Assembly (NCBI RefSeq): GCF_900607235.1
Contig: NZ_LR027849.1
Span: 1,054,001-1,118,000, forward strand
DNA from: Olivibacter jilunii
GTDB taxonomy: Bacteria; Bacteroidota; Bacteroidia; Sphingobacteriales; Sphingobacteriaceae
Length of the DNA stretch: 64,000 nucleotides
Direction of reading: 5' to 3'
Shown here piece by piece: positions 1-64,000 of this stretch (positions are counted from its first letter, which is position 1; each line of letters starts with the position of its first letter). Below the pieces are notes generated by a model. The model had not been told where the DNA came from. It saw only the letters and a list, made by a program, of their open reading frames with translations, and did not search any database. A program made the translations under genes and the position numbers.

Positions 1-1298
1 TCCTTGAAGCAATATCCGATAGAGGCAGCAGATTTCACGATTTTTATATATGGAAGGATGAGAAACCGGAAAATGACAAGGAAGATTTGGTATTCAAGAC
101 TGTCGAAGAAAGCAATTGGGAATATAATCACCAGGTGAATCGTTATTACTACCATACTTTTTATCACTTTCAACCCGATTTGAACGTGTCAAATCCCGCA
201 GTTCAGGAAGAGATTCTTCGAATTTTAAACTTCTGGATGCAGTTTGGCATTTTTGGTTTTCGCATTGACGCCGTTCCACACATACTTAAAAACAAAGGCG
301 ACGAGCGTTTTGAAGGAAACCCCTATGACGTTCTAGATCGATGGAAGGAAGCTGTTCTTAAAATCAATAAAGACGCGATTCTTATTGGAGAGGCGGATGT
401 TGAACCGGAAGACTATCCCCGTTTTTTTAACAAAGGGAAAAAACTTGATGGATTATTTAATTTCTTCCTGAATAACTATCTGTTTCTCGCTCTTGCAGAA
501 CACTGTGCTAAACCGCTAATAAACGCTTTTAAACGCTTACCCTTCTCAAATGGCCACGGTCAGTATCTGAACTTTCTTCGAAACCATGATGAATTGGATT
601 TGGAACGATTAACAAACGATGAACGAGCCCGCGTTATGGAAGTTTTTGCACCCTGTCCATTTATGCGAATCTATGATAGGGGCATTAGAAGAAGATTGCC
701 TCCTATGTTGAACAACAATCGAATGCATATTTGTTTAAGTATGAATCTTCTATTAACACTCCCTGGAAGCCCTGTAATTCGTTATGGTGAAGAAATCGGA
801 ATGGGAGATGATTTGGACTTGCAGGAACGACAAAGCGTGCGAACAGCTATGCAATGGGACGATACATTCAATGGTGGTTTTTCTTCCGTTTCACCACCCG
901 AGCTTAAGTGGACAGTGATTGATGGAGGAGTTTATGGATATCAAAACATCAATGTTTCCAAAGAAATGGATGACGAATTTTCAATATTATGTCAAACAAA
1001 AAAAATAATCGCCTCTCGAAAGGAGTATAAGCTGGCTTTTTGCAGTTCGTTTCAAATCTTAAAGAATGATCATCCGCAAATATTCATTTATCGATATGAT
1101 CTCAATGACTATGGAATACTTATCATTAATAACTTTTCGTATACAAATGCAGACGTGGAAATAGATCTAACGAAAGAAAAACCGGTGCTAACCTGTGTGT
1201 TGGGCAGCCCCTTATCAATGAAAGAATCTGCCGGAAAAATAAATCTCATACTCTCTCCTTACAGTTACCTTTGGTATAAGCTGTCTAAACTGGAATAG
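1..1298 (+). CDS. Trehalose synthase-like GH13 enzyme (5'-truncated by window edge)
   Basis: This is the C-terminal part of an alpha-amylase-superfamily (GH13) protein. The reading frame is open back to base 3, so the true start lies outside the window. The visible motifs are the GH13 core: GFRIDAVPHI with the nucleophile Asp, LIGEADVE with the acid/base Glu, and FLRNHDELDLE with the transition-state Asp. The segment GIRRRLPPMLNNNR resembles the insertion found in trehalose synthases (maltose alpha-glucosyltransferase, TreS), which interconvert maltose and trehalose, and I favour that assignment. A short beta-rich C-terminal domain follows. The neighbours are general-stress genes and treZ, which fits osmoprotectant metabolism. 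Other GH13 glucosyltransferases remain possible because the N-terminus is missing. Confidence 0.85.
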   Translation, partial: LEAISDRGSRFHDFYIWKDEKPENDKEDLVFKTVEESNWEYNHQVNRYYYHTFYHFQPDLNVSNPAVQEEILRILNFWMQFGIFGFRIDAVPHILKNKGDERFEGNPYDVLDRWKEAVLKINKDAILIGEADVEPEDYPRFFNKGKKLDGLFNFFLNNYLFLALAEHCAKPLINAFKRLPFSNGHGQYLNFLRNHDELDLERLTNDERARVMEVFAPCPFMRIYDRGIRRRLPPMLNNNRMHICLSMNLLLTLPGSPVIRYGEEIGMGDDLDLQERQSVRTAMQWDDTFNGGFSSVSPPELKWTVIDGGVYGYQNINVSKEMDDEFSILCQTKKIIASRKEYKLAFCSSFQILKNDHPQIFIYRYDLNDYGILIINNFSYTNADVEIDLTKEKPVLTCVLGSPLSMKESAGKINLILSPYSYLWYKLSKLE

Positions 1299-1350
1299 CA
1301 ATTGTTTACCTATTATTAAATATATTTTTAAACAAATAAATTTTATACCT

Positions 1351-1632
1351 ATGAGCACATCGAATCAAACAAGCAATCACAATGAAATAAAGCAATGGGC
1401 AAAAGAACGGGGTGGTGTCCCGGCCAGAGTAAAAGGAACAGGAAATGGCGAAGATGCAGGTATTTTAAGAATCCATTTTCCTGAACATAGTGAGCATAAT
1501 GACGACCTGGAGGAAATAAGCTGGGAAGATTTCTTTGAAGAATTTGAAGAAAATAAACTGGATTTTCTTTTTCAGGAAAAAAAATCAGATGGCGAACAGA
1601 GTACTTTTCACAAATTCATTCAGCGAAAATAA
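1351..1632 (+). CDS. Small acidic conserved protein often carried beside GH13 genes
   Basis: This is a 93-residue, strongly acidic soluble protein with no signal peptide or membrane segment. The core reads EIKQWAKERGGVPARVKGTG, then an ILRIHFP strand, then an acidic stretch with DDLEEISWEDFFEEFEE. I recognise it as a small family that database records often mislabel as 1,4-alpha-glucan branching enzyme. It is far too short to be an enzyme of that kind and shows no GH13 motif. It lies 52 bp after the trehalose-synthase-like gene and 5 bp before the next gene, so it is probably cotranscribed with both. Its function is unknown. ATG start at 1351. Confidence 0.8.
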   Translation: MSTSNQTSNHNEIKQWAKERGGVPARVKGTGNGEDAGILRIHFPEHSEHNDDLEEISWEDFFEEFEENKLDFLFQEKKSDGEQSTFHKFIQRK

Positions 1633-1637
1633 AGGAG

Positions 1638-2363
1638 ATGGCAACAACAGCAAAGCGAAAACCGGAAACGAAGAAGAAAGCGCTCGAAGAACCTACGTTG
1701 GAAATCGAAAAAAAAAGGCAAGCTCCCGGAAAAAAAGATCTTTCCAAATCATATAATGCCTTTAAGCAATATGGCGGCAAGCAATATACAGGAATGGCAA
1801 TCGGCAGAAGTCACCATTGGGAATATGACCAGGGTGACTGGAAAGAAACAAAGATTACACCGGACCTTTGGGAGATTTTTTATGCAGTAACTAAGCGACG
1901 GAAGGGACATGCGCCAAAAGGGTCGGGTGTTCCGGTAGGAACGGAATACCATTGGTATATTTTGGCTCATCAAAACGTAAAAAAGTTAAATGCGAACGAC
2001 TATTCCACGGAGATGTCCGGTTTAAAATTTAAGCTTGCTCATAAACGTGCAGATAGCGATAAGTGGAGTACTAAGGCACCCACCCAACGTAAGCACCTCG
2101 TTAAATTTCTTAAAGAAATCATTGCCCAGCTAGAAAGCGACCCTATTCCATTAACCTTCGATTACGAAGGAGTGCATTACGAAGGCGAGGGAATACCAAT
2201 AACCGAAACATGTCATGAAGGCGTGTGTTACGAGTTATCCATTACCTTAAATGATAAAAATTTGGGCATTATCCGTTGCGCCAAAAGCGGTTGGAAAATG
2301 GACGGAGTTGAAAAAGGGCTTGTGAAAGCGATAGGAAATCAAATCTTTTTATATTTCGAATGA
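1638..2363 (+). CDS. Conserved hypothetical protein, basic N-terminal tail
   Basis: This 241-residue protein has a lysine/arginine-rich disordered start (roughly residues 1-35). A globular part follows with several Trp/His-rich stretches such as AIGRSHHWEYDQGDW and GTEYHWYILAHQNVKK, and the C-terminus is beta-rich. No signal peptide or membrane segment is visible. I cannot assign a family. The basic tail would be compatible with nucleic-acid binding, but that is only inference. It starts 5 bp after the preceding small acidic protein and ends 10 bp before the DUF72 gene, so these genes look like one operon. Confidence 0.75.
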   Translation: MATTAKRKPETKKKALEEPTLEIEKKRQAPGKKDLSKSYNAFKQYGGKQYTGMAIGRSHHWEYDQGDWKETKITPDLWEIFYAVTKRRKGHAPKGSGVPVGTEYHWYILAHQNVKKLNANDYSTEMSGLKFKLAHKRADSDKWSTKAPTQRKHLVKFLKEIIAQLESDPIPLTFDYEGVHYEGEGIPITETCHEGVCYELSITLNDKNLGIIRCAKSGWKMDGVEKGLVKAIGNQIFLYFE

Positions 2364-2373
2364 ACGAGATCTC

Positions 2374-3111
2374 ATGGCAAAAAGGAAAGGAGTAGCGTAT
2401 ATTGGGACCTCTGGGTGGCACTACAAACATTGGAAAGGGCCGTTTTATCCCGAAGGACTAAAAGAATCGGAACAATTAACATACTTCGTAACGAAAATTC
2501 CGACGGTAGAGCTCAATAATTCCTTTTATAGACTACCTTCTTCCGAAACGTTCAGCAATTGGTATCGCGCGGTGCCGGCGCATTTTAAATTTGCAGTAAA
2601 AGGAAGCCGATTTATAACACACTTAAAAAAACTGAAAGTACAAAAAGAGGTTGTTGACGAGTTTATTGAGCATGCGGGACACCTTAAAGACAAATTAGGG
2701 CCAATACTTTTTCAATTACCTCCAAAATGGAATATTAATGAGCAGCGGCTGATCGATTTTCTGAAACTTTTACCGAAAGATCATCGCTTTACCTTTGAAT
2801 TTAGGGACGGGTCTTGGTATGAGGATCGAATTTATCATATACTTGAAAAAGCGAATTGTGCCTTTTGCATCTATGAATTAGCTGGTCATCAATCACCAAT
2901 TATTGTGACTGCCGACTTTGTTTATATCCGATTGCATGGCCCGGGCGCTAAGTATCAGGGCAATTATACCGACGAACAGTTGCGCAAATGGGTTGATCGA
3001 TGCCAAGAATGGCAAAACGAGGGTAGAGATGTTTATGTATATTTCGACAACGACCAATCGGGCTTTGCTGCATTAAATGCCCAAAGCATGCAAAAAATGC
3101 TTACCGAATAA
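2374..3111 (+). CDS. DUF72 family protein (TIM-barrel-like)
   Basis: This 245-residue protein matches the DUF72 (YecE-like) family over its full length. It begins with the characteristic IGTSGWHYKHWKGPFYP. VELNNSFYRLPS and FAVKGSRFITHLKKL follow, then LGPILFQLPP and FTFEFRDGSWY, with the late YIRLHGPG and VYFDND segments. The family has a barrel fold and no firmly established reaction; a nuclease or isomerase-like role has been proposed only by fold. It is cytoplasmic, with no signal sequence. It closes the run of tightly spaced genes that begins at 1351. Family assignment is firm and function is unknown. Confidence 0.9.
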   Translation: MAKRKGVAYIGTSGWHYKHWKGPFYPEGLKESEQLTYFVTKIPTVELNNSFYRLPSSETFSNWYRAVPAHFKFAVKGSRFITHLKKLKVQKEVVDEFIEHAGHLKDKLGPILFQLPPKWNINEQRLIDFLKLLPKDHRFTFEFRDGSWYEDRIYHILEKANCAFCIYELAGHQSPIIVTADFVYIRLHGPGAKYQGNYTDEQLRKWVDRCQEWQNEGRDVYVYFDNDQSGFAALNAQSMQKMLTE

Positions 3112-3179
3112 CTTGCCATCCAAGAATCGTATGCGGTATGACGAGCCGTCTTTATATTTTACAGAAATACCCTTAAAAT

Positions 3180-3854
3180 ATGGAAACCATGAACAGCGAT
3201 GATGATAAAATAAATGTAAATACCATTGAACGAATTATTTCAGTAGGTTTCGGCGCATTGCTTTTGCGAAGTTCATTGAAAAAATTCAACCTTTTGAAGA
3301 CAATTCCTAGTATCTATTTAATATATAGAGGAATTACAGGTAGGTGTTTATTATATAATGCGATTGATCTGGATAGCACTGAAAGACATAATGTTAATGT
3401 TAGGAGTTATTTTACTATTAATAAGCCTCGTGAGGAGCTTTATCAGTATTGGAGAAATCTAGAAAATCTTCCTTCATTCATGGAACATCTTCTATCGGTA
3501 AAAGTTCAGGAGAATAAATCTACCTGGACTGCTAAAATACCAGGGTATCACCGTGAGATTACATGGGATGCGGAAATTGTAAAGGATGAACCAAATGAGC
3601 TAATCGGATGGCAATCGATTCGTAATCCACTGATTTTTAACGCCGGAAAAGTGGTATTTAAAGATGCTCCAAATAATCAAGGTACCGAAATAACGGTCAT
3701 CTTTAGCTATAGACCTCCCGCCGGTATTTTAGGAGAAGGGCTTGCAAAAGTACTAAATAAGCCTTTGGAGTATTTAATAGCAAATGAAGTAAGGGGCTTT
3801 AAACAAATAATGGAAACGGGAGAACGAGCGACGAACAAACTGAATAAAGAATAA
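3180..3854 (+). CDS. DUF2892/SRPBCC two-domain protein
   Basis: The first about 60 residues (NVNTIERIISVGFGALLLRSS and IYLIYRGITGRCLLYNAI) resemble the YgaP-type DUF2892 membrane hairpin. The rest is an SRPBCC (START/Bet v1-like) ligand-binding domain with a cyclase/dehydrase flavour: FTINKPREELYQYWRNLENLPSFMEHL, then ITWDAEIVKDEPNELIGWQS. Such fusions are common in stress regions of Sphingobacteriaceae. The ligand is unknown. It is probably anchored in the inner membrane with the SRPBCC domain cytoplasmic. The start is ATG 3180, with an alternative ATG three codons in. It lies upstream of the damaged alcohol dehydrogenase gene. Confidence 0.82.
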   Translation: METMNSDDDKINVNTIERIISVGFGALLLRSSLKKFNLLKTIPSIYLIYRGITGRCLLYNAIDLDSTERHNVNVRSYFTINKPREELYQYWRNLENLPSFMEHLLSVKVQENKSTWTAKIPGYHREITWDAEIVKDEPNELIGWQSIRNPLIFNAGKVVFKDAPNNQGTEITVIFSYRPPAGILGEGLAKVLNKPLEYLIANEVRGFKQIMETGERATNKLNKE

Positions 3855-3860
3855 GTATTT

Positions 3861-3886
3861 ACAGCATGCTGTTGTTCGATTCAACA
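3861..3886 (+). promoter_or_regulatory. Palindrome ACAGCATGCTGT next to a short hairpin
   Basis: Bases 3861-3872 form a perfect 12-bp palindrome. It is followed at once by a stem-loop in which TTGTT (3873-3877 area) pairs with AACAA across a 6-base loop. It lies between the SRPBCC gene and the alcohol dehydrogenase gene. It may be an operator or a weak terminator. There is no run of T after the hairpin. Confidence 0.3.
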
Positions 3887-3941
3887 ATCTAAGATGATGT
3901 ATAAACACTCGCCGAACAGGTGACACGATAGAATTATAAAT

Positions 3942-5142
3942 ATGAAAGCATTATGTTGGAATGGCGTTAGGGACCTCAAGGTAGAACGTATACCTGATCC
4001 TACTATTGTAAATCCAAAGGACGCAATAGTTAAAGTTACGATGAGTTCGGTTTGCGGGTCCGACTTGCATCTTATAAACGGTTTTGTCCCGAGCATGAAA
4101 GCAGGCGACGTAATCGGCCATGAGTTTATAGGAGAAATCGTAGCGATCGGAAAAGAGGTAAAGGGATTACAAGTAGGCGACCGGGTGGTACCGGGTGGTG
4201 GTTGTTTCTGTTATCGGCTGTGGAGAGTGCCACTATTGTAAGCAACAAACCTGGTCGCTTTGCGACAATTCGAATCCAAATGCCGGATTACAAGAAAAGA
4301 TTTATCAATATCCGACAGCAGGTATTTTTGGATATTCGCATTTATTTGGAGGATACGCAGGTAGTCATGCCGAATTTATACGCGTTCCATTTGCAGAATA
4401 CGGGGCCTTTAAAATTCCGGAAGACATACCTGACACCAAGGCAGTTTTCGTTTCCGACGGTATTCCCACCGGCTTTATGGCGGCAGAAATGGCCTCCATA
4501 AAGCCAGGAGATATCGTGGCGGTTTTGGGCGCAGGAGGTGTCGGACAAATGGCAATACAGAGTGCTTACTTAATGGGCGCTGAAAAAGTTATTGCAATTG
4601 ATCGATTTGACTACCGTTTGGCAGCGGCTGCCACCTATAGCCATGCAGAAGTGTTAAATTATGAAGCAACGGATATATTGGAGGCGTTGAAGGAGTCAAC
4701 AGGAGGAAGGGGCCCGGACTGTTGCATCGATGCAGTCGGGATGGAGGCCCATACGACTGGGATGGAACATTATTACGATCGATCCAAGCAATTCTTAAGA
4801 CTGCAATCCGATCGCCCGGCGGTGTTAAGACAAGCTATAACGGCCTGTAGAAAAGGTGGAACGGTATCAGTTGTGGGCGTATATGCCGGTTTAGTTGATA
4901 AAATCCCAATGGGTCTGTTTTTGAATAAAGGTCTGACAATGCGAGGTGGACAAATGCACGGGCAACGTTATGTCCCTCGGCTTTTTGAGCATATCCGCAA
5001 CGGAAAAATAGATCCATCTTTTTTATTGACACACCCGATGTCATTGGAGGAAGGAGCGTATGCATACCGCATTTTTAATGATAAACTAGATAATTGTATG
5101 CGTGCAGTGTTCATACCTTCTCAATCATTCGTTGGCGACTAA
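3942..5142 (+). pseudogene. Zinc-dependent alcohol dehydrogenase, frameshifted by a 10-bp tandem duplication
   Basis: Two overlapping frames (3942-4241 and 4195-5142) together encode one medium-chain zinc alcohol dehydrogenase of the glutathione-independent formaldehyde dehydrogenase-like type. The first frame carries the catalytic zinc site CGSDLH and GHEFIGEI. The second carries the structural-zinc cysteines (GCGECHYCKQ) and the NAD-binding loop GAGGVGQMAIQ. The break is exact: ACCGGGTGGT occurs at 4180-4189 and again at 4190-4199. Removing one copy restores VGDRVVVVSVIGCGEC and a 396-codon frame of normal length. As written the gene makes a 99-residue fragment without the cofactor domain. 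The cause could be a recent mutation, reversible slippage or an assembly error. It converges with the FRG gene, overlapping by 4 bp. Confidence 0.92.
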
Positions 5143-5861
5143 TGAAAAAATTTCCATTGAAGCAATGAACAAAGCCCTTCAAGCTCTGGAAAAACACTAA
5201 AGGCATTTACGCCCAATGTGTGTAATTCATCGCGAACGGACTCTTGACATTTTCCAGGAATCATGATTTTGAGTAACCGAGATGCAAAGTCTTCTTCCTG
5301 ATGTAGGGAAAGTCTTTTTTTAATGGATTCCGTGCTTTGAACAGTAAAAACACCTGATTGATTATTGATACGTTGCTTGATGATCCGAGGTCGGAACAAC
5401 CTTGTCTTATTTACCGTAAAGGGATTATGATTCTCTTTCATATTTAAATAGTGTGCTTCCGTAGCCATCAATATCCATATAGTAGCATAGGGTTGCCGGG
5501 ATCGCTCCATCTTATATTGCTCGGTAGCAAACCATAGCGCTGTTAAGGCATTATTCGACCAATCTAAGAGGCGTGTAGGCAGTCCATAATGTTGACCCAG
5601 GGTGAGGTAATCCCAATCATTCATTGCTTGATGTTCCTTCACCAATAAGAAATTTGCCCTTTTAAACTCTTCAAGTAATTGTTGCTCAACTTTCAGAAGA
5701 TCTCCCTTAGGGCGTAATCTAAGTAATTTCGAAACCAGAGGATAATCAGCCGCCTGGCCCCTAAAAAGAAAGTCATGGCTTTCCCTTTCGTTCTGTTTTC
5801 TCTTAAAATCTTTAATGGTATCAAGATATTCGTTGACAGAGGTAATTTCTGCTTCCATCAC
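5139..5861 (-). CDS. FRG domain-containing protein
   Basis: This 240-residue protein has the FRG domain, named for the Phe-Arg-Gly in DFLFRGQAADYPL near residue 28. The second conserved block, LGQHYGLPTRLLDWSNNALTALWFA, follows near residues 95-120. The family is widespread in bacteria and phages and is often found in accessory or defence-related contexts, but no activity is established. There is no signal peptide or membrane segment. The stop codon overlaps the end of the convergent alcohol dehydrogenase reading frame by 4 bp. The start at 5861 is an ATG and no better upstream start is seen. Confidence 0.85.
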   Translation of the reverse strand: MMEAEITSVNEYLDTIKDFKRKQNERESHDFLFRGQAADYPLVSKLLRLRPKGDLLKVEQQLLEEFKRANFLLVKEHQAMNDWDYLTLGQHYGLPTRLLDWSNNALTALWFATEQYKMERSRQPYATIWILMATEAHYLNMKENHNPFTVNKTRLFRPRIIKQRINNQSGVFTVQSTESIKKRLSLHQEEDFASRLLKIMIPGKCQESVRDELHTLGVNAFSVFPELEGLCSLLQWKFFH

Positions 5862-5962
5862 ATGATGTTTCTGAAATATATACTAAAAACGTACCGAAGG
5901 CCGTACAGTCTGTGAAAACCGGCATGTATATCGCTTTTTATTACATAACATAAACTTGTGAT

Positions 5963-6418
5963 ATGAAACCAACAAAAGCTTTTTTTCCAAGCATTGTCGG
6001 CACCACAGCAATGACGATCTTCAGCTATGCTGTTTCCGGCTCAGGAGAGGAAAACTTCAAAGAACCGAAACTTCTCGCTGAGCTAACATCAGATTTTTTT
6101 GCAAAAGAATACAAATACATAGCTAAGCCGGGTGGTTGGGGTATGCACTATGCGATGGGACTTGCAATGGCGACTGTTTTTCAAGAGTTTTGGAAACAAA
6201 GAAAGCGGAAGCCTAATGTAAAGGATAGCGCTTATGCGGGGCTAATTAGCGGTTTAACCGGTATTCTTATTTGGCAAACTCTTTTTAAGGTGAGTGCTAA
6301 TTCACCAAAAGTTTCTATTAAGCGTTATTACGGCCATTTAATTTTAGCACATTTGATTTTTAGTGCCGGCGTCGCGTTAACAAGCAGATTAGTAAGCCCT
6401 TTTAAAAAATATAGGTAG
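5963..6418 (+). CDS. Small inner-membrane protein of unknown function
   Basis: This 151-residue protein has about four hydrophobic segments: near residues 8-25, 55-72 (WGMHYAMGLAMATVF), 88-105 (AGLISGLTGILIWQTLF) and 120-143 (GHLILAHLIFSAGVALTS). A basic loop KQRKRKP separates the second and third. A hydrophobic start and a conserved-looking Gly/His pattern in the helices suggest a small integral membrane protein, similar to unnamed proteins of Bacteroidota stress regions. I do not recognise a named family. It is a single gene flanked by noncoding DNA. ATG start at 5963. Confidence 0.7.
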   Translation: MKPTKAFFPSIVGTTAMTIFSYAVSGSGEENFKEPKLLAELTSDFFAKEYKYIAKPGGWGMHYAMGLAMATVFQEFWKQRKRKPNVKDSAYAGLISGLTGILIWQTLFKVSANSPKVSIKRYYGHLILAHLIFSAGVALTSRLVSPFKKYR

Positions 6419-6420
6419 AT

Positions 6421-6564
6421 TCATTCAATCGCCATAAACTTAGTACCGTCGGGTACAACGGCAGCGCCGCTCACTTTCATTTTACTTTTCATCATTGGAA
6501 AGTGCACCTTTTCCAACCTCCGTTCTTTCTTCTTAAACAGATAATCACTTAACAAAGGAAGGCA
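6421..6564 (-). pseudogene. Possible 3' remnant of a lost gene (minus strand)
   Basis: A 47-codon open stretch ends in KVSGAAVVPDGTKFMAIE and stop. A Met-Met pair lies 24 codons before the stop (ATG at 6495). The stretch is basic in front (FKKKERRLEK) and has a protein-like ending, which looks like the C-terminal tail of a longer protein whose upstream part is absent. No start with a ribosome site and no extension were found. It could equally be a 24-residue peptide gene or chance. It begins 2 bp after the stop of the convergent membrane protein. Confidence 0.3.
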
Positions 6565-6868
6565 CTATAATCATATCCACAAAACAACTAATATCTAGGC
6601 CTTTAATAGATCGCCACTGTAGGTAGTTTTGGTCGGTGGGAAGTGCTGTTTTTCTACCGGTTATATCAGAAATTAGGACATAGAAAAAATCTTGCCAAAT
6701 ATGCATAAAAAATAATATGAAAAACGAATATCGACATCCATACAGTGGATGCTGTAATAAACACATCTTATCAGCCAATTTTAACCTCGAAGAGTTTCTG
6801 TTCTTTTTTTTACGAAACCAACCCGCTATTTAGGCACAAATCCTGTAACTCTATTATCAACTAATCTT
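6565..6868. other. Noncoding stretch upstream of the stress genes
   Basis: No convincing gene is seen here. A 77-codon minus-strand open frame (6545-6778) has no recognisable domain and an unlikely composition, so I do not call it. The AT-rich segment at 6780-6868 presumably holds the promoter of the gene starting at 6869. I could not identify a clear TAnnTTTG element. Confidence 0.5.
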
Positions 6869-7120
6869 ATGAGAGATCAAAACAGAACAAGTATGGGAAA
6901 AGATAAAAATGGCAGTTTCGTGCCACCAAAAGGACGTCCTTCGGGCACAGGCCGAGAAAGTAGCGGACTACGTGATGCGTTTGCCGTTACTGGGTTAGAT
7001 GAAGACAATGAACTGGCGGAAAAATATACCAGCGGTCCGGATAAGCCGGCAGCAGGTATTACAATTAGGCATCAAAATAGAAATGTCGACAAGGGACGGG
7101 ATAGAGAAGAAGAGCGGTAA
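6869..7120 (+). CDS. Small hydrophilic conserved protein
   Basis: This 83-residue hydrophilic protein contains MGKDKNGSFVPPKGRPSG near its start, an acidic middle with ELAEKYTSGPDKPA, and the ending RHQNRNVDKGRDRE. The pattern of a PPKGRPSG motif followed by a HxNRNVDKG ending is one I associate with a small family in Sphingobacteriaceae and related bacteria. No function is known. It is probably disordered. The Met at 6893 is an equally good start, because the family pattern begins there. It lies 37 bp before the DUF892 gene and is probably cotranscribed with it. Confidence 0.65.
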   Translation: MRDQNRTSMGKDKNGSFVPPKGRPSGTGRESSGLRDAFAVTGLDEDNELAEKYTSGPDKPAAGITIRHQNRNVDKGRDREEER

Positions 7121-7157
7121 ATTAAATAAAAATCGGTGAACATAAAACAGTAAGATT

Positions 7158-7673
7158 ATGGCAAATTCAAAAAAAAACACAGAAGGAATGCCCAATGCGC
7201 ATCTGCATGAATTATTTGTAGACGAATTGCGAGATATTCTAGGAGCCGAAAAGCAACTTTTGAAAGGTTTGAAAAAGATGGCCTCCAAAGCCAATGGTGA
7301 AACCCTAAAAAACGCATTTCAGGAACACCTATCGCAAACAGAAGAACATGTGGAGCGATTAAAAAACGTATTTGATTCCATAGGTCTAACAGCAAGGGGA
7401 AAAAAATGCAAGGCAATGGAAGGGCTGTTGAATGAGGCGGAAGAAATAATGGAAGAATTTGAAAATGGGGAAGTGTTAGATGCTGCTTTAATATCCGCAG
7501 CCCAAAAAGTGGAGCACTATGAAATTGCAAGCTATGGATGTCTGGTAACCTATGCCAAATTGATGGAACATTCGGAAGCGGAGGAATTGCTAGCCACTAC
7601 TCTTAATGAGGAAAAGGAAACAGACGTGAAATTAACGGACATTGCCATGTCTGAAGCCAATGTTGCTCAATAG
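7158..7673 (+). CDS. DUF892 (YciE/YciF) ferritin-like protein
   Basis: This 171-residue all-helical protein matches the YciE/YciF family (DUF892, ferritin-like diiron fold). It has the opening HLHELFVDELRDILGAEKQLLKGLKKMA, then the second helix pair EEHVERLKNVFDSIG, then the metal-type motif KVEHYEIASYGCLVTYAKLM. Carboxylate/His ligands of the ExxH kind are visible (EEHVER and VEHYE). The family is induced by osmotic and oxidative stress in enteric bacteria, but its exact role is unsettled. Its place between small stress-type genes and treZ agrees with a general-stress function. A strong terminator hairpin follows. Confidence 0.93.
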   Translation: MANSKKNTEGMPNAHLHELFVDELRDILGAEKQLLKGLKKMASKANGETLKNAFQEHLSQTEEHVERLKNVFDSIGLTARGKKCKAMEGLLNEAEEIMEEFENGEVLDAALISAAQKVEHYEIASYGCLVTYAKLMEHSEAEELLATTLNEEKETDVKLTDIAMSEANVAQ

Positions 7674-7695
7674 TTCATTAGTTTTATTTAAGTGC

Positions 7696-7726
7696 AAAGC
7701 CCCAGTCAGTTTTAGATTGGGGCTTT
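7696..7726 (+). terminator. Intrinsic terminator after the DUF892 gene
   Basis: AAAGCCCC (7696-7703) pairs perfectly with GGGGCTTT (7719-7726) across a 15-base loop, 22 bp after the DUF892 stop. The sequence after it is T-rich (GATTTATTT). The hairpin covers the upstream TTG at 7725, which argues against that codon being the treZ start. Confidence 0.8.
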
Positions 7727-7745
7727 GATTTATTTCATACCCCGC

Positions 7746-9554
7746 ATGATAGGAGCAATATATAATCGTAATCAAGTAAATTTTAGCGTATGGGCACCCC
7801 TTAAGGAAACAATGGTGCTACACATTGTATCACCTAAGGAGGCGAAATATAACATGAAACCAACTAGCGAGGGCTATTTTTGTTACAAGCTGAAAGATGC
7901 AACCGGTATCATTCGATATTTTTATCAACCTGATGATAATGAAAAGGATTATCCTGACCCGGCCTCACGTTTTCAACCAGAAGGTGTACACGGTCCCTCT
8001 CAGGTAATTGACCATGCGCGGTTTCCATGGGAGGATGCCAACTGGCGCGGCATTGCTTCCCACCAATTACTTTTATATGAGCTACACGTGGGTACCTTTT
8101 CAGATGAAGGGACATTTGAAGGGGTGTTATCGAGGCTTGACGACTTGAAAACCTTAGGCATTACCGCGCTGCAGCTGATGCCTATTTGCCAATTTCCCGG
8201 GTTGCGAAATTGGGGTTACGACGGAGTTTATCCCTTTTCGGTTCAAAATTCTTACGGTGGTCCGATGGGGCTCAAAAAACTGATTAACAAATGTCACGAA
8301 AAGGGGCTAGCTGTTTTCATTGACGTAGTCTATAATCATTTAGGCCCGGAAGGAAACTATCTTGGCGAATATGGCCCGTACTTTACTGATAAGTATATGA
8401 CTCCTTGGGGCCAGGCGATCAATTTAGATGGGGAATGGAGTGACGGTGTCCGTAATTACCTTTTGGCAAATATTGCGGAGTGGTTTGTTCATTACCACGT
8501 GGACGGTTTGCGAGTTGATGCTATCCATGCCATGTTTGATAATGGATCAGTTCCTTTCTGGGAGGTGGCCTGTGCCTATGTAAAGGAGCTTGAACGTGAG
8601 TTGGGGCGCCGATTATATATGATCGCTGAAAGCGATTACAATCATCCCCGGATAATTCAGCAAGGGAGCGGAGGACTTGGTTTTGATGGACAATGGTTAG
8701 ACGATTTCCATCACGCATTATATACGCTGGTCTTTCCGGAGGGGAAAAAATTTTATCAAGATTTCGGAAAGATAGAACAGCTTTCCAAAGCATATAAAGA
8801 GGGCTTTGTACACACCGGTGAGTACGTGGAAGCGAGAAAGAAAAGATTCGGTGCTTCCTCTGCCGGTATACCGGGTAGTAAATTCGTGGTCTTTAATCAA
8901 AATCATGATCAGATAGGAAATAAAGGGCAAGGCGAACGTCTATCAACCAGTTTGGACTTTGAAAGACTCAAAATAACGGCAGGCGCTGTTATTCTATCAC
9001 CCTACATTCCGATGTTGTTTATGGGAGAAGAATATGGTGAAAAAAATCCATTTTCTTATTTTATTAATCACGGTGATCCACAGCTGATAAGAGCGGTAAA
9101 GGATGGTAGAAGAAAGGAATTTGGAACGTTTATGGATAAAGAGGATGTATCAGCACCGGAAGATCCCGACGTATTCGAACGCTCCAAATTAAATTGGGAT
9201 AAGCGAACAATAGGAAAGCACGCAATGATATTGGATTGGTACAAAAAACTGATCAAGCTTCGGTTTTCTGATCCGGTTTTTTCTAACTTTAATAAAAAAG
9301 ATATACAAGTCAATGTGATCGATAGGCTTCTTGTCCTACAACGAGTGAACGAAGGAGGAAGAGATAATACATTATGTCTTTTTAATTTCTCCGAAGACGA
9401 AACTATGTATAAGATACCTATCGGCTTCCCTTATTGGAAGGAACTACTTTTTCATGATCACTCACCGGTTTATTACCAAGGGACTTCGGTGGCTATTACA
9501 CCGTGGGCGGTGTGGATATTAAAGACTCTCGAAGCGCAAGAAGAAGTATATTAA
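7746..9554 (+). CDS. treZ: Malto-oligosyltrehalose trehalohydrolase
   Basis: TreZ cleaves maltooligosyltrehalose to release trehalose, the second step of the TreY/TreZ route from glycogen or starch. The protein has an N-terminal carbohydrate-binding (E-set) domain beginning IGAIYNRNQVNFSVWAPLKE. The GH13 barrel follows with LYELHVGTFS, VFIDVVYNHLGPEGNY, GLRVDAIHAM (nucleophile), MIAESDYNHPR (acid/base) and FNQNHDQIGN. Length (602 residues) is normal. I place the start at ATG 7746, because the in-frame TTG at 7725 lies inside the preceding terminator and adds only seven unlikely residues. A treY partner is not in the window. The damaged 5' neighbour and the trehalose-synthase-like gene at the window edge suggest parallel routes to trehalose. 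Confidence 0.93.
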   Translation: MIGAIYNRNQVNFSVWAPLKETMVLHIVSPKEAKYNMKPTSEGYFCYKLKDATGIIRYFYQPDDNEKDYPDPASRFQPEGVHGPSQVIDHARFPWEDANWRGIASHQLLLYELHVGTFSDEGTFEGVLSRLDDLKTLGITALQLMPICQFPGLRNWGYDGVYPFSVQNSYGGPMGLKKLINKCHEKGLAVFIDVVYNHLGPEGNYLGEYGPYFTDKYMTPWGQAINLDGEWSDGVRNYLLANIAEWFVHYHVDGLRVDAIHAMFDNGSVPFWEVACAYVKELERELGRRLYMIAESDYNHPRIIQQGSGGLGFDGQWLDDFHHALYTLVFPEGKKFYQDFGKIEQLSKAYKEGFVHTGEYVEARKKRFGASSAGIPGSKFVVFNQNHDQIGNKGQGERLSTSLDFERLKITAGAVILSPYIPMLFMGEEYGEKNPFSYFINHGDPQLIRAVKDGRRKEFGTFMDKEDVSAPEDPDVFERSKLNWDKRTIGKHAMILDWYKKLIKLRFSDPVFSNFNKKDIQVNVIDRLLVLQRVNEGGRDNTLCLFNFSEDETMYKIPIGFPYWKELLFHDHSPVYYQGTSVAITPWAVWILKTLEAQEEVY

Positions 9555-9628
9555 ATAGCATTTGCCAATCATCTCCATACGAGTGATTATCGCATTTCTT
9601 CGAATAATATAGGATATGCGATCAATCA

Positions 9629-10222
9629 CTAAGGGTTCTGACGGCCGACAAAGTCATTGATAATCTGTATGCTCATTTTGCTATTTTTTTCGATAGACGT
9701 AATAATCTTTTGTATATCTTCCTCGTTCAATGATTTCAATCTTTCGTTTAGCAAACGGGATAGATTTTTGATGTTGCCCAAAGGCCCACCTAAATCATGC
9801 AATAGAATATGAAGGATGGAGTCTTTTTTATCATTCAGCTCATTCAAATAGTCTATATCTTCCTTTATTGTTGTGATGTCAGTCACATAACCTAAAAATA
9901 GTTCTTTATCTAAACTATTGTCAATACGTGCATATAGAGAAAGGATACATGTTTTCTCGTTAGGGAGTATCGTCCTGAATTCAAAATCGGTGAGCGAATT
10001 TCCCTGACGTAAAAATGGGAGATATTTTTTCAAACGCCGGACATCATCCGGATGAATAATACGAGTGAGTTTATTTATACTCTTATCGCCGGAGCGGATG
10101 CCGAAAAAAGACTCAAATGATGTGTTAGCATAGCAAAAAAGCTTATCTGTTAAACTGTATATGAAATAATAGCGATTGTCTTCCGCAATAAGTGAAAGTA
10201 AAAGTTCCTCAATATTCTTCAT
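9629..10222 (-). CDS. PAS plus histidine-kinase dimerisation domain protein without ATPase domain
   Basis: Residues about 15-118 form a PAS domain (YANTSFESFFGIRSGD, then IIHPDDVRRLKKYL and the ending FLGYVTDITTIKED). It is followed by a linker helix and a HisKA-type dimerisation domain with the H-box LLHDLGGPLGNIK, where His142 would be the phospho-acceptor. The protein then stops at residue 197 (DFVGRQNP). The N, G1 and G2 boxes of an HATPase domain are absent, and I see none in any frame of the short gap downstream. It may be phosphorylated in trans, act as a decoy or scaffold, or be a truncated remnant of a full kinase. A lone receiver domain lies at 15496. Confidence 0.8.
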   Translation of the reverse strand: MKNIEELLLSLIAEDNRYYFIYSLTDKLFCYANTSFESFFGIRSGDKSINKLTRIIHPDDVRRLKKYLPFLRQGNSLTDFEFRTILPNEKTCILSLYARIDNSLDKELFLGYVTDITTIKEDIDYLNELNDKKDSILHILLHDLGGPLGNIKNLSRLLNERLKSLNEEDIQKIITSIEKNSKMSIQIINDFVGRQNP

Positions 10223-10412
10223 AAAGAGTGTATTTGGAAGTTAATCGTTTGTTACCCCAATATTAAATCGGTTAAATTAACAAAAAAGAATTGCAATAGC
10301 TACAAAGTTTGTGAACATTTGGCCCCTATGTACTTCATAGTAAATCAATGACAGGCTACAATCTAACTGTTGTATAAAATTCCGTTTAATATAAACGACT
10401 GAAACAACGAGC

Positions 10413-10444
10413 TTGGTTTTTGATTACATAAATTCGTAGTTTTG
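10413..10444 (+). promoter_or_regulatory. Bacteroidota-type promoter
   Basis: TTG at 10413-10415 and TAGTTTTG at 10437-10444 match the -33 TTTG / -7 TAnnTTTG pattern of Bacteroidota with a 21-bp spacer. The gene at 10491 would have a short leader of about 40 bases. This is a pattern match only. Confidence 0.5.
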
Positions 10445-10490
10445 CATTAAATTCTCTCAGTGTACATTAGTAATAATTGCGGATACATTA

Positions 10491-10910
10491 TTGGAAACAC
10501 CCTTTCAAACAGCGAAACTGGGCAACAGACCGATTATCTTCCTTAAAAAAAGAATTGAAACCTTCGATTTTAAGGTCTATACATTGTTTCTTTTTAAAAT
10601 TGATCCCATTGTAGCAAAGGAGGAAATTATACAATATTGCCGAAGCTATAATGCAGATAAACTCTCTAATACGACACTTTACGCATTTATTTTTTTTGAC
10701 AACGAGAAATATGCTGATTTTCCTAAACGAGCTGCTACCTACATTTATAATACGCTGGAGGATAGCCTAGCTGTCCAACATATTAAAGCTGTATACATCT
10801 CCAATGTTATTAACGGTTTTAGCAAGCTTTTTTATTATCCAACAAGTTATTTCTTTGGTCACGCGGAAGAACACTATTATCTGGATGGTTTAACAAAGAA
10901 TATAAAGTAG
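10491..10910 (+). CDS. Hypothetical protein
   Basis: This 139-residue protein has an alpha/beta feel (DFKVYTLFLFKIDP, LYAFIFFDNEKYAD and IKAVYISNVINGFSK) and many aromatic residues. No signal peptide, membrane segment or recognisable domain is present. The only in-frame start with good placement is TTG at 10491, 46 bases downstream of a plausible promoter. It stands alone between the PAS protein on the opposite strand and the EamA transporter. I do not recognise it. Confidence 0.6.
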   Translation: METPFQTAKLGNRPIIFLKKRIETFDFKVYTLFLFKIDPIVAKEEIIQYCRSYNADKLSNTTLYAFIFFDNEKYADFPKRAATYIYNTLEDSLAVQHIKAVYISNVINGFSKLFYYPTSYFFGHAEEHYYLDGLTKNIK

Positions 10911-11007
10911 GCATACAATAACTGTATCTCTCAAATTTACCGGAAATGTAACCCTGATCACTCGATTATTTTATCGAGATTTGACTTAGGTTAAAATCCG
11001 CTTAAAT

Positions 11008-11943
11008 ATGGCTAACGATTTACTTAAAGCTTATTTTGCCCTCGCTGTTGTTTGTATAGTATGGGGCACTACTTATTTTGCTATGCGCATTGGTGTGAAT
11101 ACCATTCCGCCTTTTTTATTTTCCGGATTTAGGCAGGTTGTGGCAGGAGGAATACTATTGCTTTTCCTAAAGATAACCGGCAAGTTGAACGCGCTTACCA
11201 GGACTAATTTTATACGTCAAGCAATCCCCGGAATACTGATGATTACGCTTGGTAATGGTGTTGTAGGTTGGAGCGAAAAATTTATTCCCAGTGGTTTAGC
11301 TGCATTGATTGTCTCTATCATGCCTGTGTACATCGTTGTCGTTAGTTTTGTAAGCGGGGTAGATCGTAAAATGCCAAATATAGCAATAGTCGCAGGACTA
11401 ATCATGGGGACTTTGGGTATTATACTCATTTTCAACGATAATTTGAGTGATTTGTCTAATCCATCCTATTTTACGGGAATGCTCGTAGCTTTCGGTGCAG
11501 CCTTAGCCTGGGCATCAGGAAGTGTGTACACAAAATATAAACCATCAAAGGCTGATCCACTTGTTAACGCCGCTATGCAAATGCTCATCGGGGGCATAGT
11601 GCTGCTACTAATGAGCCTTTTTTTAGACGACTTTAAATTAATTCAGCCAGTTTCCAGTGATAGCTTTTGGGCTTTAGTGTATCTGATTGTGATAGGATCG
11701 CTTCTATCATATCCCTGCTTTATTTATGCTTTGGATAAATTACCAGTGGGATTAGCTTCCATCTACGCTTACATCAACCCGCTTATTGCCTTAATGCTTG
11801 GCTTCTTTTTACTAAACGAAAAATTGACGACGATGTCGCTGCTAGCGTTATTTACGACTTTAACCGGTGTCTATTTTATCAACAGAGGCTACCGTCAGAA
11901 AAATCACACGCTTCGTTTGACAAGCTCAAGAAGAGAACCGTAA
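11008..11943 (+). CDS. EamA/DMT family transporter
   Basis: This 311-residue inner-membrane protein has about ten hydrophobic segments arranged as two EamA repeats. The first repeat starts at VCIVWGTTYFAMRIGVNTIPP, a hallmark of drug/metabolite exporters. The second starts at GAALAWASGSVYTKY. The C-terminus has the typical ASIYAYINPLIALMLGFFLLNEKLT. The substrate cannot be read from sequence; relatives export amino acids, nucleosides or drugs. It lies directly upstream of the graspetide locus in the same direction, but is separated by 120 bp containing a palindrome, so I treat it as a separate unit. A role in exporting the peptide product is unlikely for this family. Confidence 0.9.
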   Translation: MANDLLKAYFALAVVCIVWGTTYFAMRIGVNTIPPFLFSGFRQVVAGGILLLFLKITGKLNALTRTNFIRQAIPGILMITLGNGVVGWSEKFIPSGLAALIVSIMPVYIVVVSFVSGVDRKMPNIAIVAGLIMGTLGIILIFNDNLSDLSNPSYFTGMLVAFGAALAWASGSVYTKYKPSKADPLVNAAMQMLIGGIVLLLMSLFLDDFKLIQPVSSDSFWALVYLIVIGSLLSYPCFIYALDKLPVGLASIYAYINPLIALMLGFFLLNEKLTTMSLLALFTTLTGVYFINRGYRQKNHTLRLTSSRREP

Positions 11944-12010
11944 TTATTGGTTATTTTAAATAATTTAAACATATATGTAGCATAATTTCATCAAGATTCG
12001 TCTACTAAGT

Positions 12011-12026
12011 AGTAATGCGTATTACT
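12011..12026 (+). promoter_or_regulatory. Inverted repeat upstream of the graspetide precursor
   Basis: AGTAAT (12011-12016) and ATTACT (12021-12026) are perfect inverted 6-mers around GCGT, ending 37 bp before the precursor start codon. The position fits an operator overlapping the promoter or the early leader. A near -7 element (TACTTTTTG, one base too long) overlaps its right half. Confidence 0.45.
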
Positions 12027-12063
12027 TTTTGTTTATTATTTATTTATTTAAAAACTAACAGTT

Positions 12064-12240
12064 ATGGAAACTAAAAATCAAATGAAGAAACCCTTCTTTG
12101 CCAGATTCTTAGAAGGACAAACAGCTCAAAATGCTAAAAATCAGGATGGTAATCAGCAATCTCCAAAGTCCGAGCTTCATCAATCGCCGGATTGGAATGT
12201 TACGTTGAAGTTCCCTTCGGACAGTGACGAGGGTCTGTAA
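12064..12240 (+). CDS. Microviridin-type graspetide precursor peptide
   Basis: This 58-codon gene is too short for routine ORF calling. Its leader carries KKPFFARFLEGQ (residues 8-19), the alpha-helical recognition motif PFFARFL of microviridin precursors. A Gln/Asn-rich linker follows. Near the C-terminus lies TLKFPSDSDE (residues 47-56), which matches the microviridin core pattern TxKxPSDx(D/E)(D/E). By family knowledge Thr47-Asp53 and Ser52-Asp55 would be closed by esters and Lys49-Glu56 by an amide, giving a tricyclic depsipeptide, typically a serine-protease inhibitor. The tail after the core is only Gly-Leu. Two ATP-grasp genes follow directly. No cleavage site or protease gene is obvious. 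Confidence 0.93.
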   Translation: METKNQMKKPFFARFLEGQTAQNAKNQDGNQQSPKSELHQSPDWNVTLKFPSDSDEGL

Positions 12241-12301
12241 GGTATCTGAATCTTAGCATCTACAAGGGGTTGGCGCCGACCTCTTGTCCATTTTGATTGA
12301 C

Positions 12302-13276
12302 ATGATCTTATGTATTACCCATTCCAGTGACTTTTATACTATCGACATCGTTCAAAACGCCTTAAATCGTATGGGTGTACCATCAATCCGGTTAAATGTT
12401 GATGAATTTGCGATAAATTATAAAATTCATTACGATTTTACGGATAACGGACGGCAACTTTACCGATTAAATATAAACGGGTTAACCATTGAATCTTCTC
12501 AAATCACGGCCGTTTGGTATCGCAAGTTATGGGACTTAACAGTTCCCGGCGATTTGGATCTAACTTATCGATCTGTGTTCGTGAAAGAGTACCGTACCTA
12601 TTTACAGTTATTCTTTGATAGTTTGAAAGATTTATATTGGATAAATGATATGCAAGTAGACCATGCTGTTGGGGGCAACAAAATATATCAACTGAAAATT
12701 GCGAATAGCGTCGGTTTACGGGTTCCCAAAACCACTATTAGTAATGAAGCGGCAACTATCCGAGCGTTCTATAAATCCTGCGTAAACGGAACGATCATGA
12801 AGCTTCATGGTGCTTTAGAGAAAAGTATGCATGCCAAATCGTTTCTTCCAACCATAAAGCTGGCCGATGAAGACTTGAAGAACCTGGAAGAGTTATCCTA
12901 CTGCCCTATGATCTTTCAAGAGTATATAGACAAGTTATATGAATTACGGATAATTTATGTTGATGGTGAGTTTTTCACCGGGAAAATTCAGCATAAAGAG
13001 ATGCAGACTGACTGGAGAATCACTCGGGGGACCTCTCCATCTTGGGAGCGATATCCACTGCCAAATGAAATAAAGCATAAATTACGAAGGATGATGCAAC
13101 GCTTAAATCTGGGCTTCGGAGCGATTGATATGATAAGGAATAGGGAAGGTGCTTATATCTTCCTTGAAGTTAATCCGCAGGGTGAATGGGGTATGCTCCA
13201 AAAAGAACTAAATTATAAGATCGGAGAAACACTAGCAGAAAAACTAATTGAGCACGCAAGGAAAAATGAACAATAA
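12302..13276 (+). CDS. MvdC/MvdD-type ATP-grasp peptide ligase, first copy
   Basis: This ATP-grasp ligase starts with MILCITHSSDFYTIDIVQNALN, has the conserved VWYRK of the pre-ATP-grasp domain, and ends with the metal/ATP motif FLEVNPQGEWGM. Enzymes of this family activate Asp/Glu side chains of a leader-bound precursor as acyl phosphates and close ester or amide rings. It lies 61 bp after the precursor gene. I use ATG 12302 rather than the upstream TTG 12284, because family members begin right at this strand. Whether this copy makes the esters or the amide cannot be decided by eye. Its partner overlaps its last 11 bases, so the two are translationally coupled. Confidence 0.9.
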   Translation: MILCITHSSDFYTIDIVQNALNRMGVPSIRLNVDEFAINYKIHYDFTDNGRQLYRLNINGLTIESSQITAVWYRKLWDLTVPGDLDLTYRSVFVKEYRTYLQLFFDSLKDLYWINDMQVDHAVGGNKIYQLKIANSVGLRVPKTTISNEAATIRAFYKSCVNGTIMKLHGALEKSMHAKSFLPTIKLADEDLKNLEELSYCPMIFQEYIDKLYELRIIYVDGEFFTGKIQHKEMQTDWRITRGTSPSWERYPLPNEIKHKLRRMMQRLNLGFGAIDMIRNREGAYIFLEVNPQGEWGMLQKELNYKIGETLAEKLIEHARKNEQ

Positions 13277-14261
13277 GAAAGTATTAATTATTACCCACGA
13301 AGGTGATAACGCCTGTGTAGCAAACGTTACAGATCATATAGAACAGATTGGTGGTAACGTAATACGATTTGATGTAGATAAGTATCCAACAACGGCCTCC
13401 TTAACAAGTTCATACAACAAACAGGGGTGGTCTGTTGAGCTAGAAGGAACAATGGCTCAATTGTTGGACGACAATCTTACCGGTGTTTGGTATCGCAGAA
13501 GCCATTACATTGGTAGAAACCTTAAAAACCTAATCCATGATGCTTATTTACCCGCGACATTGGGAGAGGTTAAACGGACGCTCTATGGAATGGTAGAATC
13601 GTTGCCCTGCTTTCAGATGGAACGTTACAGCACCTATCGACGATTAGATAGCAAAGAAGAACAATTGAAAATAGCACATAAATACGGTATGCAGATTCCT
13701 GCAACCTGCATCAGTAATTCGCCACAGAAGATAAAAGAATTTATGCAGCAAGTTGGGGGTGAGTTTGTTGCCAAAATGCAAAGCTCTTTTGCAATTGTTA
13801 AGGATAATATAGAACAAGTTGTATTTACAACTCTTTTAGATCCTGAGGATATTGAACAATTGGAAGACATTCAATATTGTCCTATGATCTTCCAAGAAAA
13901 GATAGAAAAAAAACTAGAATTGCGTGTGACCATTGTAGGCTACGAGTTTTTCGCCTTTAGCATCGATTCCCAAAAGCAGGAAGACACAAAGATTGATTGG
14001 CGTAAAGATGGACTTAGCTTGATAAACGAATGGAAACCTTTTCAGCTGCCGGAGAGAATAAAGAAAAGCCTGACACTTTTGATGGATTATTATCAATTGA
14101 ACTATGGGGCCATTGATCTCATTGTAACTCCCGATGATGAATATTATTTTTTAGAAATTAATCCGGCAGGTGAATATTTTTGGCTGGACCAAATGTGCGG
14201 GCATGCCATTTCACAACAGATCGCCAAGGTACTTATAGGAGCCGCATTAAGAAGAGAGTAA
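13266..14261 (+). CDS. MvdC/MvdD-type ATP-grasp peptide ligase, second copy
   Basis: This is the second ATP-grasp ligase of the locus, about 331 residues from ATG 13266, which has a purine-rich AAGGAAAA just upstream. It opens with KKVLIITHEGDNACVANV, has FDVDKYPTT and VWYRRSHYIG as in microviridin ligases, and ends with the ATP-binding FLEINPAGEYFWLDQ. It resembles the canonical microviridin enzymes at these motifs somewhat more than the first copy does. Two ligases with one precursor is the standard microviridin arrangement, one for the two esters and one for the amide. The assignment between copies is inference. The start codon lies inside the end of the first ligase gene. Confidence 0.9.
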   Translation: MNNKKVLIITHEGDNACVANVTDHIEQIGGNVIRFDVDKYPTTASLTSSYNKQGWSVELEGTMAQLLDDNLTGVWYRRSHYIGRNLKNLIHDAYLPATLGEVKRTLYGMVESLPCFQMERYSTYRRLDSKEEQLKIAHKYGMQIPATCISNSPQKIKEFMQQVGGEFVAKMQSSFAIVKDNIEQVVFTTLLDPEDIEQLEDIQYCPMIFQEKIEKKLELRVTIVGYEFFAFSIDSQKQEDTKIDWRKDGLSLINEWKPFQLPERIKKSLTLLMDYYQLNYGAIDLIVTPDDEYYFLEINPAGEYFWLDQMCGHAISQQIAKVLIGAALRRE

Positions 14262-14380
14262 CAACATGCAAAAACGATCCGGTGATTTTTTTGTATTAAT
14301 TGTATATTCTATTAGTCTCTATCAACAGCATAAACCAAGTGTTAGGGGCATGAATAAGAAAGTTAATATTAATAAGTGAA

Positions 14381-15043
14381 ATGACAGCATCTTTTTTGCC
14401 TATAGACCTCAATACATGGCCGCGAAAGCCTTATTTTGATTACTTTTATTATCAATTGAAGACCAAGTACAATGTCAATCATCACTTGGAAATAACCGCG
14501 TTGCTCAATTCCATTAAAAAAAGACAGCTGAAATTTTATCCTACGTTTCTCTATCTTATAACAAAAACGGTGAATCAAAACGAAGCGTTTAGAATGGCTT
14601 TCGATGAAAATGGCATTTTGGGACTTTGGAACTTTTTAGTGCCATCATATACGATTTTTCACAAGGACGATAAAACATTTTCGGATCTATGGAGCCCTTA
14701 TTACACGGGGTTTAATGACTTTTATACCACCATTTTGCACGACATGGAACAATACCGAGATATCAAAGGTATTCGTGTGAAGGCCGGACGTCCTGCTAAC
14801 TTCTGTCCCATTTCTGCACTTCCATGGTTAAGCTTTACAAGTATTAGCCAAGACACTTACAGTGACTCGGATCTACTTGTTCCTATCATTAGATTTGGTA
14901 AGTACTATCAAAATATGGAAAAAACCCTACTGCCATTTTCTATATATGTACATCATGCAGTGGCCGACGGTTATCATACATCCAAATTTATTAATGAGCT
15001 GCAGGACTTATGCCGGGAAATTGATGATTGGATAGATTCGTAG
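14381..15043 (+). CDS. Chloramphenicol acetyltransferase-like (type A CAT) enzyme
   Basis: This 220-residue protein matches classical trimeric CAT over its whole length. It has the start LNTWPRKPYFDYF, FYPTFLYLITKTVNQNEAFRM, YTIFHKDDKTFSDLW, the LPWLSFTSIS serine region (residues 148-156) and the active-site block YVHHAVADGYHTSKFINEL with the catalytic His at 191/192. The usual Cys of HHAVCDG is Ala here. It uses acetyl-CoA; the classical acceptor is chloramphenicol. It lies 119 bp after the ligases, where cyanobacterial microviridin loci carry a GNAT-type N-acetyltransferase, so a role in acetylating the peptide is possible but unproven. Antibiotic resistance is the conservative reading. ATG start at 14381. 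Confidence 0.88.
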   Translation: MTASFLPIDLNTWPRKPYFDYFYYQLKTKYNVNHHLEITALLNSIKKRQLKFYPTFLYLITKTVNQNEAFRMAFDENGILGLWNFLVPSYTIFHKDDKTFSDLWSPYYTGFNDFYTTILHDMEQYRDIKGIRVKAGRPANFCPISALPWLSFTSISQDTYSDSDLLVPIIRFGKYYQNMEKTLLPFSIYVHHAVADGYHTSKFINELQDLCREIDDWIDS

Positions 15044-15045
15044 AT

Positions 15046-15273
15046 GCTAAGGGATCGAAAAGTCGCAAAACTGATCATTATTGGAAACATCTTATCAAAG
15101 AAGGGGGCACCGAAGTCGCTTGTGGCTGGCTAACAGATAAATTTGGAATAAGTTGGCAGATTATTCCAAAGAAACTGAGTGCATTAGTAGGAAATCCGGA
15201 AAAGCCCCAAGGGTGATGGCTGTTTTGATGCAAATGAAAAAAGTTGATCATTGCTGATTTGGAAAATGCATAA
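15046..15273 (+). pseudogene. Decayed VOC/PhnB-like gene fragment
   Basis: The sequence carries the C-terminal third of a PhnB-type VOC protein (the family often named 3-demethylubiquinone-9 3-methyltransferase). DHYWKHL, then ACGWLTDKFGISWQIIPKKLSALV, sit in one frame. RVMAVLMQMKKVD follows in the next frame from about 15211, and IADLENA plus stop at 15271-15273 comes after one further single-base shift near 15249. Two frameshifts and a missing N-terminal two-thirds mark it as dead. The fragment begins immediately behind the CAT-like gene, which suggests that this junction is a recombination point. The in-frame ATG at 15028 is inside the CAT gene and is not a credible start. Confidence 0.75.
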
Positions 15274-15495
15274 CTGTGTTTCTGCTTTTCTATCTTCTTA
15301 TGTCCACCGTATTAAACTCGTCGGGTGCCCTCTTTTTTGAGCTTATATGCGGGACCTGCTTTTACAATGTTTACAGTGACATATAAAGTATACAGATATC
15401 TACTGAATATACACATAACGGCATGCCTTAAACGGTTGATTTTCATTGTGGCCTGAGAATTGCTTATATATGCTGATCGTAAAAAGTAGACACGA

Positions 15496-15858
15496 ATGAA
15501 GAAGTTGATTTATATTCTTGAAGATGAGTCGGATATAAGGGATATATTATCTATTTTCTTATCTGAATATGCAGAGGTAAAAACTTTTGGGAACATTAAA
15601 AGCTTTAAAGAAGCCATGCTGGCTGTTATTCCTCATCTATTTTTACTGGATATAAATCTCCCTGATGGAAATGGATTGGAACTTGCAACTGATATTTCTA
15701 AAAATCAATTGGCTAAGAACAAACCAATAGTTATTATGTCTGCCCACGCAAAAGGTGATGATTTGCAAAAAAGAAAAGAGATTAGTGCTTTTATTTCAAA
15801 ACCTTTTGACTTAAGTCAGATGGAGCAAAAAGTAGTCGAATTATTAGAAGCATCTTAG
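15496..15858 (+). CDS. Single-domain response regulator (receiver only)
   Basis: This 120-residue CheY-like receiver has no output domain. The acidic pocket is Glu9/Asp10/Glu11, the phospho-acceptor is Asp52 in LLDINLPDGNG, the switch residue is Ser82 in IVIMSAHA, and the conserved Lys is Lys102 in ISKPFD. It can therefore be phosphorylated and probably acts through protein contacts or as part of a phosphorelay. No kinase gene is adjacent. The nearest histidine-bearing protein is the PAS/dimerisation-domain protein 5.3 kb away. A bidirectional terminator follows. ATG start at 15496. Confidence 0.92.
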   Translation: MKKLIYILEDESDIRDILSIFLSEYAEVKTFGNIKSFKEAMLAVIPHLFLLDINLPDGNGLELATDISKNQLAKNKPIVIMSAHAKGDDLQKRKEISAFISKPFDLSQMEQKVVELLEAS

Positions 15859-15877
15859 TGATTTGGATAAAAGAAAA

Positions 15878-15905
15878 GACGGGCAATATGAAGTCACTGC
15901 CCGCC
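15878..15905. terminator. Bidirectional terminator between receiver gene and SDR operon
   Basis: GACGGGCA (15878-15885) pairs with TGCCCGCC (15898-15905), with one G-T wobble and a 12-base loop. It lies between the convergent receiver gene and the end of the minus-strand SDR gene, so it can serve both. Confidence 0.7.
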
Positions 15906-15917
15906 TAAAGGCGCGAC

Positions 15918-16646
15918 CTATGGCCAGGATGTCTCAGTCATGGGAAGTACCATAATTTCCGGGATCACAGTTTCTTTTGGTAGTGATAGCACATACCGAA
16001 CAGTATCGGCTACATTTTCAGGATCTTGTAGCAAATTAACATCGATGTCGGGGAAACGCTCCAGTAGAAAGGGGGTTTTCATTCCTCCGGCAATTACGGC
16101 AGTGACCTTTATACCCTCTTTACGCCCTTCCACGTGTAGGGCATGACTAAAGCCCAGCAATCCCCATTTACTCGCGTGATAGGGAGAGGCGTTAGCCCAA
16201 GCTCGTTTGCTCGCTGTCGACACGATATTCACAATATGTCCTTGTCCATTCTTTTTCAAATATGGGAAAGCGCTTTTTGAAACAATAAAGGGGCCACGAA
16301 GATTGACACTCATTACTTGGTCCCATTCATTGAGGCTTAATTCTTCCACTGATTTAGTATAATCTACTCCTGCATTGTTTATTATCACATCAAGTCGGCC
16401 AAAATGGTCTACTACTTGTTTTAGTACGTTTATCACACTGGTTTCATCACTTACGTCCATCACATATGATTGTGCATTGCATCCGGCAGCTGATATTTCC
16501 GCTGACGTATGTACCAAATCATTTTCTCTTACATCTGTTAATGCAATGCTGGCACCGTCTCTTGAAAGCCTCTTACAAATTGCTGCTCCTAGACCACGAC
16601 CAGCTCCGGTAACTAAAACTACTTTATCTTGCAGTGAATTTTCCAT
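15918..16646 (-). CDS. SDR family oxidoreductase
   Basis: This 242-residue classical short-chain dehydrogenase/reductase has the cofactor loop TGAGRGLGAAI near residue 13, NNAGVDYT near residue 90, and the catalytic set Ser (IVSTASKRA) with YHASKWG (Tyr and Lys four residues apart). The substrate is unknown and the family accepts sugars, steroids and many alcohols. It is the last gene of a minus-strand operon with PEBP, GT9 and GT4 genes. It begins 11 bp after the GT4 stop, which points to a part in the same carbohydrate or envelope pathway. The C-terminus is slightly short but complete. Confidence 0.9.
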   Translation of the reverse strand: MENSLQDKVVLVTGAGRGLGAAICKRLSRDGASIALTDVRENDLVHTSAEISAAGCNAQSYVMDVSDETSVINVLKQVVDHFGRLDVIINNAGVDYTKSVEELSLNEWDQVMSVNLRGPFIVSKSAFPYLKKNGQGHIVNIVSTASKRAWANASPYHASKWGLLGFSHALHVEGRKEGIKVTAVIAGGMKTPFLLERFPDIDVNLLQDPENVADTVRYVLSLPKETVIPEIMVLPMTETSWP

Positions 16647-16657
16647 AATATATATTG

Positions 16658-17656
16658 TTAATAATTTGTCTGATTAGATTGCCTCAATTGCATTGATTTT
16701 TCGATTACTAGTTCGAACGCGTCCAGCCAGTCGCGAATGAATCGATCCATTCCAAAGTTTTGTATTGCTGTCTCCCTAGCATTATCCCCCAATTTTTTGG
16801 CGTGAAGTGGATCATCGAGCAACAACTGCATTTTATTTATCAAATATGACACATCCGTATGAATGTACCCAGACTTTCCATTGTCTACGGTCATGGCCAT
16901 CTCCGTAGTCGCTAAGCCTATAATTGGTAAGCCTACCATCATCGACTCACAGACTGCCAAACCTAAACTTGTGTAACGTATCGGATTAAAGAAAAAACGA
17001 TACTTCGAAATGAAGGATGGTAGCTCAGGAGGCGCTATCTCTCCCAATCCACCGGCCACTTCCGATTCCATACCGATTAGATCTAAAGGAACATACTTTT
17101 GCACTTGCTTAAAAATATCGTAACCTAATCGCCTCCCTCGCTTCGCTATGCCATTGATTACTACAACTCCTTTTTCAAGCACTCCGGTATAATTGACGTC
17201 TTTAGGGATCAAAACTCCATGTTGGATCACTCTAGTAGGTGTACGATTATTGTCCCACATCAGATTGTTAAAATGGGTTACATGTATTAATAGGACCTCA
17301 GGATCATCTACTATATGCCGCGTATCGGTAGGTACCTCTCTCGGTGGATCATGTTCTAAATAAATCTTAGGTAGAACTCTTTGACGTTCATCTAAAATTT
17401 CATACTGATCTTCGAGGTAGTTCTTTCTCGACTGGAACAAAATGCAATCAAAATCCATGTCCTTTAGTTCAGAAACCGGTACCTCATATACATTGTCTCC
17501 CCATTTAAAAGTTCCGGAGCGACCGCCGTATCCTTCCGGTCTATCAGACATTACCGGTAGATAGAACTGGCACGGTACCTGAGAAAGGTAGTAAAGATAA
17601 CTACCATGTATATGCCAGGTTAAAATTCTTAATGGCTTTTGCGATATTATTTGCAT
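16658..17656 (-). CDS. Glycosyltransferase, GT4-like (group 1)
   Basis: This 332-residue GT-B glycosyltransferase starts KPLRILTWHIHGSYLYYLSQV. The acceptor-side domain has IYLEHDPPREVPTDTRH. The C-terminal nucleotide-sugar domain carries FFNPIRYTSLGLAVCESMMVGLPIIGLATTEMA, the ExxxxG-like region of GT4 enzymes. It is the third gene of the minus operon, behind a heptosyltransferase-like GT9 and ahead of an SDR, so it probably adds a sugar to a surface glycan or a lipopolysaccharide-type structure. Donor and acceptor are not readable. It is cytoplasmic, with no signal peptide. ATG start at 17656. Confidence 0.88.
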   Translation of the reverse strand: MQIISQKPLRILTWHIHGSYLYYLSQVPCQFYLPVMSDRPEGYGGRSGTFKWGDNVYEVPVSELKDMDFDCILFQSRKNYLEDQYEILDERQRVLPKIYLEHDPPREVPTDTRHIVDDPEVLLIHVTHFNNLMWDNNRTPTRVIQHGVLIPKDVNYTGVLEKGVVVINGIAKRGRRLGYDIFKQVQKYVPLDLIGMESEVAGGLGEIAPPELPSFISKYRFFFNPIRYTSLGLAVCESMMVGLPIIGLATTEMAMTVDNGKSGYIHTDVSYLINKMQLLLDDPLHAKKLGDNARETAIQNFGMDRFIRDWLDAFELVIEKSMQLRQSNQTNY

Positions 17657-17692
17657 AACTGTCTATTTATATTTCTTCGTACATTCTTGCTT

Positions 17693-18784
17693 CTATTTAT
17701 CATTTAATAAAATTTTCACTTCCCTTAAAACTTCACTTACTTCAATGCCTCTTACGAACGAAAAAAGGTGTTCACAATTAAGATCCCGAGGTTCAAAAGG
17801 GTAAGGTTCATTCGGAACGACACCGCACCTAGGGCATTGCATATCCCACGATATAACAAATCGGTGCTTTTTCGTAAATAGCGGTCCCCATTTAGCGAAG
17901 TTGGGTGCCCAATATATACCTACCGTTTTAGCGCCAGCAGCCCTTGCCAAATGAAGCGGTCCTGTATCGTTAGAAACGACCAATTCACTTTTGGCAAAAA
18001 GTGCTCCGAGCGTTCCCAGGGATACGTTGCGGCAGGCGTAAAAAGCCTGATTTTGCATAGTTGCAATGATTTCCTGAAGGTATTGTTCATCCTCATTGTC
18101 GCCAGTGAATAGGACAGTAACCCCGCTTTTTACAAGCTCGTCCGCCAATTGTGCAAATTTATCCGGAAGCCATCGCCTTCGAAGATCCTTAGCACCGGGA
18201 TGCACAATGATGTAAGGCTGACTAATAACCAAATTTTGCAAAATCTCCTTTGCATTGGCATACTCAGCAGGAAACAGGGTAATTTCGGGCTCTAAAGTAT
18301 AGAGCAATGCCCCCACTAAATCTATCAGCTCTAAATAGCGCATTACCTCGTGCTGATAATGGACAAAAGGAATGCAGTAATCTGTATCTATGGCCTCCCT
18401 GCATGTATGCCCTATTGTCACGCGGGCGTTTAATTTGCTTATAAAGGGATTGGACGCTATACCTCTGCCTTGAAAATGAATAGCTAGATCGAACTTCTCT
18501 TCTTGCATACGTTGAAAAAAATGGTCTATTTCTGCTTGATCTGCCTCTTTTCCTTCTTCATCCCGAATACCTTTATACAGGGGAACCACAACAACACGAT
18601 CGATTACCGTTCGCTTTTTGACAAGAAATTCGGCGTGCCAAGGACTTCCCAGCAGTACAATCTCAGCCTCTTCATAAGCGTGTTTAAGAGCATGAATGGC
18701 TGGCAGGGTAACAAGAAAATCTCCAAGAGCGTTGGCTCTTAGAACGGCTATTTTTTTTACCTCTTTCTCTTTAATTTTATTCAT
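17693..18784 (-). CDS. Glycosyltransferase family 9 (heptosyltransferase-like)
   Basis: This 363-residue GT9 protein has the N-terminal KKIAVLRANALGDFLVTLPAIHALK, the classic start of ADP-heptose:LPS heptosyltransferases. It also has YIIVHPGAKDLRRRWLPDKFAQLAD in the middle and ELVVSNDTGPLHLARAAGAKTVGIYW in the donor-binding domain. The C-terminus has a Cys-containing WDMQCPRCGV, which is unusual for the family core but common in GT9 proteins of this operon type. It presumably transfers heptose or a related sugar in envelope glycan assembly. Its start overlaps the preceding PEBP stop by 8 bp, so the two are translationally coupled. Confidence 0.9.
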   Translation of the reverse strand: MNKIKEKEVKKIAVLRANALGDFLVTLPAIHALKHAYEEAEIVLLGSPWHAEFLVKKRTVIDRVVVVPLYKGIRDEEGKEADQAEIDHFFQRMQEEKFDLAIHFQGRGIASNPFISKLNARVTIGHTCREAIDTDYCIPFVHYQHEVMRYLELIDLVGALLYTLEPEITLFPAEYANAKEILQNLVISQPYIIVHPGAKDLRRRWLPDKFAQLADELVKSGVTVLFTGDNEDEQYLQEIIATMQNQAFYACRNVSLGTLGALFAKSELVVSNDTGPLHLARAAGAKTVGIYWAPNFAKWGPLFTKKHRFVISWDMQCPRCGVVPNEPYPFEPRDLNCEHLFSFVRGIEVSEVLREVKILLNDK

Positions 18785-19271
18785 CTGTTGTAGCGTCGGT
18801 TACTTCATCCGATAAGTCATTTATATATGTGCCACTATCACAAATCCCTACTAAATCAGCAAAGTCAATAATATGTTCTTTCATCAGCTCTTTGATTGTG
18901 GCAGGTTCGGTGGCTGCCGATAATTCTAAGCGTGTATCCAGTGCATATAATCTGAATACATAATGATGAATCCCTTTGAAGTATTTTGGGCAGGGGCCTT
19001 CATAGCCAAACGTATGATTATTGCACAAACCTTCAATTCCACCGGCAGGTACCTGCCCTTCTTCAATTAACGTAGTGGCAGGAGGAATATTAAAAACATG
19101 CCAATGCGTCCATGGGACTGGAGAAGCGTCTATATCTTCGATCAACAATACTAAGCTTTCGGCATCAGAAGGAACACCTTCAAATACGAACGATGGGCTA
19201 ACATTTGAGCCTAAACATGTAAATCTTTTCGGAATCTCGGTACCTGGTTCAAAAATGCTTCGTATTTTCAT
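18777..19271 (-). CDS. YbhB/YbcL family PEBP (Raf kinase inhibitor-like) protein
   Basis: This 164-residue phosphatidylethanolamine-binding-protein homologue has the family motifs GSNVSPSFVFEGVPSDAESLVLLIEDIDASPVP (shown here as parts: DIDASPVP and WTHWHVFNIPP). It also has the ligand-site GYEGPCPKYFKGIHHYVFRLYALD. It is cytoplasmic because no signal peptide precedes the domain. Bacterial members have no agreed role. As first gene of the minus-strand glycosyltransferase operon and coupled to the GT9 gene by an 8-bp overlap, it is a fixed partner of this gene set in several Bacteroidota. ATG start at 19271. Confidence 0.92.
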   Translation of the reverse strand: MKIRSIFEPGTEIPKRFTCLGSNVSPSFVFEGVPSDAESLVLLIEDIDASPVPWTHWHVFNIPPATTLIEEGQVPAGGIEGLCNNHTFGYEGPCPKYFKGIHHYVFRLYALDTRLELSAATEPATIKELMKEHIIDFADLVGICDSGTYINDLSDEVTDATTDE

Positions 19272-19530
19272 CTGTTTTTTTTTTCTTCGTCAAACTATTC
19301 ATGCATCGTAAAGCGCAAAATCTGCCACGAATACAACCTCGCTATAATCATTTTGATTATCGAAAATTCCGTATCTTAATGATTGCCAGAACCGGACAGA
19401 CAAGCACAAACTCCTATCCAAAAAAGGAAAAGCTGTGAAGTAACTGCATCTAAAAAAGTCGTAAATAAGCGAAGAGAAGTGCTTTAGGTATAAAATTCAA
19501 CGTAATTTCTTTTTCAATATCAGCACAACG

Positions 19531-19704
19531 TCAAGGAAAAATTAGAAAAGGAGAAAGCAGTTTATACAAAGAAGTGAACAACGGAGAACCTTTTTTAGGA
19601 CAGTAATAAAACGTTGCCACTCCTTGATTAATCTTCATGGCTACGAAGAAGGCCACATCTACGCTCTTTTTCTCATACTGTTTGTGTAAAAGATGTATAA
19701 TCAT
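19531..19704 (-). CDS. Possible 57-residue hypothetical protein
   Basis: A minus-strand frame runs from ATG 19704 to TGA 19531. It encodes a small protein with FFVAMKINQGVATFYYCPKKG in the middle (reported here in part: NQGVATFYYCPKKG) and a hydrophobic end. The residue use looks protein-like and the frame fills most of an otherwise empty 479-bp interval between the PEBP operon and the gene at 19751. No family is recognised and no ribosome site stands out. It could be chance. Confidence 0.35.
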   Translation of the reverse strand: MIIHLLHKQYEKKSVDVAFFVAMKINQGVATFYYCPKKGSPLFTSLYKLLSPFLIFP

Positions 19705-19750
19705 ATTGTTTCATTTTAATTTAATTTTATATCGCTAAAACAAACTTATT

Positions 19751-20035
19751 ATGGAGAATTTTAAAGCTTTATCAGCCTTCCCTGATCATTTGCAAAAGTA
19801 CTTGCTTGAGCATCCCGAGGAATTGCCTACTGAAGTCAACATGACAAATTTTAAAGTGAAGCCCTTTCAAAATGCATGGACCGATATCCGGTTAAGTGCA
19901 GATTATGAATATACACGTTACATGGATGTCGTTTTTATTGATGGTGAAAAATACCCTAACAAATTACACAGTTATCTGGTTACCTACTCGAGCTCTAAAA
20001 ATATTATTAATCTGAAGAGAATTATACTTTCTTAG
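19751..20035 (+). CDS. Small hypothetical protein
   Basis: This 94-residue soluble protein starts MENFKALSAFPDHLQKYLLEHPEELP and continues with mixed strands (DIRLSADYEYTRYMDVVFIDGEKYP and SYLVTYSSSKNIINLKRI). There is no signal peptide, membrane segment or known motif. The start ATG is preceded by an AT-rich leader. It is a single gene, followed by a structured 213-bp intergenic region that belongs to the amino-acid permease. I do not recognise it. Confidence 0.55.
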   Translation: MENFKALSAFPDHLQKYLLEHPEELPTEVNMTNFKVKPFQNAWTDIRLSADYEYTRYMDVVFIDGEKYPNKLHSYLVTYSSSKNIINLKRIILS

Positions 20036-20071
20036 TCCGACACTTATCTTAAGTTATTATCTTGCTGACAC

Positions 20072-20093
20072 TTAATTGGTTTAAACCAATTAA
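20072..20093. promoter_or_regulatory. Perfect 22-bp palindrome upstream of the permease gene
   Basis: The half-site TTAATTGGTTT (20072-20082) is followed directly by its exact reverse complement (20083-20093), with no spacer. A 22-bp perfect palindrome is far beyond chance for one short region. It may be an operator for a dimeric regulator or the stem of a terminator for the gene ending at 20035, which lies 36 bp upstream. There is no T-run after it. Confidence 0.6.
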
Positions 20094-20135
20094 CGGTAAC
20101 CATGGCGACCTTCCATTGAATTGCCCACATAAAGC

Positions 20136-20175
20136 ATCGGCAGTAACCCATATGCAACACGGCGTTACTGCTGAT
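20136..20175 (+). promoter_or_regulatory. Inverted repeat in the permease leader region
   Basis: ATCGGCAGTAAC (20136-20147) and GTTACTGCTGAT (20164-20175) are inverted copies with a single mismatch and a 16-base loop. The arms hold the 8-bp exact repeat GCAGTAAC/GTTACTGC. It lies 38 bp upstream of a TACCTTTG -7 element, so it is more likely an operator than an RNA leader. Confidence 0.45.
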
Positions 20176-20212
20176 AATTTCAAAATAATCACAACAAAAC
20201 GCATATATCTTT

Positions 20213-20220
20213 TACCTTTG
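20213..20220 (+). promoter_or_regulatory. -7 promoter element for the amino-acid permease
   Basis: TACCTTTG exactly matches the Bacteroidota -7 consensus TAnnTTTG, 29 bp before the TTG start of the permease. No clear -33 TTTG is present at the expected distance, which suits an activated promoter. Confidence 0.5.
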
Positions 20221-20248
20221 CTTTTTACTAAGTAAAAACTAATAGATT

Positions 20249-21697
20249 TTGGAAAATCTTCACGAAAACACGTCAAATCAGCAAGAACTTAAACGGGGAT
20301 TATTAAATAGACATATACAGCTTATTGCTTTAGGCGGCGCCATCGGTACCGGCTTATTTTTGGGAATTGGACCGGCAGCCGTTATGGCAGGTCCTGCCGT
20401 TGTCTTCGGTTATGCAATAGCAGGTTTCATCGCCTTTCTAATTATGCGGCAATTGGGAGAGATGGTGGTTGAAGAACCGGTATCAGGAAGCTTCAGTCAT
20501 TTTGCGTATAAGTACTGGGGAGCCTTTCCAGGTTATGCATCGGGATGGAATTACTGGATCTTGTATATCTTGGTGAGCATGTCGGAGCTGACCGCCATAG
20601 GCATTTATGTACAATTTTGGTGGCCTGAAATCCCACTTTGGGCATCCAGTTTGTTTTTTTTCCTCGTCATAAATGCCATTAATCTAGCCTCTGTGAAAAT
20701 ATACGGAGAAGCTGAGTTTTGGTTCTCAATTGTTAAGGTGATTGCCATTATTGCGATGATCCTTTTTGGCACCTATCTCCTAATTACCGGGAAGGGCGGA
20801 GAAGAAGCAAGTATTCGTAATTTATGGAATGATGATGGTTTCTTTCCAAAAGGTCTGTTTAGTATCGATGAAGGAGGGAATTACCAAGGTTTACTTACGG
20901 CTATGGCTTTGATTATGTTTTCTTTCGGAGGCCTGGAATTAATTGGTATTACAGCAGCAGAGGCAGAGAACCCCGAAAAAAACATCCCAAAGGCAACCAA
21001 TCAAGTAATTTACCGTATTCTAATTTTTTATGTCGGTGCCTTACTGATTTTATTTTCCTTGTCTCCATGGCGAGAAATTACGACCGGTAGCAGTCCCTTT
21101 GTTGCTGTTTTTGACACTTTAAAGGGTTTTGAATTTACAGTCTTAGGTAAAACGTTCTCTTTTACAAGCATTATAGCCAATGTGTTAAATATTATTGTAC
21201 TCACTGCAGCATTATCTGTTTACAACAGTAGCGTTTATAGCAATAGCAGAATGCTGTTCGGATTGGCGAAGCAAGGCAATGCACCCCGATTTTTGTCGAA
21301 GCTGAACAGAAACCACGTCCCGATAATGGCTATTTTAGTTTCGGCTATCTTTGCTGCTATTTGCATTGTTATTAATAAACTAATGCCCGAGCAAGCATTG
21401 GGGATTCTTATGTCTTTAGTGGTGTCGTCGTTGATTATCAATTGGATTATGATAAGTATTACCCACTTGTTTTTTCGTAAAGCAAAAAATGTTGAGCAGC
21501 TAAAATCAAAATTCCCAACGTTCCTATATCCTTTTACAAATTATATCTGCCTATTGTTCCTAATTGGTGTGCTCGTTATCATGTGGCTTACGGGTATGAA
21601 AACGCCCGTTGAACTGATTCCCATCTGGTTAATACTATTATATGTGAGTTATTTGGCCGTAAAAAGAAATAAACAAAAAACCACCGACAGATTTTAG
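20249..21697 (+). CDS. Amino acid permease (AAT/APC family)
   Basis: This 482-residue protein has about twelve membrane segments. The N-terminal half carries the APC signature LIALGGAIGTGLFLGIGPAAVMAGPA, shown here in part (GGAIGTGLFLG). EPVSGSFSHFAYKYWG and GWNYWILYILVSMSELTAIG follow. These are typical of the AAT subfamily (proton-coupled import of aromatic, branched or other neutral amino acids and of GABA). The precise substrate is not readable. The start is probably TTG 20249, because no in-frame ATG exists before the first helix. It stands behind a strongly structured upstream region and is followed by an unrelated periplasmic gene 29 bp later. Confidence 0.9.
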   Translation: MENLHENTSNQQELKRGLLNRHIQLIALGGAIGTGLFLGIGPAAVMAGPAVVFGYAIAGFIAFLIMRQLGEMVVEEPVSGSFSHFAYKYWGAFPGYASGWNYWILYILVSMSELTAIGIYVQFWWPEIPLWASSLFFFLVINAINLASVKIYGEAEFWFSIVKVIAIIAMILFGTYLLITGKGGEEASIRNLWNDDGFFPKGLFSIDEGGNYQGLLTAMALIMFSFGGLELIGITAAEAENPEKNIPKATNQVIYRILIFYVGALLILFSLSPWREITTGSSPFVAVFDTLKGFEFTVLGKTFSFTSIIANVLNIIVLTAALSVYNSSVYSNSRMLFGLAKQGNAPRFLSKLNRNHVPIMAILVSAIFAAICIVINKLMPEQALGILMSLVVSSLIINWIMISITHLFFRKAKNVEQLKSKFPTFLYPFTNYICLLFLIGVLVIMWLTGMKTPVELIPIWLILLYVSYLAVKRNKQKTTDRF

Positions 21698-21726
21698 GTG
21701 TTTTAACCTAAAGCAATTATAGATCG

Positions 21727-22353
21727 ATGACCCTAATATATTGCATAGAAAATAAAGGGATTGCACGCAGATTAAGAATATTATTTATTCTTGCTTTTTC
21801 TATCTTGTCACAGCCTATCGAAGCGCAAGAGAAATTAGAAAGAGAATACAGGATAGCGGCGGAACATGTGCCTGAAAAAGCAAAATCCTTTATTAAAGCT
21901 ACTTATTTGAATGCAAAGGCAAAATGGTATAGAGAAGAAGGTCTAAGCGGTTTTACGTTAGAAGCAAAACTTAAATGGAAGGGACAGCGACACAGTGTAG
22001 AATTCGACACATTAGGGAATTTACAGGATATCGAGATAGGCATTAAGTTTGAAGAGGTTGAAGACATAGCCAGGAAGCAAATTGAAACCCACTTACAAAC
22101 TAACTTTCAACATTATAGAATTGTCAAAACACAAGTACAATTGAAAGGCTCTTCTGCTCAACTTCAGCGAATCGTTGGTAATCAAACCAGGGAAACTACA
22201 GAAGAACTCATAATAAATTATGAACTTATTATAAAAGCGAAAAGCAGCGAAGATAAGATCAATAGCTTTTACGAAATTCTTGTTAATAAACAAGGTGAGG
22301 TAATTAAATTGTCTAAAATTGTAGAACGTGCCGTAAATCATCTCATATTCTGA
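21727..22353 (+). CDS. Exported PepSY-like hypothetical protein
   Basis: This 208-residue protein has an N-terminal signal-like segment ending near SQPIEAQ (about residue 35), so it is probably periplasmic. The mature part resembles two PepSY-like units: AKSFIKATYLNAKAKWYRE with KLKWKGQRHSVEFDTLGNL, and a second with IVERAVNHLIF at the end. Such BLIP-like PepSY proteins are common in Bacteroidota, with no firm function. It starts 29 bp after the permease and lies 13 bp before the DUF2490 gene, so it probably belongs with the latter. Family assignment is moderate. Confidence 0.7.
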   Translation: MTLIYCIENKGIARRLRILFILAFSILSQPIEAQEKLEREYRIAAEHVPEKAKSFIKATYLNAKAKWYREEGLSGFTLEAKLKWKGQRHSVEFDTLGNLQDIEIGIKFEEVEDIARKQIETHLQTNFQHYRIVKTQVQLKGSSAQLQRIVGNQTRETTEELIINYELIIKAKSSEDKINSFYEILVNKQGEVIKLSKIVERAVNHLIF

Positions 22354-22366
22354 TTATAAAACACAA

Positions 22367-23047
22367 ATGAAGAACCATTTCCTGTTCGGGTATTTCTTTT
22401 TATTTTGCATTTCATCTTTACGTGGGCAGGATCGCTACCAATTAGGGGTTATTCCTCAAATTAATAATGAATTTAGCTTAGGTGACCGATATGAGCTAAA
22501 TTCAAAAGTAGAGATACGACAACTGTTAAAAGATGGTCCTTCAAACCTTACTGCACAAAAAGGATTTCATTTTGAAAGAAGCGATTTTGAAACAATATTA
22601 AACAGAAAGCTAAGCCCTTTAGACGGAGTGGGTGTGGGGTATCTCCTTCGAATTGAAGAAGGAAAGTTAGTCCATCGTTTCATTCAACAATATGCTCATG
22701 TTCAAAATAAAATAGGCTTTCGACTTGCCCATCGTTTTCGAAGTGACCAAACCATAACCGATAATGAATGGTCGTTCAGAATCCGGTACCGACTAAGTTT
22801 TGAAAAGCCATTAGAAGGTTTAGAGATAGATCCTAAAGAGTTTTACTTAAAAATTAACAACGAATATCTTCCAACCTATGCGAAAAAAGAACTGGATGTA
22901 GAGATTAGACTGCTTGCCTCGCTTGGATATAATTTATCTGATAAAATGAAATTCGAGACCGGTTTCGATTATAGAGCTGAAGATATAATAGCAAAAAATA
23001 CGGAACACCAATGTTGGCTCAATTTGGGGTGGTTTCATAGCTTTTAA
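22367..23047 (+). CDS. DUF2490 outer-membrane protein
   Basis: This 226-residue protein has a signal peptide (NHFLFGYFFLFCISSLRGQ). It is followed by alternating beta-strands ending in the C-terminal WLNLGWFHSF, the aromatic-terminal pattern of outer-membrane beta-barrels. Key parts are EFSLGDRYELNSKVEIRQLL, DFETILNRKLSPLDGVGVGY and KLVHRFIQQ. The match is to DUF2490, a Bacteroidota barrel family of unknown role. It sits between the PepSY-like gene and the MgtC-type gene with short gaps, suggesting one envelope operon. Confidence 0.85.
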   Translation: MKNHFLFGYFFLFCISSLRGQDRYQLGVIPQINNEFSLGDRYELNSKVEIRQLLKDGPSNLTAQKGFHFERSDFETILNRKLSPLDGVGVGYLLRIEEGKLVHRFIQQYAHVQNKIGFRLAHRFRSDQTITDNEWSFRIRYRLSFEKPLEGLEIDPKEFYLKINNEYLPTYAKKELDVEIRLLASLGYNLSDKMKFETGFDYRAEDIIAKNTEHQCWLNLGWFHSF

Positions 23048-23079
23048 ACTATTCGACATCTTGGTTGTTTAAAGCAAGT

Positions 23080-23730
23080 ATGAAAACAACTGAAATTGAA
23101 TGGTTACTTGAACCTAACGATATGATGAGCTTTCTCGTTTCGATCATTTGTGGTAGTATCATCGGACTCGAACGCGAATACAACAATAAATCAGCCGGTT
23201 TTAGAACCATTGTATTAATTTGCCTCGGTTCAACAATTTTCACGATCGTTTCAAAATATGGTACCGGAAGTGATGATCGTATTTCTGCAAATATTATTAC
23301 AGGTATTGGCTTTATAGGCGCGGGTGTTATATTTAAAGATCGACTATCGGTACTGGGCCTCACTACTGCGGCGGTTATTTGGACGGCGGCGGGAATAGGT
23401 ATGGCGGCTGGAATCGGTTACCACGCTTTAGCTCTGGCGCTTACGTTGGTTACTATTGTAGTTTTGTCCTTGTTTACCAAAATTGAAAATCTAATTGGAA
23501 TGTACCATAATCGTAAGTTGCTGAATATTGACTTTTGTGATGGCGATCTTCGGCATCTTCATTATGTTGAGCATTTTTTAGAGGAAAGGCACATAAAGTA
23601 TACAAGAATTTCGTTGCGTAAGCAAAATGAAAGATTATTTGCTATATTAGAGGTACAAGGAAGTGACAAAAAATTAAGGTATTTGGATGAAGAAATAATT
23701 CAATTGCCTTATGTACGAGCCTTTAGCTAA
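23080..23730 (+). CDS. MgtC/SapB family membrane protein
   Basis: This inner-membrane protein has four or five helices near the N-terminus, with SIICGSIIGLEREYNNKSAGFRT, the hallmark GxxRE...K.AGlRT motif of MgtC/SapB. GIGFIGAGVIFKD and LTTAAVIWTAAGIGMAAG follow. The C-terminal about 75 residues form a soluble ACT-like domain. MgtC relatives act in magnesium limitation and as modulators of ATP synthase or phosphate uptake. ATG 23080 is preferred over the upstream TTG 23065, because the family starts near this Met. It is the third gene of the PepSY-like, DUF2490, MgtC group. Confidence 0.92.
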   Translation: MKTTEIEWLLEPNDMMSFLVSIICGSIIGLEREYNNKSAGFRTIVLICLGSTIFTIVSKYGTGSDDRISANIITGIGFIGAGVIFKDRLSVLGLTTAAVIWTAAGIGMAAGIGYHALALALTLVTIVVLSLFTKIENLIGMYHNRKLLNIDFCDGDLRHLHYVEHFLEERHIKYTRISLRKQNERLFAILEVQGSDKKLRYLDEEIIQLPYVRAFS

Positions 23731-23756
23731 CCATTAACCATTACATAGTAAACCTA

Positions 23757-24257
23757 ATGAGCACCATTTTAAACAAGGAGGAGTCGGTTCAGTTTCTATC
23801 AAAGCTGGGAGTGCCGGAGGGACTTATCCAAGTGACCGCTCACGGTGGTGGCACTTTACATGAGACCTTATTTAGACTTCGACCACCTCATACAATATAC
23901 GCCTCGCAAGACACCATTCCCTATAAACAGTTAGCGGTTCTTTTCGAAAAAGGGCGCCATGCAATAGCTTACGATTTAATCATGCGACGCTATATTCGTT
24001 TCGACTTAGCCTTTCCCGATACTGTTATCTCCTGTTATAAGAACGTTCAGAATGTTCTGGCTGAAGAATTAACCCGATTAGTCGCTGGCGGTTTACCTAA
24101 AACCATTTTTGAAAAAGTATCCAATTTGTTAGGCTTCAAATATACAGAACTCCTTTGGGTACATTACATCAATTTTGAACTCATATATCTGTCGGATTAC
24201 AAAAATTGGCTCGATGATCTCATCATGAAAATCGATATGCACTTGAAAGAAAAATAG
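23757..24257 (+). CDS. Hypothetical protein
   Basis: This 166-residue soluble protein starts MSTILNKEESVQFLSKLGVP and has TAHGGGTLHETLFRLRPP near residue 35 and a helical C-terminal half (NVLAEELTRLVAGGLP and YINFELIYLSDYKNWLDDL). No signal peptide or known motif is present. It follows the MgtC gene by 26 bp and may be cotranscribed. The 272 bp after it are AT-rich and contain no gene; they hold an imperfect palindrome around 24280-24310 and the leader of the next gene. I do not recognise the family. Confidence 0.55.
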   Translation: MSTILNKEESVQFLSKLGVPEGLIQVTAHGGGTLHETLFRLRPPHTIYASQDTIPYKQLAVLFEKGRHAIAYDLIMRRYIRFDLAFPDTVISCYKNVQNVLAEELTRLVAGGLPKTIFEKVSNLLGFKYTELLWVHYINFELIYLSDYKNWLDDLIMKIDMHLKEK

Positions 24258-24529
24258 ATGCACTTCCTCTATCTTATTTCTCAAATATTCATATATTATT
24301 GTGAAATAATGTGTATATAATTTATATTAGCAACGTCAACTAAACAAATCATTAACAAAACCAAATAAAGAAATCTGTAAATACCAATTAACATCTCGAA
24401 CGTCTTATTTCTTACGATCTAAGGAAGATGTTCATTTCTGCTTGAGTTCGATAGTAACGGTTTAGGAGCACACATTCTCCGAACAACCGCCGCTGAGAGT
24501 TCACTGGATTTCTTTTTGATTGCATTCTT

Positions 24530-25315
24530 ATGGGGATTTTAAGTTTTTTAAATAGAGAAAAGCGAATAGAAAGTTCAACATCGGCTATTATTTTAGGAAT
24601 TGTATTATTAAAAGAAGCGACAATGGTACTTGATGAGGTGCTATGGTTACTTCAAAGTGAATTTAAGACCAAAATGGTAGAGCATGAGCGAGGAGAGGAA
24701 ATGATGGTATTAACGATTGCGGATTATCAAATAGTTATTGCACCCATTTGTGGCAATATTCCGGATGATGAGGTGAATGAGATTGCCAGGTACAATTATT
24801 ACTGGCCGAACGCCATAGAAGAAACAGCAGAACATAACGGTCATATTATTATATCGCTTATAAATGCGGGAAAAAACGCTTTAAAGGAAAATCTATTGTT
24901 CAGTAAAGTTGTATGTGCTATCTTAAAAAGCAGCAACTCTTTAGGTTTTTATATGGGAGGAAGAACACTTTTACTAGAAAAGGACTTTTATTTAAATAAT
25001 GCTATTGGTGCCTCAGAAGACCGCCTGCCACTGTACAATTGGATTTATTTTGGCCTCAGACAGCTTGGAACAAAGCAATCCATCTATACCTATGGTTTGT
25101 CTGATTTTGGAAAGCAAGAAATGGAGATTATAAATTCCGAAAAGACATTTGAAGAATTAAATGCGCTTATGTATAATATTGTACATTATGTCTTGGTTTC
25201 TAACGTACATTTGAAAAGCGGCGAGATGGTTGGCTTGTCTTGGAATGAGAAGTTTACTATAAGCAAATCTAAAGGCAAATTTGTTCATGGCACCACACTT
25301 AAAATTTCTTATTAA
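24530..25315 (+). CDS. DUF4261 domain protein
   Basis: This 261-residue soluble protein has features of DUF4261: an N-terminal segment SAIILGIVLLKEATMVLDE, then YQIVIAPICGNIPDDEV, then a C-terminal region with YNWIYFGLRQLGTKQSIYTYGLSDFGKQEMEI. The GLSDFGKxEMEI block is characteristic of the family. The function is unknown; in other bacteria these genes sit in polymorphic-toxin immunity or accessory regions. Here it stands alone after a 272-bp gap. ATG start at 24530, without a clear ribosome site. Confidence 0.8.
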   Translation: MGILSFLNREKRIESSTSAIILGIVLLKEATMVLDEVLWLLQSEFKTKMVEHERGEEMMVLTIADYQIVIAPICGNIPDDEVNEIARYNYYWPNAIEETAEHNGHIIISLINAGKNALKENLLFSKVVCAILKSSNSLGFYMGGRTLLLEKDFYLNNAIGASEDRLPLYNWIYFGLRQLGTKQSIYTYGLSDFGKQEMEIINSEKTFEELNALMYNIVHYVLVSNVHLKSGEMVGLSWNEKFTISKSKGKFVHGTTLKISY

Positions 25316-25392
25316 AGATTCTTTATTACGCTAAAATAAAACCAACCAGTTATTGTTTCCCTACATATAACCAAGGTAGCGTCTATTCTCAG

Positions 25393-27918
25393 TTACCATG
25401 AAACCGTTCTCCCCCCTCTTCCCAATACATTAAACGCTCTAAATTTGAGCCCTTTTTGAAAGGAAACGGGTTTTGAATATACCTTACTTTTTTCATTAGG
25501 TTCCGTACCGTCTGTTGTATAGCGAATAATTAAACCTGGAAGCTGAACATTGGCATACACTGTGTTTTCAATCTTTTTTAACCCAGGTGTCGGAATTCTA
25601 TACAAAAAGCCTCCTTTGTAAAAGTCTAGACGAGGCAATTCCCTTTTGCCAACGGTATTAAGAAACACTGACCAAGCGTATAAATACGAGGTTTCCGCTT
25701 TCTTCGGCTCAACATCAACGGCCCAACTAGGATCGGGTGCCCAAGCCCGCTCAGCTAAACCTAACAATTTCGGTAACAGCAGATATTCCAAACGATCTTT
25801 ATTGACTATTTTTTCGCTCCATAATGGCGCCTGAATTCCGACAATATTATCCTTGCCGAATTTTGTTAGCCGTTCCATTTTTACAAAGTGGTTAGCGGGA
25901 AGAGCTCTTCCTTTTTCGTCTTCTACCTGATTTTTATAATAGTTGTACGGAATGAATCGAAAAGGTTTCTCCAGATCAACATAGCCACCCCAATATTGCC
26001 CGATTTCGTAAAAGCTAGGGTTATAAGCCAAATCAAGATACATGTTGGTAACATTTGTAAGCACAACTTGGTAGCCTGCATTGGCCAGTTTATAAGCAAG
26101 GTCTTCATTCCCGGCTAAATTATTCCAAACATCTAAATGAAAGTTATTTTTGGCGAAACGCTGTTCCACAATCATCTTTTTCTTTCCCTTCCCGTCTGCT
26201 ACCTTACGCAACCCGGCTTCTTCCCAAGCAGAGAGGTACAATGCTTTAGTTGACAAGAACCTCTGCAACTTATTGAAATAATAATACCATAAATCGTCTA
26301 CCGATTTTATTGTCGGATCGTTGGCCATCAACTTTCTAACGGCAGGAGATTGCTCCCAAACCCCGGAAGGCACCTCATCTCCGCCGAAATGGATGGTCTG
26401 AAGAGGCATTCCAGCCTCTTTGTGCATATTGATCAACTCATCGCTTACTTTTTCCAAGAATGTATAGGTTGATGGCAGAGCAACATTTATCACATTATCA
26501 TTGAACCCTTGAACCGAACGATAATCTGAATGATCTTCCAAGTCATGCAGCAGGTATTTTCGTCCCTCTTCTTCCTTACCTTGTGCTTTAAAATGTTCAT
26601 AACGGGCTTTCATCGCTTTAATAGCTGCCCGCGCGTGTCCGGGTGTCTCTATCTCAGGTATTACGCGGATGTGTCTAGACTTAGCATATCGTAAGATATC
26701 TATATAATCCTTTCGGCTGTAATATCCGCTCCCTGCTGTGTTCGTTTTAAAAGGACCGGAGCCATAGGAGGGAAGAAGGTGATCCAATTCGTTTAAGGTG
26801 TGGCCTCTGAACGCGCCGACTTCTGTGAGTTCGGGTAGGCCGGGAATTTCTAAGCGCCAGCCTTCATCCTCAACTAAGTGAAAATGAAAAACGTTCAACT
26901 TATACAGGGCCATTAAATCTAAAAGCTTAAAAATTTGCTCTTTCGGTTGAAAGTTCCGTCCAACATCCAACTGGAAAGCCCGATGTTTAAATCTTGGTCG
27001 ATCTATTATACTAACACAAGGTAAGCTAATATTTTTTTGCGTACCCTTATAATATTCCGGTGCTATAAGCGTCTTAATGGACTGTATAGCATAAAACGCT
27101 CCCCTAGGATCGCCCGAATAGATGCTAATGTCATGAGGTGTTATGGTAAGTTCGTAAGCTTCCGGCGTGTTGAGCGCCTTCTTTTCAAACCGTATCGTCG
27201 CTTGGTTACGGCTATTAGTTAATATCGCGTTACAATTCAGCAATTTACATAGTTCTACTAAATGCTCTGCTTCCCCTAATATGCTAGAGTCAGCATAAAT
27301 TTTCAACTCTTCATTAAACGTAAAGCTTCCCGGTTTTCGGTAATAACTTTCCGGAGTCGGAAACACAGGCGGAATCGACATGCTGTCTACGGATACAATC
27401 TTGGTATTTTCTTCATAGATTTTGGCATTCAGTGCTATTTCCTGCTTTTTAATATATTTTGGTGTGTCCAATGCTAAAGACAAACTAACTCCCTTGGTGG
27501 AATCAGGATTAAATACTGCATAAAAACCATTTGGAAAATCTGTAATATTGCGGATCTTACGTGAAAGCACTTGCATAACGATCGAATCACCGGGTCTAAT
27601 CTCCGGGAAAGTGGAATCGGGAGCAATTGAAAAGACATCACCATTGATGTGCGCTATTTCAACGTGATTGGTATCGCTATCACTCAATCGTAAAGAGCCC
27701 ATATTAAAAAAGAGTTTCCAATTCCCCTGTTTTAATGAACGCTTACCCGTATTAATAATGGTGAAAGCTGATTCACTTTCTGTGAGTTTTGCAGAGGAGC
27801 TTTCAAGTATTTTCCATTTTAGCTTTAAGGGTTTACTTTCTTCTGTTATACTTTTGCTATTCGAGCAAGCGAAAAAAAGAATTAACCAAAGCCAAAGGAA
27901 TTGATGATTAATCTTCAT
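25393..27918 (-). CDS. GH20 beta-N-acetylhexosaminidase lipoprotein
   Basis: This 841-residue enzyme removes terminal N-acetylglucosamine or N-acetylgalactosamine. The N-terminus (WLILFFAC, Cys18) is a lipoprotein signal, so it is likely anchored in the outer membrane or periplasm. The order is a chitobiase-type carbohydrate-binding domain (about residues 30-165), the GH20b alpha/beta domain (180-310), and the GH20 barrel from FKHRAFQLDVGRNF (310). The barrel carries the catalytic pair Asp514-Glu515 in HFGGDEVP. A beta-rich C-terminal domain ends near RYTTDGTEP. It is followed by an S41-type protease on the same strand and faces anmK, so a role in chitin, host-glycan or peptidoglycan sugar salvage is probable. 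Confidence 0.93.
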   Translation of the reverse strand: MKINHQFLWLWLILFFACSNSKSITEESKPLKLKWKILESSSAKLTESESAFTIINTGKRSLKQGNWKLFFNMGSLRLSDSDTNHVEIAHINGDVFSIAPDSTFPEIRPGDSIVMQVLSRKIRNITDFPNGFYAVFNPDSTKGVSLSLALDTPKYIKKQEIALNAKIYEENTKIVSVDSMSIPPVFPTPESYYRKPGSFTFNEELKIYADSSILGEAEHLVELCKLLNCNAILTNSRNQATIRFEKKALNTPEAYELTITPHDISIYSGDPRGAFYAIQSIKTLIAPEYYKGTQKNISLPCVSIIDRPRFKHRAFQLDVGRNFQPKEQIFKLLDLMALYKLNVFHFHLVEDEGWRLEIPGLPELTEVGAFRGHTLNELDHLLPSYGSGPFKTNTAGSGYYSRKDYIDILRYAKSRHIRVIPEIETPGHARAAIKAMKARYEHFKAQGKEEEGRKYLLHDLEDHSDYRSVQGFNDNVINVALPSTYTFLEKVSDELINMHKEAGMPLQTIHFGGDEVPSGVWEQSPAVRKLMANDPTIKSVDDLWYYYFNKLQRFLSTKALYLSAWEEAGLRKVADGKGKKKMIVEQRFAKNNFHLDVWNNLAGNEDLAYKLANAGYQVVLTNVTNMYLDLAYNPSFYEIGQYWGGYVDLEKPFRFIPYNYYKNQVEDEKGRALPANHFVKMERLTKFGKDNIVGIQAPLWSEKIVNKDRLEYLLLPKLLGLAERAWAPDPSWAVDVEPKKAETSYLYAWSVFLNTVGKRELPRLDFYKGGFLYRIPTPGLKKIENTVYANVQLPGLIIRYTTDGTEPNEKSKVYSKPVSFQKGLKFRAFNVLGRGGRTVSW

Positions 27919-28030
27919 ATGTTAGCTTTTTGTGTTTAAATATCGGATTAATCTTCAATAATAAGATATTATTAATCGATTTTCATCTGTTTTCACCTGG
28001 TATCGATGATATTACGGATACGTACGTTAT

Positions 28031-30301
28031 TCACTTACCTATTGCAGCCGATTGAATGTCCTGTTCAGCAAGTTCTATTGCTCGTTCCAGTATTTCGTCA
28101 CGTCTTTCTTTTAGCGCCTCAAGCGTAGGTTTCACCTCTATATCAGGTATGACTCCTACTAAATAATGTTTACTACCTGTATTCGTTTTTACCAACGTTC
28201 CTGAAAAGCGTAACCTATAACCATGGGGCAAGAGCAAAATATTAACAGCTCCATCTGCACCCGCGGTAGCTTGACCAATAATAGTTCCGAGTTTATGATC
28301 CTTTATTACGCTAAGATAGGTTTCCGACACACTTATTGCATTAGCATCCGTTAGAAAGTATGCTTTTGCTTTCCACCTTTTTTGCGCCGGATGAATTAAA
28401 TGCGTCAGTACTTTATAGTGCACATTCTGATAGTCTGGATAGAGAATTTGTGGAACATAAATGCGATGACCTATAATTTCTGAAGTAGTAAGCTGTTCCT
28501 GAATTTGATTAAGCATTTGAGCTGAAGAAATCGTTGCAGGAGGATAGCCCCTCATATCGAAAATGATCGCCTTTGCCTCATCCATTTCTTGCAGAATATA
28601 AGGGTTTGTTCCAAACTTATCAGAAGTAAGATCAACATAATATAATGCTTTATTAATCCACCCTGTTGCTCTTTGATACAATGAGACAGAATTGTTTTGA
28701 GGCGCTCTCGACATTTCACTTCTTGGAATTTGAATCCTTTTCTCACCTTCCGCCGTTCGTAGTTTCATTTTTAACGAACTGTGTTTCGGGCCGTTGAATA
28801 ATATTGTTAATCCTTTTGATCGTTTCCACTGTTGAGATCCAGATATTAAATCTTCTTTTTCTCTAAGATACTCCATTGCGGATCGTCCGTTTATATTCAT
28901 AATTTCATCGCCTATTTGCACGCGTTTTGAAAGATCCTGATCCATCACCATTTTAACGAAAATCCTGTTGTCTATGGATGTCGCAAGTAGTGGTACACTG
29001 GCTGTTGCATCATCTTTTGTTTCATTATAAAGGTCCACATACATTTGCCCGTCGTTTAAGGGGACGGTTAATAATTGAAGGGTGCTTAAGAAATCCTGTT
29101 TATCAACATCAAAAAATGCTTTTTCGAGCGATCGTTCAAATATTGAATCGGGAGCAGCAGAAGCTTCTTTCCAGTAAGGGAAGGAATGCTTGAGTACGTT
29201 CCATGCTTGAATAAGACAAGCTAGTCGTGTTTCAATTGCTTTTTCATCCTGACCTAAGAACTTTACGCTTGCCTTCTTTTGAAATCGGTCAAGCGTAGCG
29301 CTGTCAACAACCGGGTAGGTATGTATACCATTACTATATAATGAAAGCGGAATAAGGACACTGATATCAGACACTAGCTCCTTCCTTATTACTTCACCTG
29401 CCTTAATTTCCCTATTAAAGAGCGGCTCATGACGTACTTTTCCTATCATAAACGCATATTTCGTACGTTCAATATTTAAATCCCCTGAAAAATCAATTAA
29501 TTCTGCTAAATCGAGATCTATAGGAATTAACTTGTTGTCGGAATTATGTATAAATAGTTGCGGACTATTTATTTGTACATTTTCGACGGATGGATCAATG
29601 TAACATCCAAATTGTATAAGGGGTAAGTTTCTGTCGATCGTTCCACGAAATATGAAACTTTCTTTCACTTCAGCAATTGCTTTTCGTTCTGTATTTAGTT
29701 CCTCTAGGTCTTCCGACGATAAACAAGGGCCTGCAAATAAATTGTCTTTATAATTGTCCGACGTCGGTTTAGCTGTAATATCCAAGGTGAATACAAAAGG
29801 CTTCCCTTTGTATTTCTCCAATTGAAGTACTTTTGTAACCGAAAAGTAACTTAAGGGGCTTTTGTTTTGGTCGTATTCTATTTTACTGTTTACCCGTATA
29901 CTTCTAAAAGGGACGGACATGTTTGAATTTAGGCCGAAGCCCTGATGCTGCCAATAAACTAATCGATCTTTACAATTATTGACCGTATCTGTTAACGTAA
30001 AGCTATCGATTTTGTCTGAGAAATCAATTTTAGCTTGGGGCACAAGTGGGCAAAATAAAGCACGCAGTTCCGCTATTAATTCCTTGTCGTTCTTTACCGT
30101 GAGCATACGCTGTATTCCGTATATGGCTATTGCATTCCAACAAGAATCGTTTTGCAGTTCGTCGGCCGGATAAAAATACCTAACATATCCAAACAATTTG
30201 CTGAAAGCCATCAAATTTCGTTTTTGCTGTTTACTTGGTTGCGCATAAGCAAGTGGGTGAAGTTGGAAACAAAGGATAAAAAGGATTAACAACCTATTCA
30301 T
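28031..30301 (-). CDS. S41 family peptidase, secreted
   Basis: This 756-residue protein has a signal peptide (LLILFILCFQLHPLAYAQ). The long N-terminal part begins RNLMAFSKLFGYVRYFYPADE, a domain typical of large Bacteroidota S41 proteins. A PDZ-like stretch lies around SKRVQIGDEIMNINGRSA. The tail-protease domain at the C-terminus has the nucleophile Ser657 in ANAISVSETYL and the downstream GQATAGADG. The usual Lys of Tsp-type enzymes is not obvious in that last block, which agrees with tricorn-like members that use a different general base. It is periplasmic or surface-exposed. The gene lies upstream of, and in the same direction as, the GH20 gene, with 112 bp between. Confidence 0.88.
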   Translation of the reverse strand: MNRLLILFILCFQLHPLAYAQPSKQQKRNLMAFSKLFGYVRYFYPADELQNDSCWNAIAIYGIQRMLTVKNDKELIAELRALFCPLVPQAKIDFSDKIDSFTLTDTVNNCKDRLVYWQHQGFGLNSNMSVPFRSIRVNSKIEYDQNKSPLSYFSVTKVLQLEKYKGKPFVFTLDITAKPTSDNYKDNLFAGPCLSSEDLEELNTERKAIAEVKESFIFRGTIDRNLPLIQFGCYIDPSVENVQINSPQLFIHNSDNKLIPIDLDLAELIDFSGDLNIERTKYAFMIGKVRHEPLFNREIKAGEVIRKELVSDISVLIPLSLYSNGIHTYPVVDSATLDRFQKKASVKFLGQDEKAIETRLACLIQAWNVLKHSFPYWKEASAAPDSIFERSLEKAFFDVDKQDFLSTLQLLTVPLNDGQMYVDLYNETKDDATASVPLLATSIDNRIFVKMVMDQDLSKRVQIGDEIMNINGRSAMEYLREKEDLISGSQQWKRSKGLTILFNGPKHSSLKMKLRTAEGEKRIQIPRSEMSRAPQNNSVSLYQRATGWINKALYYVDLTSDKFGTNPYILQEMDEAKAIIFDMRGYPPATISSAQMLNQIQEQLTTSEIIGHRIYVPQILYPDYQNVHYKVLTHLIHPAQKRWKAKAYFLTDANAISVSETYLSVIKDHKLGTIIGQATAGADGAVNILLLPHGYRLRFSGTLVKTNTGSKHYLVGVIPDIEVKPTLEALKERRDEILERAIELAEQDIQSAAIGK

Positions 30302-30491
30302 GGTTCCTCATTTTTAGCAGTAAGGTGATTTTATGACAAGTTTATAACCTATTGATAACTAATACAAAAAAGCGGAGCAGAATTAACATTTTATAACATT
30401 TCGACGTGATGCTTTGTCTTTCTTCCGGTTACTTGCAAAATTTATCACGAAAATTCTATATTCGTTTCCTTGGATCAGTTTCTATGGCTTT

Positions 30492-31685
30492 ATGAATAAA
30501 AATATCGAGAAACTCTATAAAATAGCGGCTAAAGAAGAACGAAATATTATTGGCCTTATGTCAGGAACTTCCTTTGATGGGCTCGATATTGCGTTGTGTC
30601 AATTCAAAGGTTACGGACCGGAAACTCAGGTGAAGGTGTTGCATTTTGTAACAAAGGATTATGACACTGCTTTTAAAGAAGACTTAAAATCAGTGTTTGC
30701 AAAGAAGATGGTCGACTTAGAGAAAATCACCTTGTTAAACGCTTATATCGGCCGCTATTATGCTTCGCTCGTCTCTGCTTGTTTAAAAGAATGGCAGCTT
30801 GAAGCTGACGACATTGATATTATTGCCAGCCATGGTCAAACTATTTTTCACGCACCGAAGCATATGCATGGAAATCAAAAGTATGGCAACGCCACGCTCC
30901 AAATAGGCGATGCAGATCATTTAGCAGTAAATACCGGTATTATCACCATTAGTGATTTTCGACAAAAACATATTGCAGGTGGTGGGGAAGGTGCCCCATT
31001 AGCTGTGTATGGGGATTATTTGATCTTCTCTCACCCGAAAGAGAATAGAATTATGCTTAATATAGGGGGGATCGCAAACTTCACTTACTTACCAGCCAAC
31101 TTTTCGGAAAGCGGCTTTTCGACGGATGTAGGCCCCGGTAATACATTAATGGATCAATATATTCAGCTTAAATTTCCTGGAAGATATTATGATAAAGACG
31201 CGACGATAGCTTCTGCCGGAAAGATCAATGAAGGCCTTTTGAAAGCTTTATTGGACAACGACTTTTTTAGAGCCCCTTTTCCGAAAACCACGGGGCCAGA
31301 GCTTTTTAGTTTGGCTTATTTAAATCGGGCAATTGAACGTTCAGAGCAGCAAGGTTTGAATGATTATGATATCATGGCAACGCTTGTACAGTTTTCGGCA
31401 GAAGGTATTGCACAGGCAATCATTTCATCCATAAAAAAAGGCGAGAACTATACGTTATACCTTAGTGGGGGCGGTATGTACAACCCTTTGTTGGTAGATC
31501 AAATTGAGCGACTCTTAAACAAAAAAGCAAGAACGACGAAAGAGCTGGGAATTAATCCCGATGCAAAAGAGGCCGTCCTGTTTGCATTATTGGCTAACGA
31601 AGCCGTTGCAGGGAGGCAGACCCATTTTGAACAGATGGGTGGTTTACCCGCTGTATCTATGGGGAAAGTTAGTTTTCCGTATTGA
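30492..31685 (+). CDS. anmK: Anhydro-N-acetylmuramic acid kinase
   Basis: AnmK hydrolyses and phosphorylates 1,6-anhydro-N-acetylmuramate to MurNAc-6-phosphate in cell-wall recycling. The nucleotide-binding start is IIGLMSGTSFDGLDIALCQF. HGQTIFHAP, GDADHLAVNTGIITISDFRQKHIA, and LNIGGIANFTYL with DVGPGNTLMD follow. The ribonuclease-H-like fold continues to LYLSGGGMYNPLLV. I start at ATG 30492; an in-frame TTG at 30414 would add a 26-residue hydrophobic extension that family members lack. Length from 30492 is 397 residues, typical for Bacteroidota. It diverges from the S41/GH20 genes, which suits a combined amino-sugar salvage region. Confidence 0.93.
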   Translation: MNKNIEKLYKIAAKEERNIIGLMSGTSFDGLDIALCQFKGYGPETQVKVLHFVTKDYDTAFKEDLKSVFAKKMVDLEKITLLNAYIGRYYASLVSACLKEWQLEADDIDIIASHGQTIFHAPKHMHGNQKYGNATLQIGDADHLAVNTGIITISDFRQKHIAGGGEGAPLAVYGDYLIFSHPKENRIMLNIGGIANFTYLPANFSESGFSTDVGPGNTLMDQYIQLKFPGRYYDKDATIASAGKINEGLLKALLDNDFFRAPFPKTTGPELFSLAYLNRAIERSEQQGLNDYDIMATLVQFSAEGIAQAIISSIKKGENYTLYLSGGGMYNPLLVDQIERLLNKKARTTKELGINPDAKEAVLFALLANEAVAGRQTHFEQMGGLPAVSMGKVSFPY

Positions 31686-31912
31686 TCCACAGGAGCTTTA
31701 ATCTGGGTATACATGGTTTTACAGAAACAACTTGAACACAAAAAAAGTGAATGCTTGTGAAAAAAAGCAAATTTATCTATGTTTGAAAAACTTAACTAAA
31801 AGCAGAAGTAAAGGAGTTTGTGTAATTTTGATGCCCCTGTCATATGCTGCAATGCGTAGTGCTTATAGTTTGATCCCAGCTAAAGATTTGTGAAGAGTTT
31901 AATTAATGTAAC

Positions 31913-32494
31913 ATGTTAAATCAGAATTCGTTACCTAAACAGCCTAGCTGGCTGCTTTCTTATTGGAATGTCGGCGTTTTGTTACATTGCTCAGTTTTTC
32001 TTTTTCTACTTGAATCGTATTTCTATTGGTTAAAATTGAAAAGTGCTTATATAGAGGGAGGTATTATTCAAACGTTATTTTGGTTGGGGTGCCTTTTATT
32101 TGCTTTTAGCCATGTTTTTTTAGTTATTATGGACGCTTGGTCGAGATTTCAAAATTACAAAAGAATAAAAGACCATCTCTATGTACACGGTTTTACCCCT
32201 AAATTAGCCAGACACTACAGCGGCTCCAAATGTCAGCGAAATGCAGTACTTGTTGCTGCTGCTGAATTAGGTCTTCGGAACCAGGTAGAGGTTTATTATA
32301 ATAAAATAGGAATTAAGTGGTTTCATTTCATACCTCAGTTTATGGTACGTGATCCGTTCTTCCTGTTTAAAAGATATTTCTGGTCGCGTACATTTATGGA
32401 GAAGTATTATGAACCGCGTTTCAACTTCCGCGACTTAGGTAATACATTGAATAAAAACATGGTCTATAATGCTTATAGGAAAGAATCTGTCTAA
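31913..32494 (+). CDS. Membrane protein of a four-gene ABC operon
   Basis: This 193-residue protein has two hydrophobic segments (about residues 22-40, and 50-75 with WLGCLLFAFSHVFLVIMDAW). A hydrophilic C-terminal part is rich in aromatic and basic residues (RHYSGSKCQRNAVLVAAAELGL and FNFRDLGNTLNKNMVYNAYRK). No named family is recognised. Its last 26 bases overlap the start of the ABC ATPase gene, so the products are probably made in balance and may form one complex. The region 31686-31912 upstream has a TAATTTTG sequence at 31826-31833 that matches the -7 consensus. Confidence 0.65.
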   Translation: MLNQNSLPKQPSWLLSYWNVGVLLHCSVFLFLLESYFYWLKLKSAYIEGGIIQTLFWLGCLLFAFSHVFLVIMDAWSRFQNYKRIKDHLYVHGFTPKLARHYSGSKCQRNAVLVAAAELGLRNQVEVYYNKIGIKWFHFIPQFMVRDPFFLFKRYFWSRTFMEKYYEPRFNFRDLGNTLNKNMVYNAYRKESV

Positions 32495-33320
32495 ATCTTA
32501 TCGCTCAAAAATTGCACTAGATAATGTCAGTATACAGGTTGCCCCAGGGGAGATTTGCGGGTTGTTGGGACGTAATGGTGCCGGGAAAACTACACTTTTT
32601 AAAATATTAACCGGTTTGATCAGGGCTGATAGCGGTGAAATAATTCTTCAATCACCTCGATCCAAATCTATTGGTGCCATCATTGAGAGACCTGGCTTAT
32701 ATAACTATCTGAACGCCTATGATAATTTGAAAATATTTGCCGGCATACAAGGTGCCAAAGCTGATCCCGACAGCATTCGGGATTACCTTTTAAAAGTAGG
32801 CCTACCTACAGATCGAAAAGATCCTGTAGGTAATTTTTCCCTAGGAATGAAACAGCGGCTAGGCATTGCTATTGCGCTGGTAAACAATCCGGGCTGTTTG
32901 ATTTTGGACGAACCTTTTTCCGGGCTAGACCCTTTCGGTGTGGCATCTCTTATTGACCTTATTCTATCGTTAGCCCAATATGAAAAAATTGCCATTCTTT
33001 TATCTTCTCATCTCACGAGTGAGTTAAGTAGGTGTTGTCACTCGTTATATATAATGGACAATGGGAAAATTGTAAATTCAGGTACTACAAAACATTTAAT
33101 CAGTAAATACATTTATAGCTATTCAATATTAGCAAATAATATCGAATCTTCCGAAGTACTTAGGAAGTATCAGACCGTCTTTGGCGTTAATGAAGTGAAA
33201 GTAGTTTGCAATAGCGGGGAAATTACCGGTTTGTTGAACGAATTGTTAAGTGAAGGAGTACAAGTCACAGCTTGTATTCCGGATTTAACCCTGGAACAAT
33301 TAATAAAGGGAACTCTATGA
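32469..33320 (+). CDS. ABC transporter ATP-binding protein
   Basis: This 283-residue nucleotide-binding subunit has Walker A GLLGRNGAGKTTLFK, signature NFSLGMKQRLGIA, Walker B CLILDEPFSGLDP and the H-loop SSHLTSELS, all canonical. The accessory C-terminal part is typical of ABC-2 ATPases that pair with a separate permease. The next gene overlaps by four bases and encodes that permease. Known relatives export lipids, drugs, bacteriocins or polysaccharide parts; no substrate is evident. The start ATG 32469 lies inside the preceding membrane-protein gene. Confidence 0.92.
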   Translation: MLIGKNLSKSYRSKIALDNVSIQVAPGEICGLLGRNGAGKTTLFKILTGLIRADSGEIILQSPRSKSIGAIIERPGLYNYLNAYDNLKIFAGIQGAKADPDSIRDYLLKVGLPTDRKDPVGNFSLGMKQRLGIAIALVNNPGCLILDEPFSGLDPFGVASLIDLILSLAQYEKIAILLSSHLTSELSRCCHSLYIMDNGKIVNSGTTKHLISKYIYSYSILANNIESSEVLRKYQTVFGVNEVKVVCNSGEITGLLNELLSEGVQVTACIPDLTLEQLIKGTL

Positions 33321-34150
33321 TGAAATCACTTTTCAGTGCCGAATTGTTGAAAATTGTGAAGCAAAGCAAAACCTATTATGCTTTGGGAGCCATTATATTA
33401 ATAGAATTGCTGATTCTGCTCATCGCGTACTATCAGGGAAGCACGGTCTTGGATTTGCTTCTAGAGTCATTAAAGCAATCATTTTATTTTGAGGGTTCAT
33501 TACTGAACGGTAACCTCATTATGTACATCGTTCTTAATTCACTTTGGTTCAATGTGCCATTAATTCTCATGATAATTACGTCTGGTTTTCTTACTGATGA
33601 ATATAAAGACGGAACACTGCAGTCTGTTATGTTGCAGGCAGTTAGAAAAAAGCAGTTCATTTTAGTCAAATATGCAATGGCTATCTTGTTTACAATCCTT
33701 GTGATTACTTTTATGATGTTAACGACTTTCGCCTTTGCTTATGCAATTTTCGGTAAAGGAGATTTAATCGTTTATATTAACACCTTAAATTTTTTCGAAT
33801 CGGGAGATGCTTTTAGACGAATATGCTTTTCATTTATTTCAGGTGCAATTGCTATGATTTTCTACAATGTTACAAGCATGACCCTTGCTATCCTGATAAA
33901 GGATTCTTCAAAGACATGGCTTGTATCTGCACTATTTCTTGTTATTACAAATCTACTTTTAAAGGTAGACTTTGGCAATGCAAGTTTCAATAATTTGTTT
34001 TTTCCAAAACTGATAGATACATGGCAACAGCTTTTTGTATATGAACTTGACTGGACACGTATTATTGGCAACAACTTTTTGCTCATATTGTACAGTTTGT
34101 TAATGGTCTTAATCGGCACATACATTTTTAATAAAAAAGATATCGGATGA
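33317..34150 (+). CDS. ABC-2 type permease
   Basis: This 277-residue protein starts at ATG 33317 (the upstream in-frame TTG 33272 would read through the ATPase gene end and is rejected). There are six hydrophobic segments: YALGAIILIELLILLIAYYQ, LWFNVPLILMIITSGFL, YAMAILFTILVITFMMLTTF, a helix near GAIAMIFYNVTSMTLAILI, one at LVSALFLVITNLLL, and LLILYSLLMVLIGTYIF. A long extracytoplasmic loop and TDEYKDGTLQSVM are typical of ABC-2 bacteriocin- or drug-export permeases. It overlaps the ATPase gene by ATGA and the LolA-like gene by ATGA. Confidence 0.88.
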   Translation: MMKSLFSAELLKIVKQSKTYYALGAIILIELLILLIAYYQGSTVLDLLLESLKQSFYFEGSLLNGNLIMYIVLNSLWFNVPLILMIITSGFLTDEYKDGTLQSVMLQAVRKKQFILVKYAMAILFTILVITFMMLTTFAFAYAIFGKGDLIVYINTLNFFESGDAFRRICFSFISGAIAMIFYNVTSMTLAILIKDSSKTWLVSALFLVITNLLLKVDFGNASFNNLFFPKLIDTWQQLFVYELDWTRIIGNNFLLILYSLLMVLIGTYIFNKKDIG

Positions 34151-34803
34151 TTCGCGTTATTTTTGTATTGTTTTTCTTATGGTTAGTCAAACCTATTTTT
34201 GGCCAAGAAATAGACACAGATCTGCTGACCATAAAAAAGAGGATGGATGCCGTTCAACAATTCTCTGCAACCGTGATCTTTGATTTAGATGTACCATTCA
34301 TTCGTATGCCCACTAAATCTGCAAAAATAACTTATTCGAAAGGGGAAAAGATGGGATTTTCCTCAACGGATTTCGTTATGCTACCAAAGCGTGGGTTGGA
34401 TTTTTCAATGTCGGAGATTTTTAAATATCCGTTTATAACCGTCGACCGGGGTACGGAGAAAAGAAAGGGTTTGCTTTTGAAAGTAGTTAATGTGATTCCC
34501 ACCGACAAACGCTCCGATTTAGCAATGGCTACGCTATATATGGATGTTCAAGCGAAACGTATCGTGGAATCAGAAATAAATACACGGAAAGACGGTTCTT
34601 ATATACTATTAATGAGCTACGCCAGTAATAAAGATATACTTCCTAATTATGTCGAAACAACGTTTGCTATCGAACGACTCAAAATACCGTTTAACTTTAT
34701 GGGAAAGGACACAAAAATCGATCGAAAGAAAATGAGAGCGATGGAAACCAAAACAGGAAAAATAAAAATGCAAATAAAGGATTACCGCATTAAACAACAT
34801 TGA
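34147..34803 (+). CDS. LolA-like periplasmic protein
   Basis: This 218-residue exported protein has the signal peptide IFVLFFLWLVKPIFGQ. The mature region has the incomplete-barrel pattern of LolA/LppX-like proteins: LLTIKKRMDAVQQFSATVIFDLD, then TKSAKITYSKGEKMGF and ATLYMDVQAKRIVESEINT. It overlaps the permease by four bases, so it is the last cistron of the ABC operon. The association suggests that the complex moves a hydrophobic molecule, possibly a lipid or lipopeptide, to the outer membrane. That is inference from fold and context. The fold assignment itself is moderate. Confidence 0.7.
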   Translation: MIRVIFVLFFLWLVKPIFGQEIDTDLLTIKKRMDAVQQFSATVIFDLDVPFIRMPTKSAKITYSKGEKMGFSSTDFVMLPKRGLDFSMSEIFKYPFITVDRGTEKRKGLLLKVVNVIPTDKRSDLAMATLYMDVQAKRIVESEINTRKDGSYILLMSYASNKDILPNYVETTFAIERLKIPFNFMGKDTKIDRKKMRAMETKTGKIKMQIKDYRIKQH

Positions 34804-34838
34804 CTTCTCCTCTGTTTGGAACCCATCGCTCTTTTGTT

Positions 34839-35378
34839 CTAAAGATCCAACTTTCCTTCAATCGAGTCGTCCAGCGTTTTACCTAGAATTGAGCCGACTG
34901 ACTGCTTCACAAATGCCACAGCATTACCATGTTTATTATCCCAATAATACGCTTCTGTAGGCTCAACTTTGATAACCGTTATTCGCGGGTCGTCTTTTCC
35001 TTCCGTAAACCAGGTTTTCAGTAAGGGATTCCAAAGTTCATTAATTTTCTCTCTGTCGTTAACAATGGAAGCTAAACCATAAATATTCAAAAAGTCGGCA
35101 TATTTTGAGCCTTGAAAAAGTAAATGTACGAAAGGATCTCTTTGAACCTCTTCATTTTTATGACTATCGCTTGCACTTAAGAACCAAAGGTTTCCATCAT
35201 CATCAACTTTTTGCACCGCCATCGGCCTAATAGATAAAGGAACGCCTACTTTATTCAAGTCTGTGCAAAAAAAACAAGCCTCGGCTATATTTACCAGCTC
35301 TTTAACCTTTTCAATAGCCTCTTTTCCGTGTAAATCTTTTTTATTACTTTCTTCTTGTTGCTTATTGATACTATCCAT
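34839..35378 (-). CDS. Pyridoxamine 5'-phosphate oxidase-like (general stress protein 26 type)
   Basis: This 179-residue flavin-binding split-barrel protein has KVKELVNIAEACFFCTDLN near residue 25, then IRPMAVQKVDDDGNLWFLSASDSHKNEEV, read here in parts (RPMAVQKVDDDGNLWFLSA). VHLLFQGSKYADFLNIYG and the ending AYYWDNKHG follow. This is the general stress protein 26 subgroup, which binds FMN but is not the PdxH enzyme. It probably acts as an oxidoreductase or flavin carrier under stress. It converges with the LolA-like gene, 35 bp apart. Confidence 0.88.
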   Translation of the reverse strand: MDSINKQQEESNKKDLHGKEAIEKVKELVNIAEACFFCTDLNKVGVPLSIRPMAVQKVDDDGNLWFLSASDSHKNEEVQRDPFVHLLFQGSKYADFLNIYGLASIVNDREKINELWNPLLKTWFTEGKDDPRITVIKVEPTEAYYWDNKHGNAVAFVKQSVGSILGKTLDDSIEGKLDL

Positions 35379-35381
35379 AAC

Positions 35382-35462
35382 TTATTGCTTTTTTAGAGTA
35401 ACGAATAAATCTTCACAAGGTTTAGATTTCTCGCAATTATTGATTGGGCATCTACGAAACAT
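35382..35462 (-). CDS. Possible 26-residue cysteine-containing peptide
   Basis: A minus-strand frame runs from ATG 35462 to TAA 35382 and ends 3 bp before the start of the PNPOx-like gene. The product is MFRRCPINNCEKSKPCEDLF followed by VTLKKQ. Three Cys in a regular CxxxxCxxxxxC spacing and the tight position make it worth noting. It could be a leader peptide of the next gene or chance. No family is recognised. Confidence 0.25.
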   Translation of the reverse strand: MFRRCPINNCEKSKPCEDLFVTLKKQ

Positions 35463-35478
35463 TCGCGTTTTTAAGCTG

Positions 35479-35670
35479 TTAGTAATATACTGAGGTTTGG
35501 CTACCTTTATTTTTTAATAACCGGTATCCAGCCGAAACAGTGGCCTTCCTCTCCAACGTGGGAGGGGGGCTTTTGTACTTGACAAAATCAGTAGCCCTGT
35601 GCGAAACCTTCTCCCCGCAGGAGTATCCGACAAAGGAAACGGCAACAAGTATTTTACATATGGATGTCAT
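35479..35670 (-). other. GC-rich island with a 63-codon minus-strand frame
   Basis: Bases about 35515-35650 are visibly richer in G+C than the flanks and hold a minus-strand frame with FVGYSCGEKVSHRATDFVKY and PPPTLERKATVSAGYRL. The plus strand can fold imperfectly around CCTCTCC and GGGAGGGG. It resembles neither neighbour. It may be a remnant of mobile DNA or a noncoding structured element; the composition change is the main evidence. I do not assign a protein. Confidence 0.35.
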
Positions 35671-35717
35671 AATTAGCTATTTCGGTAACTAGGACCCTGT
35701 TTTGATCAAAAAACTTT

Positions 35718-35725
35718 TACTTTTG
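35718..35725 (+). promoter_or_regulatory. -7 promoter element for the MFS gene
   Basis: TACTTTTG matches TAnnTTTG exactly and lies 32 bp before the ATG of the MFS gene. No -33 TTTG at the usual spacing is seen; the nearest TTTG is 13 bp upstream. Confidence 0.4.
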
Positions 35726-35757
35726 CACGGAGCTTGAGCTATTGACTATTTTGTGTT

Positions 35758-36984
35758 ATGAATCATTCTTCCCTTAAGAGCTTGTCCCAAAAGCCTTCTT
35801 TTATTATTGCAAATTATGTACTGCTGACTTTCTATGGATATTTTTCGATCGGACTAACATTGGCCGTATTACCGATATTTATCCATCAACAACTGGGTTT
35901 CAATACCGTGATAGCGGGAGCGGTTATCAGTATACAATATATAATGACTTTTCTTATGCGTGCATACGCAGGCCATATTGTCGACAACCGGGGGCCGAAA
36001 CCTGCTGTAATTGCTAGCATGATTTGTTTCCTACTTACCGGCATTCTCTTAATAACATCTTTTACCTTAGCGGATAAACCGCTCTTAAGTCTATCTATTC
36101 TTATCATATCCAGATTAGTAACCGGATGTGGAGAGGGCATGGTAGGAGCTAGCCCCGTTAACTGGGCCATGCTTAGAACCGGAGAGAAGCATACAGCAAC
36201 GGCTATTTCTTATAATGGCATCGCCAACTACAGTTCGATGGCTATTGGGGCTCCTTTGGGAGTCTGGATGGCCGGTTATGTTGGCAATTGGAGCTTAGGC
36301 GCCTTAACCATAGCGACCGCAATAATAGGCCTCCTTACAGCTGTTAGAAAACCTGCACTTAAAGGTGATCAGGATACTCCCCGAAAACCATTTTTGAAGG
36401 TGCTACGTACAGTTAGCCCATATGGAAGTGGATTGGCCTTAGCCGGAATGGGATTTGGTACGCTATCTACGTTCATCACACTCTATTATGCCTTTAATAG
36501 ATGGAATCAAGCGGCTATCTGTATCACGGCATTCAGTTTATTCTTTGTTTTAGGTCGATTGTTATTTGCAAAAAGTATAAATCGATTTGGAGGGCTTCGG
36601 GTCGCTATTGTAAGTATGGCTGTAGAGAGTATGGGCTTGCTAATTCTTTGGTTAGCTACGAATCCTCATATTGCTGTGTTAGGAGCATCATTTACCGGTT
36701 TAGGGTTCTCGCTGATCTTTCCTGCTCTAGGAGTAGAGGCGGTAAGTCGTGCCTCTGCATCCAACAAAGGATCAGCTTTAGGGGCTTATGGCTTATTCAT
36801 CGACATTTCGTTAGGTGTGACCGGCCCTTTAATAGGCTTAGTAGCTAAAGGACTGGGGATGAACTATATTTTTCCTTTCAGTATGGCTATGGTATTAATT
36901 GGCTTGGTAACTTGTGTGATACTGAAAGAAAACACTGGTCGGGAAATAGATACCGCGATGGACTTAACGACGGATAACCCTTAA
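35758..36984 (+). CDS. MFS transporter
   Basis: This 408-residue protein has twelve predicted helices. It carries the MFS signature loop after helix 2 (MRAYAGHIVDNRGPKPAV), an acidic/Arg-containing helix 4 region (ISRLVTGCGEGMVGASPVNW) and the repeat signature in the second half (GRLLFAKSINRFGGLRVAI). The pattern is that of drug- or small-molecule exporters of the YhhS/arabinose-efflux group. The substrate is unknown. It stands alone between the GC-rich island and the M61 peptidase gene. ATG start at 35758, 32 bp after a -7-like element. Confidence 0.9.
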   Translation: MNHSSLKSLSQKPSFIIANYVLLTFYGYFSIGLTLAVLPIFIHQQLGFNTVIAGAVISIQYIMTFLMRAYAGHIVDNRGPKPAVIASMICFLLTGILLITSFTLADKPLLSLSILIISRLVTGCGEGMVGASPVNWAMLRTGEKHTATAISYNGIANYSSMAIGAPLGVWMAGYVGNWSLGALTIATAIIGLLTAVRKPALKGDQDTPRKPFLKVLRTVSPYGSGLALAGMGFGTLSTFITLYYAFNRWNQAAICITAFSLFFVLGRLLFAKSINRFGGLRVAIVSMAVESMGLLILWLATNPHIAVLGASFTGLGFSLIFPALGVEAVSRASASNKGSALGAYGLFIDISLGVTGPLIGLVAKGLGMNYIFPFSMAMVLIGLVTCVILKENTGREIDTAMDLTTDNP

Positions 36985-37075
36985 ATATTCATTTTCCAAG
37001 GTAAGCTTTAGGCTGCCTAAGTTGTAACATTCGATGGTAATATTACTCCAAAGAAAAATTTAATGCGTCAATCAC

Positions 37076-38647
37076 ATGAACAAAATAGCGGTAATCGTTA
37101 AAGTATTTTTTTTCAGTTGTTTTTTGTTTTTTCATCCTATAAAACAATCACTCGCACAACACTATCAATATGCTGTTAATCTTAATCAGACGAAGGAGGA
37201 TAAAGTCGAGGTTTCTCTCATTCCACCGAAATCACAAGATAAAGAAGTCATATTTTCTTTTCCAAAGATTATTCCAGGCACCTACGCAATAAGTGATTAT
37301 GGCAAATTTATCTCAAATGTAGCGGCATTTGACAGACGGGGTAAAAAACTTCGCGTTGCACGACTTAATGACAATCAGTGGAAAATATCAAAAGCTAGAC
37401 GTTTGCATACAATAAAATACACCGTAAATGACATTTTTGATGCTGATACACCACATGATATTTATCCAATGGCTGCTACAAACATTGAAGAAGGGAGAAA
37501 CGTCATAATCAATGCTCCGGGCTTTTTTGGATATTTAGAACATCATACGAAGATTCCCGTTCAAATAACCATTGATAAGCCCAATAATTTCTTTGCATCG
37601 TCAAGTAGCCTGCCCATATCATCAAATATTCAGCAAGATGTGTTTAAAATGGAAAACATTGACGATCTTTATGATACACCCATTATGTATGGAATTGCTG
37701 ATACTGCATCATTGAAAGTAGGCAATTGCGACGTATTAGTTTCAGTTTATTCTCCCAATAAACAAATTCATGCAAAAGAGATTATATCCTGGCTTGGCGA
37801 TTTACTTAGGGCGGCAAAAGGCTATTTAGGAGGTAAGCTTCCAGCTGACCGTTACGCGTTTCTGTATTATTTTAAAGACCCAAAGATAAAACACTCATTT
37901 AAACCGGGACTTGCAGGGGCTTTGGAACATACCACATCATCATTTTACTACCTTCCGGAGTTGCCGGCCAATCAATTAAAAAAAATTGTGACAGACGTGT
38001 CGTCACACGAATTTTTTCATATAATAACCCCTTTAACTATAGCATCGAAGGAAGTTAAAGAGTTTAATTACAGCCATGTTGCCCTATCTAAGCATTTATG
38101 GCTATACGAAGGCACTACTGAATATACAGCTCATCATGTGCAGGTTAAGTATGGCCTTAACTCTGAGCAGGAGTTTTTAGATAAATTATCGGAAAAAATT
38201 GTTGATTCTCGAAAAAATTACAATGATAAGTTGTCATTCACAGAACTAAGTAAACACGCGGCAAGCACTTATGCCAATCAATATGGTAACGTCTATCAAA
38301 AGGGAGCATTGATTGCCGCTTGTCTAGACATCTATCTTTTACATCTATCAGACGGCGGATACGGTTTGAAAAACCTAACTCATGACCTTGGAATACGTTT
38401 TGGAAAAAATAGCTATTTTAATGATGACCAATTATTTGATGAAATAGAGAAATTAAGTTATCCTGAAATTAAACAATTTCTCATCAGGTATGTTCAGGGA
38501 ACGGAACCCATTCCATACGATTATTACTTTGGGTTAGCCGGTATACAATATACTTCTGATCATACAAGGCTTTTAATTCCTAATGAGCAGGCAGATACAA
38601 ACGCACGTCATATACGGAAGATATGGCTGACTCCTCAAGTAAACTAG
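37076..38647 (+). CDS. M61 family metallopeptidase (glycyl aminopeptidase-like), without PDZ domain
   Basis: This 523-residue exported protein has a signal peptide (VFFFSCFLFFHPIKQSLAQ). The N-terminal M61 beta domain has FSFPKIIPGTYAISDYGKFI. The zinc-peptidase core has His311-Glu312-x-x-His315 in SHEFFHIITPL and the third ligand Glu345 in LWLYEGTTEYTAHH. M61 enzymes usually end in a PDZ domain that pushes the length to about 600 or more; this one stops soon after FLIRYVQGTEPIPYDYYFGLAG. It is likely periplasmic. The ABC exporter pair begins 34 bp later and could be cotranscribed. Confidence 0.9.
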   Translation: MNKIAVIVKVFFFSCFLFFHPIKQSLAQHYQYAVNLNQTKEDKVEVSLIPPKSQDKEVIFSFPKIIPGTYAISDYGKFISNVAAFDRRGKKLRVARLNDNQWKISKARRLHTIKYTVNDIFDADTPHDIYPMAATNIEEGRNVIINAPGFFGYLEHHTKIPVQITIDKPNNFFASSSSLPISSNIQQDVFKMENIDDLYDTPIMYGIADTASLKVGNCDVLVSVYSPNKQIHAKEIISWLGDLLRAAKGYLGGKLPADRYAFLYYFKDPKIKHSFKPGLAGALEHTTSSFYYLPELPANQLKKIVTDVSSHEFFHIITPLTIASKEVKEFNYSHVALSKHLWLYEGTTEYTAHHVQVKYGLNSEQEFLDKLSEKIVDSRKNYNDKLSFTELSKHAASTYANQYGNVYQKGALIAACLDIYLLHLSDGGYGLKNLTHDLGIRFGKNSYFNDDQLFDEIEKLSYPEIKQFLIRYVQGTEPIPYDYYFGLAGIQYTSDHTRLLIPNEQADTNARHIRKIWLTPQVN

Positions 38648-38681
38648 CATAAGGAGAATAAATCTATCATAGATAGAATTA

Positions 38682-40403
38682 ATGAACACCGGAAAAAAGA
38701 CAAGTCTCCTAACTTTACTTAAGCCATATAGGCTTTTGCTCTTATTATTGATGCTTCTCGCTTTGATAAGTAACGGTTTAAACCTATGGATTCCCAAAAT
38801 AATAGGTGAAGGTATTGATGCTTATAACAATCAAAGTTTTTCTTACTACCAAACATTTATACGTTTCGGCTTGGTGGTTTTCATTGTTTTCATCTTCTCT
38901 TATTTGCAGATCATCATACAAACCTTTACCTCTGAACGTGTCGCAAGAGATTTACGAAGGCAAATAACAGAAAAAATTGCCGCGCAGGATTTTTCTTATA
39001 TTAAGGCTGCTAATCCATCAAAATTGCTGACAAACCTTACCGCCGACGTTGATTCAATTAAGTTGTTCATTGCCCAGGCGGTTGTCTCCATCGCCTCCTC
39101 AATTTTTATTATAATAGGCGTTAGCATTTTATTGTTTACTATAAAGTGGGAATTGGCACTGGCGGTTATCGCCATTATACCGATTATCGGCGGAACATTC
39201 TTTTGGATACTCCGAAAAGTACGGGTACTTTTTATCCAAAGTAGGAGTGTAATCGATCGATTGAACAAAACAATCAACGAAAGCATTTTGGGCGCTGCAA
39301 TTATAAGAGTTGTCAATTCCCAACAACTCGAGTATGATAAATTCTTAGCTAGTAATCAGCAAGCGAAGCATTATGGACTTTCTATTTTAAAGCTTTTTGC
39401 AAGTCTAATTCCGGTTATCGTATTTACCGCCAATATGGCAGGTTTGATTATTTTGTTACTAGGAGGGCATTTTGTTATCACCACAAGTATGAGTCTTGGT
39501 GATTTTGCTGCCTTTAATAGTTATTTAGCGCTTCTTATTTTTCCAATTTTAGTAATTGGATTCATGAGTAACGTGATTGCACAGGCTACGGCTTCTTATG
39601 ATCGGATACGAACGGTTTTGGAGGCGCCTACGAATAAGAAAAACGGCAATCTAAAAGAAGGCGTAAATGGAGAGATTTGTTTCCAATCTGTCTACCTAAA
39701 TATTGAGCAGAAACCGATACTAAAAGATATTTCATTTTGCTTAAAGCCGGGATCAAAAACAGCTATTATTGGCCCCACTGCCGCAGGAAAGACGCAACTG
39801 CTTTATTTGTTAATGGGGCTCTCAAAGCAAGATGCAGGAACGATCACATTCAATGGGCATTCAATAGAAGAATACGAAGAAACGTATTTTCATGATGAAG
39901 TAGGTTTTGTTTTTCAAGACAGTATTCTGTTTAATATGAGTATTCGCGAAAACATCGCCTTCAACAAGACCGTAACTAATGAGTACTTGCAAATGGCCGT
40001 TAAAACTGCTGAGCTGAATGAATTCGTAAATAGTCTGCCGAATAAGCTGGACACCATGCTATCAGAAAGAGGTTCGGATCTGTCAGGTGGGCAGAAACAG
40101 CGCATCATGTTAGCAAGAGCATTATCGCTCCATCCTCAGATATTACTTTTAGACGATTTTACAGCACGTGTAGATAGTTTAACGGAGAAAAATATATTGA
40201 GAAATATCAACGAAAACTATCCAAATTTAACGTTGATCTCCGTCACACAGAAAGTCACAACCGCCGAGCATTATGATCAAATTATACTGTTAATGGAAGG
40301 TGAAATTATCGCCATCGGAAAACACCAAGAATTAATGCGCTCAAGTCCCGAGTATGTACAGATTTTTACCTCACAGCAAAGTACGAGCGATTATGAACTA
40401 TAA
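38682..40403 (+). CDS. ABC exporter half-transporter, degenerate Walker B
   Basis: This 573-residue protein has a six-helix transmembrane domain (residues about 15-300) and an ATPase domain. The latter has Walker A IIGPTAAGKTQLLYL, signature DLSGGQKQRIMLA and Walker B ILLLDDFTARVD. The catalytic Glu after Walker B is replaced by Asp, while the signature is canonical. That is the pattern of the non-catalytic half in heterodimeric exporters such as LmrCD-type drug pumps. The partner gene follows with an 11-bp overlap. Substrate unknown; lipids or drugs are usual. Confidence 0.93.
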   Translation: MNTGKKTSLLTLLKPYRLLLLLLMLLALISNGLNLWIPKIIGEGIDAYNNQSFSYYQTFIRFGLVVFIVFIFSYLQIIIQTFTSERVARDLRRQITEKIAAQDFSYIKAANPSKLLTNLTADVDSIKLFIAQAVVSIASSIFIIIGVSILLFTIKWELALAVIAIIPIIGGTFFWILRKVRVLFIQSRSVIDRLNKTINESILGAAIIRVVNSQQLEYDKFLASNQQAKHYGLSILKLFASLIPVIVFTANMAGLIILLLGGHFVITTSMSLGDFAAFNSYLALLIFPILVIGFMSNVIAQATASYDRIRTVLEAPTNKKNGNLKEGVNGEICFQSVYLNIEQKPILKDISFCLKPGSKTAIIGPTAAGKTQLLYLLMGLSKQDAGTITFNGHSIEEYEETYFHDEVGFVFQDSILFNMSIRENIAFNKTVTNEYLQMAVKTAELNEFVNSLPNKLDTMLSERGSDLSGGQKQRIMLARALSLHPQILLLDDFTARVDSLTEKNILRNINENYPNLTLISVTQKVTTAEHYDQIILLMEGEIIAIGKHQELMRSSPEYVQIFTSQQSTSDYEL

Positions 40404-42153
40404 CTTACATGATGAAAGTGGATCCGGTAAGCGGGAATCGTCCATGGCCGCTTTGAAAGGCATTTTTGGTCTGGTTATGCATGAGCGAGGGAAACTGATA
40501 TTGGCTTTTTTGGCTATGTTAATGAATTCCTTTCTGAATCTACTGAGTCCATTCTTTATTGGGTATACGATTGATCATTATGTGGTAACAAAACAGTACC
40601 CTGGAGTACTACTGTTTTCGGGTATTTTGCTGATTATGTACCTCATACTGCTCTTAACCAGTTACCTTCAAACAAAACTTATGGGCGGTGTTGGGCAGCG
40701 ATTACTATTCACGCTACGTAATGCTGTATTCAACAAGTTGCTACAATTACCGATAGCCTTCTTTAATCAGAATAAAGCAGGCGATCTAATCTCCCGCATT
40801 AACAACGATACCGATAAACTTAATCAGTTTTTCTCTCAGGCCCTCACGCAGTTTATCAGTAGCATGGTCATTATGTTTGGTGCCGGCGTCTTTCTGCTGA
40901 TCATTAATATTCAGTTGGGCTTAGCCGCTTTAGCACCAGCCTTATTCATTCTCATTTTTACCAAAGTTGTATCTCCCTGGGTAAAAAAACGGAATGCGGA
41001 AAGCCTGAGAGCAGCAGGGGATATGAGTGCGGAAATACAGGAAAGTTTAGGGAACTTTAAAGTTATCATTGCCTTTAACCGTCGTGACTACTATAAAAAA
41101 AGGTTTCAAGAAGTCAATCAACAAAACTATCGCACCGCCTTCCGAGCGGGTTTAGCTAACAACATCTTCTTGCCTATTTATAGTTTTTTTTCTAGCATAG
41201 CACAGCTAATTGTCTTAACATACGGAATCTATCTGATTAGCGTGAACGAATTAACGATTGGACTATTAGTAAGCTATCTCGCTTATGTAGTTAATTTTTA
41301 CAATCCATTGCGACAACTGGCCTCTTTGTGGTCAAGTTTTCAGGTTGCCATGGCTGGTTGGGACCGAATAGCTCGGATATTATCGTTGGAAACCAATTTA
41401 AACGTAATACCAAGCACTGGCACTAATTCGAAAGACTGTTTATTGGAGTTTAACAATGTCTACTTCTCTTACCCAAATGGCAAGGAAATTTTGCATGATA
41501 TCAATTTTAAACTATTACGTGGAAAGACGTATGCACTAGTAGGACCAACGGGAGGTGGGAAAACGACTACAGCATCCCTAATGGCACGTTTATATGACCC
41601 CACAGAGGGACACGTTTTTCTCGATGGTCAGGACATTAGAGCATACAGTTCTTCAGAGCGGTCAAAAAAAATTGGCTTTATTCTGCAAGAGCCGTTTTTG
41701 TTTACCGGCACGGTAGGCGAAAATATTCTTTATGGAAATGAACTGTATGCGACTTATGACAGCACAGCGTTACATGAATTGATCAAGGATCGAGGATTAG
41801 AAGACTTAATTGCTGTTTTTGAGAGCGGCTTGGATACGCCTATTACATCCCAGGAAGATGGTATCAGCTTGGGGCAAAAACAGGTGATCGCATTCATTCG
41901 TGCGGTACTCAGAAATCCTGACATTCTTATACTAGATGAAGCGACAGCCAATATTGATACGATTACAGAACGATTGCTCGAGAAAATCCTGAGAAAACTG
42001 CCAGCGCATACTACTTTAGTTATTATAGCACATCGATTAAATACGATTGAAAATGCAGATGAAATTTTCTTCGTTAACTTAGGAAAAGTCACCCCTGCAG
42101 GTTCATTTGCAGAGGCTGTAAATCGCTTGTTGAACGATAAAAAAAATAGCTAG
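40393..42153 (+). CDS. ABC exporter half-transporter, degenerate signature
   Basis: This is the second half-transporter, about 586 residues from ATG 40393. Its ATPase domain has Walker A VGPTGGGKTTTASLM and a canonical Walker B ILILDEATANID with the catalytic Glu. The signature reads ISLGQKQVIAF instead of LSGGQ. Together with the Asp in the partner's Walker B, this puts both defects in one of the two composite ATP sites and leaves the other intact. That is what is known of asymmetric heterodimeric exporters. The upstream in-frame start at 40354 is rejected because it lies deep within the partner gene. The start overlaps the partner's stop by 11 bp. Confidence 0.93.
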   Translation: MNYNLHDESGSGKRESSMAALKGIFGLVMHERGKLILAFLAMLMNSFLNLLSPFFIGYTIDHYVVTKQYPGVLLFSGILLIMYLILLLTSYLQTKLMGGVGQRLLFTLRNAVFNKLLQLPIAFFNQNKAGDLISRINNDTDKLNQFFSQALTQFISSMVIMFGAGVFLLIINIQLGLAALAPALFILIFTKVVSPWVKKRNAESLRAAGDMSAEIQESLGNFKVIIAFNRRDYYKKRFQEVNQQNYRTAFRAGLANNIFLPIYSFFSSIAQLIVLTYGIYLISVNELTIGLLVSYLAYVVNFYNPLRQLASLWSSFQVAMAGWDRIARILSLETNLNVIPSTGTNSKDCLLEFNNVYFSYPNGKEILHDINFKLLRGKTYALVGPTGGGKTTTASLMARLYDPTEGHVFLDGQDIRAYSSSERSKKIGFILQEPFLFTGTVGENILYGNELYATYDSTALHELIKDRGLEDLIAVFESGLDTPITSQEDGISLGQKQVIAFIRAVLRNPDILILDEATANIDTITERLLEKILRKLPAHTTLVIIAHRLNTIENADEIFFVNLGKVTPAGSFAEAVNRLLNDKKNS

Positions 42154-42178
42154 ATCGGGCTGAATCCAACTATCTGCT

Positions 42179-42676
42179 TCATTTTTCATTAATTGTCGAA
42201 TTGTGCTTAAGAATTTTTAGATCGGCAATATGATCGGTTAATCGGGACGAGACATAAATATCAAAAACAAACATCAGCGCACCACATAAAATCAATGCAA
42301 TAGCAACCCCCTGTTTTCCGGATTCCGGTTTGGCGCGTAGTAATAAAAATAAGGCCAATACAGCAACACACATTTCAATAACTACCCTCGTTCTACTCTC
42401 TTTGCGGAAAACTTCTGCCTTCCTTATCTCCATATCGTAACGGATGATCTCTTTTGTTTCTTGACTAACTTTCTTTAACGCATCTTTGTAAAATCCTATT
42501 CCGATACCGGCAAACAGAAATGAAAAAAGTACGATTATAAGTATAAAACCAAATGAAAACGGCGTTTTTTTTACCGTAAGAAAAAAAACGCTAAGCACTA
42601 AAACTATCAAGTTTAATAAAAGAAGCTTAGTTCCTGTATCGAGTACCGTTTTGTAATAATCTACAATTGCTTCCAT
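42179..42676 (-). CDS. Four-helix membrane protein of unknown function
   Basis: This 165-residue protein has hydrophobic segments at about 18-35 (LLLLNLIVLVLSVFFLTV), 42-60 (FGFILIIVLFSFLFAGIGIGF), 100-112 (VVIEMCVAVLALFLLL) and 123-145 (GVAIALILCGALMFVFDIYV). Between the second and third lies a charged cytoplasmic-looking helix (LKKVSQETKEIIRYDMEIRKAE). No family is recognised. It converges with the ABC exporter pair, 25 bp away, and has its own promoter region upstream at 42677-42840 shared with the AraC gene. ATG start at 42676. Confidence 0.65.
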   Translation of the reverse strand: MEAIVDYYKTVLDTGTKLLLLNLIVLVLSVFFLTVKKTPFSFGFILIIVLFSFLFAGIGIGFYKDALKKVSQETKEIIRYDMEIRKAEVFRKESRTRVVIEMCVAVLALFLLLRAKPESGKQGVAIALILCGALMFVFDIYVSSRLTDHIADLKILKHNSTINEK

Positions 42677-42840
42677 AGCTTTCGTTTCGTTCGACTTCTT
42701 ACAATATTAATCAACAACTTTTTTATATCCAGTGAAAATCATTTTTTGAAGAGCATGTCTGACAATGGACTGACTAAAGCAGTAAAGATAATTTTTTTAA
42801 TCTGACTATTTTATTTGAAAAGTCAAATAGTTAAATTGCA

Positions 42841-43749
42841 ATGTTTTTTATTAGGTTACCGATTATGGAAAAAGAATTGTCCTTATTTCACCAGTCCTCG
42901 ACTGCAGTTCTTGATGAGTTAGATTCATTCAAGTTTCGTTTCTCTGTACATGAAATGCAAGATTTACATGAAGCTGTTATGTTGAACAGTCCCATAAGAA
43001 GTGAATTTTTCTATATTTTCGTCGTCAAAGCAGGCGAAATTTACTTTAAGCTGAATCGAAAGGAATATCACGCAACAGCAGGTGAGTTATGTGTTATTCC
43101 TCCATCCGCTTTGATTGAGGTGTCTGCCATTCTGCCAAAGAGTGAAGCCATTGGTATTGCATTCTGTCCCGATTTTTTCTTAAGTCTGGGTCTTCATTAC
43201 AGCCATCCGCAGATTCTCGAAATTTTCGCACCTGAGCCATCTCCCATCATAGCGGTAGGAGCAGACGAATTGACAACATTAGACTGGCTACTAAAACGGT
43301 TGAAGCAAATTAATTATCCAAAATCCGATCATTTGTTCCAAGAAGAGGTCTTAACCAATACGTTTTCACAATTTATATATGAACTGACTCAAGCCTACCA
43401 TCGGAATAAGGTTGGAACACAGATAAAGCTTCGTCGCAAAGAGAATCTGGTGCTTCTTTTTTTTAAAGAAGTATCAAAATATTACAAAAAGGAGAGGGGA
43501 GTTCAGTTTTATGCAAACTTATTATTTATCACACGTAAATATTTAAGCAAAACAGTTAAACAGGTTACCGGAAAAACACCTGGTTTTTTTATTGACGAGG
43601 CCGTAATAAAAGAAGCAAAAATGCTACTGGCTGATCCTAAGTTAAGTATTAGTGAAATTGCTCAATCATTGAATTTTGCCGATCAATCCACTTTCGGAAA
43701 ATTCTTTAAAAAACAGGTAGGATTGGCACCGACCTCATTCAGAATATAG
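42841..43749 (+). CDS. AraC family transcriptional regulator
   Basis: This 302-residue regulator has an N-terminal cupin-type sensing domain (AGEIYFKLNRKEYHATAGELCVIPPSALIEV) read in part as KAGEIYFKLNRKEYHATAGE. The C-terminal double helix-turn-helix has YANLLFITRKYLSKTVKQVTGKTPGFF, shown in part (ITRKYLSKTVKQVTGKTP), and AQSLNFADQSTFGKFFKKQVG. The ligand is unknown. ATG 42841 or 42865 can start the protein; the second gives the more usual MEKELSLFHQ beginning. It is divergent from the four-helix membrane protein and precedes a TetR gene, and could control the exporter pair. Confidence 0.9.
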   Translation: MFFIRLPIMEKELSLFHQSSTAVLDELDSFKFRFSVHEMQDLHEAVMLNSPIRSEFFYIFVVKAGEIYFKLNRKEYHATAGELCVIPPSALIEVSAILPKSEAIGIAFCPDFFLSLGLHYSHPQILEIFAPEPSPIIAVGADELTTLDWLLKRLKQINYPKSDHLFQEEVLTNTFSQFIYELTQAYHRNKVGTQIKLRRKENLVLLFFKEVSKYYKKERGVQFYANLLFITRKYLSKTVKQVTGKTPGFFIDEAVIKEAKMLLADPKLSISEIAQSLNFADQSTFGKFFKKQVGLAPTSFRI

Positions 43750-43850
43750 TCAATTTAGGCGTCTTTTAGACTAAAAATAGCGTCAAAAGAGCCTTTATAG
43801 TCTGTTCAAACTGTAAGATATTTGAGTAAACTTTAAAAGAGAATAGAGAT

Positions 43851-44477
43851 ATGATTTACAATAAAAACATTCGGGAGAGAATTATCGATACAGCTGTTGA
43901 ACGTTTTAATCACTACGGCGTTGCCAAGACAACAATGGCTGAAATTATACAAACCGTTGGTATCTCGAGCGCAACAATGACGCTTTATTTCTCAAACAAA
44001 ATCGAGCTAATTGCCGAAATTGTAAAACATACTTTGCAAGAGGAACGCGAACAGATTAATCGGCTTATCCCCAAGGGTATGCGTGTTTTACCTTCAATTT
44101 ATAAGCTCCTGGAAATAAGAGAAAGAACGAGGGGTAAGTATAACCACACACAACTGATTTATGGTTATGATGGGGTGTACTCGGGTTTACCCGAATCTGT
44201 TTTGACAATGATTAAATCCGCAGACGTAAAGCAGCTTACCCTCATTTTAAGGAGGGGGCTTAGAAGCGGTGAGCTCAAAGATTTTCCATTACAATCCATT
44301 GCGACACTATATGCTGAACTATTGTACGGACTAAATTTAGGTGCTAACGCGCGAGTTTGCAGGATGACATTGAGCGACTGTTACAATCCGGAAGAAATCG
44401 TAGAAAAGCAAAAGGAAATCAGTAAAATTTTCATTAATGGATTACGTCAACCAGTAAACAACTTTTCTTTGACTTAA
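43851..44477 (+). CDS. TetR family transcriptional regulator
   Basis: This 208-residue protein begins with the TetR helix-turn-helix: IRERIIDTAVERFNHYGVAKTTMAEI, reported here in part (RIIDTAVERFNHYGVAKTTM), then VGISSATMTLYFSNKIELI. The remaining helical domain would bind an effector and dimerise. The substrate is unknown. It follows the AraC gene by 101 bp and may control the upstream exporters or itself. ATG start at 43851. Confidence 0.92.
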   Translation: MIYNKNIRERIIDTAVERFNHYGVAKTTMAEIIQTVGISSATMTLYFSNKIELIAEIVKHTLQEEREQINRLIPKGMRVLPSIYKLLEIRERTRGKYNHTQLIYGYDGVYSGLPESVLTMIKSADVKQLTLILRRGLRSGELKDFPLQSIATLYAELLYGLNLGANARVCRMTLSDCYNPEEIVEKQKEISKIFINGLRQPVNNFSLT

Positions 44478-44577
44478 TTTAAAGTTCTTTATGCAATATT
44501 TAGAGAATATGCTTTTTTTGCCTACTTTCGCAGCCTTGCAGAAACAATGGTTGTTTCTGTTTAAATATTAAGCAAAA

Positions 44578-44757
44578 ATGCAAAAATTCAATGAATTAAA
44601 GGAATTGATTGCTGCAGCAGAACAAGATGCGGTAGCTTTCTATGAAAAGGGAAACAAGGCTGCGGGTACTAGATTACGTGGAGCATTACAGCAAACAAAA
44701 ACCTTAGCGCAAGATATTCGTAACGAAGTTACCGCTAAGAAAAACGAAAGCAAATAA
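44578..44757 (+). CDS. Histone H1-like small DNA-associated protein
   Basis: This is a 59-residue protein, too short for routine ORF calls. The sequence MQKFNELKELIAAAEQDAV, then FYEKGNKAAGTRLRGALQQ and LAQDIRNEVTAKKNESK, matches the small histone H1-like (Hc1-type) proteins of Bacteroidota, with a helical core and lysine-rich end. These bind DNA non-specifically and are abundant nucleoid components, though this group is less basic than true H1. A strong terminator follows 19 bp downstream. Confidence 0.85.
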   Translation: MQKFNELKELIAAAEQDAVAFYEKGNKAAGTRLRGALQQTKTLAQDIRNEVTAKKNESK

Positions 44758-44775
44758 GTATTTTATTCAGCTCTA

Positions 44776-44805
44776 GGCCCGATCACTTGCAGTGATTGGG
44801 CTTCT
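44776..44805. terminator. Strong terminator hairpin
   Basis: An 11-bp near-perfect stem (44777-44787 with 44791-44801; arms GCCCGATCACT and AGTGATTGGGC with one G-T pair) has a 3-base loop TGC and is followed by TTCTATAT. It terminates the H1-like gene and can also serve the minus-strand nitrate operon that ends at 44849. Confidence 0.85.
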
Positions 44806-44848
44806 ATATACGTCCGATCTTCTTGTTGACTCCTTATTTAGTTCATTA

Positions 44849-46288
44849 TTAAAAGACGCGTTCAAACTCCGCCTTACGCGCGTCACAAGTCGGACAATTA
44901 TAATCTACTAACAAATCAAATGAGGTTCCCGGACTAATCGAATTTATCGAGTCACCATATAAGGGATCATATCGGGTAAAGCAGTGCTTACATTGATAAA
45001 TTTGCGCAGGAGCATCGTTCTTTTTACTATTTACTTCCTTTTTTGGAGTAACAGAAAGCCGTAATGTACTATGCATCTCATAATAGACATTACACAATCG
45101 GATCAGAAGTTCACCTAATTCTTTTATATCACCGGCACTTCCATAATTAACAAATTCTTTGGAATTCGGGTTGAAGTTAGATGTATGCATTACATGATAT
45201 AACGTTTCTTCCGAAATTTCTTTTTGTATGATAATGGAACCAAAAAGTCCTGTCTGCTTACTGATTTTAATAGCAAAGCAAAGTTTCGACGTCCGGAGAT
45301 CAGCCTCTTCAAATGCCTTTACCAGCAACCACTTTAGCTCTTTTGCCTCGTCTGAACGATCTTCCAGTTGCCAATTTAACTCATTGGAGGCATGCCGTAC
45401 ATTGATACGATATTTGTTTAACAACACACTCCATCGAATCCTGTAGGATGGAAGGATATTCTTTATCAAAATTGTTTTCCAAGGTGTTGTATATAACTGG
45501 CCTATTCTACAATCCATGCACAAGGTACAGATCTCGATTAAAAAGTCTACAAAAAAATTTTCCCACCTTCTGTATATGCCTAACCAAAGCTTATGTTCAC
45601 CATAATAATTGATCCCCTCATAAAAAGGAAGATGAAAATCGGTGTGCGTCATGGGAAGATCATAGTACTGCGTATGAAAATCCGCCATTCTGTTTAGCAT
45701 TTGCACAAGCTGATCCCCATCTGCATTCGGCTTATTATAAAAAAGATGATCGTTATCCATGATAATAAGCTCCAATAGACGACTTATCTCCGCGATATCA
45801 GCTGAATAAATAAGAGAAGGCCAAGGATAGATTTTATTTGTTTTCGGAAAACGAACGTGTAAATACCAGTGGTTGCTAATATCCGAAGAAATGAAGTTAA
45901 AATTCCCGGTAAAAAAAGGAATCAGGTTTTGATGGCGATCAACGATATTAATTTTCAATCTGGGATGATAATTGAACGAATCCAAGATGTCCTTGTAAAC
46001 ACCTTCCCTTAACCATCCGATAGGAGCAAAGACTTCCTCTGTAACGTACGAACTGACGATGTTTGGATAATCATCTCCATTTACCTCCATGATGGTGTTG
46101 GGGATATTGAGCCGGAGATGATGCAAATGTTCAGTAGCAGCGCTAAAAAGTAATTGTTGGCGATTACCGAAACTAACGGTCTCGATTCCGAGTTCTTGGA
46201 GAACTTTAAGAACACGCAATAAATTGCCGGCAGAAATGATTCCTCCCGGCAAGTTTATTTTGACGATATATTGTTCCTTTGCTTTCAT
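44849..46288 (-). CDS. Nitrite/sulfite reductase-like protein with C-terminal rubredoxin domain
   Basis: This 479-residue protein is the last gene of the minus-strand nitrate operon. The N-terminal part has nitrite/sulfite reductase ferredoxin-like half-domains (IVKINLPGGIISAGNLLRVL, then TVSFGNRQQLLFSA). The C-terminal about 60 residues are a rubredoxin: QCKHCFTRYDPLYGD and VDYNCPTCDARKAEFERV, giving the CxxC...CxxC iron site. The usual sirohaem/[4Fe-4S] Cys set (CxxxxxC...CxxxC) is not seen; instead there is CTLCMDCRIG. Similar proteins sit in nitrate assimilation loci of other Bacteroidota with no proven role. Electron transfer to the nitrate reductase is a reasonable guess. A paralogue without rubredoxin lies at 61819. 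Confidence 0.8.
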   Translation of the reverse strand: MKAKEQYIVKINLPGGIISAGNLLRVLKVLQELGIETVSFGNRQQLLFSAATEHLHHLRLNIPNTIMEVNGDDYPNIVSSYVTEEVFAPIGWLREGVYKDILDSFNYHPRLKINIVDRHQNLIPFFTGNFNFISSDISNHWYLHVRFPKTNKIYPWPSLIYSADIAEISRLLELIIMDNDHLFYNKPNADGDQLVQMLNRMADFHTQYYDLPMTHTDFHLPFYEGINYYGEHKLWLGIYRRWENFFVDFLIEICTLCMDCRIGQLYTTPWKTILIKNILPSYRIRWSVLLNKYRINVRHASNELNWQLEDRSDEAKELKWLLVKAFEEADLRTSKLCFAIKISKQTGLFGSIIIQKEISEETLYHVMHTSNFNPNSKEFVNYGSAGDIKELGELLIRLCNVYYEMHSTLRLSVTPKKEVNSKKNDAPAQIYQCKHCFTRYDPLYGDSINSISPGTSFDLLVDYNCPTCDARKAEFERVF

Positions 46289-46293
46289 TTGTT

Positions 46294-49200
46294 TTATATT
46301 ATTGCGTGCATTTCAAGCACCTCGGAGAGTATCCTCTTTACCTCCGGCTTACACGATCCACAGCCTGATCCGGCACCTGAGTTAGTACATAGCGAATTCA
46401 AATCCCGGCTTCCTTCGTTGATTTTCTGTTTTAGATTGCCTTCGCCAACATTATTACAACTACAAACTAATTTACCAATTACCGGTTCTGCCGTTTTTCC
46501 GCTTCGCAATAACTTCAGTCTTTGTTCACCCAGTTCTAATTTCTTTTCTATTAAATCTTTGTACTCCAAAAATTCCGATTTGTCACCTATCAGTATAGTA
46601 CCGACCAAGCGGTCTTGGTAGATAACACATTTTTTATAATAGCGCTGGGCCCGATCTGTAAAAGTCACTTCCTCATAGCCTGGCTGCCCGCTCGGCGCGG
46701 TTGGCAGGCCAATACTGCATAGATGAAAGCCGTGAATTTTGATGATGTTCATAAATAAACTACCCTGGTAGATACGCGCAACATCGCCATTTAGATAGTC
46801 GGCTACGACGTTCGCCTGCTGCTCGGCAGCGGCTGTGATACCGTATAGCGTATCCTCGTATTCTGCAATCTCTCCAATGGCGAATATAGCGGGATCATTC
46901 GTTTCCATGCGCCCATTTACGGTTATTCCACGTTTATAGGTCAAGCCGCAATCTTTTGCTAATTCAATATTAGGTGTGGTACCTATTGCGAATATAAGGG
47001 CGTCGCAATCAATCTTCCGTCCGCTTTTTAAGCCCACACCCGTTAAATACTTGCTCCCGTAGTATAGTTGAATTTCATCTTCATAATAAATGTCGCAGCC
47101 TTGATCGACCATTTCTTCATGTAATAACTGGCTCCCCAGTGTATCAAGTTGCCTATTTAGGAAACGGGACACACGTTGAACAATCGTGACGCTTAGGTGT
47201 ATACTTCGCAACGATGCTGCCATTTCCAGCCCTAACAGTCCACCTCCTACAATAACAACATGTCCATTTGGTGGTAAATAGCTTTTGAATTCATCTGCAT
47301 CGGAGCGGCTACGCATCGTAAATATTCCCTGCAAAAGCGGAACCCCCTTGGGGAGCGTTGGTCTACTTCCAGTTGCTAAAATAAGTATATCATAGCGTGT
47401 TTTTACACCTCTCGAATCTGTTACCTTTTTTGATTCACGATCTATCCCCGTGACGGTTATCCCTTTAAGAAGTGTTATTCTGTAATCTTTCTCTTCCTCT
47501 TCGCTCATCTTCAACAACTGCTCCCAGTTTTGTTCACCGCTAATGTAATCCGGTAACATAACCCTATTATAGAATGAGGTGTTTTCCTTGCTGAAAACGA
47601 TAATTTCGTCGATCTGATTTTTTTCACGATAAGATTTAATAAAACCAAATGCCCCAGCTCCGGCTCCAACGATCACAATGCGTTGCTTTGGTTTGAAAAA
47701 TTTCTCAATACGAACGGCGCAAAATTTAAAATCCGGTTCTTTTGAAATGGGATCTAATAGATTATTCGTTAAATTGTTGGTTCGATTAAGGTCACTGTTC
47801 AATATTTTTCCCCAATGCATTGGCAAGAAAACCACACCTTTTTTTATCCCTTTATCTAGTTTACAAGGCACACTTGTTTCTCCTCTACGCGACTTTACAT
47901 GAGCAATATCGTTTTCCCTTAATCCCAATTCTCGCGCATCATCAGGATGTATACTGAGGTAAGCCCGAGCTATGTGCTGGTTTAATTTGTTTACTTTTCC
48001 GGTTTTGCTTCTTGTATGCCATTGGTCGCGTATTCTTCCTGTCGTGAGAATAAAGGGATAATCGTCGTCGGGCTTTTCACTTCCTAATGAGGTTGATGCA
48101 GCATAAATTTTTGCTCGTTTATTATTGGTATAGAACTTAAGGTCTGTGAAAAGGCGGGGTGTTGACTTTTGTTCTGTGTATGGCCACTGGATACTTCTAT
48201 TGCTCCTTAAGATATCATAAGTCAATTCGCTGATATCGATATTCATTCCTTTTGTTAATTGGGCATGTTCTAGATAAACAGCTTCAGCATCAGGGAAATC
48301 AAATCCTTTGAACTGCATTTTTTTTGCAAATCGGCAAAATATCTCTTGGTCAGATAAGGCTTCACCTGGAGGCCTATTTACCTTGGGGAGGTAAGTAATG
48401 CGACGCTCGGAGTTAGTCATTGTTCCTTCCTTTTCGCTCCAAGCGGCAGCAGGTAAAATCACATCTGCATACGCAAGTGTTTCCGATTTACTACTTATTT
48501 CCTGTACTACTACAAATTTCGCATTTTTGAGAGCTTGCTCTGCTTTCCGCACGTCCGGCAAGCTGATTAGCGGGTTCGTGCAACTAATCCAAATAGCCTT
48601 CAATGTACCTTCATTGAGCGCATCGAACATTTGAGTAGCGGTAAGCCCGGGCTTTGAATCAATTGTTTTTCCTCCCCAAAAGACCTGCAAATCTTCTCTG
48701 TGTTGCGGATTATTTAGATCCCTGTGTGCCGGAAGTAAATTAGCTAAACCACCTACTTCCCGTCCACCCATAGCATTCGGTTGGCCGGTAAGCGATAAAG
48801 GACCGGAGCCAGGTTTCCCGATTGTACCTGTCAGTAGGTGTAAGTTCAGTAAACTGACGTTTTTATCGACCCCCACGACGCTTTGATTCAAGCCCATTGT
48901 CCACATACTTAAAAATGCATTGGCAGATCCAATGTACTCAGCGGCCCTATAGATATAGTCTTCACTGATACCACATATATCCGATGCCTCACTGACGGAA
49001 ATTGTCAAAACTAGGTCCCTTAATTCTTCAAAACCGTCAGTATGCGACTCAATAAAGTTCCAATCCACTTTGCCCGCCTCGATGAGGAGTTTTGCAATGA
49101 CATGGAATAGTGTAACATCTGTACCTGGTTGTATCTGCAAATGCAGATCGGCTATAGCGCAACTATCAGTAACACGCGGATCTATGACAATAATTTTAAC

Positions 49201-49803
49201 AGCTGGATTGCCGGCTTTGTGTTTCTCAACTCTACGCCAAATGATGGGGTGACACCATGCGGGATTCGCCCCTGCAACCAAAATGCAATCACTTAACTCG
49301 ATATCATCATAACACACCGGTACACTGTCTTCACCTAACGTCATTTTATAAGCCGCAACGGCGCTACTCATGCATAGTCTCGAGTTAGTGTCAATGTTAT
49401 TGGTTCCAATAAAGCCTTTCACTAATTTATTCAGCACATAATATTCTTCGGTTAGAAATTGGCCTGACGCATAAAAGGCAACACTGTTTGGACCATACTT
49501 TTTTATGAACGTTTTAAATACTGCGGCCGTGCGTTCAAGTGCAGTGTCCCAATCTACACGCTGTAAAGGCATATCTTTGTGGTACCGCATTTGGGGAAAT
49601 AGTAAACGATCACTTTGATCATTCACAGTATGATGAAGATTCATACCTTTGCTACAAAGTAAACCTTTATTTGAAGGATGGCTCTCGTCGCCTCTTACAC
49701 GAATAGTTCCATCAGATTGTTTTTCAATAACAACACCACATCCCACCCCACAATAGCAGCAGGTGCTTTTTAATTCTTTTGAACTGTTCTTAGCATCTTT
49801 CAT
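46294..49803 (-). CDS. Assimilatory nitrate reductase, fused catalytic and NAD(P)H/FAD subunits
   Basis: This 1169-residue fusion begins with a molybdopterin-bis-MGD oxidoreductase of the NasA/NapA type. The [4Fe-4S] ligands are Cys15, Cys18, Cys22 and Cys50 (CCYCGVGCGV and LLCSKG), and FKTFIKKYGPNSVAFYASGQ and ADVILPAAAWSEKEGTMTNSER follow. From about residue 710 a FAD/NAD(P) reductase domain follows (RIVIVGAGAGAFGF, VVIVGGGLLGLEMA). The end is a BFD-like [2Fe-2S] domain (KLVCSCNNVGEGN with GCGSCKPEV). It therefore reduces nitrate to nitrite with pyridine-nucleotide electrons in one chain, combining what are NasC and NasB in Bacillus or Klebsiella. It is cytoplasmic. It sits 10 bp after the transporter gene and 5 bp before the rubredoxin protein. 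Confidence 0.92.
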   Translation of the reverse strand: MKDAKNSSKELKSTCCYCGVGCGVVIEKQSDGTIRVRGDESHPSNKGLLCSKGMNLHHTVNDQSDRLLFPQMRYHKDMPLQRVDWDTALERTAAVFKTFIKKYGPNSVAFYASGQFLTEEYYVLNKLVKGFIGTNNIDTNSRLCMSSAVAAYKMTLGEDSVPVCYDDIELSDCILVAGANPAWCHPIIWRRVEKHKAGNPAVKIIVIDPRVTDSCAIADLHLQIQPGTDVTLFHVIAKLLIEAGKVDWNFIESHTDGFEELRDLVLTISVSEASDICGISEDYIYRAAEYIGSANAFLSMWTMGLNQSVVGVDKNVSLLNLHLLTGTIGKPGSGPLSLTGQPNAMGGREVGGLANLLPAHRDLNNPQHREDLQVFWGGKTIDSKPGLTATQMFDALNEGTLKAIWISCTNPLISLPDVRKAEQALKNAKFVVVQEISSKSETLAYADVILPAAAWSEKEGTMTNSERRITYLPKVNRPPGEALSDQEIFCRFAKKMQFKGFDFPDAEAVYLEHAQLTKGMNIDISELTYDILRSNRSIQWPYTEQKSTPRLFTDLKFYTNNKRAKIYAASTSLGSEKPDDDYPFILTTGRIRDQWHTRSKTGKVNKLNQHIARAYLSIHPDDARELGLRENDIAHVKSRRGETSVPCKLDKGIKKGVVFLPMHWGKILNSDLNRTNNLTNNLLDPISKEPDFKFCAVRIEKFFKPKQRIVIVGAGAGAFGFIKSYREKNQIDEIIVFSKENTSFYNRVMLPDYISGEQNWEQLLKMSEEEEKDYRITLLKGITVTGIDRESKKVTDSRGVKTRYDILILATGSRPTLPKGVPLLQGIFTMRSRSDADEFKSYLPPNGHVVIVGGGLLGLEMAASLRSIHLSVTIVQRVSRFLNRQLDTLGSQLLHEEMVDQGCDIYYEDEIQLYYGSKYLTGVGLKSGRKIDCDALIFAIGTTPNIELAKDCGLTYKRGITVNGRMETNDPAIFAIGEIAEYEDTLYGITAAAEQQANVVADYLNGDVARIYQGSLFMNIIKIHGFHLCSIGLPTAPSGQPGYEEVTFTDRAQRYYKKCVIYQDRLVGTILIGDKSEFLEYKDLIEKKLELGEQRLKLLRSGKTAEPVIGKLVCSCNNVGEGNLKQKINEGSRDLNSLCTNSGAGSGCGSCKPEVKRILSEVLEMHAII

Positions 49804-49813
49804 GTAAGATTGA

Positions 49814-51121
49814 TTAAGCCTGTATAATCAATTCTGTGTCTTCCACCAAACCTGATTTCGATTTTTTAAATGGGGTAGCGAAAATCACGAAAGCCACACC
49901 GAGAATAATAAAGCCTATATATTGGAAAGCTTCGGTATAGGTGATCTGGTTTGACTTAAAAAGGAAGCCGAAAAACATTCCGCCCGCATTACCACCGGCC
50001 CCTACAATGCCACTGATAAGTCCAACATTCTTCTTGTTTACAAACGGTGTGATGGCATATGTAACTCCGTTTGCCATTTTTAAGAATAGCGCAAAGGTCA
50101 ACATGGAGACGATAGCAAAAAGAAATGATCCTGCCTGAGCAAACAACAGAACACCAAGACCTTCCAATAGCAGTACGAGGCCAAGCAGCACCCCTTTACC
50201 TCTAATTCCGTAAGATAATCCCACTTTATCCGCCGCTATCCCTCCTAAGGCGCGTGCAAATAAATTCATAAAACCAAAGATGCCTGCCCAGAATCCTGCA
50301 CTACTTTGAGAAAGAGAAAACGCGTCCACAAAATGAAGTGCCGCAACGTTATCAAAAGTTATCTCCATACCAAAACACATCGCATAAGCAAGTGTTAATG
50401 CCCATATGCGCCAATCTTTTAAAACTTTCCAATCCGTTTTATGATTTTGTTTTGTATGTCGATCAATTTCATCAAAGTTACCGGCAGGCGTATCTTTGGT
50501 GTATCGCCAATAGAGAAAAGCGACGATCAACATCAGTATACCGGGAACAATCATCGCGTAACGCCATGCATACGCCGGCCCGTAACCAAACCCAACAATA
50601 CCGGCAAATATCAATGGCATAACCATATTGGTTACCCCTCCACCTAAGTTACCCCAACCGCCTGTAATGGCATTTGCAGTTCCTTTAATATTCGCTGCGA
50701 ACATCATACTGGTATGGTATTGAGTGATGACAAAGGATGCGCCGATAACCCCGATAGCTAAACGAAATAGAAGAAAGGTCTCATAAGAACGCGCTAATCC
50801 AACCGAAAACACCGGCACGGAACCGATTATAAGAAGCCAGACGGCAGTTTTCCGAGGCCCTAGGATATCGCATAATCGGCCAATAATTAAGCGTGCTATG
50901 ATTGTAGATGATACGGAAGCAATAATGATATTTCCGACCTGTTCTTTTGTAAGCCCCATTTCATCCCTGATAGTGGGCATTAGTGGAGCAAGACCAAACC
51001 ATCCAAAAAAGCAAATAAAGAACATAAGCCAAGTTATGTGGAAGGTGCGCATCTGTAGTCCTTTTAGACTGAACAAGGGCAGTTTTTTTAAAGGTTGGAG
51101 AGTCGAGGCTTTCATAAGCAT
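49814..51121 (-). CDS. NarK/NasA-type nitrate/nitrite transporter
   Basis: This 435-residue MFS protein has twelve helices and the two nitrate signatures: GGWGNLGGGVTNMVMP in helix 5 and GIVGAGGNAGGMFFGF in helix 11. A helix 2 Arg lies in RLIIGRLCDILGPR. This is the assimilatory nitrate/nitrite porter group. It imports nitrate for the reductase encoded 10 bp downstream. ATG 51121 is the listed start; Met at the third codon is an equal alternative. It lies 20 bp after moeA, in the same operon. Confidence 0.93.
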   Translation of the reverse strand: MLMKASTLQPLKKLPLFSLKGLQMRTFHITWLMFFICFFGWFGLAPLMPTIRDEMGLTKEQVGNIIIASVSSTIIARLIIGRLCDILGPRKTAVWLLIIGSVPVFSVGLARSYETFLLFRLAIGVIGASFVITQYHTSMMFAANIKGTANAITGGWGNLGGGVTNMVMPLIFAGIVGFGYGPAYAWRYAMIVPGILMLIVAFLYWRYTKDTPAGNFDEIDRHTKQNHKTDWKVLKDWRIWALTLAYAMCFGMEITFDNVAALHFVDAFSLSQSSAGFWAGIFGFMNLFARALGGIAADKVGLSYGIRGKGVLLGLVLLLEGLGVLLFAQAGSFLFAIVSMLTFALFLKMANGVTYAITPFVNKKNVGLISGIVGAGGNAGGMFFGFLFKSNQITYTEAFQYIGFIILGVAFVIFATPFKKSKSGLVEDTELIIQA

Positions 51122-51141
51122 AATGTTAAATTGATTGTTGA

Positions 51142-52314
51142 CTAAAAAGCGTAAAATGAAATTAAATCGTTTTTTTTAAGTATTCGATTCGCACGATGAT
51201 GACGTGCTATACCATCGGCAAATAGACCAAGTCGTACATCACCGGAACCATTGATTGGGATAGGCGCTAACTTATGTTCCTCAGAAAATTGAACAGGAAA
51301 AAAATCGTCGAAGGTTGACTTTCCAATCCGATCACATGCCAACGGAAACTTAACTGAGCTAGTTGGTTTGGAATTTAAGAAAGATCTAATAAACAATATA
51401 TAGGTTGTCAAACACGAAAATGGATTCCCGGGTATACCAAACACCAAACAGCCACTGGGAAGTTTTCCGCACCATAATGGCTTTCCGGGCTTTATCGCTA
51501 CATGATGAAAGAGCAATTCTGCTCCGAGTGTTTTCATAACGGTTGGCACCAGGTCGCGATCACCGGCAGAAACCCCACCGTTAACGAGCATGATGTCACT
51601 ATCCATGCGTTCCATAAAACCTTTATACAGATCGGCTTCAGTATCTTTAATATGCCGAATGGATTCAGGTATAATGCCGTCTTTAGCCAATAAAGCCGTT
51701 AAGAGATATTGGTTACTATTTCGTATTTGCACTTCATTTGGACTTTCTTCCAGTCCTACAATTTCGTCGCCCGTTGTAAAAACGCTGACCTTCGGCTTAC
51801 GGAAAACCACGGGATTAGTTACACCAAGTGTCGCCAATAAACTTATTATAGAAGGCGTTATGTAAGTATTGTATGGGATAACCACTTCGCCACTTTGCAA
51901 ATCTTGTCCGCGTAAAGCAATATTTGCATGGCTTTTGATCTTTTCATGATGAACAATTGACGCCTTGTTTGCGACATATAGCAAATCTTCGTTACGCACG
52001 ATCGTATCAGCAGAAGATGGCACTGCAGCCCCTGTCATAATTTTATAGCAATTTCCATGGGTTAATACCCCATCACTAGCACTCCCTGCATAAATAACCT
52101 CCTGAATGTTAAAATTTTGCACACCGTCTAAATAATCTTGAAAACGAATAGCAATACCATCCATGGCTGCCCGATTATAGGGAGGATAGGGCCTGTCAGC
52201 TCTTACCTCTTGAGCCAAGCGATAACCCAAGGCATCAGAAAGACAGATTGTCATCTGATGGAGTTTTTTTGTGCTTGAGGAAATAAGCCGTAAGGCGTCT
52301 TCGTATGAAATCAT
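51142..52314 (-). CDS. moeA: Molybdopterin molybdotransferase MoeA
   Basis: MoeA inserts molybdate into adenylylated molybdopterin, giving the Mo cofactor needed by the nitrate reductase of the same operon. The 390-residue protein has YPPYNRAAMDGIAIRF, MTGAAVPSSADTIVRNED, VFTTGDEIV, the catalytic-domain NGGVSAGDRDLVPTVM, and LVFGIPGNPFSCLTTY. The gene is first in the minus-strand operon, so its promoter at about 52398-52430 serves the entire nitrate reductase unit. ATG start at 52314. Length is normal. Confidence 0.95.
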   Translation of the reverse strand: MISYEDALRLISSSTKKLHQMTICLSDALGYRLAQEVRADRPYPPYNRAAMDGIAIRFQDYLDGVQNFNIQEVIYAGSASDGVLTHGNCYKIMTGAAVPSSADTIVRNEDLLYVANKASIVHHEKIKSHANIALRGQDLQSGEVVIPYNTYITPSIISLLATLGVTNPVVFRKPKVSVFTTGDEIVGLEESPNEVQIRNSNQYLLTALLAKDGIIPESIRHIKDTEADLYKGFMERMDSDIMLVNGGVSAGDRDLVPTVMKTLGAELLFHHVAIKPGKPLWCGKLPSGCLVFGIPGNPFSCLTTYILFIRSFLNSKPTSSVKFPLACDRIGKSTFDDFFPVQFSEEHKLAPIPINGSGDVRLGLFADGIARHHRANRILKKNDLISFYAF

Positions 52315-52370
52315 GGCTTCTCGTCGCGTTTAATAACTTTTGATTTTCGCAAACCCTTGTTCTACGATTT

Positions 52371-52478
52371 TATACGTAAAGAGAGGTTTATCGTGATCAA
52401 ATTTAGCATAAAAAAATCTATATACGCAAATTTTTACGTAAATTATTGTTTTATATTAAGTAAATATACTTATTTTTG
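52371..52478. promoter_or_regulatory. Divergent moeA/cobA promoter region with TTTACGTAAA operator
   Basis: The perfect palindrome TTTACGTAAA (52433-52442) lies midway between two -7 elements. These are TATTTTTG on the plus strand at 52471-52478 for cobA, and TAAATTTG on the minus strand at 52405-52398 for moeA. The moeA promoter also has TTTG (CAAA at 52427-52430) with a 21-bp spacer, and the cobA one has TTG at 52446-52448 with a 22-bp spacer. The palindrome centre is about 40 bp from each -7 G, just upstream of both -33 elements, the usual place of an activator site. Further copies are TACGTAAA at 52373-52380 and TACGCAAA at 52423-52430. Confidence 0.7.
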
Positions 52479-52545
52479 ATAAGTCAATTGAAAGTAAAGC
52501 ACTACAGTTGACAATTAAGGGGTTCAAAATAAATAAAGAAGTAGG

Positions 52546-53268
52546 ATGAAAAGACCGAAGATTACATTGGTGGGTGCGGGTCCCGGAGATCCGGAATTAC
52601 TAAGTCTTGCGGGTGCTCGCGCACTCGAAACAGCGGATGTTGTTTTGTACGATGCGCTGGTTAATCCCGCAATCTTAGCATACGCAAAAAAAAATATAAA
52701 AAAAATATTTGTTGGAAAGAGAGCGGGGTGTCATTCCTATGTTCAAGACAATATTAATAAAATGTTAGTTGATTTTGCCAATAGCTATGGACATGTAGTA
52801 CGTTTAAAAGGTGGCGATCCTTATATTTTTGGACGTGGAAGCGAGGAGCTTCAATTCGCCAAATCGAAAAATATTGAAACTTCCGTTATACCGGGAGTTT
52901 CCAGTGCTATCGCAGTTGCGGAATTAGCAGGCATTTCGCTTATAAATAAAAACGGTTCTTCTGACTTCTGGGTAATTACCGGTTCAACAAAGGATGGGGG
53001 CTTATCAAGGGATTTATATCTTGCCGCCAAATTAGATCAAACCGTTGTAATATTAATGGGAATCCAGCATATAGAAAAGATTGTTGAGCTTTATAAAATG
53101 GAGGGCAGGGGCAGTTTACCCATAGCGATTATCCAAAATGGCTCACTGGATAATCAGCGCATGGTATTTTCTACTATTGAAACGGTTCTACACGAGATTG
53201 CTGATAAGCAAGTTCTAACACCGGCAATTCTTGTTATCGGGAAATCGGCGGCAATCGAGCGGTGTTAA
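52546..53268 (+). CDS. cobA: Uroporphyrinogen-III C-methyltransferase
   Basis: This 240-residue SUMT makes precorrin-2, the precursor of the sirohaem needed by nitrite reductase. It has the SAM-binding glycine loop LVGAGPGDPELLSLAGARAL, then VVLYDALVNPAILAYA, VVRLKGGDPYIFGRGSEEL, and VIPGVSSAIAVAELAGISL. It lacks the ferrochelatase/dehydrogenase half of CysG, so other genes finish sirohaem. It diverges from moeA and shares the TACGTAAA operator region. Its stop overlaps that of the opposite paralogue at 53265 through a TTAA palindrome. ATG start at 52546. Confidence 0.95.
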   Translation: MKRPKITLVGAGPGDPELLSLAGARALETADVVLYDALVNPAILAYAKKNIKKIFVGKRAGCHSYVQDNINKMLVDFANSYGHVVRLKGGDPYIFGRGSEELQFAKSKNIETSVIPGVSSAIAVAELAGISLINKNGSSDFWVITGSTKDGGLSRDLYLAAKLDQTVVILMGIQHIEKIVELYKMEGRGSLPIAIIQNGSLDNQRMVFSTIETVLHEIADKQVLTPAILVIGKSAAIERC

Positions 53269-53984
53269 CCCGTTGCTAATCGACTCTCTAAAACTTCTTC
53301 CACCGAAAAGGCCGCAGCCTTCAACATCCGTACGCAGGGATTTATGACAACAAGCTTGTATTGATCTTCCGCTAATCTGTCTTGTATTTCCATTAACGTA
53401 TAACAATCAACACCGCCGCCAAAATCGTTTACAAGGACAGGTGTCTCTTGATGCCGATAGATACTAATAATAGTTGCCATGAATTTTAAGGCATCTATAT
53501 TTATGTGTTTAATTGCCATTGCAGCATTTGAAGAAGCTACCGCATGAATTTTTTCAACCATTTCTTTTACAGATGGATAAAAAAAACGGGCATCACATAC
53601 CCAAAAGCTTTCATTACGGTTTCGAATGGTTAAAGGGAAATGGTTCTGTCCTGCAATTCTATTAACCACGTTCACACCGGGAATAATCGATAGCTGATAT
53701 CCGATCCCTTTTAGATAGCAGACTATCGACCCTTCCTCCTCACTGATGTCGGTATCATTACCACTAATGTGTACAATGTTGCTTGGCAGTCTATCCGGAC
53801 GGGCTGACAAATAGCTACGAAGTTCATTTATATGGAGTTTAATACTGTTTACAGGTACCAGCTCATTGATTTCATCCGAAATAGCTGAATCGACCACCAA
53901 AAATTGTGCTTCGGCAATACATTTCGCCGCTTTTACGGTAAGAAAGCGAAGGTCTTCGGCATCCTTTATGAGTGTGTATTTCAT
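53265..53984 (-). CDS. Degenerate tetrapyrrole-methylase-like paralogue
   Basis: This 239-residue protein aligns by eye with the preceding SUMT: MKYTLIKDAEDLRFLTVKAAKC in place of LVGAGPGDPELLSLAGARAL, VVDSAISDEINELVP for VLYDALVNPAILAYA, and SIIPGVNVVNRIAG for VIPGVSSAIAVAELAG. The glycine loop that binds S-adenosylmethionine is lost (KDAEDLR), and the RLKGGDPYIFGRG block is replaced by VHISGNDTDISEEEG. It is thus probably inactive as a methyltransferase, yet the frame is intact and the length conserved, so it is likely under selection. It may have become a regulator or partner of sirohaem synthesis. It lies tail-to-tail with cobA and head-to-head with nirB. Confidence 0.75.
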   Translation of the reverse strand: MKYTLIKDAEDLRFLTVKAAKCIAEAQFLVVDSAISDEINELVPVNSIKLHINELRSYLSARPDRLPSNIVHISGNDTDISEEEGSIVCYLKGIGYQLSIIPGVNVVNRIAGQNHFPLTIRNRNESFWVCDARFFYPSVKEMVEKIHAVASSNAAMAIKHINIDALKFMATIISIYRHQETPVLVNDFGGGVDCYTLMEIQDRLAEDQYKLVVINPCVRMLKAAAFSVEEVLESRLATG

Positions 53985-54007
53985 AACATCTTATTTTTAA
54001 GTAAAAA

Positions 54008-54088
54008 TACGTAAAATATTTTGCTTTTCATTTGCTATTTTAAAAATATATTCCTTTTTTTGATAAAAATTAAGTTTATATACGTAAA
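54008..54088. promoter_or_regulatory. TACGTAAA elements upstream of nirB
   Basis: Two copies of TACGTAAA lie at 54008-54015 and 54081-54088 in the 115-bp gap between nirB and the divergent cobA-like gene, with AAAA/TTTT-rich flanks. The second copy is only 11 bp before the nirB ATG. A T-rich TTTTTTTGATAA at 54055-54065 may hold the -7 region. A third copy lies inside nirB (54155-54162) and may be chance. Confidence 0.55.
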
Positions 54089-54099
54089 ACACCTCTGAT

Positions 54100-56601
54100 A
54101 TGAAAATTATTATCGTTGGAAATGGCATGGTTAGTTACAAGTTTTGCGAAAAAATACGTAAAAAATCAAACAGTAACCACATCGAAATTACCGTTTATGG
54201 AGAAGAACATCGTCCTGCGTACGATAGAGTTCATCTGAGTGAATATTTTTCGGGAAAATCAGCCGACGATTTGCTGTTGGCACCTACCGGCTGGTACAAT
54301 GAACATCATATTAAATTGGTGACTGGGGAGTTGGTTACCGAAATTGATCCGACAAAAAAGAAAATAACCACTCATAAAGGAACAAGCGATAGTTACGATA
54401 AACTTATACTGGCAACCGGTTCATCTCCTTTTATCCCCCCTTTGCATGGAATCGATAAAACGGGCGTTTTTGCCTACCGAACTATCGAGGATTTACAACA
54501 GATGGAGATCTACGGCAAAACAGCAAAAAAAGCAGTTGTCATAGGTGGTGGCCTGTTGGGATTAGAGGCAGCTAAAGCCTTGCTGGATATGGGACTGGAA
54601 ACGCATATTGTGGAATTTGCAGACCGCTTAATGCCACGTCAATTAGATGTAAGGGGAGCCTTCATATTGCGCAATAAGTTATCAGCGCTCGGCTTACACA
54701 TACATACGTCAAAAAGCACCAAGGAAATATTAGGAACTGACAAAATCGCTGGACTTGCCTTTGCAGATGGAAGTATATTGGATTGTGATATGTTGGTTAT
54801 TTCCGCCGGGATAAGACCCCGGGATGAATTGGCTTCTAAAAGTGGGATACAAACGGGCAGCAGGGGTGGAATTTTGGTAGATAACCATTTGCAAACCAAT
54901 TTCCCGGATATCTATGCGATCGGAGAGGTGGCATTACATAATGAAATGATCTATGGATTAGTAGCCCCAGGTTACGAAATGGCCGAAGTCGTGGCTTCCA
55001 GGCTATGTGGGGACTATGACAAATCATTTACCGGCTTTGACATGTCAACTAAACTTAAATTAATAGGTGTTGATGTTGCAAGTTTTGGAGACGCACTGGA
55101 TCCAGAAGAGGAGTGTGTTCCCATTGTTTTTGAAAATAAAGCGAAGGGTGTCTACAAAAGAATTAATGTAACAAGAGATGGTAAGTACCTTAAAGGAGGA
55201 ATTCTGGTAGGCGAGGCGGATTCTTATAACATGCTTTTACAAATTGCACAAAACGGTTTGCCTTTACCGGAAGATCCTGCTGATTTGATTCTGGGAAGTC
55301 GCAGTGCGGGACAAAGCAGTGGACAGGGCGTCGATTCCTTGCCCGATACCGCTCAAATCTGCTCCTGCGAGGGAATTAGCAAAGGGAACATTTGTGAGGC
55401 GATTGCAAAAGATGAATTGACTGATTTAGCAGGAATAAAGAAAGCCACGAAGGCCTGCACAGGATGTGGCGGATGCACACCCCTGGTGGCTGATCTTTTA
55501 AAATCTGTTTTGGAATCTCAAGGTAAGGTTGTCAAGAAAACACTATGCGAGCACTTTGCCTATACAAGACAAGAACTATACGACCTCATTAAAATTCAAA
55601 ATATAAAGAGCTATAGCGAGCTTTTGGGTCGTTATGGCGAAGGTGACGGATGCGAGGTCTGCAAACCGGCAGTAGCATCGTTGCTTGCCAGCATATGGAA
55701 CGAAGTTATTCTTAAACAAAGTACCATACAAGATACGAACGATCGTTTCTTAGCCAATATCCAGAAGGGTGGCTCTTATTCGGTAGTACCAAGAATACCT
55801 GCAGGGGAGATTACGCCGGATAAACTACTAGTAATTGCGCAGGTAGCAAAGAAGTATAACCTCTACACGAAGATTACCGGTGGGCAACGTATAGACCTAT
55901 TTGGCGCCCAATTGCACGAGCTTCCCGCCATTTGGGAAGAGCTTATTGCAGCCGGTTTTGAAAGCGGTCATGCTTATGGAAAGTCGCTAAGAACCATAAA
56001 AAGCTGTGTCGGATCAACTTGGTGCCGATTCGGCGTGCAGGATTCAGTTGGTTTTGCCATAGAAATAGAAAATCGCTATAAGGGTTTACGAGCGCCTCAC
56101 AAGTTAAAAGGAGCGGTTTCCGGTTGTATACGCGAGTGTGCAGAAGCTCAATCCAAAGATTTTGGAATTATTGCAACAGAGAAAGGATGGAATTTATATG
56201 TCTGCGGCAATGGTGGAGCAAGACCGCAGCATGCGCAATTGCTGATTGGAGATATTGATAAAGATAGTTGTATACGCTATTTAGACCGCTTCCTGATGTA
56301 CTACATTAAAACGGCTGAACCGCTCACACGTACGGCTACTTGGTTGAACAAGTTAGAAGGCGGACTACCTTATTTATATGATGTGGTCGTTAATGATGTG
56401 CTGGGTATAGGAGCTGAACTGGAAGTTGAGATGGAAAGCTTAATTGCGAACTATGAATGCGAATGGAAGCATGCTGTCGAAAACGAATCAATAAGGAGAC
56501 GATTCAAACATTTTGCTAATAGTGACGAAGGCGATCCTTTCCTGCAATTTGAGGAGCTTCGTGGACAACGAATTCCTACTAACTGGAATGTTATTGTGTA
56601 A
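54100..56601 (+). CDS. nirB: Assimilatory nitrite reductase, large subunit
   Basis: NirB reduces nitrite to ammonium with NAD(P)H. The 833-residue protein has an FAD/NAD(P) reductase (MKIIIVGNGMVSYKFCEKI, VVIGGGLLGLEAAKALLDMG). A BFD-like [2Fe-2S] region follows (CSCEGISKGN, CTGCGGCTP), with a second Cys cluster GDGCEVCKPAVAS. Then comes the sirohaem domain: GGSYSVVPRIPAGEITPDKL, the ligand cysteines in KSCVGSTWCRFG and VSGCIRECAEAQ, and LYVCGNGGARPQHA. All domains are present. It is cytoplasmic. It heads an operon with nirD, a nitrite channel, a histidine kinase and a NarL-type regulator. ATG start at 54100. Confidence 0.96.
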   Translation: MKIIIVGNGMVSYKFCEKIRKKSNSNHIEITVYGEEHRPAYDRVHLSEYFSGKSADDLLLAPTGWYNEHHIKLVTGELVTEIDPTKKKITTHKGTSDSYDKLILATGSSPFIPPLHGIDKTGVFAYRTIEDLQQMEIYGKTAKKAVVIGGGLLGLEAAKALLDMGLETHIVEFADRLMPRQLDVRGAFILRNKLSALGLHIHTSKSTKEILGTDKIAGLAFADGSILDCDMLVISAGIRPRDELASKSGIQTGSRGGILVDNHLQTNFPDIYAIGEVALHNEMIYGLVAPGYEMAEVVASRLCGDYDKSFTGFDMSTKLKLIGVDVASFGDALDPEEECVPIVFENKAKGVYKRINVTRDGKYLKGGILVGEADSYNMLLQIAQNGLPLPEDPADLILGSRSAGQSSGQGVDSLPDTAQICSCEGISKGNICEAIAKDELTDLAGIKKATKACTGCGGCTPLVADLLKSVLESQGKVVKKTLCEHFAYTRQELYDLIKIQNIKSYSELLGRYGEGDGCEVCKPAVASLLASIWNEVILKQSTIQDTNDRFLANIQKGGSYSVVPRIPAGEITPDKLLVIAQVAKKYNLYTKITGGQRIDLFGAQLHELPAIWEELIAAGFESGHAYGKSLRTIKSCVGSTWCRFGVQDSVGFAIEIENRYKGLRAPHKLKGAVSGCIRECAEAQSKDFGIIATEKGWNLYVCGNGGARPQHAQLLIGDIDKDSCIRYLDRFLMYYIKTAEPLTRTATWLNKLEGGLPYLYDVVVNDVLGIGAELEVEMESLIANYECEWKHAVENESIRRRFKHFANSDEGDPFLQFEELRGQRIPTNWNVIV

Positions 56602-56619
56602 CGTTTTAAATGAATAAAA

Positions 56620-57036
56620 ATGCAAAAAATAGATTATTTGAGTTATAAACCATCCGACGAACAACATGTAGATCATTGGTTGAAGGTTGGTACCAGTGAT
56701 GAGTTTCCGGAAAACGGCGGGCTGTGCTTCAAGCACAGAGAGCTCCAGATTGCCGTATTTAATTTCACTAATCGGAATGAATGGTATGCGTGCCAAAACC
56801 TTTGCCCTCATAAAATGCAGATGATTTTATCGAGAGGCATGATCGGCTCGCAGCAAGGAGAACCTAAAGTGGCTTGTCCCTTTCATAAAAAAACCTTTTC
56901 ATTGAAAACAGGCGAATGTCTAAACGGAGACGAGTGCCATATAACCACCTTTCCTGTCAAAGAGATCAACGGGGAAATATATGTTGGGTTAATAGAAAGA
57001 GCAGAACATGCAATTCAGCAGGACCTGAAAGTATAG
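56620..57036 (+). CDS. nirD: Nitrite reductase small subunit (Rieske)
   Basis: This 138-residue Rieske-type protein has the cluster motifs CPHKMQMILSRG (Cys-x-His) and CPFHKKTFSLKTGECL (Cys-x-x-His), as in NirD. It pairs with NirB. It lies 18 bp after nirB and 17 bp before the formate/nitrite channel gene. The length and both cluster boxes are normal. ATG start at 56620. Confidence 0.93.
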   Translation: MQKIDYLSYKPSDEQHVDHWLKVGTSDEFPENGGLCFKHRELQIAVFNFTNRNEWYACQNLCPHKMQMILSRGMIGSQQGEPKVACPFHKKTFSLKTGECLNGDECHITTFPVKEINGEIYVGLIERAEHAIQQDLKV

Positions 57037-57053
57037 CAACATAATTCCGGATT

Positions 57054-57920
57054 ATGGATTATAATAAACCAACACAAATCGCTGCAAGTATGATTCAGGC
57101 AGGCGTTGATAAGCTTATGTTAGCGAGTAGAGACTTGCTAATCAGGGGTGTGTTGTCCGGTGCCATTTTAGGCTTTGGTACAACCTTAGCACTAACGGCT
57201 ACGACACAAACCGGACTCGCCATCGTAGGTGCAGCATTATTTCCGGCTTGTTTTATAATCATCGTCTTAATGGGGTTAGAACTTGTCACCGGTAGCTTTG
57301 CCGTGCTTCCCATGGCTTACATGGACAAGAAAACAGATGCGCTATCGGTACTCAAAAACCTACTGTTGGTTTTTATCGGCAACTTACTTGGTGGACTTCT
57401 CTACGCCTTTCTCTTTTGCCTATCAACCACCCAATTTGGGCACGAGGAAAAGAATGCGGTGGCACTACTCATTGTAAAACTTGCTGAAACGAAAACCTTA
57501 ACTTATGCTTCTTACGGTTTTGACGGCCTCTTCAGCGCCTTCACTAAAGGTGTCCTCTGCAATTGGATGGTTACAACCGGTATCGTATTGGGCATGAGCT
57601 CAACATCTTCTACCGGAAAGATCGTCGCATCATGGTTGCCTATTTTTATATTCTTCGGACAAGGTTTTGAGCATGCAGTTGTAAATATGTTCTTAATTCC
57701 AGCCGGCATTATATTGGGCGCGAACGTTTCTTTTGCTGACTGGTGGTTATTCAATCAACTCCCGGTTACATTCGGCAATTTCATAGGCGGCATCCTATTT
57801 ACGGCACTTCCACTGTATTACTCATTTCATAAAAAAACAAAACAAACCAGCGACATTGAAAAAAGATACCCATCCTCCAAGCGAATACAAACAGAGGTAA
57901 AGGAAGAACAATTTTCATAA
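57054..57920 (+). CDS. Formate/nitrite transporter (FNT family)
   Basis: This 288-residue pentameric-channel-family protein has six helices. Conserved features are GVLSGAILGFGTTLALTATT, GLELVTGSFAVLPM, KGVLCNWMVTTGIVLG and the Phe/His-rich FFGQGFEHAVVNMFLIPAGI with the pore His. It is a nitrite (or formate) channel of the NirC kind by context, next to nirBD. The inner-membrane location follows from the helices. It begins 17 bp after nirD and ends 6 bp before the kinase gene. ATG start at 57054. Confidence 0.93.
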   Translation: MDYNKPTQIAASMIQAGVDKLMLASRDLLIRGVLSGAILGFGTTLALTATTQTGLAIVGAALFPACFIIIVLMGLELVTGSFAVLPMAYMDKKTDALSVLKNLLLVFIGNLLGGLLYAFLFCLSTTQFGHEEKNAVALLIVKLAETKTLTYASYGFDGLFSAFTKGVLCNWMVTTGIVLGMSSTSSTGKIVASWLPIFIFFGQGFEHAVVNMFLIPAGIILGANVSFADWWLFNQLPVTFGNFIGGILFTALPLYYSFHKKTKQTSDIEKRYPSSKRIQTEVKEEQFS

Positions 57921-57926
57921 AGCAGC

Positions 57927-59819
57927 GTGGTGTATGATAATAACGCAATATTCGTAGCTTTGGATAATACAAACGAATGCCAAAACATCGTGCGAATATA
58001 TACACAGCATAATCAATTCAGCAGACTAAGAGCGTATTATCTTCTAGCGCTTAGCATTATAGCCTTAAGTATTATCATAGGGCAATTTTTAGTACAAAGG
58101 CACTTAAGGGAGCAGGAAAGTGATGCACATATCGTCAACATGGCGGGTAGGCAGCGGATGTTGAGCCAAAAGATAAGCAAACTCATTTTACTAACAAATA
58201 GGTTAAACACAAAAGAACGTGACAGCCTTCTAAAAGAGCTCGCTTCCGTTAACGCGGAATGGATCGAGAACAACACCAGCCTACGCTACGGAAATGAAGC
58301 GGCAGCCATACCAATCAGTAAAAGCAAAGCGATCAACAGACTTTTTCTTGAAAATCAACCCGTTTTTGATAGCATTTATTTTGCCAGCAACCGTATTTAT
58401 TCTCAGTTGAAAAATGGCGATAAATCTAGCTATCCACTTCTTGAAAATGATATGCGAACTGTTTTGAAACATGAGCCCATCTTTCTTCGGCATATGGATT
58501 CAATCGTGAACACCTATGAAAAACTTGCGTCGGGAAAGATCGTGAAATTGAAACGAACGGAGTATATTCTCTTTGGTATTTCTCTCCTTATAATCATATT
58601 GGAAGTACTGTTGATTTTTATACCTACAACACGAAAAGTAAATGAAACACTCATCAAACTAATCAAATCTGAAAGTGATGCCCAGCAAATGAGCAAGGAA
58701 ATCGGGGCTCTTTATGCTTCACTGGAGGAATCTTATGAACGCATATCAGGCATTACCTTACCCGTTGCGCCCCCCCGTCTGATTGCCAAATCAGATAAAG
58801 GCGGAAACCTTTACTATGTAAGCGATTATTATTTACGCAGCTTCTCTCATGAAGAGCAACGATATAAAACTATTGCCAATTTATTCGGTTTAGCAGGAGA
58901 AGCCGCAGATGACTTTAATGACCAATTGATCGATGTGGTATCAAATTTAAAAAACTGGCATAAAGAGCTGGTTTACAGCGATAAGTCAGGCGAGAAACGG
59001 CATATGGATATACATATTATACCGATATATAATCAAGAAGGCGAAGTAGATGTGCTACAGGTTTTTGCTGCTGATATGACGCCGAGACGATTAGCCGAAC
59101 AAGACATGTATAAAAAGGACAGGGCAGAAATAGAGCGGAAAGTTAATGAACAGAAATTCAGATCTATCCTGGTATTAGAAGGACAAGAAGAAGAGCGAAA
59201 ACGTATCGCCATGAATATACATGATGGCATCGGACAAATGCTTACTTCGCTTAAGTTTCAAACTGCTTCGATCGACCTTTCCAAAACAAAAGAAACTGAG
59301 CAGAAATTACTGGATATAAATAAACTTATAAAAGATATCATTCAAGAAGTACGTATCGTTACATTCAACTTAAAGCCGCCTGTGTTGAGTGATTATGGTT
59401 TGGTTGCCGGATTGAAAAACCTGGTTCAGGAAATAGATAAACTCAGCAATAATCGCTTAATTTTTGAAAATATAACTGATTTCCAACAAAGGCTTTCGCC
59501 AAAAGTAGAAAACAACATATATAGGATTGTGCAAGAGGCTGTGAACAATGCTATTAAATACGCGAACTCACCGACAGTGCTCGTGTCTTTAGAGCATAAC
59601 ACAGATGAGCTTGTTCTTACAATAAAAGATACCGGTGTGGGTTTCGAAAGTAAATCCACCGATCTATTTCACGCAGATTATGGACACGGCTTCCTAAATA
59701 TGCAAGAACGGGCCACTTATATTAATGGGAAGCTATTGATCGAATCAAAACCTGGATTAGGGACAATTATAAAGCTTTTTGTACCTTTGAAAAATAAACC
59801 AGGAAATATAGCTATATGA
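57927..59819 (+). CDS. PilJ-domain sensor histidine kinase, NarX-like
   Basis: This 630-residue protein has helix 1 near residue 40 (YYLLALSIIALSIIIGQFLV). A periplasmic PilJ-type domain follows, with the P-box-like DAHIVNMAGRQRMLSQKIS, known from NarX/NIT sensors as the nitrate-binding motif type. Helix 2 (EYILFGISLLIIILEVLLIF) is followed by a PAS-like region and a HisKA_3/HATPase module with EEERKRIAMNIHDGIGQM (acceptor His) and IYRIVQEAVNNAIKYA. The likely signal is nitrate or nitrite, by domain and context. GTG 57927 is listed as start; GTG at 57990 is equally good, so the exact N-terminus is uncertain. It overlaps the regulator gene by four bases. Confidence 0.9.
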   Translation: MVYDNNAIFVALDNTNECQNIVRIYTQHNQFSRLRAYYLLALSIIALSIIIGQFLVQRHLREQESDAHIVNMAGRQRMLSQKISKLILLTNRLNTKERDSLLKELASVNAEWIENNTSLRYGNEAAAIPISKSKAINRLFLENQPVFDSIYFASNRIYSQLKNGDKSSYPLLENDMRTVLKHEPIFLRHMDSIVNTYEKLASGKIVKLKRTEYILFGISLLIIILEVLLIFIPTTRKVNETLIKLIKSESDAQQMSKEIGALYASLEESYERISGITLPVAPPRLIAKSDKGGNLYYVSDYYLRSFSHEEQRYKTIANLFGLAGEAADDFNDQLIDVVSNLKNWHKELVYSDKSGEKRHMDIHIIPIYNQEGEVDVLQVFAADMTPRRLAEQDMYKKDRAEIERKVNEQKFRSILVLEGQEEERKRIAMNIHDGIGQMLTSLKFQTASIDLSKTKETEQKLLDINKLIKDIIQEVRIVTFNLKPPVLSDYGLVAGLKNLVQEIDKLSNNRLIFENITDFQQRLSPKVENNIYRIVQEAVNNAIKYANSPTVLVSLEHNTDELVLTIKDTGVGFESKSTDLFHADYGHGFLNMQERATYINGKLLIESKPGLGTIIKLFVPLKNKPGNIAI

Positions 59820-60487
59820 GTAAAATTACGGTGCTTTTAGCCGACGATCACATTTTAGTGCGTAATGGAATCAAAGCAATGTTGGAGGCAGATGACGATA
59901 TAATGGTTATAGGCGAAGCGGATAATGGTATGCAAGCGATTCAACGTGTACAGGAGCTTCAGCCTGATTTAGCTATTATGGATATTCGTATGCCTGAAAT
60001 GAACGGTCTGGAAGCATGTGAGGCTATTACCCAAAACAAGGAAAACACGAAAGTCGTTATGTTGTCTATGCATGATACCGAAGATTACGTACTCGAATCT
60101 TTACGGGTTGGCGCATGGGGGTATTTGCTTAAGGATACTGATAAGAATGAGTTCATAAAAGCACTAAAACAAATCAACAATGGTATCCGGTATTACAGCG
60201 GTTCTGTATCCAATGTATTGGCCAATCAATTGTTGGGAGGAGCTGGAAGTAGTAGCATACGGGTGAACGAAGCGGTTGAAAGTAACACCGATATTTACGG
60301 CCTCTCTAAACGTGAAAAACAAATACTTGGTATGGTCATAAACGGTAAACATAATAAAGATATAGCTGAAGTACTTGGGAAAAGTGTGCGCACAATTGAA
60401 ACACATCGTTTTAATATCATGAAAAAATTAGGGGTAAACAATGCCGTCGACATGATTAATAAGGCTATGAAGGAAAACCTAATATAA
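59816..60487 (+). CDS. NarL/FixJ-type response regulator
   Basis: This 223-residue regulator has a receiver domain with the phospho-acceptor Asp in DLAIMDIRMPEMNG and a LuxR-type helix-turn-helix, LSKREKQILGMVINGKHNKD, then VLGKSVRTIETHRFNIMKKL. It overlaps the kinase by ATGA, so the pair is one two-component system. As last gene of the nirBDC operon, and lying upstream of the porin gene, it is the natural candidate to bind the TACGTAAA elements of this locus. No binding data exist here. ATG start at 59816. Confidence 0.94.
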   Translation: MSKITVLLADDHILVRNGIKAMLEADDDIMVIGEADNGMQAIQRVQELQPDLAIMDIRMPEMNGLEACEAITQNKENTKVVMLSMHDTEDYVLESLRVGAWGYLLKDTDKNEFIKALKQINNGIRYYSGSVSNVLANQLLGGAGSSSIRVNEAVESNTDIYGLSKREKQILGMVINGKHNKDIAEVLGKSVRTIETHRFNIMKKLGVNNAVDMINKAMKENLI

Positions 60488-60489
60488 AC

Positions 60490-60537
60490 ACGTAATTTTA
60501 CTTGATTTGTTTTATATATTACGTATATTTACGTAAT
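60490..60537 (+). promoter_or_regulatory. ACGTAA/TTACGTAA elements upstream of the porin gene
   Basis: The 62-bp gap before the porin gene holds CACGTAAT (60490-60497), TTACGTA (60519-60525) and the palindrome TTACGTAA (60529-60536), a dense set of ACGTA cores like those at the moeA/cobA and nirB promoters. The last copy is 13 bp before the ATG, so it would overlap the transcription start or leader. Confidence 0.5.
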
Positions 60538-60549
60538 ATATAAAATCTT

Positions 60550-61809
60550 ATGCGAGTTGTATTCCCTTTATTTGTTTTTCTGTTTCTAGTTTTAGATACG
60601 CAAGCGCAAATCACGGTAAGCGCGGAAATTCGGCCACGAGCAGAGTTTCGGGATGGCTTTAAAAGACCCCTAAATCAAACTGAGCGTCCTGCCTTTTTTA
60701 TAGAACAACGTTCCAGAATTTACCTGAGTTATAGTAACGAGAAAATGGATCTCGTACTGGTTCCACAAGATGTGCGCATTTGGGGCAATACGGATCAAGC
60801 GGGTAAGACTGATCCGTCGTTGACAAATTTTCAGCAGGCTTGGGCCGGATTTAAATTTAATGGCGCGCAGCGCTTTTTAGTTGGGCGAATGGAATTAGAC
60901 TATGATAACGCACGTATTCTAGGAAATCTTGACTGGGCTCAGCAGGGCAGAAGTCATGACTTGCTTAAATATGAATATAATGGAAGCAAAAATCGCCTCC
61001 ACATTGGCTTAGCCTTTAACCAGGACGCAAATAATCCCGAACCCACCAAATTAAGTGAAACCTATTATCAGGGATTAAACAACTACAAATCACTTCAATT
61101 CGCCTGGTTTCATCACGACTTCAAGCAAATAAGCACCTCTATTATTGCTTTAAATGAGGGGCGGCAACATGCACCGGACACCGGTTACTTTATGCAAACT
61201 GCGGGTTTCAATATGCAAGCATCATTCGCTCCTTTTGTATTTTATGGAGAGGGGTACTATCAAACCGGAAAAAATAAAGACGGTTTTTCAAAACGCGCTT
61301 TTTTAGCTTCCTTACAACTGTCTTTTAAACCTACGGGCACTTATAAGATAGAACTTGGAAACGATTATCTTAGTGGCGACAAACAAAGCTCTAAGACAAA
61401 TGAAGCCTTTGATCCGCTCTATGGAACCCATCATAAATTTTACGGCTATATGGATTATTTCTATGTGGGGAGCGACCATGGCAATAAAGGGCTAAATGAC
61501 TTATTTTTGAAAGTAAACTGGATCAAGAAAAATTGGACAATATCTATGGATGGGCATCATTTTTCGGCGGCCTCCGCCATAACGGATGAAGAAGGAATCC
61601 CTAGATCACGCGATTTAGGCACCGAACTGGATTGGACCTTTTCCTATAGTTTGGCAAAGGAGGTTAACTTAAAAGGTGGTTATTCGCACCTATTTTACAC
61701 CTCGAGTATGGCGATTATTAAGCAGGCAGGCAGCCTACATGGACAATCATCATGGGCGTGGTTAATGATCACATTCAAACCGACACTTTTTCAGGATGCA
61801 CAACACTAA
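60550..61809 (+). CDS. Alginate-export-type outer-membrane porin
   Basis: This 419-residue protein has a signal peptide (FPLFVFLFLVLDTQAQ) and a long series of beta strands of the alginate_exp family: EIRPRAEFRDGFKRP, RIYLSYSNEKMDLVLVPQDVR, AGFKFNGAQRFLVGRMELDY, and the aromatic C-terminus WAWLMITFKPTLFQ. The family forms outer-membrane channels. In Bacteroidota such genes occur in nitrate loci, so nitrate/nitrite entry is the likely job. It follows the two-component system and is 9 bp before the nitrite-reductase-like paralogue. ATG start at 60550. Confidence 0.85.
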   Translation: MRVVFPLFVFLFLVLDTQAQITVSAEIRPRAEFRDGFKRPLNQTERPAFFIEQRSRIYLSYSNEKMDLVLVPQDVRIWGNTDQAGKTDPSLTNFQQAWAGFKFNGAQRFLVGRMELDYDNARILGNLDWAQQGRSHDLLKYEYNGSKNRLHIGLAFNQDANNPEPTKLSETYYQGLNNYKSLQFAWFHHDFKQISTSIIALNEGRQHAPDTGYFMQTAGFNMQASFAPFVFYGEGYYQTGKNKDGFSKRAFLASLQLSFKPTGTYKIELGNDYLSGDKQSSKTNEAFDPLYGTHHKFYGYMDYFYVGSDHGNKGLNDLFLKVNWIKKNWTISMDGHHFSAASAITDEEGIPRSRDLGTELDWTFSYSLAKEVNLKGGYSHLFYTSSMAIIKQAGSLHGQSSWAWLMITFKPTLFQDAQH

Positions 61810-61818
61810 ATATATAAT

Positions 61819-63066
61819 ATGGCCGAAAGCTTGTTATCCGTATACGATCGGGCACATTTAGTTCGAGTATTTGTAAAGGGAGGCATGATTGCCCCCAACT
61901 ATCTACTATCAGTTCTACGTGCAAGTGAACTGGCGAACAACGATTTCATCCATTTCGGATCTAGGGAAGATATATTGTTTCCGGTCGAACAGAGTAGACT
62001 GCCTATCGTAGAACAACATTTAACAATGCATCAAATAGATTTCGAATACGGAAAGCGGGATGCGTTTCAAAATATTGTCAGCAGTGCCATTGCGCTGGAT
62101 ATAACGGCTAATACCTCTTGGTTAAATCTGGAAAAATATCGTTTCATATTGGAAAGCTTCCATTTTGTGCCCCGGCTTAAAATTAATTTATCGGATCCTA
62201 AACAGGCTATGGTTCCCCTCTTTACAGGGCATTTAAATTTCGTCGCTTCTGAATATACGGATTATTGGTATTTATACCTACGCAGCGAACAAAATAGACA
62301 CGAGCTCGAAAAATGGCCTACATTAATTCATTCGTCGGACCTTCCTAAACTTAGTAAATTTATTGAGAGCAAATGGCAGAAAAATCCGAAATTACTACTG
62401 CCCGATTTAATCGTAGGTTTGGCGGAGTATCTAAAACTGGATAGTATTGTAAGCAATGACGAACTGAAATTGCCGGACACATTTTTTCCCTATTATGAAG
62501 GGCTTAACAATGTTGACGAAACCAACCTATGGCTTGGCTTATATTGGCGTAACAATAGATTTGATATCGAATTTCTAAAAAAATCCTGCACATTATGTAT
62601 TGAAAGTGGTATTCCGTTTATTTATATCAGTCCATGGAAATCTTTTGTGATTAAGGGAATAAAGTCTACGCACCAGTTAAAATGGGAAAAGTTAATGGGA
62701 CAAATGGGGATTAATATGCGACATTCCAGTTTAGAGTTAAATTGGCACATTCCGGTACTAGATGAAGAAGCGTTACTATTAAAGAGATACCTAGTTCAAG
62801 AGCTTGACCAACAGGACATATGTACCCATGGTCTTACATTTACCATTGAAACGGCTGAAGACAAAAGATGGTTTACAAGTATTGTCATACAAAAAGACAA
62901 TATATTAAGCAGCCATCATTTGGCAGCATATAATGTGTTATATGCTAAGGGCTTTAACCCCAACAGTACCATCTATTACAGTTACGCAAAATTAGTGGGT
63001 AAGGAAATTTTACCAGCCTTGCTTATTGAATTAAGTAAACTCTATTATAAACGGTTCAGAATATAA
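61819..63066 (+). CDS. Nitrite/sulfite reductase-like protein without metal motif
   Basis: This 415-residue protein is paralogous to the one at 44849. It starts LVRVFVKGGMIAPNYLLSVL and has FIHFGSREDILFPVE (compare TVSFGNRQQLLFSA). YWYLYLRSEQNRHELEKWPTL and the shared ISPWKSFVIKGIKSTHQLKW follow, ending in LELNWHIPVLDEE and FNPNSTIYYSYAKL. It lacks the rubredoxin tail and the sirohaem/cluster cysteine set (only CTLCIESG remains). It may be an electron-transfer partner or assembly factor rather than an enzyme. It is the last gene of the nitrite operon, 9 bp after the porin gene. Confidence 0.78.
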   Translation: MAESLLSVYDRAHLVRVFVKGGMIAPNYLLSVLRASELANNDFIHFGSREDILFPVEQSRLPIVEQHLTMHQIDFEYGKRDAFQNIVSSAIALDITANTSWLNLEKYRFILESFHFVPRLKINLSDPKQAMVPLFTGHLNFVASEYTDYWYLYLRSEQNRHELEKWPTLIHSSDLPKLSKFIESKWQKNPKLLLPDLIVGLAEYLKLDSIVSNDELKLPDTFFPYYEGLNNVDETNLWLGLYWRNNRFDIEFLKKSCTLCIESGIPFIYISPWKSFVIKGIKSTHQLKWEKLMGQMGINMRHSSLELNWHIPVLDEEALLLKRYLVQELDQQDICTHGLTFTIETAEDKRWFTSIVIQKDNILSSHHLAAYNVLYAKGFNPNSTIYYSYAKLVGKEILPALLIELSKLYYKRFRI

Positions 63067-63388
63067 AGGACCTAGCTGCCCTTGATTATTCATCCTGTTA
63101 TGCTTAATTAATGATATGTAACATTCTTAACCGGTTGTAAAAATTTGTGCTAAAAAAAATTATTTTTGATAGAGGCTTCCTGTGCTATAGGCAAAATAAT
63201 AACAATCTCATAGGTTTTGTGGCCGCGGTCCGGCAAGCTGTTGAAATATTTTGCAGTTCACTTTCGGTTCAAATCCAACTTGTCGATGTAGCCAAATTGG
63301 AGAAAAGCTAACGGAAAACTAACTGAAAAAGAGTATACAGTGATGTTGAATTGCCTTGACGTGCAGCCATTTAAAAAATGTTTTTTGC
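63067..63388. other. Noncoding interval before the cysteine desulfurase
   Basis: There is no convincing gene in this 322-bp stretch. It contains an AT-rich patch at 63140-63170 (TTATTTTTGATAG matches TAnnTTTG at 63161-63170 loosely). A tRNA-like fold around 63231-63285 was examined and rejected. It probably contains the promoter of the desulfurase gene. Confidence 0.5.
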
Positions 63389-64000
63389 ATGAAAGAATTA
63401 CCGATATATTTAGATTATTGCGCAACGACACCCTGTGATCCAAGAGTTTTGGAAAGGATGCTGCCTTATTTTACTGACTATTTCGGCAATGCTGCTAGTA
63501 AAGACCACCATTACGGATGGATGGCAAAAGATGCGGTCGAATTAGCAAGAGAACAAGTAGCTGATCTAATTGGTTCAAAACCAAATCAAGTGATATTTAC
63601 TTCCGGTGCTACGGAATCTGTTAATTTGGCATTAAAAGGACTGATGGAAGGAACTAACCGAAAGCGCAGCCATATCATAACAACAAAAGTCGAGCATGAG
63701 GCCGTGTTAGATTCGTGTAGGTACCTCGAGCAGCAAGGAAATACGATTACATATCTCGACGTTGATAAAGAGGGGGGGCTTTCGCTTGAAGCATTGGAAC
63801 ACGCCATTACGCCCGAAACGCTTGCCATTTCAATTATGTACGCAAACAATGAAACAGGCGTGGTTAATCCGGTAAAAGAAATAGGCGCTATTGCACGGAA
63901 ACATCAAGTTAAGTTCGTATGTGACGCTACACAAGCCGTAGGGAAAATCCCCGTTGATGTTCAAGCGGATGAAATCGATCTGTTATGTTTTTCGGCACAC
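63389..64000 (+). CDS. Cysteine desulfurase (3'-truncated by window edge)
   Basis: A frame open to the last base encodes the first 204 residues of a NifS/IscS-type, PLP-dependent cysteine desulfurase. Visible motifs are LDYCATTPCDPRVLERMLPYF, with FTSGATESVNLALKG, VEHEAVLDSC, SIMYANNETGVVNP and DATQAVGKIPVDV. It breaks off at CFSAH, just before the expected catalytic Lys. It supplies sulfur for Fe-S clusters, as needed by the nitrate and nitrite reductases, or for other sulfur transfers. ATG 63389 is the start. It lies in the same direction as the nitrite operon but after a 322-bp gap. Confidence 0.9.
   Translation, partial: MKELPIYLDYCATTPCDPRVLERMLPYFTDYFGNAASKDHHYGWMAKDAVELAREQVADLIGSKPNQVIFTSGATESVNLALKGLMEGTNRKRSHIITTKVEHEAVLDSCRYLEQQGNTITYLDVDKEGGLSLEALEHAITPETLAISIMYANNETGVVNPVKEIGAIARKHQVKFVCDATQAVGKIPVDVQADEIDLLCFSAH

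Follow-up and report, generated by a model that had tools for sequence, protein, structure and literature searches.

A cluster of three open reading frames was analysed in the window, i.e. the whole stretch of 64,000 nucleotides from the 6.7-Mb genome of Olivibacter jilunii. It comprises a gene for a 58-residue peptide (12064..12240) and two genes for ATP-grasp ligases (12302..13276 and 13266..14261) that overlap, as described in the initial annotation, sharing 11 bases, while an 11-bp stem-loop (12262..12287) is positioned 14 nt ahead of the ATG of the first ligase gene; all these features lie on the forward strand. The three genes very probably form a stand-alone cassette for a microviridin-type graspetide, consisting of a precursor and two ATP-grasp ligases. 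This earlier proposal is borne out by the agreement of family models and solved-structure relatives (MdnB, AMdnB, MdnC and CdnC), by the conservation of leader and core in congeners (n = 2) and by the gene order precursor-MvdC-MvdD.

Precursor and ligases

The peptide contains both motifs initially reported for it, the leader recognition motif PFFARFL (residues 10-16; 12091..12111, forward strand), followed by EGQ, and the core TLKFPSDSDE (residues 47-56; 12202..12231, forward strand), which has the family pattern TxKxPSD followed by two acids. In profile searches the curated cut-offs of both precursor models were exceeded (NF033738: 56.7 bits, cut-off 26, E=3.1e-15; PF12559: 40 bits, cut-off 21, E=4.7e-10). 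NF033738 detected a single place in the genome, that of this precursor, and the precursor family was matched in none of 14 control genomes. Conservation of the leader motif in homologues, on which the initial annotation had staked its reading, was observed as PFFAxxLExQ in all 179 collected precursors; because the precursors were gathered with a pattern that itself required P[FYL][FYL]A..L and a core, only the exact residues and ExQ are free evidence. Two congeners (G002 and G004) carry the form PFFAKFLEGQ, and PFFASFLEKQ is the most frequent form in the Chryseobacterium group.

The start of the first ligase was set at ATG 12302 and not at the mechanically called TTG 12284, since the congener ligases likewise begin with MILC[IL]TH. 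Both ligases passed the domain family PF21068 (110.5 and 105.9 bits, respectively). The best profile was TIGR04185 for the first (375.6 bits, equivalog cut-off 425) and TIGR04184 for the second (398.8 bits, equivalog cut-off 475), so that neither reached the NCBIfam equivalog cut-off for MvdC or MvdD. Among solved structures, the first ligase matched AMdnB (7m4s, 242 bits), MdnB (5ig8, 237 bits) and MdnC (149 bits), and the second CdnC (7mgv, 342 bits), MdnC (5ig9, 256 bits) and MdnB (187 bits). Best profiles and solved relatives differ between the two as expected for a pair of an MvdC/MdnB-type ligase, the predicted lactam former, and an MvdD/MdnC/CdnC-type ligase, the predicted lactone former. 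In a tree of 53 rows, drawn from 24 of 80 loci and the three Olivibacter cassettes, the two types stood on opposite sides with one exception, the fused ligase of locus L008; the tree carried a long-branch warning, and its Olivibacter rows did not come out as a single group.

Predicted rings and selection on the core

Placed via characterised microviridins, the predicted ring positions of the core are the esters T47-D53 and S52-D55 and the amide K49-E56. The selectivity position holds Leu, as in microviridin B, whereas the acid of the second ester is Asp and not the Glu of cyanobacterial microviridins such as microviridin B. Because of this replacement the second ester was assigned through marinostatin, whose esters follow a PSDSDE pattern like that of the window's core, together with the Bacteroidota set. 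The core is identical in both cassette-bearing congeners; over the 11 codons of VTLKFPSDSDE, 7 and 6 synonymous changes were counted and not a single nonsynonymous one. All three cassette genes are open, with pN of 0.14-0.29 vs pS of 0.73-0.88.

The product might instead be bicyclic and marinostatin-like, with two esters only and a first ligase that is weak or inactive on this core. The Asp at the second ester and the PSDSDE ending do resemble marinostatin, and the first ligase scores below its equivalog cut-off. However, we consider this very improbable, as neither the window nor the two congeners have lost the lactam Lys or the last Glu, the MvdC-type ligase is under purifying selection, and precursors that lose the Lys or the last acid lose both. 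Lys and last acid occur together in 174 of the 179 precursors, Arg stands without the last acid in the other 5 and mixed cases are absent (0/179), which is expected if the two residues are bonded. The five losses sit in related Chryseobacterium-group genes and possibly reflect just one to three events. Marinostatin shares the leader PFFARFL (PMC7823629, in the excerpted text) and is described as free of a lactam in the excerpts of PMC13039773, whereas the window has the Lys, the last Glu and an MvdC-type ligase.

For the favoured tricyclic product, the order of events can be drawn from characterised relatives. The leader helix PFFARFL would dock on both ATP-grasp ligases, the MvdD/MdnC/CdnC-type ligase would close the esters T47-D53 and S52-D55 with ATP, and the MvdC/MdnB-type ligase would afterwards close the amide K49-E56, so that the tricyclic core would have lost three waters. 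The calculated [M+H]+ of the full-length precursor, with its initiator Met, is 6622.179 in linear form and 6568.147 after this loss; for residues 45-58 in the same tricyclic state it is 1467.711. Our guess is that a protease encoded elsewhere cuts the leader off. The released core would then inhibit serine proteases, Leu48 occupying the specificity position and predicting elastase, chymotrypsin or subtilisin as targets rather than trypsin; by function of the characterised relatives, the cassette very probably yields a ring-tied protease-inhibiting peptide of the microviridin kind.

A stem-loop ahead of the ligase genes

A stem-loop was observed directly ahead of the ligase genes in all 83 precursor-to-ligase spacers examined, which represent three genera in all and come from the Chryseobacterium group in 78 cases. 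It ends 13-24 nt upstream of the first ligase gene, and its sequence differs among the three genera. As the stem-loop does not stand out clearly by its energy (z -1.65; 13 of 200 shuffles equally good) and stems are frequent in other co-directional gaps of the same loci (at least 8 bp in 70/116, at least 10 bp in 47/116), the case is built on constancy and place. The putative element is probably a partial terminator or a processing hairpin, and its role, we would guess, is to leave the precursor in excess over the enzymes. A promoter scan returned 7 sites, compared to a shuffle mean of 11.6. In literature searches for graspetide and terminator, and for lanthipeptide and terminator, no paper on a hairpin of this sort was among the matches listed; in the excerpts of PMC13097080 the sole 'terminator' is a species name.

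Neighbouring genes, export and leader removal

No GNAT acetyltransferase (MdnD/MvdB) was found among the nine window proteins scanned around the locus. A gene for a 220-residue CAT-family protein (type A chloramphenicol acetyltransferase; 14381..15043) follows 119 bases 3' of the second ligase gene on the same strand; it matches PF00302 (217.9 bits) and reaches 242.9 bits with NF000491, below the cut-off of 270. This gene lies inside the span of the initial annotation, where it is unmentioned. Its position, its PF00302 match and the frequent N-acetylation of microviridins (PMC7823629, in the excerpts) could suggest that the encoded acetyltransferase caps the peptide as a tailoring enzyme in place of MdnD/MvdB, which would add to the microviridin reading. 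We regard this as even less probable than a bicyclic product: the best solved relatives are chloramphenicol acetyltransferases, a homologue is present in none of the 82 other loci, and the two cassette-bearing congeners have none at the cassette, only distant copies (29% and 27%) far away. As linkage to cassettes in other genomes or loci was not observed, the gene was rejected as a tailoring enzyme and is probably not part of the cassette. An EamA-family (DMT) transporter (11008..11943, forward strand; PF00892, 143.8 bits) was likewise rejected as a dedicated exporter and is probably not a cassette member, since no match was found in the 82 other loci tested.

In line with the initial annotation, no C39-peptidase ABC exporter adjoins the cassette, and no leader protease or exporter gene was found linked to it. 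Two C39 matches (frames of 732 and 751 aa) were located elsewhere in the genome, one on contig C1 and one at 732 kb of C2, the cassette itself lying at 1066 kb of C2. The accompanying claim of a peptidase-containing exporter in cyanobacterial loci holds only in part, as class I clusters are said to encode no leader peptidases in the available text of PMC13039773, and some MdnE transporters are described as lacking the C39 domain in that of PMC7823629. M1 peptidases were also considered as leader proteases in trans; the five genome matches are uninformative, because this family also matches in 8 of 14 control genomes.

Distribution and possible mobility of the cassette

The same three genes occur in two of the four congeners searched, set among different neighbours, and the precursor family is absent from the remaining two (G001 and G003). 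In a third congener the neighbourhood that surrounds the cassette in the window is present and the cassette itself is missing, and the genes flanking the cassette, the CAT-family gene included, are not common to the cassette-bearing congeners. Outside the genus, the precursor and both ligases were present in all 80 kept loci, which belong to Chitinophaga and the Chryseobacterium group. A recent foreign origin of the cassette is not supported. Its G+C content is 0.394 vs 0.393 for the window, and the ligase identity to the congeners (about 57% and 60%) resembles that of the ordinary gene AnmK (PF03702; 58% in G004, 51% in G002), a single gene and hence a thin yardstick.

A search for repeats that might bound an element gave eight families of direct repeats, mostly at the level of chance. 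One pair of 24 nt (88%) flanks the variable segment at both ends (10486-10509 and 15076-15099). A second short likeness precedes this pair on both sides; the copy at 15076-15099 lies within a gene fragment, and the copy at 10486-10509 is without a family match. Close to the cassette lies a sensor kinase of reduced length, and another gene is present there as a fragment. This unstable neighbourhood and the absence of the precursor family from two congeners could point to a decaying or silent cassette without product, a reading as improbable as acetyl capping given three open genes with pN well below pS and a core free of amino-acid changes.

Discussion

The window's precursor has one leader, one core and no GG, the features by which class I is defined in the available text of PMC13039773. 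The same excerpts report class III, with GG, as predominant in Bacteroidetes; no GG was found in the precursors of the window and its two congeners, and no C39 exporter is linked. A class-I-like precursor in a phylum where class III is reported to predominate is less ordinary. With the class I microviridins (mdnABC of Microcystis, mvd of Planktothrix, Nostoc) the window shares the single C-terminal core TxKxPSD followed by two acids, the leader PFFARFL, the order precursor-MdnB-MdnC and the lack of GG. It differs in having no adjoining GNAT (MdnD) or ABC transporter (MdnE), and its ligases are moderately similar only.

The nearest solved ligase, CdnC (7mgv), belongs to the chryseoviridin system (CdnA/CdnB/CdnC) of Chryseobacterium, which has the same precursor-ligase-ligase order and the ending PSDxD[DE]. 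In contrast, Chryseobacterium-group precursors are longer, contain GG in 174/174 cases and occur more than once in most loci; extra TxxxxD units have been described for them (PMC8939145, in the excerpts). Of the 78 loci in the Chryseobacterium group, 8 contain, within the locus stretch compared, matches of ~700 residues to the C39-ABC proteins encoded by the Olivibacter jilunii genome. Two Chitinophaga loci (L001 and L002) have a single precursor without GG and the same two ligases (about 50% and 54-55% identity), but their core is TQKYPSDGDE, with another selectivity residue and a longer C-terminal tail, EWWLL. The chitinoviridins of another Chitinophaga are assigned to class III in the excerpts of PMC13039773.

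Microviridin-type loci of Bacteroidota have been published before (PMC8939145, PMC8151938, PMC5934393 and PMC13039773, each as excerpted), and the Olivibacter cassette is a further member of a family known from related bacteria; a full-text literature search returned no paper naming both Olivibacter and microviridin. Whether the stem-loop is a shared control element of Bacteroidota that fixes the ratio of precursor to enzymes, and the window's locus part of a minimal, transporter-free, class-I-like lineage relocating within the genus, is in our view evenly balanced. The cassette lends itself to asking which leader protease acts when GG and a linked C39 exporter are both missing, and whether precursor excess is set by the stem-loop. 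The genus Olivibacter thereby adds a compact, three-gene predicted protease-inhibitor cassette to the family.

Identification of the precursor and the ATP-grasp ligases

The initial annotation had proposed a microviridin-type graspetide locus, and this was borne out by profile searches. The precursor ORF (12064-12240, + strand; product METKNQMKKPFFARFLEGQTAQNAKNQDGNQQSPKSELHQSPDWNVTLKFPSDSDEGL) was matched by the microviridin/marinostatin model NF033738 (56.7 bits, E 3.1e-15; cut-off 26 bits) and by PF12559 (40 bits; cut-off 21 bits). Ligase 1 (12302-13276, + strand) was nearest to MvdC and ligase 2 (13266-14261, + strand) nearest to MvdD, and both ATP-grasp proteins carry the MvdD pre-ATP-grasp domain PF21068 (110.5 and 105.9 bits, respectively). 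With the NCBIfam profiles, ligase 1 reached 375.6 bits for the MvdC model versus 214.9 bits for the MvdD model, while ligase 2 reached 398.8 bits for MvdD versus 273.1 bits for MvdC; the equivalog cut-offs were attained by neither (ligase 1 below 425, ligase 2 below 475). The nearest solved structures were AMdnB (242 bits) and MdnB (237 bits) for ligase 1, and CdnC (342 bits) and MdnC (256 bits) for ligase 2, where we take, in part from PMC5934393 and PMC8939145, 5ig8 to be MdnB, 5ig9 to be MdnC and CdnC to be the chryseoviridin ligase. In sections of a review, the amide is attributed to MdnB/MvdC and the esters to MdnC/MvdD, and mdnB followed by mdnC is described as the normally strict order of microviridin loci (PMC7823629), which is matched by ligase 1 and ligase 2 of the window.

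Occurrence and conservation

The precursor family was found at one place in the window's own genome, in 3 of 301 genomes of the same taxonomic family, all within the window's genus, and in 8 of 395 genomes drawn from the phylum, the window's own among them. When four congeners were searched with ligase 1, close copies (58%) were obtained in G002 and G004, only distant ATP-grasps in G003 and nothing in G001. Named genomes were scanned for relatives of ligase 1, and the best 80 of 88 encoding stretches were kept (2 from Chitinophaga, 78 from the Chryseobacterium group, including one MAG labelled Weeksellaceae); all 80 encode at least one precursor and both ligases. Bacteroidota microviridin-type clusters are already described in parts of PMC5934393, PMC8151938 and PMC8939145, and the window's locus adds a member to them; a full-text search of one open-licence library returned no publication naming both Olivibacter and microviridin.

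A ligase tree of 53 rows was built, covering the three cassettes of the window's genus together with 24 of the 80 loci. MvdC-type and MvdD-type sides separated, except for the fused protein of one locus, but on neither side did the rows of the window's genus form a single resolved group. Because of this and of a long-branch warning, the tree yields no transfer history. The exception comes from Chryseobacterium sp. ERMR1:04 (locus L008, from 6001), in which both ligases read as one 651-aa frame, reflecting either a sequencing error or a genuine gene fusion.

Compared with G004 and G002, the core VTLKFPSDSDE (11 codons) showed 7 and 6 synonymous changes and no nonsynonymous one; the leader PFFARFLEGQ (10 codons) showed 1 and 6 synonymous changes, with R to K as the single nonsynonymous change in either comparison. 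For precursor and ligases, pS was 0.73-0.88 versus a pN of 0.14-0.29, with five of the six comparisons saturated at synonymous sites.

Surroundings and possible mobility of the cassette

The arrangement shared by the window and the two congener loci is confined to the ligases and the precursor, the remaining gene matches being a dehydrogenase and regulators of a generic kind. When the G004 and G002 stretches are compared with each other, the 15 longest matches all fall within the cassette. Both ligases were matched in 82/82 other loci, whereas the EamA gene (11008-11943, + strand) and the CAT-family gene (14381-15043, + strand) were matched in none of the 82. G003 possesses the window's chromosomal neighbourhood without the cassette: nine genes match window genes located within 1351-10222 on one side and seven match genes within 15496-21697 on the other, and the intervening 10223-15495 (a 139-aa ORF, EamA, the cassette and CAT) is replaced by ~1.6 kb holding a response-regulator-like gene. 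At both ends of the differing segment lies a 24-nt direct repeat (10486-10509 and 15076-15099; 88% alike), possibly a trace of the segment's entry, or chance. Since the G+C of the cassette is unexceptional and ligase divergence among the congeners is about that of AnmK, we see an old cassette, relocating or repeatedly lost, and not a newly acquired one; a recent exchange within the genus may have placed it in the neighbourhood that it occupies in the window.

Several further features were noted. A PAS/HisKA-like sensor protein (9629-10222, - strand; 197 aa) matches its 342-aa G003 counterpart in the first 195 residues only and is apparently truncated at the C-terminus. A 62-aa frame (15028-15216, + strand) between the CAT gene and a response regulator covers only the end of PF06983 (positions 80-116 of 116; 48.7 bits) and, judged by its sequence, is a remnant of such a gene. 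From the ORF lists, transposase-like genes flank the G002 cassette (L116, 7243-8058 and 14235-17135), and window 44849-63066 resembles a set of nitrate/nitrite assimilation genes accompanied by genes for a response regulator and a sensor kinase.

A stem-loop precedes ligase 1

Between the precursor stop and ligase 1 lies a stem-loop (ACAAGGGGTTG-GCGC-CGACCTCTTGT, 12262-12287), which by itself was unremarkable (z -1.65); the terminator scan that includes it gave 2 sites versus a shuffle mean of 1.8. Across loci, a continuous stem of 8 bp or longer was present in 82/82 distinct precursor-to-ligase spacers (from 83 loci, 78 of them Chryseobacterium group) versus 458/1640 shuffles, ending 13-24 nt before the ligase ATG. 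Precursor-to-precursor spacers had such a stem in 3/92 cases (shuffles 60/1840), although these spacers are shorter (median 41 versus 82 nt) and fewer stems are expected from the shuffles. Stems of at least 10 bp were obtained in 80/83 precursor-to-ligase spacers versus 47/116 other co-directional gaps of 50-110 nt from the same 80 loci.

Ten consensus pairs were compared in 62 distinct Chryseobacterium-group elements: five are invariant, three show G-U variation only, one alternates, through changes of both partners, between A-U (35) and G-C (24), and the last is A-U in 41, G-U in 16 and G-C in 3, with no pairing in 2. The stem sequence differs among the three genera. A four-T run near the stem end was found in 77/78 Chryseobacterium-group spacers, both Chitinophaga spacers and the window, and was absent from the G002 and G004 spacers. 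We infer that the Chryseobacterium stem-loop is a candidate partial terminator, and that of the window's genus a candidate terminator or mRNA-end hairpin.

Predicted product and maturation

According to sections of PMC7823629, characterised relatives are serine protease inhibitors whose selectivity is steered by the residue that follows the ester Thr (position 5). In microviridin B, an elastase inhibitor listed in that review as Ac-FGTTLKYPSDWEEY, this residue is Leu, as in the window's predicted core.

By requiring both a leader pattern and a core pattern, we collected 179 precursors: 174 from the Chryseobacterium group, 2 from Chitinophaga and 3 from the window's genus, the one in the window among them. 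A GG separates leader from core in 174/174, 0/2 and 0/3 of these, respectively. In parts of PMC13039773, class III precursors, which contain GG and often go with C39 exporters, are described as predominantly from Bacteroidetes, and classes I and II as particularly common in cyanobacteria; by the class definitions there, the window's GG-less precursor is class-I-like. C39 matches stand at two other places in the window's genome, although its precursor lacks GG. The M1 peptidase NosP, encoded 0.8 Mb from its locus, is reported in the same source to cut a class I leader at three sites, one of them next to LEEQ, and the window's leader has LEGQ; the window's genome has five M1 peptidase matches, a count that does not discriminate.

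Asp occupies the second ester position in 179/179 collected precursors, so that the second ester would be Ser-Asp. The second ester of marinostatin is likewise Ser-Asp. Lys and the last acid occur together in 174/179 precursors, Arg without the last acid in 5/179 (all Chryseobacterium group, their genes related to one another), and mixed cases in 0/179; this joint retention or absence is the pattern predicted by a Lys-acid amide. The ending TxRYPSDSD[AS] belongs to one precursor each in L003, L016, L018, L019 and L021, all Chryseobacterium-group loci. From these precursors, an ester-only, marinostatin-like product would arise beside the tricyclic products of the same locus.
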